Origin: Lutjanus erythropterus
Taxonomy: Eukaryota; Chordata; Actinopteri; Lutjaniformes; Lutjanidae
Reading direction: 5' to 3'
DNA length: 64,000 nt
Assembly (NCBI GenBank): GCA_020091685.1
Contig: CM034606.1
Location: 16,709,695 to 16,773,694 of the forward strand
The notes under the pieces were generated by a model that made no database searches, had not been told where the DNA came from, and was given only the letters and a program-made list of their open reading frames with translations. This document shows, one piece after another, positions 1 through 64,000 of the stretch. The position numbers were made by a program, and so were the translations under genes. Position 1 is the first letter of the stretch. Every line of letters begins with the position of its first letter.

Positions 1-140
1 TGATTTTGCCTTTATCACCCAGCCCTACAGCCAGTAGGAGGACAAAAATACTGGCCCTGGACAGTCATTGTTTTATTTTTATACAAATGTAATTCCTACC
101 GAGTTACTAACGAGCCACCGTGCTTCTCTGTTACTACCAG

Positions 141-20210
<20,070 letters not shown>

Positions 20211-20480
20211 AAGGTATCTGGGTCTGAGCACAATCATGCCTCCGGTCACCGTTTCTAGCCACTTTTTATTCTCTCAGAGAGACACTGACTCAGGACATCC
20301 GTCAGGTCTGACACCAGCTGAGCACTGAGATCTGCTGTATTTCAGTTCAGATCTGAGTGTTTGCATTCAGGGATAATTATGTTACAATATTTGCTACATT
20401 CAAGTCTCAGATAATATAGAATATTTTATTTCTTACATAGATATTTAATTCCGTGTGTGTCTTTGTAAATACTGAATTTC

Positions 20481-20486
20481 AATAAA
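20481..20486 (+). terminator. WDFY4 polyadenylation signal
   Basis: A canonical AATAAA lies about 270 bp after the WDFY4 stop codon, giving a short 3' UTR (20211 to about 20505). No further coding exon is seen beyond it on this strand. Confidence 0.65.
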
Positions 20487-20899
20487 TTTGAATTAAACTA
20501 TGGACAAATATTTGCCAAAAACTTCTCCTGTAAGTCTCTGTGACTGACTTGATAGGAATCTGGGTTGGCCAGGGTTTTATTTTATTTTAATTTATGTCAG
20601 TTTGATTTGTGGTTGCAAATCAGCAGCATGATTGATGATTAGGGGAAATGATCATTTTCACTGGAAGAAAATATTAAAATCATGATGATGTGACATTTGT
20701 AGCGGTCTGTATCAAACAAACATCTGGAGAACAAGATTTGCAGGCCAGGGCATCTCTGCAGCACTACAGTACTTCATTTAAACACATTTTCCTTTATTAA
20801 ATTAAATATAAAAAATTGCAGCTTTTGCAATTTGGATATTGCACTTGACTATATTGCAGTTTTTTATATTTTCATTAATTGTGCAGCCCCATTTTATTT

Positions 20900-21660
20900 T
20901 ATTTTAATTTAATTTAATTTAATTCTATCTGGGACATAAAGGTGAAACTGGAAAGACACTGGTTTAAAGGTTTGAGAACCGTTGGGTATATTTGCATGAG
21001 GAATGCGATGGAAAACACTCCCTTAAAAGCAGTTCTTTAAATTAACCCTTGCTACTACAGAGCTAACTGGGGGCCACAGCAGAAGCCTGTGGTTGAACTG
21101 GGCAGCTTCAGGCTGAAACAAGAGCGTGCAAACTCAACCAGTGTTCCCTGAGAAATGCAGCTATTTAACAGTGTGCGCTGCACAACGAGCATCCATTATT
21201 ATAAAAAGCGTGCACACATCAGCATTTTATTCTGTGAGGGTTCTAGTGTTTTGCTTTGGTAAATGTTTGTGGTATGAACAATTCAGGATGTTTAGTTAGT
21301 TGTAAATACTTACATTTCTTTGTTGTTTTGCACAATGTGTTTCCAGTCTGCTTTGTAATGTAGCATTTATGAGCATTTGAGCATTTGACTGCTTTTTCAT
21401 TTATTGTGCCATTATCCTCCACAAGTTTACTGTGATCATGTCAAGTGTGCGTGTTGTGGATGATGTAAAATCTGCTTGGGTCTCGTTGAGCTTTTTTTGT
21501 GTGTGTGTTTATGGTTAACCAATGATAAATACGGCTTTTTAGCCGCATCAGACTGTTCAATGTCTGTCATCACTGCAGGGCCTCAACAACACACTCTGAC
21601 TCATTTTAAGAGAGTCAGTAAGAACTTTAACCCTTTCAACAATGATCTTAATCTTTGAAA
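20900..21660. other. intergenic region 3' of WDFY4
   Basis: Starts with a short TTTAA-rich low-complexity tract (about 20890-20925). Nothing else is recognised before the Tc1-like relic. Confidence 0.45.
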
Positions 21661-21664
21661 AGTG

Positions 21665-23006
21665 CAAAACCCAATTCCAAAAACGTGGTGAAGTTGTGTA
21701 AAACACAAATAATAACAGAATGCAATGATTTGCAAATTATTCTTGACCTCTATTAAGTTTGAAATTGTGCAAAACTGAAAAACTTCACTTCACAAATATA
21801 CACTTATTCTGAATTTTGATGCCTGCAACATGATCCAAAAAAGTTGTGCCAGTGCCATGTTTACCACTGTGTTATATCACCTTTTCTTTGAGCGTTTGGG
21901 AACTGTAAACGCTAATTGTTGAGGTTTTGAAAGTGAAATTCTTTCTTAATCTGGCTTGATACTTAAGATGCTCAACAACCCAGGGTCTCTGTTGTCCTAT
22001 TTTGTGCAGAGTGCGTCTTTGCATTGTCTTGCTGAAATAAGCAGGGACGTCCCTGAAAAGGACGTCATCTGGATGTTGCTCCAAAACCTGTAATTTCCTG
22101 TCAGTATTGACAAGGTCTTCACGGATATCATACCATCACAGAGGCTGGCTTTTGAATAAGCGCTGGTAACAGTCTGGATGGTCTTTTTCTTTTTAGCCCA
22201 GAAGACACAACATTCATGATTTCTGAAAACAATTTGAAACATGGACTCATCAGGCCACAGCACACTTTTCCACTTTACTTCAGTCCATCTCAGATGAGCT
22301 CGGGCTCAGAGATGTTGGTGGAGTTTCTGGATGATCATGTATGTTTTTTTGCTTTGTATGGTGGAGTCTTAACTTGCATTTGTAGATGCAGCAATGAATT
22401 GTGTTTACTCACAACAGTTTTCTAAAGTGTTGCTCAGCCCATGTAGTAATGTCCTTCATATATATATTAAAGTAGAGCTGCTGCAGGGTTCAAAGGTCAC
22501 AGGCACTCATTGTTGGTTTTCAGTCTTTTCCCTGATGTCCAGAGAGGGATCCTCCGAATCTTTCAATGATATTATGGACTGTAGATGGTGAACTCCCTAA
22601 ATTCCTTGAAATTGAGTGTTGGACTATTTGCCCACACAGTTTTTCACAAAGTGGTGACCCTTGTTCCATCCATGCACGACTGAGCCTTTTAAGGATGTCC
22701 TTTTCGCACCCAATCATGATACTATCTGTTACCAATTCACCTTTATACCTGTGGAGTGTTTCAAACAGCTGTTTTCTGAGAATTACACAACTTTCCCAGT
22801 TTTTTGTTGCTCCTATCCCAACTTTTTTAAAACATATTGCAATTCCGAATGAGTTTATATTTGCAAAAAACAATAGTGTATTCATTTTAACATTGAATAT
22901 CTTGTCTTTACACACTTTTAAAGGTCAAAAATGATTTGCAAATCATTGTATTCTATTTTTATTTGCATTTTATGCAGCATCTCAACTTTTTTGGAATCGG
23001 GGTTTG
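21665..23006 (-). mobile_element. decayed Tc1/mariner-type transposon with remnant transposase
   Basis: The ends form inverted repeats: caaaacccaattccaaaaa at the left and, in reverse complement, caaaccccgattccaaaaaa at the right. Both continue into a shared subterminal stretch with gaatgcaatgatttgcaaat. The right flank is TA; the left flank is TG, a decayed TA duplication. On the minus strand, remnants of a Tc1-like transposase appear in order: a helix-turn-helix piece (ISRNLGSSPSTVHNIIERF, about 22570), then LWPDESMFQIVFRNHECC (about 22240) near the DDE core, then a C-terminal part near 22000. They are separated by deletions and frame changes, so the copy cannot encode an active enzyme. Confidence 0.8.
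22010..22860 (-). pseudogene. broken Tc1-like transposase
   Basis: Three disjoint open pieces of one transposase lie in the right order inside the 21665-23006 element. Parts of the catalytic domain between the helix-turn-helix piece and the PDES motif are missing. It is a molecular fossil, not a gene of the host. Confidence 0.7.
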
Positions 23007-23329
23007 TACAATACTGACTCTGCTACATCAATGCACTGCTATTCCAATGAATAAGACACCATTTTAAATGATGGTAGATTGTGGAGACTTGTTCTCTTTT
23101 TGTGTCTGCTGTTCGTGCTTGCTCTCTCATGCACATGCACCACTCCTCTCTATCATAAAGGAAGAGGTCTCTCTCTTTAACCTTTGTGTGTGTGGCTAAT
23201 TGTGCTAAGTGGAGTAGCTTAATAGAGTGGAAAATAGTCCTCATAATTTTCCCAGAGAGCGAGCAATGACCTTCTCTAAAGACAACGGCCATCTCCATTC
23301 TCTCTACACCGCTGGTTTTATGATATGAA

Positions 23330-23490
23330 ATGTCAAACCATTGGGTTCCTCAGAATAATTAAATCAAATAAATTATTGCACCTAGGCAGAACCATCTTGT
23401 AGCCTAACCCAATTATAATGCACTGTAAAGCTAATTATTAACCATGATTACAATTAGTCTAATTTGAATAAATGTAGTCATTAGCGGGTT
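23330..23490. promoter_or_regulatory. AT-rich stretch dense in TAAT/ATTA motifs
   Basis: Numerous TAAT/ATTA cores in about 150 bp (aataattaaatc, ctaattattaacc, acaattagtctaatttg). The stretch is not part of any repeat I recognise. Such clusters can be homeodomain-binding enhancers, but AT-rich sequence yields them by chance, so this is only a candidate. Confidence 0.2.
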
Positions 23491-23924
23491 CATCCTAGTC
23501 AGTGAATCTGAACTGTGGGGGATGATGGTCTCTGTCTCTCGATCTCTCCCACTCACAGAGAGAAGGGTGTGGATGTGCATCATTCTCTTTCTCCACGCGC
23601 CTCTTTCTTCAGCCCATTTTTCACACGCTGACCTTCACAGAATGGCCTTCACCCTTCACCTTTATTGGGTAGTTGAGCATAATGCCTGCTGCCTCCAGGA
23701 TTCATGTTTGCTGTTTATGCCCGTGTCTTGTTGATCAGACTTCGAAATGAGAAGCAGAAGACTCCGTGTGCTGCTTCTATCCCGCTATTTTATGTCCTTA
23801 CTAGAAAATCAAAATCTAGACTAAATATTGGCTCCAGCTGGCAGACATTACATCAGTCCCCTCTCATGTTTTATTTGGCGACTATCAGCTTTTGCCATCT
23901 AACAAAAGAAGTCCAGCTGGTTAG

Positions 23925-24375
23925 ATTTAAAGCAATAGTTTCATATTTTGGGCGATGGGCTCATTCGCTTTTTTGCAGAGATTTAAATAAGAAGATTGAT
24001 ACCACTCTAAAGCCTGTCCAAAATATGAGGCTACAATGGGCTGCCAACTAGCTTAGGCTGGAAACAGGTGGAAACAGCTAGCCTTGCTCAGTCTGAAGGT
24101 AACAAGATCTGCCTGAGTATATGAGATGTGTAATAATTGTATGATCGAAAATTAGTACAGCAGTCCAAATAGCAAGTTTGAGCCATAGACGGTGTATTAA
24201 ATGGGTTGAAATCCTATTCAACATACAGTCTATGGTTGAAGCAAGTTGTTTCCTCCTGGCTCAGGCAGGCTTGAAGAACTGCAAACCTCTAAAGGTGCTG
24301 GTAGGTGGATTGTGTGACCTTTGGATAGAGCCAGGCTAGCTATTTCCTTATGCTAAGCTAAGCTGGCTGCTAGAT
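23925..24375. mobile_element. fish inverted-repeat element, copy 2
   Basis: The left arm reads tcatattttgggcgatgggc, followed by aagattgataccactct and ggaaacagctagccttgctc. The right arm carries cctttggatagagccaggct and tatgctaagctaagctggct. The right arm repeats the left in inverse orientation. It is the same family as the copy at 12490-12840. Confidence 0.7.
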
Positions 24376-24378
24376 TTA

Positions 24379-24912
24379 TGCTGCGTTCCATTTGAACCAG
24401 GAAGTCAGAATTACCGAGTGCTCCTGAAGTTGGATTTCTGATTCGGAATGTCAGAGGAACCTCACCACCCCTGACCTCAAAATCCAATATGGCTGCCCCA
24501 CGCATCAGCCGTAGTGAAAACTGTTTACTGGTATTCATGTCTCATTAAATCAGTTATACACTCAGTACTGTCATGTTTTTACAATGTTTCTATGCACAAA
24601 ATACTGCAGAATTCATTATCAAGCACAACTTTTTTTTTTCCAACTCGTTGTATAGGAATGCAGTAAATTCATGTCAAAATATGTCACCCACATTTTTAAG
24701 TCACGTAAAATAAAACGTATAACATTTATGCAAGGAGGCTACCCTGCTGTGAACTGTGTGTACACTTGCCAAAGACACTCATGATTTTTTAAAGGTCAGC
24801 CATGTTTTTTGCTTACTTTTGACATCGTACACCTGGAACACTGAGAGGTCAGAAGTTGGACATTTCAACTGGGAAATTCCGACCTCTGATGTTGTCTCAA
24901 ACGCAACATAGC
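24379..24912. mobile_element. short inverted-repeat element (tgctgcgttc family)
   Basis: Left end atgctgcgttccatttgaac with gaagtcagaatt. The right end in reverse complement is ctatgttgcgtttgagacaa, with aggtcggaatttccc further in. It sits directly next to the preceding element. No coding capacity. Confidence 0.65.
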
Positions 24913-25254
24913 TCTGGACCAGGGGAAGAATAAAACTGTTATTTTAACTTTTAACATGTTACCAAACTCTTTCACTCTGAATGTCTCAATCTGCTTCCCA
25001 GTAGAGACGATGTGATGTTTCTGTTCTCTGACCTGTGCTGCTAATGATGTATGTCAGACACTGAAGGCACCGCAGCTGTTTGCAATATTGCACTGGTTTT
25101 GTCTTTTGCTGCGTCAAACAGATTTTGCTTGTGACCCCAGACAAATTAAATCTGGCAAAGTACAGACTAATCTACTTTAAAGAGATCATTTGAAACAGTA
25201 TTTAAATGAAAGAAAAATTGTATTCTCAAATGTCAGACCCAGGCATACAGTATA

Positions 25255-25260
25255 TTTATT
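25255..25260 (-). terminator. VSTM4 polyadenylation signal
   Basis: Minus-strand AATAAA about 430 bp beyond the VSTM4 stop codon, giving a 3' UTR of about 0.45 kb. It is the first canonical hexamer after the stop that I noticed. Confidence 0.5.
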
Positions 25261-25686
25261 AATTTGGTGTATTAGTACTGTAATAATAAATGCAGCTGGA
25301 AAATGTTACAATGCCTTCTGACACTGCAGTGCGAGAGCCTGGACAACAGTTTCTTTCCACACAGTCTCCTGAGTTTACACAGAATAGTTAACAGTAAGAG
25401 CATTCTTATAAACATCTGGCTCACAGGCCAGCGATGCCAACAAACAAAACAACAGAATTATAAGACCCCAAAAACTGCTGTGCTGGAATGGAACCGCGCC
25501 GAGGAAACACAAAACCCTCATTTACCAACGGTCGTAGCGTACTTACAGCCAAAAAACAAATGCTAAATGCCATACTGATAGTTCATAAATATAGTCCTTT
25601 GGATGCCACTCCGTACAGATTGGAGAGCTGAATCCCTGCCCTCACCGGGAGGTACCACCACATCCATGTGTCAGGAGCTGCTGTGT

Positions 25687-28600
25687 CTACAGCTGTTTTT
25701 CCTGGAAGAGGATCTGAGCGTACACAGTGTCCGGGCTGGAGGGTGCGGGGTCAGGGCTGGAGGAGGCTGATGGGGGCTCTGGCCTCGGTCTGACCAGCTC
25801 CAGTTCTGCGTATGTCAGACTGTCCTCCTGTGATACTCGAGGCTGGAGGAGGCAGGGAAACAGTGAGATAAACCTGAAAGAATTTAGCTCAGAGATAATA
25901 ATAATGTATCACTCATTCTTAAGAACTGGGGGAGGGTTTAGGATTTTGTTTTGCTGGGAAAATACATTTTAAAAGATCAAATATCAAGGCTATTAAACCC
26001 TGTAAAGGGCCAACCTCTGAGCAATTAAAAGTTTTTATTAAATATATTCAAAGTTTTTTCATAGTAGTAGTAGTGAGCAGCCATTTTATTTTTTGAAAGT
26101 TGGTAATGGTCCACTTAATGCTAATCAAAATACACATTTTAAACCATAATTCTTATTTAGCTTTGATTTAGAACCAATATTATTTAATTAATTTGTTTAT
26201 AGCAAAACCTCTTCATGCCTGATTAAATCATGTTTTTGTAAAAATATGACAGATTTGATGGAAATCTGGGACACAGCTTTAAAAGGCCAACATTTTCATT
26301 AAAAATTGATTTTAAAACAAAGTTGATTATAAAAGCACATTAAATATTATTTTTTGATTCTGAAGGTTTTTTACCACATTTAAATTGAAGTGAACTCATG
26401 TCTGTGTTTTCTGGCATAGAGCAAGTTTAGAAATGAAAAAGATTAAAGCAAACCAAAACATTTCATAAATTACATATATTTCATATATATAACAGCTCAG
26501 CAATAAGGCTGTATGTTGTTTTCAGCCTCTCAAATATGGAGGTTTCCCAATTTTCTTTAATATCATATTAATCTGAATATCTTTGGATTTAAAGAAACAT
26601 TTAAAGACATCACCTTGGACTTTGGATGGACAATTTTCACTATTTTCTGGCATTTGGTTGATGTTGCAGCCCTTGATTAAACATGACAATTAACTTTAGT
26701 GTTTGTTCTTTGATAACCTCTAAAAAACTAAAACACATGGTACAGGGGCAAGTAAAAATTGACTTTGAGCAACTAGATATCTGACCCAAGTGGAAAAAAA
26801 AACATTGCCATTGAACCCTGTATATAAATCCTTAAAGAATATATTTTCACCCAAAAGGAGTGTTTGTCCCAATTCTTTAGAATGGATGAAATATATAGTG
26901 AGTCTGGATATTTCAGGAAAAAAAACATGTGTAAAGGGAGTGTCTGTCTGCACTTAATCTTTTTCAGCAAACAGTAGTATTCTTCCACTCGCTACGGTAA
27001 ACATCCCCTTACGGCTTTTCAGCTGCAGAAAGTATGTGTTTACTGGGTTTGCAGGACCTCTTGGAACATTCAGTTTACTCGAAAACATTTGGTACAAAAG
27101 GAGTCCTATCCAACATCCTCAGATCCTCCTGGTTGCACTAATCCAATCAGTATGTTCGTGCAAAACAAATACTCACATCTCTGGAGCTTCATTTCACTAC
27201 AAAAATCACAAGAACGCCATCAGTAGAAATACTGATGATCCTTAGTTTGAGCAGTTTTCTTCGGTACATACTTGTTTGACATTTTTATTGTAGATATAAA
27301 ACCAATGAAGCACTCTAAATAAATAATTGTGTTTGAGAAGCAATAAAACTAAATAGAATTATCAAGCTCATAACTGAATGAAGACACGGCAATAAACTCC
27401 TGTAGACAATCATGCAGTCGTGAGACAAATTCCCTCTTGCATGTATCTCAATAACAACTCTGTGCACGAAAAAAAAGCATCTTTTCAAACTGTTAATAAA
27501 TACATATTAACAGATACATTAACTGTTTAATAAAGGATTTTAGAGAGGACACGCTGGTGTTTGACTGGTCAAAACGAGGGGACTTACAGTGGCAGAACTC
27601 CTCGGTTGAGTCTTTAACCTTCTGGGCTTCTGAGGTCTCTTTGCAGCAACAGGCACTGAAAAACAGTCATGGCCTTAATTGACTCAAAACAACAGCCGAG
27701 AGGAAAGGACGCACAAAAATGACTGTGTGGTTGAGAGCAACATCATCCTTCACAACCACTTTATATTCTAGGGTGGGAGGGTTACTTTAAAAAATGTATT
27801 CTTATACAATTACTTATTACCTGGTAAAATAAAGTGGCCTGTAACCTAATCCAAGTATCACAACATTAAAGTAATGTGACCTGATTACTTTTTGTTACTT
27901 TTGGATTACCTCAATACCAAATATGGTGACTTTTTTAGGCCAGTATAATTTAGTGCTTGTTGTAGGCTTATTAATTGTTTATCCAGCTATTCCATCCTTT
28001 GTGTGTGAACAAATGTAAATGTACTTTAAGTATACTATTCACACTTCACACTCAAACTTCAAGTGAACTGTCATAAACTCCTGGGGCTTGTGTCTTTACC
28101 CGCACACCAACCTGGTCACCAGCATCACCACCCACAATGTACTCTAAAGCTGTAATCGGGCTAATAATAATAATAATTTAACTGTAATCTGATTTCGTCT
28201 TTTAATAATAATAATCTGTAATAATTAGAGTTACCCTTTTTTTGTATCCTAACCACGTAATCCCATTACATATAATGTGCTACTCCCCACACCTGTTTAT
28301 ATTAAACCAGTTAAGGTGTGGTTTATAACAGAAATAAGAGCTTTATTCTTTCATTTTCAGCATCCGTGTTGATTTTTCCTCAGACAATTCACTCAGCGGG
28401 TTTTTACCCAAATACGGTCTAAAGTTTCATTCTCAGTCTGTTTTCTGCCAGCCTCCCAGCGACTCTCAAACTATCCTGTTTTTGTCACGGAAATTAAATT
28501 ATGCTAGAGATATCATTTTCTGCTTTTGTCCTTGCTGGATACCTTCATTTACTGTTGTTTTCTCTACCCACTAATTCCATTTCTCGGGGCTGGAGCCTCT

Positions 28601-30898
28601 GTCTGCCCCCTCAGACTCTAATGCCTCCAGCGTGTTTGGAATTTGAGAAGAAACTCAAACTTCAGACAGAAACACGAGGACTGGGAATTGAACCAGACTA
28701 CTTCATGCTGTGAGGTGACACCAATAACCACTGAGCCACTGCGTCTCCTCTTCACTACATGATTAGACTGGGAAAACATCTGATCTTTGTGGATCAAATC
28801 AGACTAAAGTTCACTGCTTAAGACGTGTTTACAGCCTGAAGCGGTGATTTGTGGTGATTTTTTTGCTTTTCTCAAATTTTTGCTCTTACAAACACCAAAC
28901 ATCCTGAGAAAAAAAATACTCTTTGATTAAAACTTTTCATAACTCATGTCTTCACTGAGGCTTTACCTTTGGCTGGTATGTGTGGTGGTGGCTCCGCAGG
29001 TAGTTTAGGTGGTGTTACAGTTACTCTTCTGTCAGGTTTCTGTCTTATGTCTTTCCTTTGGGCTCTCGGGGAGGAACTGGATGAACTGCTGGAGCTGGTT
29101 ACAGTCTCTCCTGAGCTGCATGGAACAGAAGAGAGGTAAAAAAAAAAGTTTCAATTACAGCTGCAACTAATGATTTTTTATTTTGTGTATTAACGGTCCA
29201 GTGTGTAGGATTTGGGGGAATTTATTGGCATAATATGGCAGAAATGGAGTATAATATTCATTAGTATGTTTTCATTAGTGTATAATCCCCTGAAAATAAG
29301 AATTGATGTGTTTTTGTTACTGTAGAAAGAGCTGTTTATATCTACAGTGGGTGCAGGTCATTGTCCACAGAGACCGCCATGTTACTGCCAAGTTTTTATA
29401 GTAGCCCAGACTGGACAAACCAAGCACTGGCTTTAGATATGGCCTTTCATGTTTTTGCATTTTTCACAAATTTCACAGTTACCGAAGGCTCTCCTACTCA
29501 ACTTGTGGCCTGTGGGCGAAATCTTCCCCTGCCAGGGAGCTGGGTGCCCTTCTGACCATTTTTAATTAACATTAAAAAATAAATTGCTCCACACTGGTTT
29601 TTCCAGGAAGGGGATCTGCCCCCTGTTCCCCCGTAACTTCTGCCTATGGTAATTTTTGCATACAGCTGCCCTGTGCAGGGTTGCTGTGGTCAGATGTGCT
29701 ACTTGGCAAAGATGATTGAGGATAGCAAATGTGGAAAGGCTGAAAATGAAAATTCAATGAACAATGGACAGATGGATTTACTTGTAGTTTGCCACATTAT
29801 ACCAATCCTAAACCACTGCATTTAATTTGTCAAATGACAATTGTTGTATGCCAAGTTGCTATCAGGTCCAATCACAAGTCAAACCACGTTAGCTTTAGTC
29901 CAGTGATCCCGCCTTTACACCATAATTTTAGCTGTCAAATATCATTATTATTAATATTTGTTTATACACTGGCCCCTTGCCTCTCTTACAAAAGTAGCCT
30001 CCCGGCAAAGCAAGTTGAGTTTTCCTGTCCCACATGTCGGAAAGGGGAGAATGAGACAAGGTCTCAGGGTGCAAGCTGCTCGATGCTACTAAAATCCTAC
30101 AGACTGGTCCTTTAAAATGTTTCAAAACAAACCAAAAAAAAAAGACCATAACAAGTTCTCAGACCCCAACTTGACATTGCTTCCCTGTTGACAGTGATAC
30201 AAAACAGAGAAAAGTAGGAAATCCTTGCATTTTAGATAGAACAAGCAAATATTTGGCAATAATTTAAACAGTATGATTATCAAAACTGTTGATTAATTTC
30301 TATTGCACTTTACTTTACAGTACACTAAGAGGACACAACAAGCTGTATCTTGTGTTAAATTAGACAAAAACTAGAAATACAGTATGTCCTTCATTAGACA
30401 GCCATATTAGTCTGTCTTAGAGGGTAACTGGGACACAATACAACAAACCTGTACTGTAAACTGAAGTGTATTGTTTCCCACTGTCACCCATAGACAAAAC
30501 ATTCCTCTACCCCTATAATTTTGTCATTTATTAAGTAGATAATCTTGTTTTTAATGTGAAAGTAGCAGAGATGGGATTTTATTTTAGTTTACAGTACAGA
30601 TCTGTTATAATGTGTCCCATATTACCCTCTAAAATAATAATAAAGGTCTAACAGTGGTAAACAATACACTCACTACAGACTGAAGCCTAATCAGGGACTA
30701 ATGAATTGTCTATTATCAATAGTTTTTGTCTAATTTGACACAAAGTATGGCTGTTTATGTCTTATTAGTGTGGTATAAAATAAAGTGCAACCCAATTTTC
30801 TGTTAATTGACTGATCGATTTGAAAATATATTGTGTCAGCACTCATTTTACTGCATAACCGTACCTGCTTTCTGGACACTTGACCAGAAGGTAACTGT
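25687..30898 (-). CDS. vstm4: VSTM4 exons 5-8: cytoplasmic tail with ITIM-like and ITSM-like motifs
   Basis: Exons 30898-30865, 29115-28967, 27655-27588 and 25842-25687 encode DSYLLVKCPESS, a serine run, a basic proline-rich stretch, and the terminal part with LTYAEL (fits the ITIM pattern) and TVYAQI (fits TxYxx[VI]). The two tyrosines are 30 residues apart, with a Pro/Ser linker between them. Confidence 0.92.
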
Positions 30899-33800
30899 CT
30901 GTGGAGAAAAGTGGCAGAAAAAAAATCATGTTGACTTGACTTGAAGCATTGTTTTAATAGGAAAACTGAAACATGTGACGTATTTTGTGGGAAAACTAAT
31001 GATGGGCTTACCTTTGAGCCTGTGTCTTCTGTAAAAGTACTGGCAAGTGAGAACCAGAGTGAACAGGAAGATGGACAGCAGGCCCAGTGAGCAAATCAGC
31101 ACAGCGCACAGATACACATCTACAAAACAAACACACAGAACAGTGACGTTATCAAAGCCACACTTGCAAATAGTGAGGTGAAAAAGAAGCAGGACTAGAG
31201 ATAAAAACAGTACCTGCAAATAAACGCCACAGTCCCTCACTGGTCCCGTCCTCATGAGTTAAGTGCACTGGAAAAAAAGGTTAAAAAAAAACTTGTTAAA
31301 AAGTCAGCAAAGACAGAACGTTGAGGGTTGGAAACCGTGCCCAGACTAACCCAATCCAACAGACAGCCCCAGTGGTTTCCAGAAATATCAAAACTGCTGT
31401 CATGAAGGGAGATTCTGTTGCTGCAACAGCCAAACCCACCACTCACACACACACACACGCCGCTACTCTGCATCCCCACTTCCTTTACTTGGTCGCTCAG
31501 TTGTTTAATGTGTCAGTTTTCTTTATTAGTGTGAAAAGAGGTGGAATAAGGAAGTTGTTGTCAGCGTGTGCCAGTGAATGATGGGTTGTGTATAGGTCAG
31601 GGGTATTTAGCGAGAGGTTGAGGAGAGTGAACAGAGGCTGTGTACATAAATTACTTAGTCTCTGTTCCCCGTAATGAGTTTTTAATATGTCTTTTAAACA
31701 CAGGTTGATAAACATATTAATAAGAAATGATAAGATATTAACTCTAATTGACTTCTAGCCTGTTTCCAGACTGATGAACTGCCTGCAGAATCGTGAAATG
31801 CGGTCGTGGACGTTCAGTCCGAATATCACTTTAATTAATGTCAGGGACCAACACACTGGCTTTGTTTTCTGACCAAAGTTGAAAAACTGCATCAGGCAGG
31901 AGAAGATACACTTTAGATGACATAATACAAGTGATGCGTTTTTCAAGATACTGCTGCCCACGTTTGATTAGATCTTTTGGCCGAGTTTTTATGTGTCTGC
32001 ACCGACGACAGCCATGACCAGAGGCATTATGTTTTGGGGTTGTCCATTCATCCGTCATCCACATCGTATCAAATCAATGCTTGTGTTGATTGGCTGCAAG
32101 TAAAACCGCTTTTTCTCTGCCTGTGTTCAGAAAGGATTGAAAGCAACTCAGGGATGAACTGCTTAGAAATTGGAGGTCAAAGGTCAAACAAAACATGTTT
32201 TTGGTCATAACACAAGAATTCATAAGCTTATTATGACAAAGTTTCACACAAATGTCTATTAAGATAAAATGATGACAGTTTATGTCCAAAAGGTCAAGGG
32301 TCAACTTCACTGTGACATCATAATATTCACCCCTTTACTTTACAATAATGCAGAATCTTAAGTTTTAAGGGCCAGTCTGTGATGTTTTATTGGACTGCAT
32401 TAAATTGCGTGCCGTTCCTGTTACTTTGTCCACCCACTGTTTACCACCCAATGAACAGTAATGACAGGCAAAGAAAAGACGTGTAAAGTCGACACATACT
32501 CATCTGACGAGGTGACAGGCGACATTTAACAGGCATCTTTTAACAATGTGAGCAGTTAAACAGTCGATGTATGTAAACCACAGATCTGACCTTCACACTG
32601 TGGTTAACCACATGCTGAAACTCACATCTGATCAGTGCACGCAACCCCAGGTTAACAGGTTGGCTGTTTGGGAGCTATTACAGTAAACACTCTCTGCAGA
32701 TGTTACAAACTGCGGCGTACCCAGCGGAGACAAATATATGCCCCCCCAAAAAAAAAGTGCACAAAGCCGAAAAACACCACATACAAATTTAGACTCATCT
32801 GCTTTCCTCCAGTCCAGCTGTGAAGACAAGACACAGAAAACTGAAACTGACAGGGTTTGAAATCTGAAGCCATACAGCAGTGTCTAGTAACATTCGATTT
32901 AACTGTTCAGATTGTCTGCTCATTTTACCGGTTCAGAAAAGCAGCTGAAATCCCTCAACCTGAAGGTCTGAGTTTGGGAGTTTACAGATGTGGAAGAGGG
33001 CAAACTGTCTGTGCAAAATCTTTTGCATAAGAGTAGTTAAATTATCTCAGTGGGGTGTAGACTTTGTTCTAAGTTCTGCAGACTGAAATCTGCAGACTGA
33101 GGGGATCCCCAGATTAAAGCTACAACTTATTTTTCCCTTTGTTTACCCTCATAATGTCAGCTCTTGTGTTTCTGGTTCTGTGGTCAATGCATGTCGGAGA
33201 TGCCTGAGGTTGTGTGGCTTCCTTAGCGGGACATTGCCCTGAATATAGGGCAACAGGGCGTTGTCTGATGGCTCCGTCTGAGTCAAACCTCCGCGCTTTT
33301 CTGCCATAAAACTAGTGAAAGGTAAACTTGCAACAGTGTCAGGTGTCGCTGCACCTATAGCGCGATACACCAGCTGTCTTAAATTTCTACTGAACCCTTT
33401 TATCTTGTACATCCCACAGTGACAGGCGGTTTCCCTGACAATCAATCCAATACAACCAGATAAAGGATTGTACCGTCTTTATTACTGCATGTGATTTAAA
33501 TTGGTTCTTAACTTGTTTTGTTTATTGTAGGTACGTATTGGCACAGACTAAATAAGTTCCACTGCAGCTGAATTCTCCAGTAAATTTTCTCCTAAGGCTT
33601 GCATAAAAGTAAACTCAGAGTGCTGACGTCATGTATTTCAGGGTGTTTGAACGTAGCCAGCTCAGCAACACTCTACCTTTTACTCCTCACACTCACACAC
33701 ACACACACACCCACACACACACAGACAGAGTGATATTGTTGAGTGTGGTTTGGCTGTGTGAGCTCATTGTTTTGAGATGGAAATGCCAGAGGATTGGGGT

Positions 33801-36800
33801 CACACTCAGACATACATAGGCGCAACGTACAGCCAGAGTCAGAATATACATCTTAAACATTTCTATTGGCCCTTTGTACTTAAATGAAAACCTTTTGCTC
33901 CTCTTTGTTTGTTTTTTTCCACTGCCAGATAACATGGACAGCATGTCTCAGCTGAACGTGCGCTGCGGCTGTGAGGGAATTCCTTGGAAAGGAATATTCC
34001 ATGGAAAACATTTTCAGAGTAATTACACCAGAAATCCCCTTTGTGTTTGATGCTCTCTTGTCAGTGACGAAGGTTGTGCAAAAAGTACAAAAAAGTGGAG
34101 AGGTAAAATGCTTTCTTCATTTGTTTTTGAAGGCCAAATGTTGTACAGCACAATGCACAGTTCTGCTGTTTTGCCAAGTGACTGTGAGAGATCAATTTGT
34201 TTTTGTTTACTCGCCTGCCTAAATCAAGTGAAGATGAAATAAACTGTAAAAAATCCTGAAATATAGTTTAACGGTCTAACTCCAGAATTTAATACTACGT
34301 AGTTCTCAGTGTTTTAACATGTTTTCACCATCTATGTTCTAACACGTATAATGTGTTTAGAAGAAAAACTTCCCATTTCCTTTACAAGGACTTTAAACTA
34401 TTTGTTAATCAAAACCTCAAGGTTTTCAGTGGCTTCTTTTGGGATTGTTGCAGCCTAAAATGCCTGATTTTACAGCAGCTTTTTAGGAAAAAAAATGTGA
34501 TGCATGTTGAGACTGTAAGCTCAAAATTATTAACATATAAAAGTGCACAGAGGATTGATGAATGTCAATAAAAATGACAAACCCTGTGTTCTTTTCAGTG
34601 TCTGTGACAAAAAAAAGTTTGTAAATAATAAGACATTGAGTCAGCTTATTGAAACATACATGTATTTCATTTGCGTGGGGGACTGCTATGATTGGTGGAA
34701 GCCGTGGGAAGCTACAAAATGATTGGTCAAAAGTACAAGGTCATGCAGACTTCACAGGGATTAGTTGAATTTGCATCAGTTGTTGCAATTACAATGTCAC
34801 AGCTTCGTGGAGGGACCAACTCTTGCATTTGGTCCAGCAAAAGGTAAACAAGGCTCTGTAATCTGACTTTCAAATCTGCTAGAAATAGTGATACTTGAAA
34901 ATTTGTCTTAGTTTCACCACCTGATAAACTTTTGGCTCGCCCTACAACAGGGGACATCACCCAAGTCCTTCTAAAGGACACCTAGACAAGAAACATTCTT
35001 GTTGAGATGGGGTTTCGAACCCCTAACCACTTGGCTAACATGCTTAATTTAAACAAAAATATATAGATAAACAGCAAGTCCCAAGCCCTTCATCTTTCAA
35101 CTTTTAACCCATTATCATCCAAAATGAGGCCCTGGATCATTCTACAGACAGATGTGACGTGGTGTGTTGAAGCACAGCTTTAGTTACCTGTCAGCTGGGT
35201 GGTGCTGGTACCATTGGACGATGCTCTCCATGTGTTTCTGTGTTTGCGGATCTCCTGGACTCTGCAGGAGTAGAAACCCTGGTCCGTCCCTGTCACGTTG
35301 AGAATCCACAGTCGGTACACCTCTCCCTCCGTATCCTCAAACAGACGAAACTTTGGCTGGGGGAAACGACGGGTGTAGTTCCCATACAGCTTCATTTTCT
35401 TGATGCCCATCTTCACAATCAGGAGCTGAGGGGACTCGAGTGTAGGAAGAGGAGGAGATGGGGATGGAGACGGGGGAGGAGGCGCGGGAGTGGGAGCAGC
35501 TAGGGGAGAGAAGAACCAGCGAAGGATGAGGACACTGCCGCTCCTCTTCCTCTGAGAGACCAGGCAGGAGATTGTTAGGTTGTCTTTCTCTGTTACCATG
35601 ACAACAGGTCCAGGGGTCACGGTCACATTCAGGGCGTGACATACCTCTGTTGACAAAGGCACAAACAGTACAGATGGTCATTTTTTGCACAGACATATCT
35701 CATACTCTACTGAATATAAGTTCATTTTTTGTATAGCCCTAGGTGTGCTTTTTGCATTATGTATTGTTTTGGCAAGTATGTTATGCGTATATTGTTTTAT
35801 GACAGAATAAAATCAAACAAAACCATAAAACTTATTCATTTTCAAACATAAGGACACTCAGAGAGTGCTATGATCCGGTAGTTTGTGTGACTCCTCCCTG
35901 CTCTTTAAATTAGTAATTAACTTGAGCTGCTAATGTGCCCCACATGGAAAAAATCTTCAGTTCATTTTTGCAAGATGTCTGATTTCCTGCCAATTAAACA
36001 TAATTGTAGCATTTAGACAAAGTACGTTTTTATGCACAGCCACAGTGGCGGTTTGGATTTATGGTGTTAGAGCTCACACTATCACTGGTTCTACTTATAT
36101 ATGTCATTCCATCACAGGATGGGAATTCAATCTGTATTAGCTAAAAGGATTAAACAGGGTGCACCAACAAGGATGCATTTTTAAACCTGAAACATGGTTT
36201 AAAAGTTTAAACTGAAATTTAAAATCTGATCCAGTTTTGAAAAGGTTTAGCTTTTAAAAGGGCTGCCTTTTTGAAATGGATTAAGCGAAATATTCAAATT
36301 CCTCAAAAAAGTTTAGGGAGTTTTATGATGCATCTTTTATTTCTTGCACTCCAGCTGATAATATGCCCAACAAGTTTTTCTAAAAAGGAGAAATTAGAGC
36401 TTCTCTGCCAAGCCATCATAAGTAGGCTAACTAGGCTACCGTACATTTTAGCTAGCTAGCAAACAATATAACTTTTGTGCCACATAATTACAACTGCATA
36501 TCTGCTTGCTAGCATTCCTGGCCCTTTAGGTGACCGGATACTGTGCTGTGCTACGAGAGGTCCCGTGTTCGAATCTAGACAACCCTGGGCTCTTCAGGGT
36601 GGGCTCTAACATTACAGCTCAGATGTTACACTGGTGGCCGCCGTGGGATCGCTCTGGTTGCAGAAATCCTCCCAGTTAAGGCTCCCTCCTGGTGCACATG
36701 GAGGCGCCTTTAGTAAGGCAAGGACAACTGCAACACATAAATACAGCTCCATGTCCGCTTGCTCGAGGGGCCTGATCGGATTCTGTGGCTATCTGCGCTG

Positions 36801-38034
36801 TGAGAGACCCCCGTCTCGATGACCCCTAAGGTTTTGACCCTTGACTCTTCAAGGTGGGCTCTAACCAAGCTTCAGATGTCACACTTTTAGCATGTTTTTA
36901 AACTTTTTAGCCAGCTAGTAAACAATACAGTGTTTTCTTATGGAATATAGAGCAGAATACAGAGCTGGTGAGATTACATAGCAGGTCCCGACAGCACTCA
37001 AATGTATCTTTTATTTATATATTTATTTTAATTTAGGTAAAAAGCATCTAACCATCTTAAACTCTGTTTAACCAAACTTGGATTTAGGAAACTGAAATTA
37101 CTTTTTAATTGTACATGAACGAAACTCTGCTTAATTTTAAATTTGGATTTATTCATTTTAAACCCAGGCTAGAAATTCTAATTAGAACTAATATTAGATT
37201 AAATTAACCTTTGTTAATGCAGCGCAGTCTAAGAATGAAAAGACATACTTTATCTGCCCCGTTTTTTACTTCCCTGGAGGCACTTGTGTTTTATCCTGCT
37301 GCCAGCTGGGTCAGGTTTGTCTAGAAGAGACGTGGAGTCTGGACACAATATGTGTGATCAGACAAGCAAGGAGAATCTACAGGTGGGAAACATTCATCTT
37401 CAGAACGGTGCACCAAGAACCAGGCAGACAGAAACACGACAAGATAACAGGGACCATCTGGGCTGCAGTGCTGGGGTTTTTCTGTTTGTTGCTGCGTTAG
37501 TTGGGGAATCTCCCTCAGGGTCTGTCCTAAACTATTTAATGTGACAACAAAGGCAGCAACAGGGACTCAAACCAAACACAAAACTGAACATAATCAAAAG
37601 ATTATAGGGCAGGAAATACGAGTTGTAAGGGCACTTTATTGCAAATTATACTGAGGTTTTTGATCACAGAGAATGAACTCCACGACTGGTTTGATTTTAA
37701 ACAATTTTTGTAGAGTTTGTAAAACACTGTTTACTATTTCAGTATTGACATGCAATGCAATATTGATTAATGCACTTGCAACTTTTGACTATTAGGCAAT
37801 GGTTTTCTTGCATGTTTGATATATATTCATGCCAAAGTTCTAAAATAAACTCAAAATGTATGTTTTCACAGCGGTGTATGTTATTTGATAGATCAAGTTA
37901 GTATTTTCAACACATTCTCCTTCTTTCTTTGCCTGCTTGCTCACTTTCTCACTGGTTTATATTGAGGTAAACAAGGTGAACTTACCTGTGACCAGAGCCT
38001 TAGTCAGGACAAGGACCACTATAGAGAAGTACAT
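25687..38034 (-). CDS. vstm4: VSTM4 (V-set and transmembrane domain-containing 4), eight coding exons, 358 residues
   Basis: Minus-strand exons are 38034-37986, 35646-35188, 31267-31214, 31119-31012, 30898-30865, 29115-28967, 27655-27588 and 25842-25687 (TAG). All are GT-AG and join in frame (phases 1,1,1,1,2,1,0). The product has a signal peptide (about 1-16), one V-type Ig domain with Cys44, Trp60 and Cys144, and N-glycosylation sites. A transmembrane helix spans about 189-213, followed by a basic Ser/Pro-rich tail with LTYAEL (Tyr318) and TVYAQI (Tyr348). This is the VSTM4 layout; human VSTM4 is 320 residues and ends in very similar tyrosine motifs. The human ectodomain is known as the source of a secreted peptide (peptide Lv) acting on calcium channels and vessels. 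This gene converges on WDFY4, as in human. Confidence 0.95.
25843..27587. other. VSTM4 intron 7, nothing recognised
   Basis: AT-rich intron of 1.7 kb without clear repeat ends or RNA genes. Confidence 0.5.
28600..28746 (-). mobile_element. tRNA-derived SINE, degenerate
   Basis: On the minus strand, gcagtggctcagtggttatt (A-box region) is followed about 40 bp later by tctggttcaattcccagtcc (B box). A degenerate body follows with tttctgtctgaagttt, resembling the conserved part of fish V-SINE-like elements. It lies in VSTM4 intron 6. Confidence 0.65.
29195..30110. mobile_element. inverted-repeat element with ends ggtccagtgtgtagga
   Basis: Left end ggtccagtgtgtaggattt and right end, in reverse complement, ggaccagtctgtaggattt. 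The left subterminal sequence (ttcattagtatgttttcatt, gaaaataagaattgatgtg) is of a type very common in fish genomes. About 0.9 kb, with a possible secondary insertion around 29480-29600. It lies in VSTM4 intron 5. No coding capacity. Confidence 0.75.
30300..30795. mobile_element. foldback element with long imperfect inverted arms
   Basis: The left arm (30304-30480) and right arm (30560-30792) are reverse complements over most of their length. Matching landmarks are ttgcactttact, aaattagacaaaaacta, ttagagggtaa, ctgtactgtaaact and gtgtattgttt. It is about 490 bp, non-coding, and lies in the same VSTM4 intron as the previous element. The transcript through it should form a long hairpin. Confidence 0.75.
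31012..31267 (-). CDS. vstm4: VSTM4 exons 3 and 4: stalk and transmembrane helix
   Basis: The 54-nt exon 31267-31214 gives a short acidic stalk (HLTHEDGTSEGLWRLFA). The 108-nt exon 31119-31012 gives the membrane helix VYLCAVLICSLGLLSIFLF and the positive stop sequence YRRHRLK. Both are symmetric phase-1 exons, so skipping either one would keep the reading frame. Confidence 0.9.
32160..32335. repeat. dispersed repeat fragment rich in aggtcaa motifs
   Basis: Contains a perfect direct repeat aggtca-a-aggtca at 32174-32186, then ttatgacaaagtttcaca and aggtcaagggtcaacttcac with tgtgacatcataat. This is a type of repeat that I recall as common in fish introns. Exact ends are unclear. Confidence 0.4.
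33687..33723. repeat. (CA)n microsatellite
   Basis: CA run interrupted once by CC, in VSTM4 intron 2. Confidence 0.92.
35003..35046 (-). repeat. tRNA-like fragment
   Basis: On the minus strand, gttagccaagtggttag (D-arm-like) runs directly into gggttcgaaacccc (T-arm-like) with no anticodon arm between them. It is too short to be a tRNA gene and is best read as a deleted SINE or tRNA-derived remnant. Confidence 0.35.
35188..35646 (-). CDS. vstm4: VSTM4 exon 2: Ig V-type domain with a proline-rich loop
   Basis: A single 459-nt exon holds the whole V domain: NLTISC (Cys44), ILRWFF (Trp60) and DQGFYSCRVQEIRKHRNTW (Cys144). Between the tryptophan and the rest of the domain lies a run of Ala/Thr/Pro/Ser (about residues 63-86) that appears longer than in mammals. 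N-glycosylation sequons include NVT, NLT, NYT and NGT. Confidence 0.93.
36157..37224. mobile_element. inverted-repeat element, GTTGCACCAAC family, copy 3
   Basis: Left end gggtgcaccaacaaggatg. The right end in reverse complement is gctgcattaacaaaggttaa, continuing into ttaatttaatctaatattag, which matches the copy at 243-408. The interior holds two tandem tRNA-like units (36531-36890). It is about 1.07 kb, the longest of three copies. Confidence 0.7.
36531..36890 (+). repeat. two tandem tRNA-like units
   Basis: Unit 1 (about 36531-36631) contains gtgaccggatactgtgctg, a B-box-like gtgttcgaatctag and gggctcttcagggtgggctc, then cagctcagatgttacac. Unit 2 (about 36770-36890) contains cctgatcggattctgtggct, a weaker cccgtctcgatgacc and gactcttcaaggtgggctct, then gcttcagatgtcacac. 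They are alike in order and spacing. They look like a SINE-like sequence duplicated inside the host element. Confidence 0.5.
37986..38034 (-). CDS. vstm4: VSTM4 exon 1: start codon and signal peptide
   Basis: Encodes MYFSIVVLVLTKALVT and ends in phase 1 at a strong donor (CACAG|gtaag). The start lies close to the exon end and the hydrophobic stretch fits a short signal peptide. The first residues after the junction are EVCHALNVTV. The transcription start is not evident, and no clear TATA box is seen in 38035-38200. Confidence 0.85.
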
Positions 38035-39102
38035 TTTCCACAGTCAGCGAATCCATAAAAACCCAGACAACTGCACAGCACTCACACAAGCAGCTACATT
38101 GAAAACAGTCTGACTGCAGCCCTTACCCACCATTAACTCTTCTCCTCTTTCTCCTCTTTTCTGTGTAATATGAAACAGTAAATGCTCTGTTCCCACTTAG
38201 AAACTCCCACTCACTCTCCCAGCACTCTCTCTCCTTCACTGTCTCTGCCTCTCGCTCTCTCTTTCTCTGTGTGTCCTGCAAAACGTAGGAAATGTCATTT
38301 CCTGTGTTTCTGTGAGGAGTCTTGGACTGTGGCCCACAACCCCAGACCTCTGAAGCGATGGTCAAGTCTCGTGGTTTGTGTGTGTGCATGCGCCTGTCAC
38401 GGTGTGTGTCATTTTGAGAAGCATACGCAACAAAGCGCTGAACATGCAATCTCAAAATGTAGGGGTGATCCTCTTGCATCTCCTAATAAAGTTCACAAAG
38501 AGCAGATACTAATGTGGGAGCTCTGCGTTTCTGCGTCTACTCGCATGTGTTCATGCATTTATGTGGATTTGCGTGCGTGTGCTGGGACCTCTCCCTGTCT
38601 GGCTGCTGGACAGAGTGGCATGGGCTTGTCTCTGGCTGTGGTTGTCAGACTGTCCCAGCGGTATGAAGCCTGCTGCTTTATTGGGCAGGCTAAACTGCTG
38701 AGGCAGGGCTTCTGCTGGCGCTTCGAGCTCTGCCAAAGCCAAATGGAATTACACAACAGATTTAACCCTTCAGGTTGTATGTAGATTCCCTGGAAAAGCA
38801 TGGATCCAGTGGAAAATGTACTGGCTGGATAGAAAGTTCAGTCTTTTCTAACCTTGACAAAATCTTTTGTTTTGAAAAGATATTGCAGCTTAAGTTTGAG
38901 TTGCATCAGTTGAGTATCATATGATACTGGTGAGGAGAAATATTATATCTTCTTCCACACCTTTTACTTGGGGTTTCCCTCAAGTTTTCCTTTACATAAG
39001 TCTGAAGTTCAAGTCTTTGCTCTTGTGGAGGAGTCGCTCTCCTCTGCCCTGCAGTGGTCAAAGCACGTTACTGCTTCTCAGGGGATCAACAGTCAGACTG
39101 GG
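38035..39102. promoter_or_regulatory. VSTM4 upstream region
   Basis: Presumed 5' UTR and promoter of VSTM4. A CT-rich tract lies at 38140-38280. No clear TATA box, and no further gene is recognised. Confidence 0.3.
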
Positions 39103-39110
39103 GAGTATAT

Positions 39111-40530
39111 CAGGCCTATTCAATTACTTTGTTAGAAGGGCCAGATTTAAAAAAAAGTGAAGTGCCAAAGGGCCAGATGTTGACATTTCGTATGTCTGAC
39201 CTGTAAACTTAGGAATTTAAATTTGCATAACAATGCATGTTTATTTTTTTTCTCCACTCTATTAGTTTTAGGAAAAGAAACACTGTAAACAAAAGTACAG
39301 GAAAAAAACAATCCTCTTCTGTAAAACTGGGTCAGAAGTAGCTTGTTGTTTTAATAAGCGCATTGTTGCATTTGACATCTTTTTTTCATTCATTCAATGT
39401 GACTCCCCTAAATTCCTTCTGCTTAAACAGCCTGAGTTCAAACTTTTAAAAGCGATCTGTGCTCAGCTCTCTGTGGTACAGCGCTGTCTGAAACAAACAT
39501 ACCCATATTTGGCCTCTTACACTCCTACAATACATCCTTAATAATGGTTCAATACTTTTTTAAAAGAGTCAGGATGTTAAGGAAACTAATAACTGTTTTA
39601 ATCTGTCAAACGACTCTCTGAAGGTCATGTTGAATCCCTTTTTTGCTGACTTCTTCATGTGGTTCAGCTTTAATATCTCTCTGCAAAAATGCTCTAAAAA
39701 CTTAATTGTCTCTCATTTTACAATCTGGAAAAATTTGGATTAACATGTTTTATTTTTCATTCTTTACTGTACTTTATTAATTATCTATTATTAATTAAGT
39801 AAAACTGTTAAATGTAAATGTTGCCTTGAAACACTGTACCATTATAGGTTCCCATAATGACATTTTTTGACATTGTGGATTATTTTATTGTATTTTAACT
39901 CATAAGCAGTGAGCCAAAGATGGCAGCAACTCAACAAATGGTGCCAACACACTATATGTCAGAAAAGACACAGTGGGAAACTGAAAACAGTGTAACACTG
40001 AAATATGACTCGCTATCTTGTTTTTAAGAGGGTTATGATAGTTTGGTTTGATAGATTGTTGTTATAAAGTTTGCTGAAATATGCTGTCACTCACAACACA
40101 TTCACTCGTACAGGCTGTTCCACAATGTTACAAAATTGTAGGGTAAAGTCAAGACGAAGTTTTTAATTTTTTTTCAAATTCAAATGGCACACATCTTAAC
40201 AGCTGAGGCAAATGACTATTTTCCACTGCCTTTGTAATAAACTGTATTCAGATTTTAAACAGTAACTCTCTTTTTTTCAGTCCTGACCTTCATGGTGCTG
40301 TGTTGCTTTAAGTTAATGCAGGCGTACCTAATAAAACATTTCTTGAAATTTCTTTAAATTTTATTTACTTGGTCTATTTTATGACCAAAAAAAGAAAAGA
40401 AAAGAAATCACTTTATTTTCTTACCAGCTGGCATCATGATGTGCACCATGGGTTGATTATTTTTTGACAAGGCAACATAAATCATCAGAACACCAGATTT
40501 GGCCGACGGACTGCCAGTTGAATAGGCCTG
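39111..40530. mobile_element. non-autonomous hAT element with intact target duplication
   Basis: The 1,420-bp element begins caggcctattcaattac and ends, in reverse complement, caggcctattcaactggc. It is flanked on both sides by a perfect 8-bp duplication, gagtatat (39103-39110 and 40531-40538). Ends starting CAGG and an 8-bp duplication mark the hAT superfamily. The interior has no long reading frame with transposase features, so it must have been moved by an enzyme from elsewhere. Confidence 0.9.
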
Positions 40531-40538
40531 GAGTATAT

Positions 40539-41759
40539 CTCACCACAGCCGTATACATTTAATCTGAGTTTGAGAATCACGGCAAAGGAAAAAAAAAAAA
40601 CATTTTCGCACTGTATTATTTCCATAGTTGGATCCCATAGGTACAATAGGCAAAGATTTAAGCATTTACATTGATTCATGCAGTAAAAAGGACACATACA
40701 CACAAATGCCATCAACAAATTGTCATTTTCTCTTTTTCTGTTTATGAACTCTCTAAGGGCACATGAATGTGCGCTCTCAATAACACAATGTAATTGTCTC
40801 AGTGAAAAGACTCTTCATTTTGAGTCATTCAGACCCGGGGTACATTTCAAGAGTCAGAACAGGATGCCAGGATGAACAGGATGCCAGTGACAGTAACATT
40901 ATATTGTTATTACAGTCTTATGAGTAATGAAAAAATCAACTTGTAGCAGCAATCTTTAATATTACCTTTTTGTTTATTTCTAACCTTTGCACGGTGATTC
41001 TGAAAGATATTCACTGTGGTGAAAAGTGATTTGATTGAATGAAGTGTGTTTTTATTGTCCATGTCACACTACTCTGTTTCACAGCAACACATAAACATTC
41101 TCACAAACTTTCAACTTTTAAAATGGACTACGGTATGATATTAAACCTTTAAAACAGCAGAAATCTCATCACAAAGTTTTCACTTTGACACAGTGGTTGA
41201 ATACACAAACTATGTTTTTCACCATCTGCAGATCTTTGATTGTCACTGTGGGTTTAAAAAAAACATTTCATGCATCACAAAATGCCAGAAGTAGGATTTC
41301 TCCAACAAGAAAAAAAAGAAGAAGAAAACTTAAGCAGGGCTGCCAGTGTTCATAGCAAAAACCAACAGTTCTCCAAACATCTACTGACACACTTTTGACA
41401 TACTGTTACTGTTTGATGTATGACAACATACCCAACATAGGTTTATACACAAGAAATATGTCTTATCCTCTCACATTCAAAAGTCAAATGGAATGGTGAA
41501 CTTCTCTGTAACACAATAAATAGCTCGACGGTGAATCTTTAAAACAGCAGCAATTTAACAGCATGTCACAGGGACCTTTTAAAACTACAAACCAAAAGCA
41601 TTTTGAGACTATTTCCACTTGAAAAGTCATTTACAAACACTTAAAATCCTTCATAAAATGATCCATTCATACTGTGCTTTGGGATATCTTTATCTTTATT
41701 TAGCTACGTGCTTTTTTTTTAATCAAAACTCTTTGAGTCAGAGCCACCAGTCTTTGTTG
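40539..41759 (-). other. CEFIP 3' UTR and spacer to VSTM4
   Basis: AT-rich sequence downstream of the CEFIP stop. Minus-strand AATAAA hexamers occur at 41695-41700 (only about 60 bp after the stop) and 41051-41056, so the 3' UTR may be very short or about 0.7 kb. No other gene is seen. Confidence 0.45.
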
Positions 41760-44700
41760 TCACCAGTCTGACAGCTCCATAAAGTCCTCCAGTTCGCTCA
41801 TGGTTATTATATCACGGGGCTGATATTGTGAGGGGGCTGAGTTGTCATTTTCACAAACTGAGCTTCCTGCAAGCTGGCTGTTTGTGTCACACTGTGGGAA
41901 CGACTCATATGGGCTATGTGTGTTGTAAGCTGTGTTATATGTTTTGTCTGTATCATTAACTGTGTCCATGTATGGAGTCTTCTCTGGGCTGTAGCGGCGC
42001 CCTTCAGAGTTCTGGCCCATTTCAGGGGCTGGATATCCGTAGCTGTGGCTCTCATTGACAGGCTGTTGGTCCTGGTGGAGAGTCACAGGGGCTGATGAGC
42101 GTTTGATAGCCGCAGGTTGGTAGCCTTGGGGATAACCATGGTAGCCTTGATAAAGCGCATGGGGCTTGCCAGCTGGAGAGTCTTGGGAGAGGGGCTGTTG
42201 TTGCAACTTGCCATGAATTTGGGGTTTGAGCTGAGGTTGTAGGTATGCTTGCTGGGGCTGAGGTCGGGAGGCGCTCTGGGAAGACTCGCGCACATTCAGT
42301 TGAACATACTTTCCCGTCTCAGGGTCAAAGAAAGTCTTTGTCTTCACTTGAACAGGCACATCCACTACAAAATACTGACCAGAGCCGAGGTCTTGCAGCA
42401 CCTTGCGCTGGGTCATTGGGTAGGACTGGGGGTAGCTCGACTCTACATGGTACTGGGTCACTGGAGCTGGGTGTTTGGCATGATGGAGAGTGGGAGAAGA
42501 GGGAACATCAGCAACTGTCTTAGGAGCAGCAGGGTGGGAAGCAGGGCCAGCAGCGTGAGGCGAGGCAACAGGGATAGAAACAGGGGCAGTAGCATGAGGT
42601 GAGGCAGCTGGGAGGGAGACAGGACCAGTGGCATGAGGGGAAGCATAGAAAGAGCTGTGAGAGGACTGGTGTTCTGTGTGGGAAGAAGGCAAGCTAGACC
42701 CCAGAGTTGGAGCATGAGCGAGGGAGACAGGTGGGGAAAAATGAGGGGAAGCCACAGCATAGTGGTTGGAGGAGCGTACCTCAGTGGAGGAGGATGAAGG
42801 AGTACCGGAGACTTCTTGAAGAGGTTTCTCAGTTCCAGCAGGAGTGGCTGCCACAGCTTTGGACAGCTCCTTCTTGATTCTCCGAGTAGCCAACCTTTTC
42901 GCCCTGCGCATGGCTTTCTCACTCTTCGGGGGAACAGCTGGAGGCTTGCCCAAGCGAGACACGTCACTGCTGAAGCTACAGGCTGATTCTGGCCTCTCAT
43001 AGTCATACAGACCACGGACATCTGCCAGGTCTGCTGCACTGGTGGCAAAACTCTCCACATCCTCTGACATGTTGCTGATGACGGAGCGGGAGTCGTCTTC
43101 ATCCAGAGCGATGCTTCTCCTGGAGTAAGGCCTGTAATGTGGAAGAGATGCTGAGTAATCCTGTGATGAAGTTCCTGGCTGAAAAGTCGAGGATTCTTTG
43201 ATCGAAGCTAATCTGTTTAATCCTGAGTCAATACTGCGTCTCATTGTCTCATGCTCCTCTTCTCCTCTGTCTGACCCCATGGGTGAACCCACTCTGAAAT
43301 CCTCTCCAAAGTTCTTATGGAAGCGTGGTCTGACTGACTTGGTGAGAGAGGAACCTCTGTTGGTGTTATCCTTCACCCTGAACATTAAGGGTTTACCTCC
43401 AAAAGCAGGAGAAGAGGTGCTGGAGCGGGGCAGAGATGGAGCTGGAGATGCAGGAGGTCTATAAGGCCTAGTATGGGAGTCCTCAGGTGAGTCAAGGCCT
43501 GTTGGATTGTGTCTTTGGGAAGGTAAAGGGGAGCACAGTTGTCTTTCGTTGGATTTCCTCTCTGATTCTGTTGAGGTGAAGGCATAGTACTGGAGAGCAT
43601 CCATCTTTTGTGCCGCTCTTTTCTGCTCCTCCATCTGAGCCACTCTCTCCTTTTCTCTATAAGCTGCTAACTTTTCCTCTTCTCTCTTTTTAGCCATGAT
43701 CTCATCCTCTCTCTGAGATAACACTTGTTCTTGTGCGACCCTCTTCTCCTCCTCTTTCAGAGCTGCTTGTTTTGCCTCAGCGAGTATGGTCCTGTCTTCT
43801 TTGGCTTGCTTTTCTTCTCTTTGTTTCATGATTGTTTTGACTTTTTGAACAGCTTGGATCTCCTCCTGCTCTCTCTGAGCTCTCATCAATTCTTCTCTTT
43901 TCTGTCTTTCACTCCTCTGCTCTTCAGTCTGGTGCTCTGCTTTCCTCTGCTCCTCTTCTCTCTGTTTTCTTTTCTTTTCATCCTCACTATCATTGAGTAT
44001 CTTCTCCTCAATCTGTTTAGCTCGCCTTTGCTCCTCAATAAGAGCAGCTCTCCTTTGCTGCTCCTTAAACAAAGCAGCTCTCCTTTGCTGCGCCTCTTGA
44101 GCAGCTCTCCTTTGCTGCTCCTCCTGAGCACCTCTCCTTTGCTGTTCCTCCTCTTGAGCAGCTCTCCTTTGTTGCTCCTCTTGAGCAGCTCTCTTTTGCT
44201 GCTCCTCTTGAGCAGCCTTCCTTCGCCGTTCCTCCTCTTGAGCAGCTTTCCTTCGCCGTTCCTCCTCTTGAGCAGCTCTCCTTTGCTGTTGCTCTTGTGC
44301 AGCTCTCCTTTGCTGCTCCTCTTGAGCAGCTTTCTTCCGCTGCTCCTCCTCTTGAGCAGCTCTCCTTTGCTGCTCCTCTTTAGCAGCTCTCCTCCGCTGC
44401 TCCTCCTCTTGAGCAGCTCTCCTTCGCTGCTCCTCCTCTTGAGCAGCTCTCCTTCGCTGCTCCTCCTCTTGAGCAGCCCTCCTTTGCTGCTCCTCTTCAG
44501 CAGCTCTCCTTTGCTCCTCCTCTTGAGCAGCTCTCCTTTGCTGTTGCTCTTGAGCAGCTCTCCTTTGCTGCTCCTCTTGAGCAGCTTTCCTCCGCTGCTC
44601 CTCCTCTTGAGCAGCTCTTCTTTGCTGCTCCTCTTGAGCAGCTCTCCTCTGCTGCTCCTCTTGTGCAGCTCTTCTTTCACTCTCTCTTATCCGTTCTTCC

Positions 44701-47700
44701 TCCTCTCTTAGTTTTGCTCTCCTCTCTTCCTCAATTTTTATTTTTCTCTTCTCCTCACTTTCTTTCATTCTCCTGTCTTCTTCTCTTTGCTTTGCTCTCA
44801 TCTCCTCTTCTTTTTGAGCAGCTCTCTCCTCTTCTATCTGTTTAGCTTTTCTTTCTTCCTCTGCTCTCCTCTCTGCTTCCCTCTGTTTTTCTCGCCTCTC
44901 CTTGATCTTAATGGCTATGGCCTCCCGCTCTCTTGTTCTCCTCTCTTCTTCTCTCTGAGCAGCTCTCCTCTCTTCTTCAGCCAGAGAAGCTCTACTCTCC
45001 TCTATCATGTATTTTATTTTCATGTCTTCTGCTCTTTTCTCCACTTGTTCTTCCTCCAACTGTTTTGCTCTACCCTGCTTTGCTGTGGTTTCTTCATGGT
45101 GAGTTTCAAGCCTTTCTCTCAGGATTTCTGGTCTCTCTTCCCCGGTCTTAGCCAATGCATTTTCAATCTTCTCATCTTTTCTTAGAGGTGTATGTTTGCT
45201 TTTCTCTGTGTTGTGAACTTGCCCCAAAGTGGCATGTAGATTGGAGTTTTTCGGTTGATGAATACTTTGATCTATTTGACAAACTCTTTGGGTATCAGTT
45301 CCAGTCACTTGTTTTTCACTCCCCCTGCTCTTAAGATGAGTTGTTGGAGACTTGTTTCTCTCTCTGAGATGCTGTGCATGTTCTTCCTCATTGTCTAATA
45401 TGTCATCATTGGCTTTGGCTTCTAAAGGGATTTTCTCTTGTCTTTCTTTGTCTCCCAGTTTGAACATCCCAGTCCTTAGGTGTTCTTTCTCCGTAATGGG
45501 AAACACTAAGGGTTTAGGCTCTTTATTAACTTTGGAGCTGACCTCTGTCTTATTTGGCAGACTTTTCTCTTTCACAGAGAGGTCTTGTGGGTCAGCAGTG
45601 AACACTGGTCGTCTGCTATGGCGAGTTTGTATTAGTGGGAAGAACCCTTCCTTTTTGTTGGGTGGGAATTCCTGAATTGGGGTTTCCCGGTCTTCTGAAA
45701 CAATTACTTTTAACCTGGCATAATCTGCTATTGCTGATATCTCAGGTATTGTGGAGGTCCTTTCTTTTGGTTTTGGTTTCACTTCAGGTTTTTCTTTAAC
45801 TGTATTTTCTCTTGATGGGTGTGAATTTCTTGAGCCCTGTCGTTCCCTTGCTGAGAAACTGGACTGGTTCTCTGTGTGCTGTTTTCTGATATGAATAGCT
45901 TGGCCTGCCTCCGTCTTCTCATTTTTATTACTTTTATTACTCTCCGAGGAACCATCACTCTGTTTTGAGACCAGATTAGATTCTGTTTCTCTGCTTTTCC
46001 TTTTCATGTTCTCTTCTTGAACGTTTACTGAACTTGATTCCATTGTTTTCATTTTACTTTGATCCAAAACAAAGACTTCATTTTTCTCTTCATTGTATGA
46101 TTCATTGCTGGTAGCTGATTTGTTTGGTAGTAATCCTGGAAGTTCCCCTCCCTTTGGATGAGCATCTGATGTATCTCCACCTACATTTGCACCACTGTGT
46201 GGTTCATTATTAGTTCCTGCTACCACTTGAAAGTAGTCTCCCTCCACTGGTTGTGTCTTTGATCCACCCACTGATTTCCCATATTTATTAACTTTTTCAG
46301 GCTTTCTGTTTTCATCTTGAGCATTCTCACTAGTTATGTTTATGGTGTTCTGTTGAATGCTGATTTTCAATGAATCAGACAATTGCGCTCCAGATTTGTC
46401 TTCCAAACTCTCCGCCATCTGTTTCTCATTGCTTGGAGGGAAGTCTCTGGCTCTGTCTTCATTGTTAGAAGTGTTCACTTTTTCTTCGTGACTAGATGAT
46501 GCAACTTGTTTGTGCTCAATAGCTGCAGTTACGTCCGAAGGGACAGTTGTGACATGATGTTTTCCCACCATTTTCAGGTTGTCCTTCTCAGTTAGTGCTG
46601 GTACAACTCTGATGGCAATGCTGCCTATATGCACATCAGTATCGTCCTCTTGATTATTTTCTCTAATGTGTGAATCTTGATACTGATGTTTGGCAGAGAT
46701 ATTTATATTTTCATTCTCAGTGAAATGGTTAGAAGAACTGGTTTTGTTGATTGGTTTTGGTGGTGTTGGGTCATGTCTCTTTCTCTCCAGTAGGGGTGCA
46801 TTTCTGCCATCTGCGCTCCTGCTTTCAGATGGATTTATGACTGTTGTCATATCGTCTTTCATTGATGGATGGGTGTCATGTTTTATCACAGTTTCAGCAT
46901 GAACTCGGTTTGAATCATTCATGTAGTTGATTCCTGTGTTCACCATTTTGGCCATGAAATTCTCATTGGTATGTGCAGTTTGCATATTTTCTGGATTTTT
47001 CCCTTTGGTGTGACTCTTCACGTCCTCGTTCCCTGCTCTCTTTGCTGAGTTCTCTTTCAGCATTTTATTTGTGTAGTCTTTGGTTTCTCTTGCTATCATC
47101 TCCTGTTTGCAGACAGGGGGTTGAGTTTCAGCTTTATTTTTAGCCGGTACAGTGGCTGTGAGGGTCACACCTTTTTCAGTCAGTGATTCTTGGACTTGAG
47201 TTTCTCTTTGGGGTCTTGCATTTGCAGAAGAACTCATCATTTTCACATTGACATTCTCAGACATATTGTTCTGTCTTGTCTCTAGGGTTGATGTTTCTTG
47301 CACATTTTCAGGATGATTGTTTATGCCAATTTTGTTGAGATCTTCCTTCACAGTTGGATGAGTGTTTTGTGGAGCTCCTTTGTCCTTCACCTCTACTTTG
47401 CCAGCTTCCTTTGAAAATGTATTTCTGTTATTTACTTCTAGATCTGAGCTGGGATGACATTTATCTGAATTACTGCATTCTTGCTCCTTTGCATTTATTT
47501 GGTTTTGTGTGCTGTTCACTGATGGGTTTCTTTCTCGTACAGTTACCATTATTCCAGTGATCTGCAAGCTGTCATCAGCCACAGGGGTCTCGTTCTGACC
47601 AAAGACAAGCTTCAGTGAAGGTGTTGAGTCCTCATCAACTGCTTCTTGTTGACTCTCAGCCTTCTCTGTTTTCACAGATTTGGAGCTTTCACCTCCAACC

Positions 47701-50700
47701 CGAGCTGTAGCTTGATTGTCTATCTTCTTGTTGAGATGGTCAGTGTTTACAGCAGGATTGTCTTTAAGACCCTCTTTCTGTTTTGCAGAGATTTCTCCGT
47801 GATTTGATTCCTGTTTTGCTTGCTTGTTCTTGGGTGCCTGCTCTTTGCTTGGCATTGGTGGCTTAACTCCTGACTGATTCTCCTTCTTTGCACTTTCTGC
47901 CAAACTCTCATCTGTGCTCATTGTATAGCTTCCTGTCTGTTTTGCTTCTTTGGGTGGTTTTGGCACATTGTCATTGCTCTTCATTGGTTCTTTGGGAACT
48001 TGTTTTTGTAAATGGTCTACTAACTGACTGGTGGTCGCTGCAGACTTCACTGGGGGTGAAACAGATTTGACTGGTTCCATCTGTTTTCCTGAAGGCTCCA
48101 TCTGGTGCTTTGGTGTAGTATTACTGGACATTGTGCTTTCATGCTTTTTAGGCACTTCGTGTGATGGTGGCCTCTGTCGTATATTAATATTCTGGCTACC
48201 TGCTAATTGCTTGGCAGAAGTTTTGGACATAAAACCATCTCGTATAGCAAATCCCTTCTCTTTTATTGCCGAAATTTCCTTTTCAGCATGAGCTTTAATC
48301 TTGGAAGTCAGAATCTCCTGCTTTGTTTGAGCTCTCTCTTTGTGAGACAATGCTCTGGGAGGGGTAAAATGTTGATCTTTACCAGGGCCTACACTGTGCT
48401 CATTTGACTTGGGTTTTCTTTCCAGGGCGAGCGGTTTGACAAAATCAGAATCTCTTTGCTGTGAAACATCAGTGTGTTTCACAGGGTTGTATTTTTCCAA
48501 CTTATCTAAAGTTCCATCCTTCACTTTATCAGCAGCAGTGCCAATATTTGCTCTATCTACATTTGTAGGTAAGTAATCAGCGCCAGATAATTTGAATTCT
48601 TTGGATGACTCGCTGTAAACATAGGGACTTTCTGTCACCTCATCTGGCATCTCATCCTTAATTTCTGTGTTAGATGTTGCAAATATGCTTGGAGGGCTAT
48701 ATTTGTCTTTTGATATCTCATTATATGTTGTCTTAACTTTATCAAGAGGTAAAGCTGATGTTTCATTAGGATTATTTGAAGAAATGTTTTCTGCAGTTGA
48801 TGATTTGTTTCTGTCTGTTGAATCTGTATCTGTAAAACCATATTTCTCTCTAAGACGCTCATATTCAGTAATCCCTCTATTAGCTGGATCTATACTTTGA
48901 CTTTTGACAACAACTGAGTCTTCCCTCTGTTGATGCGTCTGCATTGCCTGTTCCTGATCTTTGTGCTCTTCATTTTTAGTGATATTTACTTTTAAAGGTT
49001 CATCTTTCTTAACCCCATCTTCTTTTGCAAGAATTGTATTTCTAACTTTCTCTTTTTGCTCTCCCCTCATTTTCTCCTTTATTTTAGCGAGTTCTGCTTT
49101 AGCTTTGGCTAGCTCTGTCTTAACTTGTTCAACTTTATCTGGCTCACTTTTGACCTGTTGTGTTATTTTTGCTGTGGGTTTTGTCAACTTTTCCTGCATA
49201 TTCTCTGTTTTTGTTAGCTCTGCTTCGGGTAGCTTCACTTTGGTTTGTTCCAACTTTGCCAACTGTGCTTCTTTTGCTTTAGCTTGTTGCTCTTTTAACT
49301 GCTCCAATTTAGCCTGTTCTGCTTTGGCTTGTTGCTCTTTAATTTGCTCTAGTTTAGCTTGTTCAGCTTTAGCTTGTTGCTCCTTTATCTGCTCTAGTTT
49401 AGCTTGTTGCTCTTTCATCTGTTGTAGTCTAGCTTGTTCTGCTTTAGCTTGTTGCTCTAGTCTAGCTTGTTCTGCTTTAGCTTGTTGCTCTTTCATCTGC
49501 TCTAGTCTAGTTTGTTCCGCTTTAGCTTGTTGCTCTAGTCTAGCTTGTTCTGCTTTAACTTGTTGCTCTTTCATCTGCTCTTGTGTAGCTTGTTCCACTT
49601 TGGCTTGTTGCTCTTTCATCTGCTCTAGTCTAGCTTGTTCCGCTTTAGCTTGTTGCTCTTTTATCTGTTCTAGTTTACCTTGTTGCTCTCTTGTCTGCTC
49701 TAGTATAGCTTGTTCTGCCTTAGCTTGTTGCTCTTTCATCTGCTCTAGTCTAGCTTGTTCCGCTTTAACTTGTTGCTCTAGTCTAGCTTGTTCCGCTTTA
49801 GCTTGTTGCTCTTTCATCTGCTCTAGTCTAGCGTGTTCCGCTTTAGCTTGTTGTTCTTTCATCTTCTCTAGTCTAGCTTGTTCTGTTTTAGCTTGTTGCT
49901 CTTTTATCTGCTCTTGTTTAGCTTGTTCTGCTTTTCTGCGCTCTGATTCAGCCTGCTCTGCTTTAATCTTTTCTGTTCTGATTTGTTCTGCCTCTACCCG
50001 CTCTCTTTCAGCTTGTTCTGCTCTTAACCGTTCTTCCTCAAGTTGCTCTGCTGTGACCTTTTCTCTTCTGGCCTGTTCAGTTTCACCTTGCCCTGTCTGC
50101 ACAGTCTTGACCAGTTCAGTTTTTATGTGTTCTTCTTTTAGCCTCTCTGCTTCAGCTTGTTCTGCTGTGACCTGCTCACCCTGCACCTCTCTCATCTGTT
50201 TGGCTCCTGCTTCCTCAGTAATATTTTCTGGCTCTTCTGTTACCTTCTGTATTCTGGTTTGCTCTGCCCTTGTTTGTTCCTCTTTTCTCTTATCTTCAAT
50301 ATGTTCATCTTTAGCCTGGTTTACACTCTCAAACTCTTTTAGTTCTGCTTTGGCCTGTTCTGCTTTGACTTTCTCCGAACCAGTCTGCCCTGCTAAAATT
50401 AACCTAGCCGACTCCACTTTGGGCTGCTCCACTTGAGCCCAGTGCTGAGCCTTTGCCAGCTCTGCTTGGGCGTGTTGTGCTTTTACATGATCTGCCACGG
50501 CCTGTTCAGCCTTGACCTCAACAAGCTGTCTCTGTTCTACTCGTTTTTCCAGTGTGGGGGCAGATGCATTGTCTGGGTTAGATAATAATTTTTTCTGCAT
50601 ATTAGGTTCAAACTGTGATTTTGCTTCTATTAGCTGGAGACTTTGCATTTCCTGCCCTTTGGGCATTGGTTTTCCCTGACCTGTTTCTTGTGTGAGCATA

Positions 50701-53546
50701 TCATTCGAATAAAAGGTGTGTTGGTTTCTGTATTCTTGATCAGAATATATGTTATTATTCTGTGTCAAATAATTATCTTTCGTTTTGTTTTCCTTATAAT
50801 GTCCATAATACTTTTGAAATGCATATTTGTCCTTAAATGCTCCAGGTTGCTGTTGTCCATAACAGGCAGGATTTTCAACTGCGTCATTACTAAATTGAGC
50901 ATATTGTGGCAGTTGGTCTGAAATGTTAGGATTGACCCACCCAGTCTGTTTGTGAGAAGATGTTCCAACACCAAAACTCTCCCTCAACTCTATTTTCTCC
51001 GGTTCTTTATTTATAATTTGCTGATTTTCTCCTCTGTATTTGTCTCTCGGTAAAGTTAGTTCCTCCTTTATCACAGCTGCTCTTGGGTAAGCCTGTGCAT
51101 GTTGGTCTTTTTCTATTAAGGCAGTTATCTCTTGTTTCCATGGAGAGACAGCTGTTTTCAGACTGAGATTTTCTGTGTCTTGACTGTTTGTCTGTCTCCA
51201 CCTATCCTGTGTGGACACATTACTGTAGTCATGTTTGTTGTCACTGAGCTGCTGATATCTATCCACCTCTGAGAATTCCCTTCCCACTGTTTCATTAAAA
51301 TGTTGCTCAGTATTTGCCTTACTTATTAAATATTGTCTGGTTTGATTGTCAGCATTTAGTCCTGGTGCCCCTGTAGCCGAATAAGATGGTTTATACCTGT
51401 TTACATCTCCTCCCAGAGTTTCTACGTTATCCATCATGCCTTGCTTATAGGGAGTAAATGACGATAAGTCTTCATAGAGATTCTGTCCATTAGCCAGCTG
51501 ATTGCCAGCGTAATTTTCAGGTAAGAAGCCAGTGAACCCAGAGTGATGAACCATCCCACCTTGCATCTGAGCTGCCTGGTAATCACCTGAATTGTACTCT
51601 GAATATTGTCCTGTATGTGCTGTTGCAGGCTGAGAATTAAGTATTAATCCGGAGTTATGATATGGGTTTACATATTGATGTGAAGCAGCATTTGTCCTGC
51701 TGGCTTCCTCTGCCTGGTGATATTGGATGTCTTGATCTGGAAAGTCAGGGATATCTATCACAGTGTCTCTAGGCTCCTGGATAGGGGGCTGTTTGTTTCT
51801 CTCCTGTGTCTCCAAGCCTTTAAATTTGGGAGGGCTGTATGTGCTTTTTACTCTCTTCCTGTTGTCTTTGAGATTGAAAAGCAGGCTTGTGGCTCTGGAT
51901 TTGTAACTGGACATCCGAACATCAGGAGTGGCTCCCCGGCTTTCTGCTCGCACTGGAGGATGTTCCACAGGTTGAGGGGAAACTGCATACTGGTGGATCT
52001 CTGATGTCTCTATTTCTTGATGTGCATGGACTGAAGGTGTGAGCAGCTGGCTGATGTTGAACGGAGTTGTGCTTGTGTTATTGCTGACAACATTTGATGC
52101 AACTGTATTTGCGTAGTTGGGAATTAAGTTATCGTTGCTATAAAGTATTTCCTGTTGATTTACTGTCATACTGGTTGTGATATTTTGCTCTGTCATCATT
52201 TTGATTTTTTGCTGGAGGGCTTTGACGGAGCTGATGGTGTCCTGGACTCGTCGAGACATCTCAATGGTAGGTGATGCAGTTGATGGGCGCTGGGATGGGA
52301 GCCTGTTAGTTCCCAGGCTCTGCGCCCGCCTCCTGTGGGGATAATGACCTGCCAACTCTGACTCACACCGTTTCTCCACGGGCAAAGCTTTCTGCAGCAT
52401 TGTGGATGTTGAGGTGGAGCGTGATGGAGTGGGAGGAACCACAGGCGCCATGTTCTTCCTAGGGTGTCTGATACCCCTCTCCTCGAACCTATAAGGACCC
52501 TGTGGTTGTGCCTCCAGTGAAAGCTCTTTGTACATGGGTGTCTCATACCATTTAGGGAACTCTGAGCTGTGCATAAACCCTGAGACTTCTCCTTGTTGGA
52601 AGGGAAACCTGTTATGGTCCCTCCATACCTTGAAGGGACTAAACTCACTGTGTATAAAGAAGTTAGAGTTACAGTTGACCTGCGCGGACATGCTGTGTTT
52701 ACTGTGGGAAGATCTCATAAAAGAAGATGCAGAGTTCATGTGGGCCATTGCTGCAACTTCAGAGGAGTAGAAGTTGGCGTCTCGGGATGAGAATGGGCCA
52801 GCTGTGGGGAAATGACCACTGTTAAAGTTTTGCTGGTATGATGTGGAGAATTCAGAGAGTTCCTTTTGGATGCTCATCAGAGCGGACTTGTCCCAGCTTG
52901 TCTCATCATTCCACTCTCTGAGGTTACTGTCCATTACTGCCCCATCCCTGTGTCCCTCAGAGTTAAAAGCTCGGATGAGAGAGGAAACTCTGGATCGACT
53001 TCTGCGTTGCTGCAAGCTCAACTCTGTGGCTCCATTGCTATGGAAGGACAGCTGTTCTTGCCTCAGAGAGTCCTCCTGTTGAGAGGTTTCCACAAAGGAG
53101 TGCTGGAATGTGGCAGAAACCCTCCCCTGTGTCCTTTCCCCATAAACCTCCCACTGTGGATCTCTCTGGATCTCAGCCCCATACATCCCTCCATGTATCC
53201 AGTCCTGTCCGTACTGCTGCACCCTGAGGCTGAAGCTCTCATGTGCAGCTCTCTTGAGTTCCTCCCTCTCTCTTTCTTCTCTGTCTCTGTCCTGTCCACT
53301 GTGGCCGAAGGCCAGCTGTCTGTCTCTCTGAGAGCAGGGTGAAGATGAACAGAGGTCTGAGTCATTATAAACAGCCTCATCTCCAATGCAGAGACTCCTG
53401 AACGCTCGATCCGTCAGATTGCTAACCTCACGGTCAGTCTCATCCAGAAAGGACCCACCGCTGGAGGTGTCACTGTAGCCTCCATCACTGTGTTTTCGAT
53501 GCCCGCCACTCTTTCGGCCTGAGCGGCGCTTCTCAACTGAGGTCAT
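41760..53546 (-). CDS. cefip: C10orf71/CEFIP orthologue (cardiac-enriched FHL2-interacting protein), 3,928 residues in one exon
   Basis: A single 11.8-kb open frame. The start is fixed by an in-frame TGA nine bases upstream (53556-53558), and A lies at -3. The N-terminus carries DETDREVSNLTDRAFRSLCI (residues 35-54), a block I recognise from C10orf71. Near the C-terminus, about residues 3722-3752, lies a conserved segment (FVVDVPVQVKTKTFFDPETG). The rest is disordered, with two expanded charged arrays: a Lys/Glu/Gln/Ala block (about 1000-1495) and an Arg/Glu/Gln/Ala block (about 2820-3250). The last 600 residues are Ser/Pro-rich. Human CEFIP (about 1,435 residues) binds FHL2 at the cardiac Z-disc, influences calcineurin-NFAT signalling and is linked to cardiomyopathy. 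Neighbouring VSTM4 and WDFY4 support orthology. Function in this fish is inferred. Confidence 0.88.
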   Translation of the reverse strand: MTSVEKRRSGRKSGGHRKHSDGGYSDTSSGGSFLDETDREVSNLTDRAFRSLCIGDEAVYNDSDLCSSSPCSQRDRQLAFGHSGQDRDREEREREELKRAAHESFSLRVQQYGQDWIHGGMYGAEIQRDPQWEVYGERTQGRVSATFQHSFVETSQQEDSLRQEQLSFHSNGATELSLQQRRSRSRVSSLIRAFNSEGHRDGAVMDSNLREWNDETSWDKSALMSIQKELSEFSTSYQQNFNSGHFPTAGPFSSRDANFYSSEVAAMAHMNSASSFMRSSHSKHSMSAQVNCNSNFFIHSEFSPFKVWRDHNRFPFQQGEVSGFMHSSEFPKWYETPMYKELSLEAQPQGPYRFEERGIRHPRKNMAPVVPPTPSRSTSTSTMLQKALPVEKRCESELAGHYPHRRRAQSLGTNRLPSQRPSTASPTIEMSRRVQDTISSVKALQQKIKMMTEQNITTSMTVNQQEILYSNDNLIPNYANTVASNVVSNNTSTTPFNISQLLTPSVHAHQEIETSEIHQYAVSPQPVEHPPVRAESRGATPDVRMSSYKSRATSLLFNLKDNRKRVKSTYSPPKFKGLETQERNKQPPIQEPRDTVIDIPDFPDQDIQYHQAEEASRTNAASHQYVNPYHNSGLILNSQPATAHTGQYSEYNSGDYQAAQMQGGMVHHSGFTGFLPENYAGNQLANGQNLYEDLSSFTPYKQGMMDNVETLGGDVNRYKPSYSATGAPGLNADNQTRQYLISKANTEQHFNETVGREFSEVDRYQQLSDNKHDYSNVSTQDRWRQTNSQDTENLSLKTAVSPWKQEITALIEKDQHAQAYPRAAVIKEELTLPRDKYRGENQQIINKEPEKIELRESFGVGTSSHKQTGWVNPNISDQLPQYAQFSNDAVENPACYGQQQPGAFKDKYAFQKYYGHYKENKTKDNYLTQNNNIYSDQEYRNQHTFYSNDMLTQETGQGKPMPKGQEMQSLQLIEAKSQFEPNMQKKLLSNPDNASAPTLEKRVEQRQLVEVKAEQAVADHVKAQHAQAELAKAQHWAQVEQPKVESARLILAGQTGSEKVKAEQAKAELKEFESVNQAKDEHIEDKRKEEQTRAEQTRIQKVTEEPENITEEAGAKQMREVQGEQVTAEQAEAERLKEEHIKTELVKTVQTGQGETEQARREKVTAEQLEEERLRAEQAERERVEAEQIRTEKIKAEQAESERRKAEQAKQEQIKEQQAKTEQARLEKMKEQQAKAEHARLEQMKEQQAKAEQARLEQQVKAEQARLEQMKEQQAKAEQAILEQTREQQGKLEQIKEQQAKAEQARLEQMKEQQAKVEQATQEQMKEQQVKAEQARLEQQAKAEQTRLEQMKEQQAKAEQARLEQQAKAEQARLQQMKEQQAKLEQIKEQQAKAEQAKLEQIKEQQAKAEQAKLEQLKEQQAKAKEAQLAKLEQTKVKLPEAELTKTENMQEKLTKPTAKITQQVKSEPDKVEQVKTELAKAKAELAKIKEKMRGEQKEKVRNTILAKEDGVKKDEPLKVNITKNEEHKDQEQAMQTHQQREDSVVVKSQSIDPANRGITEYERLREKYGFTDTDSTDRNKSSTAENISSNNPNETSALPLDKVKTTYNEISKDKYSPPSIFATSNTEIKDEMPDEVTESPYVYSESSKEFKLSGADYLPTNVDRANIGTAADKVKDGTLDKLEKYNPVKHTDVSQQRDSDFVKPLALERKPKSNEHSVGPGKDQHFTPPRALSHKERAQTKQEILTSKIKAHAEKEISAIKEKGFAIRDGFMSKTSAKQLAGSQNINIRQRPPSHEVPKKHESTMSSNTTPKHQMEPSGKQMEPVKSVSPPVKSAATTSQLVDHLQKQVPKEPMKSNDNVPKPPKEAKQTGSYTMSTDESLAESAKKENQSGVKPPMPSKEQAPKNKQAKQESNHGEISAKQKEGLKDNPAVNTDHLNKKIDNQATARVGGESSKSVKTEKAESQQEAVDEDSTPSLKLVFGQNETPVADDSLQITGIMVTVRERNPSVNSTQNQINAKEQECSNSDKCHPSSDLEVNNRNTFSKEAGKVEVKDKGAPQNTHPTVKEDLNKIGINNHPENVQETSTLETRQNNMSENVNVKMMSSSANARPQRETQVQESLTEKGVTLTATVPAKNKAETQPPVCKQEMIARETKDYTNKMLKENSAKRAGNEDVKSHTKGKNPENMQTAHTNENFMAKMVNTGINYMNDSNRVHAETVIKHDTHPSMKDDMTTVINPSESRSADGRNAPLLERKRHDPTPPKPINKTSSSNHFTENENINISAKHQYQDSHIRENNQEDDTDVHIGSIAIRVVPALTEKDNLKMVGKHHVTTVPSDVTAAIEHKQVASSSHEEKVNTSNNEDRARDFPPSNEKQMAESLEDKSGAQLSDSLKISIQQNTINITSENAQDENRKPEKVNKYGKSVGGSKTQPVEGDYFQVVAGTNNEPHSGANVGGDTSDAHPKGGELPGLLPNKSATSNESYNEEKNEVFVLDQSKMKTMESSSVNVQEENMKRKSRETESNLVSKQSDGSSESNKSNKNEKTEAGQAIHIRKQHTENQSSFSARERQGSRNSHPSRENTVKEKPEVKPKPKERTSTIPEISAIADYARLKVIVSEDRETPIQEFPPNKKEGFFPLIQTRHSRRPVFTADPQDLSVKEKSLPNKTEVSSKVNKEPKPLVFPITEKEHLRTGMFKLGDKERQEKIPLEAKANDDILDNEEEHAQHLRERNKSPTTHLKSRGSEKQVTGTDTQRVCQIDQSIHQPKNSNLHATLGQVHNTEKSKHTPLRKDEKIENALAKTGEERPEILRERLETHHEETTAKQGRAKQLEEEQVEKRAEDMKIKYMIEESRASLAEEERRAAQREEERRTREREAIAIKIKERREKQREAERRAEEERKAKQIEEERAAQKEEEMRAKQREEDRRMKESEEKRKIKIEEERRAKLREEEERIRESERRAAQEEQQRRAAQEEQQRRAAQEEEQRRKAAQEEQQRRAAQEQQQRRAAQEEEQRRAAEEEQQRRAAQEEEQRRRAAQEEEQRRRAAQEEEQRRRAAKEEQQRRAAQEEEQRKKAAQEEQQRRAAQEQQQRRAAQEEERRRKAAQEEERRRKAAQEEQQKRAAQEEQQRRAAQEEEQQRRGAQEEQQRRAAQEAQQRRAALFKEQQRRAALIEEQRRAKQIEEKILNDSEDEKKRKQREEEQRKAEHQTEEQRSERQKREELMRAQREQEEIQAVQKVKTIMKQREEKQAKEDRTILAEAKQAALKEEEKRVAQEQVLSQREDEIMAKKREEEKLAAYREKERVAQMEEQKRAAQKMDALQYYAFTSTESERKSNERQLCSPLPSQRHNPTGLDSPEDSHTRPYRPPASPAPSLPRSSTSSPAFGGKPLMFRVKDNTNRGSSLTKSVRPRFHKNFGEDFRVGSPMGSDRGEEEHETMRRSIDSGLNRLASIKESSTFQPGTSSQDYSASLPHYRPYSRRSIALDEDDSRSVISNMSEDVESFATSAADLADVRGLYDYERPESACSFSSDVSRLGKPPAVPPKSEKAMRRAKRLATRRIKKELSKAVAATPAGTEKPLQEVSGTPSSSSTEVRSSNHYAVASPHFSPPVSLAHAPTLGSSLPSSHTEHQSSHSSFYASPHATGPVSLPAASPHATAPVSIPVASPHAAGPASHPAAPKTVADVPSSPTLHHAKHPAPVTQYHVESSYPQSYPMTQRKVLQDLGSGQYFVVDVPVQVKTKTFFDPETGKYVQLNVRESSQSASRPQPQQAYLQPQLKPQIHGKLQQQPLSQDSPAGKPHALYQGYHGYPQGYQPAAIKRSSAPVTLHQDQQPVNESHSYGYPAPEMGQNSEGRRYSPEKTPYMDTVNDTDKTYNTAYNTHSPYESFPQCDTNSQLAGSSVCENDNSAPSQYQPRDIITMSELEDFMELSDW
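42530..42670 (-). repeat. short coding repeat ASPHATGPVSLP in CEFIP
   Basis: Four imperfect units of about 12 residues (ASPHATGPVSLPA, ASPHATAPVSIPV, ASPHAAGPASHPA, with a leading ASPHFSPPVSLAH further upstream) in the Pro/Ser-rich region before the conserved C-terminal segment. Confidence 0.75.
44020..44690 (-). repeat. coding tandem repeat 2 in CEFIP (RRAAQEEEQ type, about 24 units)
   Basis: About 24 consecutive 9- or 10-residue units of the form RRAAQEEEQ, with variants RRKAAQEEQQ and RRAAQEQQQ. The DNA period is 27 or 30 bp (plus strand cctcttgagcagctctcctt). The flanks (about 43630-45060) are also Arg/Glu-rich with irregular EERRAKQ(R/I)EE repeats. The units are similar enough for copy number to change by slippage or unequal exchange. 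Confidence 0.92.
49170..50550 (-). repeat. coding tandem repeat 1 in CEFIP (KAEQARLEQMKEQQ type)
   Basis: Codes for units of about 15 residues (LEQMKEQQAKAEQAR) mixed with 11-residue units (LEQQAKAEQAR), with a looser flank of (x)AEQ(A/x)(K/R) repeats on the N-terminal side. The units differ by one 4-residue insertion, so both remain compatible with a continuous helix. The DNA shows the same period (33 or 45 bp), with recurring agcttgttgctctttcatct on the plus strand. Confidence 0.9.
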
Positions 53547-53760
53547 GATGCAGGCTCACTAACAAAGAGCTCTGTCCTCAGTTGTTCTGTCATTCATGCA
53601 AACACGGGCCTCAAAATAATACACTCTGCCTGCTGCTGCTGGAGCTACAGGGCCCAGAGTTTGGGGCCCCCAGTCAGGATTTTGTACAGCCAGTAGCTCC
53701 TAAGGCATTCTGCCTTTTAGTTGGCCTCTGTCCACAAAAGTCCTGGAATCTGATGTTTTC
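53547..53760 (-). other. CEFIP exon 2, 5' UTR part
   Basis: Non-coding part of the large exon, bounded by a good acceptor (ctcttctcttctag, ending at 53761). The first exonic bases are GAAAACATCAG. It includes the end of a small upstream reading frame that begins in exon 1. Confidence 0.75.
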
Positions 53761-54753
53761 CTAGAAGAGAAGAGAACCAAGAATTAGCCTGGACCTCACT
53801 GGCACTCACATAACCATTCATCTTAACAGAAACTGTTTTATATGTTTGCATGATATATGTGATGCACTACAACCTCGGGTCTCGTTTATAAAATAGACTT
53901 ATGATAAGTTTTGATCTTAAAAACCACACAAAGTCTGAACTTGACTTTAATGATTATTCTGCTCGTTATGCCAGAATATCACAGTTTGTGACTTATATGT
54001 GTTTAAGCCTGTGGTGAACTTTGCATTAGCTTATGAGCAATGTGATAAGAATTATCAATTAAAGGTGTGAGGAATTAATAGCAACACAATCCCAAGTAAT
54101 GCTTTTGGCTTTGTTTGTCACCCCACAACTACTAGTCCACTGAACAATATGTGTTGCCTGGCTTCAATCTTCTCTACCATCACCGTGATCTCGTCTTCCT
54201 GTCTTTCAGTCCATGGCTTAATCCTGACTAAACCCTTCTTTGTGCTGCATCAATGTAAGAGGAAATCACTAATTGTAAGGTAGGTATTATCACAGGTCAC
54301 AGTCACAAATTCCCATCTTAGATCCTGCATAAACAAAGTTTTTATGAATTAAACCTCACCACGCTGTCAGAAATTATCTTAAGACTAAGCTCAAGAACAA
54401 ATCTAGGACCATTTTTATAAATGAGGCCCCTTGACTCAAAACCTAAGCTAAACACAGTGTTTTCTCTCATGTGAGATCATTTCTAACTCTCTTGTTCTGG
54501 TGTTTAATTTAAGATAGTTGGCCTTGATAAGAAGCTTTTTTTTTCTCTTTGCATTGAGCAGCAATGTACTGTATGTGGTTCTGAAAACAGCTCTGTAAAT
54601 CCTTCTACTCGATCACTATGACCTTCAGAGACATGTTGTGAATAAAACTACACTGTTGCTAGGCACAGTAAAGACAGCCTCACGTGAGTTATTTTGGGAA
54701 AGCAAGACACATCCATGCAAACTTAGATGGCCACACACAGATATATTCACAGA

Positions 54754-54790
<37 letters not shown>

Positions 54791-57360
54791 TTCTTTTGTG
54801 GATGACTTTGATCGTCTGGGATATTGACACTTTAATTATAATGAATTTAAATGCATACTTGGTATGCATAATCTTCGTGTATGACCCACTAGAAATGTGT
54901 GGTGGTGTCTCTGCAGGGACTCTGCCTTCTGCATATATTTTCTTATTTTAGCATTACTTTTTTGCTGTCTTCAGGACATTTTTCCAACTTCAAAGAGATG
55001 AGACTCAACAATCAACTATCTTTCTGGTGCATACACCTTTAACATTAATCAAGTTCATATTAATAAGAGGTTAGACAAGTTAGACCAGCAGGTAAGACTT
55101 CCATCAAGCTGTTTCTCTGTCAGTCAAAGAGTCAAAAAGTCTGCTTAGGATTGGGCAACTCTAACTTTACATTGGAAACTAATCGTGCATCTTTGGTTTT
55201 ACTACAGCACGGAGAGAGCAGGTGGAAAGCAGATTAAAATATACTTATGTAGAAGTGCTGCTAAATTGAGATTTGAAACGTAAAATTAGAAAGTTTCTTG
55301 CTGGTGTAAGTTGATGATTTGTCATCTAAAATATCTAAATATGACTTTTTCATTAATCAGAAACAACTGTATTTAAATTAGGTTAAATAAAAATATTAAC
55401 ATTATGATCAGTGGTGGGTTTTTTTGTGTGGATAAAGTTAGCGTTTCTGGTCTGTACATCGGAAACATTCACAGCCACGGGGTGAGTGCTGTGTGACATA
55501 TTCATGACACCGTGACTTTTCGTGGCCTTGTTATTCTCACTCATCACTCACAGTAAGCTGACTCTTGTGCTTTGCTTGTGGAGGGCCTTCAAAACTGTAG
55601 TTGTAATGAATGAGAATATCATCACTGTTGGGCTGAAACCTCATCTCTCTATATCTCTATTTTATTTTCAGAAATGAATGCACTTGATCACCCTTTATAT
55701 CTGTGTATGGGTAATATCCAATGAAAAGTGTTAAAAAGGGCTACAAACCTCGATGAAGCAGTGTTAAATTATTTTAAAAACACAGGGTTTTTTTCATTTC
55801 CTGAAAAGTATAGGTTTTGGACATGCAAGGTTTACGTATGATTATATATGACATTATGACATATGATAGAAGGGAGAGTATTATTTAGGTTTTTCCAATA
55901 CTGGTGCTAAAACAGCACCAGTACCTGAAAAAAGAGGTGGAAAATGTTGACTAAATTAAATTGTTGACAAAATCGTTATTGCTACGTTAAATTGAACAAG
56001 ATATTACCTGTTAAAAGATTTTAAGTTTTCTTAAATATATAAATACATTTAAACATGTAAATTAGCCTACCTATTTACACATGATTGTTTTTAAACATTT
56101 GATGCATGTCTTGCCACACTTAATAGCCATAATTTTGACTGTTCAACTTGGCATTTCAAACATGTTTAAGGTAGCTTCCAGCTAACAGAAGGCCTCCTGT
56201 TGCCAGAGCCGTGTAGAATGAGTGTTGTAATATTAACTAGCAGGTTGGTGATGCTTTTGTAACGTCCGCACCAGAGGTCAACTATTTTAGTCGAAAGCTC
56301 GTAATCTGCGTTGTGATTCGGTCTGGTAATTTCCAGTCGTATAGGAACCGGTGCCATATTGGCATCATGTTTCAGTACCCAAGCCTAATATGATATAATA
56401 TTCAACATTTTGGCAATAAAACAATTATTGTCATCCAATCAAGAGCGAGAGCCCTCCCACAGCCTTCTGATTGCATACTCCATCTGTTGGGCTGTGCTTT
56501 TTGAATAAAATGTTTGTATATTTAGAGGCAACAAGGGTAACGTCATGGTTAAATTTACTGCAGCTGCTGGGCAGCCGTCACCTTTCTCAGAATATCCAGT
56601 AGTTCATTAACATCTTCTGACCTGGACACCGTCCATCAGCCACACACCACAGTGCTGTACTGACTGGCTAAATCAGTGTCAAACGAAACTGGTGCAGAAA
56701 TTAAAGGAGGTTTAAAGATATCATGCAACACCTTAAACTACAGCTTGACTTTCAATCTACATGCTCCCTATCTCTACCAAAATAAGACATTCAGTGGGGA
56801 AAGAATAATCTACATACATCAGAAAGAAGCATTTAAAATGATGCAGTTCTGCTAACTGTCCCTAATTTGAGCCCCTCTTTGCCACAATAATCTCATGTCA
56901 CACTGCCAGGGTGATTTCTGTTCATTCTTGCATGTGATAGGTTTATTTTTGTCCGGTGACGGGCCTCCAACTCTAAAACCTGACACCAAAGAGGCCTCAT
57001 TTTCAGAGGGACTGTGGTCCAAAATGGAGCCTGAACAGCAGCAAATCTGTCACGTCTGGAAGGAGAAAGTATACGACTAAATGTTTATGAATGTCAGCAA
57101 CTGTCAGAAGAATAAAATGAAATTATATCAATCAATACCTTCGGTAAATGAATGTGTATTTTCTTTGGATTTAAGCAGAGAATGTAAGCATGTCTTTTCA
57201 TTTATTTATCTGCAAGAAAATGCCCACTCTTACAACTAAACTCATTGCAAATGAGAAGGCATGCATGTGTGGAAACTTTTCTCTTAGGCTTTTCAGACAT
57301 ATATTATTTAACAGGAATGTAGAGTGAGCTCTTGGCTTACCTTTCAGATTTATAATCCAT
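53700..57360 (-). CDS. upstream reading frame (26 codons) in the CEFIP leader, spliced
   Basis: An ATG at 57360-57358 (MDYKSE) runs across the predicted splice junction into exon 2 and ends at a TAG at 53702-53700. It is out of frame with the main protein. It exists only if exon 1 is joined to exon 2 as predicted. Such frames often lower translation of the main product. There is no evidence that the peptide itself has a role. Confidence 0.35.
54755..54789. repeat. (CA)n microsatellite
   Basis: About 17 CA units in CEFIP intron 1. Confidence 0.95.
54797..54990 (+). mobile_element. fragment of dispersed element (tatgacccact family), copy 1
   Basis: Contains tgtatgacccactagaaatg, ggtggtgtctctgcaggga and ctgccttctgcatatatttt, then ttgctgtcttcaggac. 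The same order of landmarks occurs at 58037-58270 and, inverted, at 60985-61085. Confidence 0.6.
55886..56387. mobile_element. short inverted-repeat element (ggtgccaatatggcacc family)
   Basis: Left end ttaggtttttccaatactgg with gctaaaacagcaccagtacc. The right end in reverse complement is ttaggcttgggtactgaaac, followed by atgatgccaatatggcaccg. About 0.5 kb, non-coding, in CEFIP intron 1. Confidence 0.6.
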
Positions 57361-57470
57361 AATTTTGGCCTTATTGAAAACTCCTCTCAAGGTCCAGTCC
57401 AGAGGCCTCGCTGATCCGCTCCTGCCCCGTCACCTCACACAAGCCCCCTCTGGCAGCTCTGGCTCTTTCT
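57341..57470 (-). other. CEFIP exon 1, non-coding
   Basis: Inferred from a strong donor (CTGAAAG|gtaagcc) whose last exonic base is 57341 and from a TATA box about 30 bp upstream of 57470. It ends with a 20-nt piece that opens an upstream reading frame. The exact 5' end is an estimate. Confidence 0.55.
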
Positions 57471-57494
57471 ATTGACAACAATCCAAATCAAAAA

Positions 57495-57709
57495 GCTCTA
57501 TATAGTCCACAGTCAGGTCTTTGAGCATCTGACCAGAATCAGGCAACGGGCCTCGGGGCCGGAGACCAGACAGAAATAGAGGAGTTGTCCCAGAGAGAGT
57601 GTCCACCATGGGGGACAGAATGAGGGCTCAAACTAGCATGCGGATCTGTGAGATCCTTTGGTGTCGAGTGTCAGACGGATGAAACAAACAGCCTCTCAAC
57701 TATTTATAA
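57495..57709 (-). promoter_or_regulatory. CEFIP promoter: TATA box and MEF2-like site
   Basis: On the minus strand a TATA element (CTATATAGAG) covers 57505-57496. About 195 bp upstream, the plus strand reads ctatttataa (57700-57709), which fits the MEF2 pattern YTAWWWWTAR except for the final base (A or G allowed), and so is a good match. MEF2 drives many muscle genes, in line with a heart and muscle protein. No CArG box was seen. Confidence 0.5.
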
Positions 57710-58036
57710 ATCTGGACAGCTTACTGCTGGCCATTAGCAGCTAGAACTCACAAACTGGGGAAAGTGTTACTACTGGTTGAGGAGGTTGTGGGGTCTAAAC
57801 CAGGAGAAAAAACGACTTATTTCCTGAAGATGTATTGTTATTGTGAGTGAGTGGGAGTGGGGGGTGGGTGGGTGCTCCTTTAGGGGACATAAATAACTCA
57901 ATTGGCTCACACTGGAGTGCCACCCTCTTCGATGAACAGAGCTGACAAGCACTACATGGAGTGTCAACAAGTGGCTCTTGGTTACCACCCACCTGCTATC
58001 AGCACCATAGACTTGAATGAAGCTTTTTATTGACTT

Positions 58037-58270
58037 TAAAGGCATAATATGCAACATTTTCCTAAAAAGAAAACTGTTTATTTGAGTCAGAATGACTCAT
58101 ATAAACATAATTTCTCTCAATCATCACTTATGACCCACTGGAAGGGTGTGTTAGTGTCTGTATCTGCAGAGACCCTGCCCTCTGCCTGTATTTTCTATAT
58201 TTTTTAATCATATTTTGCTGTGATCAGGATGTTTTACCAAACTACAACATCAACATTTGACGTCCTGGGA
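58037..58270 (+). mobile_element. dispersed element (ttaaaggcataatatgcaac end), copy 2
   Basis: Begins ttaaaggcataatatgcaac, then attttcctaaaaag. It continues with ttatgacccactggaagggt, gtgtctgtatctgcagagac and cctgtattttctat. The inverted copy near 61085 has the same end (ttaaacgtataatatgcaac). It starts about 0.55 kb upstream of the CEFIP promoter. Confidence 0.65.
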
Positions 58271-58436
58271 ATGAAACTTAATATGACATGTTTTAGCCAA
58301 AGATGGCAAAAGTACACAAGTACTGTACTCAAGCAGAAGTACAGATACATCAGCACTATTTCAACTTCTTGGTTCAAGTAAAATGGAAAAAGTACAGGCT
58401 CTGAAATTTACTTAAAGAGTACATCCCATTATGTCT

Positions 58437-58970
58437 TTTATAAAACCTTTTATCTTGTTTTTGTGTTGTTATATTGTTCATGTTGATTTTGTCTTGTTAC
58501 GTCTTCTATGTAGTTTTCATCTTTTACAGTCTTTTCACACTTTTTTACACTCTTTTACATCATTGTTGTGTTGTTACATCTTGTAACATTGTTTTTGTCT
58601 TGTTATGTCTTTTATGTTGTTTTTGTCTTGTTATATTTTGTCACATCATTTTTGTCCTGTTACATTGTTTTTGTCTTGTCTTTTACATCATTTTTATTTA
58701 GTTATGTCTTGTCATTTTTGTCTTCTTGTGTATTGTTACCTCATTTTTGTCTAGTTATGTTGTTTTGTCTTGTTAAGTCTTTTCATGTCATTTTTATCTT
58801 GTTACATCTTGTTACATTGTATTCATCTTGTTGTGCCATTTACATTGTGTGATTTTTGTCTTATGTATTGTTAAATCATTTTTGTCTTGTTATGCCATTT
58901 TGTCTTGTTAAGTCTTGTTATGCTATATTCATCTTGTTACACCAGTTATGTTGTTTTTGTCGTTTTGTTA
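58437..58970. repeat. minisatellite of ttttgtcttgttacatc-type units
   Basis: About 0.5 kb of degenerate tandem units, each roughly 20-35 bp, built from tttttgtcttgttatgtctt, ttgttacatcatttttgtc and similar variants. One strand is T-rich with almost no long A runs. Open frames across it are repeat artefacts. Confidence 0.85.
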
Positions 58971-59383
58971 AATACAGTATCAGAATATTTGTACTTAGTT
59001 GCCTCCCATCTCTGGTTTTAGCAGATTTGTTACATTTTCTCATTCATTTCCTTTCAGGTTTTTCATTTAATGCCACATATCCAGAAGGTTCGTTTCAATG
59101 TGAATTTTACACTCACTTATTACAGCAGTAGAGGTCTAATCTCCCTGACTACAGCCTCACTCACCCCCCAGCAGAAAAGGCCATGAGGCAGAGGAAGGGG
59201 AGGAACTGTACCTCCCCCTTTCACCCCCCTCTCCCTCCCCTCTTACAGCCCGCTGCTATAATAGGAGATTGCTGTAGCAGATAGTTTCCTGGGATTCTTG
59301 GCGGGTGCAGGGCCGGCCTGGCCGGATGATGGACACACACACATGGGCCTTAATGGAGACGCACTCCTCCACATATGCCCACA

Positions 59384-59386
<3 letters not shown>

Positions 59387-59431
<45 letters not shown>
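59387..59431. repeat. (CA)n microsatellite
   Basis: About 22 uninterrupted CA units, upstream of CEFIP. Confidence 0.96.
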
Positions 59432-59435
<4 letters not shown>

Positions 59436-60419
59436 TACACATATACAGATGGTTTTGCATACAGCTCACTAAACTATGGGAAAGGCTGAGGTAATCCCTT
59501 TTTAACTAATCTCCTTCCTCCACCTCAACCCACACGCCCGTCTCATCCACCACTTTTTTCCTCCACACTGTCAATCAGTAACATCCATCTCCAGATTTCT
59601 TCCATATAGATGAGATGATTACACTGAAACATCAGTCAGATGTACGTAATAATCTGATTGCTTTCAAATTTTGCATAAATGCAAGATTAATTTAAGGCAG
59701 GTCAAATTAAAAGTTTCCAGTTTTCCGCCTTGATTATTTGCTTTAGAGTAAAATACTGCTCCTTAACAATGAAATGGTATTGTTTCAGGGAAAGTATTTT
59801 TATAATTACGTTAGTGTGTTACTTGAGTTTGTTAAATATAGTGAATATAATTGCCAATGTAGCACGACTTAACCAGCACAATTTAACCAATTCAGATGGA
59901 CTATTGCATTACTTACCCTTTTTATCAGTCACCAAGAGAAAATGGTGGCTCAGGGAAAAAATCTGGAGAGGATGTGGATGTCATGACGTCAGATGCGCAA
60001 CATTCAGAGAAACTTAACTGACATGCTTTTAGTGAAATTAGAATAGCAGGTTAAGAGAGCAGGATGTAATTTCAAGCTGTTATAATCCACAAAATTACAC
60101 TGTCATCACTGAGGCAGAAAGCTGAATTGATCTCATTCAAAACATTACATTATTTCTATTATTTAACTACTACTGAAATACACTTTTTACAGTGATCTTT
60201 ACAGATCTCAAAACATCCTCATTCAGACTTATAATACTAAAAGAAAGTAGCCTGGACAGTAAGTTTATGTTTCTATCATTGTAAAGCATGACAAATATAT
60301 CTGTTAATGCCAGATGTGAAAACAAATAAATGTGAAAGTGTTTTATATGTTTGTTGTACTTTTTATGTAGAAGTCTATGTTATGCACAAAGGTTATTATT
60401 TTAATTTATTTAATTAAAT

Positions 60420-60820
60420 CATGGAAAGTGTTTAAGTGGCTTTCTTTTGGCATCAAGCAAATCTGTTGGACTAATTCAGTTTACTTGGGTTGGGCTGTAA
60501 TTTTCTTTCGACCAGAAAGAAAGTAGTTCCTACATGAAAATGCTCATAAAAGGATCTGTGGATTATTTTGAGTAACCAGGTCAGGGTTTTTGAAAAGAGA
60601 CACTAGTTTTGAATTTTTCAAATGTATTTTTGGTGCTTTGAGCACCACAAACCTAGTGCCATTTAGTCCAACTATATTTGAGCAAAGGCAGAAACCTCTA
60701 TGGCCGATATTTCAAAACTCTACAGCTCACACCTAAAAAATCTAAATGGATAAACAGCACTACTGGCCAGGGGCAAAATGTGTGTTTTTGATTTTGGGGT
60801 GACCTGTCCCTTTAAGCTGG
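60420..60820. mobile_element. probable right part of a dispersed inverted-repeat element
   Basis: Contains gatatttcaaaactctacag, taaatggataaacagcacta and a terminal tttggggtgacctgtccctt, a combination common at the end of fish short elements. The left end was not defined. Confidence 0.45.
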
Positions 60821-60984
60821 ACTCAACCCAAATTAATAAGTTGAATTAACTAATTAATAAATAGAATCAGTAGGATTTGTCTGTGCTGTTCATAAATGCA
60901 CCACAGATACAACAGCACATCAAATACCAACATTTAGGGTTGAAAACGTGTCGTGAACACAACAAAATAATAACATAAACAAGG

Positions 60985-61086
60985 AAAATACAGGTAGAAA
61001 GTAGAATCTCTGCAGGTACAGACACCACCACACACTTCTCATGGGTTACTGTTTTGAAAGAAAATGTTGCATATTATACGTTTAAG
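60985..61086 (-). mobile_element. fragment of dispersed element (tatgcaacattttc family), copy 3
   Basis: On the minus strand it starts ttaaacgtataatatgcaac and continues through taacccatgagaagtgtgtg and gtggtgtctgtacctgcaga, matching copies 1 and 2 in the same order. Confidence 0.6.
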
Positions 61087-61089
61087 TTG

Positions 61090-62930
61090 ACCCAACCCAA
61101 GAAAATTAACAGAATGGTTTAATGCTGAAAGAAAGTCATTTAAACATGAAAATGAAAATGAAAGTATCATGATTTCATTCAAACAGTTAATTTTCTAAAT
61201 GCATCATCTTGGTTTGCTGCTTACTTTTGGGCCTTCAGCACTCAGCTCTTGTTAAAAATGGTTTTGATTAATGAAATTTAATTTACAAAAACCTCCCTCA
61301 GCAAAAATTACTCAGTGTGCGTGTTTCTCCAAAACACTCAGTATCCCCACTGAAGTTTGAAGCCTGCTGTGGGGAGTTTGGACAAGTTTCCTGCTCACCA
61401 AGTCCCTCTAGTGGACAAACTAAGAACAGGCACCCAATACCATTTGGTTTGTATTAAAATGTTGACTTTTTTGATATATATCTTATTTGATTTTTTGCAC
61501 AGTGCAGCTCTCCAGGTTTGCTTGAACATAGTTGTCTTATAAAGCTTCTGAGGACTGTAAGCATTGATTACAAACGCTGAGGATGCTCTTCCCTGCAGTG
61601 CTGAGTAAGGAGGAGCAGAGCTGTGGTTATGTGGCAGACGGCAGACAGGCACATTACTTGCTGCATTAAGATATGCTTTGTTTGTATTATCTCCATTCAG
61701 AGATTGGCTTAATTGATTCTAATTGATTGGGTTATTGATCAGCTCTCTTGCAAAGATGATACCGGCTGTTTTGGCCATCCAGTGGACCAGCCTGAATGCA
61801 CTTTATGTCTGACTTTGGAAGCTGGGTCCTTGAATAGTAAAATTTAGGTGTTGCACCCAATGTCAAGCAAAAGAATTGTATGTATGTGCCAGTCTTTCTT
61901 GAGCATACTGCCTCTTTCTATGTGCCTTATATTGTCTGTGGACGGGTGCATGTGCACAGCGTCTCCCTGTTTCAGGACATATTTCCCCACATCCCTGCAA
62001 AATATTTCATTACTGCAACAAAAGAAGCCCATTAACTGCACTGTAAGAACAGAGTTCAACTGCTGTCCCCCGTATTCACCATGTTTGTCTGCTTTTCTGG
62101 CCGCTCTCCAGCTAATTTGATATAACAATGCTCCACAAAACCGCCTCAGGACTTTTTTTAGGTGACAGAAAATTATCAATGATGCCACATGCGCAGCTGA
62201 ATGTCAACACCAACTTGACTTGTTTATCAAATATTAAAGCAGTGAATTATGGGCCCCATGCAGAACTTAATGATGATCGGAGTCATTATAACTTCAGCAT
62301 CCTTTGTTTTGGCTAATGATTAAATTCCACAACTACTGTATTCAATTTTGGAGAGATTGAATGTGTTTTTCTCGTCTTTTGTGTGAGTTGGCTGGATTCC
62401 GGCGTCCATATTGGTACATTTCTGGAAAAGGAGCTGATTTGTATAAGGATATTGTGTTATCATTAGCTGCCATGTCAGGGGGCTTAACATCTTTGCTCTG
62501 GAGCTCTCTCATGCACTTAAAGCAAAATCATTATATTAGGACATGATGTTTTTGGTAATATTATTTGAGGGCATGAATAGATACAGTACCTGCCGTATAA
62601 CAGGCCTACCAAATATATAAAAATAGGCCATAATATTCTCTGATTTTCAAATTTTATGTTGACCTTTCTGCCTCAAAAGTGCCAATTTATTTTTATGGAT
62701 GGTGTGTGTGTGTTTTTGTCAGGAAATATGGTGTTCCAATAAAATAAAAATCCCATCAAATCTAAAAATTGGTAATGTCACAAGAGGAGGGCTCATAGTC
62801 AGTGAAAGCGTCACTTTATTGGAATATTTGTCAGGTATATACAACATGCACACACATAATGGTGTAAACAAAAAAAAGAGGATGTGAGTGCTGTGTACTC
62901 TGTGTACAACCTGGCACGACTTCTGACATT
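61090..62930. other. intergenic region upstream of CEFIP, nothing recognised
   Basis: AT-rich, short unrelated open frames only, no repeat ends or RNA genes that I can define. Confidence 0.45.
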
Positions 62931-62939
62931 ATCTCCCTC

Positions 62940-63440
62940 TTCTGTGACACCGGGGTGTCGCCTCATCAATTATTGAACCAGTACTTCATGGTAATACATA
63001 ATTTCTTATCAATTATTCATGATAATGTGTGTGTAGTTTACTTAATTGTGTTATTGACTATCAAAAGTAATTTCCTGAAAATCCTCAAGGACGCAAATTG
63101 AATCAGGCCAACTACTGGTTGTGTGCTCGGCGGTTAAGTATTCTCAATCTGATCAGCTGATCCTTTATTCAGGAGTCATTCTGGTGAGGGGATATTTAGG
63201 AATAATAAATCAATAAATGTATTGCCTGTGATAAACCGCCATGTGAGGAGCCCTGAGGTGATGAGATGATATTTTTTAAAATGTAAATTCCACATTAATA
63301 AATAGCATATATCATGTTTAATGGGGTTTATTAAAATATGCTCCGAGAGAGGAAGAGAAAGAGGAAGAGCGTTCCTAAAAGTAAATAAATAATAAGAGTC
63401 ACGGTTGCTCTCCTCTGCCGGCTTTAAGGGAAACTGATAA
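62940..63440. promoter_or_regulatory. AT-rich non-repetitive stretch, candidate conserved non-coding element
   Basis: Contains several homeodomain-type cores (catcaattattgaacc, ttatcaattattcatgat, cattaataaatag) and reads as unique sequence. The human neighbour on this side, DRGX, is a developmental homeobox gene, and such genes often have conserved enhancers around them. This is an inference with no direct proof. Confidence 0.2.
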
Positions 63441-64000
63441 ATAATGTATCAGAACAGATGGCTGGAGCGAGAGGCAACAGGAGAGGAACATGAGCGACTA
63501 CATCTTTAATTGTTTTAAAGAACATGTCACAACAGGACTGGTGTGTTCCCTGTCTGCTGACGCTACAGATGTGCTAACAGAGTGGAGGGGACAACCACAG
63601 CTCCATCACTGTGTCTGCTGCAGCCTTCACACATCAACATACTGTATTCTGGCACATGGACACATTTACACTGAAAATGGCTGAATAATATTAAAGTGCA
63701 CTTTCACTTTAAAAATCAAAAGAATGAGAGATTGTTTGAGCCCATTACTCACATTATATTGCCAAAATCCTCACCTTCCTGCCAGCAGTTCTACACGTAC
63801 AGTTTACATGCATTAACATTCACAATGTAAGCATCTGTCCTCTTTATGAAAACCAGAGGAAATGTATCAGGATTCACATTATCAAACAGGTCTGTTGTAT
63901 CTTTTTAAGTCCATGAAATAGAGTCCAAGAGTGCACGAAGACACATATAGATCCAAAACCACACTTGTGCTTCTACGGGGACGACAAGGCCCCAAATATT

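Follow-up and report, generated by a model that had tools for sequence, protein, structure and literature searches.

A 3,928-codon single-exon CEFIP-type gene in Lutjanus erythropterus: a plausible actin-anchored tether or strut

Introduction

A 64,000-nucleotide stretch of the Lutjanus erythropterus genome (contig CM034606.1, positions 16,709,695 to 16,773,694; referred to here as the window, to which all coordinates refer unless stated otherwise) contains an exceptionally long open reading frame resembling the gene for CEFIP (C10orf71), a protein of heart muscle. This locus raises the question of whether such a frame represents a real gene, where its length is located and what a protein of this size might do in fish muscle. 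The human gene encodes a protein of 1,435 residues with a DUF4585 domain and is flanked by LRRC18, WDFY4 and VSTM4. In cells of mouse and human origin, C10orf71 has been reported to co-localise with markers of the Z-disc and the myofibre, and its loss to cause dilated cardiomyopathy in both species (PMC11178530).

Results

An intact coding frame of CEFIP type

The frame, located on the minus strand of chromosome C16 (Table 1), starts with an ATG and comprises 3,928 codons followed by a stop, its product having a calculated mass of 446 kDa and a pI of 6.8; an earlier note on this DNA gave approximately 440 kDa and named no strand. Each of the remaining five frames across the same interval contains 153 to 305 stops, and a stop-free run of this length is expected by chance, given the base composition, with p ~10^-96. 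We trained a codon-usage score on the DUF4585 genes of chromosomes C20, C3 and C23, taking window positions 18001-34000 as background; this score ranked the sense frame highest in 14 of the 14 bins into which the open reading frame was divided (the final bin being short), and a motif scan for MAG|GTRAGT donors identified none inside the frame. The earlier statement that the frame is free of stops and needs no intron was upheld. In-frame stops are present immediately 5' of the ATG and an acceptor-like AG is situated 214 nt upstream, as would be expected if an intron interrupted the 5'UTR and the coding sequence were confined to one exon; a single coding exon is likewise reported for mammalian CEFIP/C10orf71 (PMC11178530). 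These observations also bear on the alternative that the frame is not made as one protein, with internal splicing or promoters yielding shorter products, which the lack of a strong donor, the sense coding signal in every bin and the likewise one-exon mammalian protein render very improbable.

Table 1. Features of the long CEFIP/C10orf71-type gene (window coordinates; aa, residues of the 3,928-aa product)
Feature	Coordinates	Strand	Basis
Long CEFIP/C10orf71-type copy, single-exon ORF, 3,928 aa	41760..53546	minus	ORF list, Pfam, coding score
Putative acceptor-like AG behind pyrimidine tract, 5'UTR, 214 nt upstream of ATG	53761..53762	minus	sequence
N-terminal family block, aa 33-72, ..DREVSNLTDRAFRSLC.., 77.5% identical to C20 duplicate	53331..53450	minus	alignment
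Lifeact/ITPKA-like motif VSSLIRAFN, aa 187-195, Asn at last position	52962..52988	minus	motif scan
N-terminal conserved region, aa 217-588, contains ..LKDNRKRVKSTYSPPKF..	51783..52898	minus	alignment
Long middle, aa 589-3383, 2,795 aa	43398..51782	minus	alignment with duplicate
Charged block 1, aa 1155-1439, repeats of 11/15/25 residues, e.g. KAEQARLEQMKEQQA	49230..50084	minus	repeats, composition
Charged block 2, aa 2826-3339, extended helix predicted	43530..45071	minus	composition, AlphaFold2
27/30-bp tandem array within block 2, 22 units, AAQEEEQRR type	44042..44677	minus	Tandem Repeats Finder
C-terminal conserved region, aa 3384-3560, ..LMFRVKDNT..	42867..43397	minus	alignment
DUF4585, aa 3708-3771, four beta strands predicted	42234..42425	minus	Pfam, AlphaFold2

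The Pfam DUF4585 profile (PF15232) matched the long copy with 80.4 bits, compared with a cut-off of 27 (E=1e-22). Pfam domains elsewhere in the window revealed a leucine-rich-repeat gene (783-1778, minus strand), a BEACH exon (11166-11528), two WD40 matches (15681-16133 and the weaker 16607-16993) and, on the minus strand, an immunoglobulin-like exon (35183-35677) with scores under the Pfam cut-offs; we take these to be LRRC18 (leucine-rich repeat), WDFY4 (BEACH and WD40) and VSTM4 (immunoglobulin-like). The domain match, these neighbours and an actin motif with three of its four anchors (see below) support the assignment to a CEFIP/C10orf71-type gene, as the earlier note had proposed. In another part of the window (22000-22924), broken minus-strand frames resemble by eye the remnant of a Tc1-type transposase.

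An AlphaFold2 single-sequence model of DUF4585 displayed four strands, with block-mean pLDDT values of 80-94 over residues 21-60 and of 67 overall. The Pfam OCRE profile matched five of six DUF4585 members below its curated cut-off (best E 6.6e-4), the long copy scoring 13.6 bits against a cut-off of 24.7. No solved structure related to DUF4585 was found.

A second CEFIP-type gene and the wider DUF4585 family

The fish's own genome (937.6 Mb) has ~24 chromosomes, judging from 13 sampled contigs in which C24 measures 19.4 Mb and C25 0.01 Mb. A DUF4585 profile search of this genome returned seven places, six of which exceeded the cut-off and were each situated within an open frame, whereas the seventh fell below it. 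The six open frames comprise 1,419 (C3), 2,734 (C8), 1,523 (C23), 3,931 (C16, the long copy), 2,136 (C20) and 507 (C11) codons; as read, those of C3, C23, C8 and C11 give 1,419, 1,497, 2,726 and 507 aa, and the C20 gene (7.312-7.319 Mb) gives 2,105 aa from its Met. The C3 and C23 genes are presumably C4orf54-like, and those on C8 and C11 PROB1-like. The DUF4585 core of the C20 gene is 76% identical to that of the long copy, compared with 41-52% for the remaining members.

The neighbourhood of the C20 gene also resembles that of the long copy, as it includes LRRC18-like pieces at 7.243-7.245 Mb (ranked second and third among 75 matches) and a VSTM4-like exon at 7.286 Mb (the sole other match in the genome). 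Since three genes were co-duplicated and two further DUF4585 pairs are apparent by eye in this genome, the pattern fits the teleost genome duplication, and the C16 and C20 genes are best explained as retained CEFIP (C10orf71) duplicates in a teleost-like genome. The LRRC18-like copy on C20 (7243155-7244577) consists of two pieces, one of which contains a TGA, and represents either an intron-containing gene or a decaying duplicate. The CEFIP-type gene and the VSTM4-like exon are encoded in the same direction on C16 and in opposite directions on C20 (piece 2698-9012), indicative of a local inversion of one copy; judged by the human orientation, we assume that the giant C16 copy is the inverted one.

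Four conserved-block patterns were collinear in the DUF4585 genes of C3, C23 and C8, as well as in that of C11 except for the first block; in the C16 and C20 genes, the pattern for the second block failed to match and this block was placed by eye. The C11 gene, with its 507-codon frame (piece 4526-6046), a His/Glu/Gln repeat and no first family block, may be intron-split or decaying. C10orf71 thus belongs among a set of DUF4585 genes with collinear blocks, in contrast to its description, in part of PMC11178530, as a protein without homology to others.

The additional length is located in the middle of the protein

Alignment of the C16 and C20 products identified four shared blocks, corresponding to residues 33-72 (77.5% identity), 217-588 (32%), 3384-3560 (31%) and 3707-3753 (79%) of the long copy, so that both ends align. 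The two proteins differ in length by 1,823 residues, 1,761 of which are accounted for by the middle (2,795 versus 1,034 aa). Comparison of the two middles in six segments, with repeat cores excluded, detected no homology, as no segment outscored the highest of 60 shuffles and BLAST gave no E value below 1.0. The charged blocks represent 799 of the 2,795 middle residues, leaving ~2,000 outside them, and Tandem Repeats Finder detected no tandem arrays in most of this remaining spacer. The earlier note had ascribed the extra length largely to two charged blocks and long spacers flanked by conserved ends; both blocks are real, the excess over the duplicate does lie in the middle and the ends are shared, and the blocks make up the smaller portion of that middle. 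Its description of the middle as disordered holds only in part, as residues 1155-1439 and 2826-3339 are Pro/Gly-poor and helix-like. Relative to mammalian CEFIP, the long copy is distinguished by its size (3,928 versus 1,435 aa), its long charged blocks and the duplication of its locus. A third short in-frame tandem array (window 42526-42645; 39 bp, 3.1 copies), composed of ASPHATGPVSLPA-like repeats, is present in the C-terminal part.

The charged blocks as candidate single alpha-helices

Single alpha-helix (SAH) domains are characterised by a charged, Pro/Gly-free sequence with opposite charges at i+3/i+4 and without a hydrophobic seam (PMC5812594, in the part relevant here). Both charged blocks lack Pro and contain one Gly each, and the long copy harbours Pro/Gly-free runs of 313, 200, 149 and 135 residues, whereas the longest such run reached 106 residues across 500 shuffles and 67 residues in the C20 duplicate. 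Opposite charges at i+3/i+4 were enriched in block 2 (z=10.6) and, to a lesser extent, block 1 (z=4.5; 1,000 shuffles). The units of the block 2 array are 9 or 10 residues long, whereas block 1 was found to contain 13 units with lengths of 11, 15 or 25 residues. The strongest charge periods were 9.45 for the block 2 array and 5.1 for block 1, with values of 8.25 (acidic) for the N-terminal flank of the array and of 7.8 (acidic) and 10.65 (basic) for its C-terminal flank. The best 49-residue salt-bridge window, as calculated using a simplified home-made SAH scheme instead of the Waggawagga program, scored 0.59 in the long copy, 0.12 in the C20 duplicate and 1.25-1.36 in designed helices, the large shortfall of the long copy from the designed helices counting against a strut.

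AlphaFold2, when applied to block 2 without an alignment, predicted helices of 380 (aa 2806-3185) and 147 residues (aa 3191-3337) with a mean pLDDT of 76, falling to 54-62 at dips within the longer helix; such models lend weak weight to an extended helix, because charged repetitive single sequences readily give helices. Block 2, a predicted helix, combines the charge pattern, the depletion of Pro and Gly and the missing heptad seam of SAH domains such as those of caldesmon, myosins and drebrin, and differs from them in its Gln-rich units of 9 or 10 residues, whereas block 1 is less clear. The charged blocks are probably extended single alpha-helices, which, at a rise of 0.15 nm per residue, would measure ~57 and 22 nm for block 2 and up to ~43 nm for block 1.

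The distribution of hydrophobic residues is relevant to a different interpretation, namely a coiled coil in block 1 and possibly also in the regions on either side of the block 2 array, in which case the protein would be a dimer or cross-linker and not a monomeric strut. Large hydrophobics constitute 14% of block 1, which displays a hydrophobic power of 7.6 at period 11/3, the period of the hendecad coiled-coil class, making a coiled coil possible for this block; its 11- and 15-residue units, as well as the 14% and 17% of large hydrophobics in the block 2 flanks, point in the same direction. Set against this, a heptad (3.5-residue) peak was absent from the four stretches examined (block 1, the block 2 array and its two flanks), and large hydrophobics make up just 2% of the block 2 array. 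A coiled-coil dimer is accordingly considered unlikely, and single helices remain the preferred interpretation.

Repeat units bear a probable signature of constraint in the sense frame

Nucleotide differences among the 13 nine-residue units of block 2 gave a pN/pS of 0.20, compared with 2.10 and 1.83 when the other two sense frames were read, and those among eight fifteen-residue units of block 1 (three 11-residue and two 25-residue units being excluded) gave 0.36, compared with 0.83 and 0.75. For eight of the nine ten-residue units of block 2, the divergent last unit being left out, the frames were not separated (0.30 in frame 0 versus 0.32 in frame 2), and the initial nine residues of all 22 units yielded a value of 0.18. 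In the antisense frame whose third codon positions coincide with those of the sense frame, pN/pS was 0.43 for block 2 and, for block 1, 0.26, which is below the sense value and is most simply explained by these common positions. Antisense open frames of 491 (48961-50436, plus strand) and 328 codons (43725-44711, plus strand) lie opposite the repeat blocks, and neither matched a Pfam family; the one opposite block 1 occupies the antisense frame for which the value of 0.26 was obtained. Taken together, the pN/pS values of the repeats favour a sense frame that is translated and under constraint.

These values have to be weighed against the proposal that the middle is mostly neutral padding, where slippage and relaxed constraint following duplication lengthened a tolerant linker without conferring a new function. 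Such an origin would suit the undetected homology between the two middles, the mixed unit lengths, which are like slippage products, and the ~2,000 residues that fall outside the charged blocks. It sits less easily with unit differences that are mostly synonymous in the sense frame (and likewise in one antisense frame), with an avoidance of Pro and Gly that exceeds shuffled expectation and with 2,795 middle codons devoid of a stop. Neutral padding is therefore regarded as doubtful, albeit a contender to be taken seriously.

A single actin-motif core is present in the long copy and lacking in its duplicate

An actin-filament motif with the consensus VxxLxxxFE occurs in human CEFIP, among other proteins, and a human CEFIP peptide with this motif class co-sediments with F-actin, as described in part of PMC13364712. 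The long fish copy carries a motif of the same class, VSSLIRAFN, in which P1 (V), P4 (L) and P8 (F) conform to the consensus and the fourth anchor, P9, differs (Asn). The strict pattern V..L...F[ED] had no match in the 3,928 aa. The core V..L...F occurs once, where shuffles predict 0.2 occurrences over the full length and 0.02 within the N-terminal 250 residues (0.004 in the latter if Asn is permitted at P9, a choice made post hoc), and is absent from the repeat arrays; a relaxed pattern gave three matches in the protein, with 1.3 expected. We assume that position 187 corresponds to the site of the human CEFIP actin motif.

At this site, the long copy reads RVSSLIRAFNSEG and the short C20 copy HMSSFLKALSATE, the motif being replaced in the latter by MSSFLKALS, with Met at P1 and Leu at P8, so that the anchors are absent. 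Since P1 and P8 were required for binding in mutated peptides (PMC13364712, in part), this suggests that the C20 protein may bind actin weakly or not at all. The corresponding site in the C3 and C23 genes reads ASSL[IL]KNVI, suggesting that the motif rests on an older family block; unlike the long copy, the C3, C23, C8 and C11 genes display no actin-motif anchors by eye at their second block.

Discussion

The features described above can be combined into a model in which the N-terminal Lifeact-like motif would hold actin filaments and the conserved C-terminal part, including DUF4585, would hold other Z-disc partners, with the charged blocks spanning the distance between these ends as extended single alpha-helices joined by flexible spacer. 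The cores of the arrays would have expanded through tandem duplication of short in-frame units. According to this model, the long CEFIP copy would be a single-exon, very long Z-disc/actin scaffold that acts as a tether or strut and not as a compact adaptor, a proposal held here with barely more than even confidence.

The earlier note had suggested that the protein could serve as a molecular ruler or strut. A strut or tether anchored to actin is plausible. The summed helix length of ~120 nm would lie within the range of sarcomere sub-structures and would in this respect suit a ruler, by which the length of thin filaments or Z-discs in fish muscle would be set. A nebulin-like ruler, however, has many filament-binding repeats, whereas the long copy contains one core of the motif class tested in its entire sequence and none in its arrays, and the unit lengths of those arrays (9/10 and 11/15/25) are mixed, as from slippage. 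In addition, C10orf71 knockout cells contract weakly and, in the mouse, their sarcomeres are ordered and only slightly shorter (PMC11178530), a phenotype that speaks more for a long tether anchored to actin than for a ruler. A ruler function is thus hardly credible. The same lack of sarcomere disorder in mouse knockout cells also argues to some degree against the tether or strut.

A tether or strut in the long copy would leave room for a split of roles after the fish genome duplication, between an F-actin-anchored tether of 50-120 nm that grew through its SAH segments and a short signalling scaffold encoded by the C20 gene, which would have lost its anchor. This scenario is put forward tentatively and is judged improbable.

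The giant 3,928-codon copy is a genuine but unusual form of a known gene, the mechanical role of which is testable. As the C16 and C20 proteins are alike at their ends and different in their middle and actin motif, this pair separates the parts of the protein from one another, allowing the role of each part to be tested in fish muscle.
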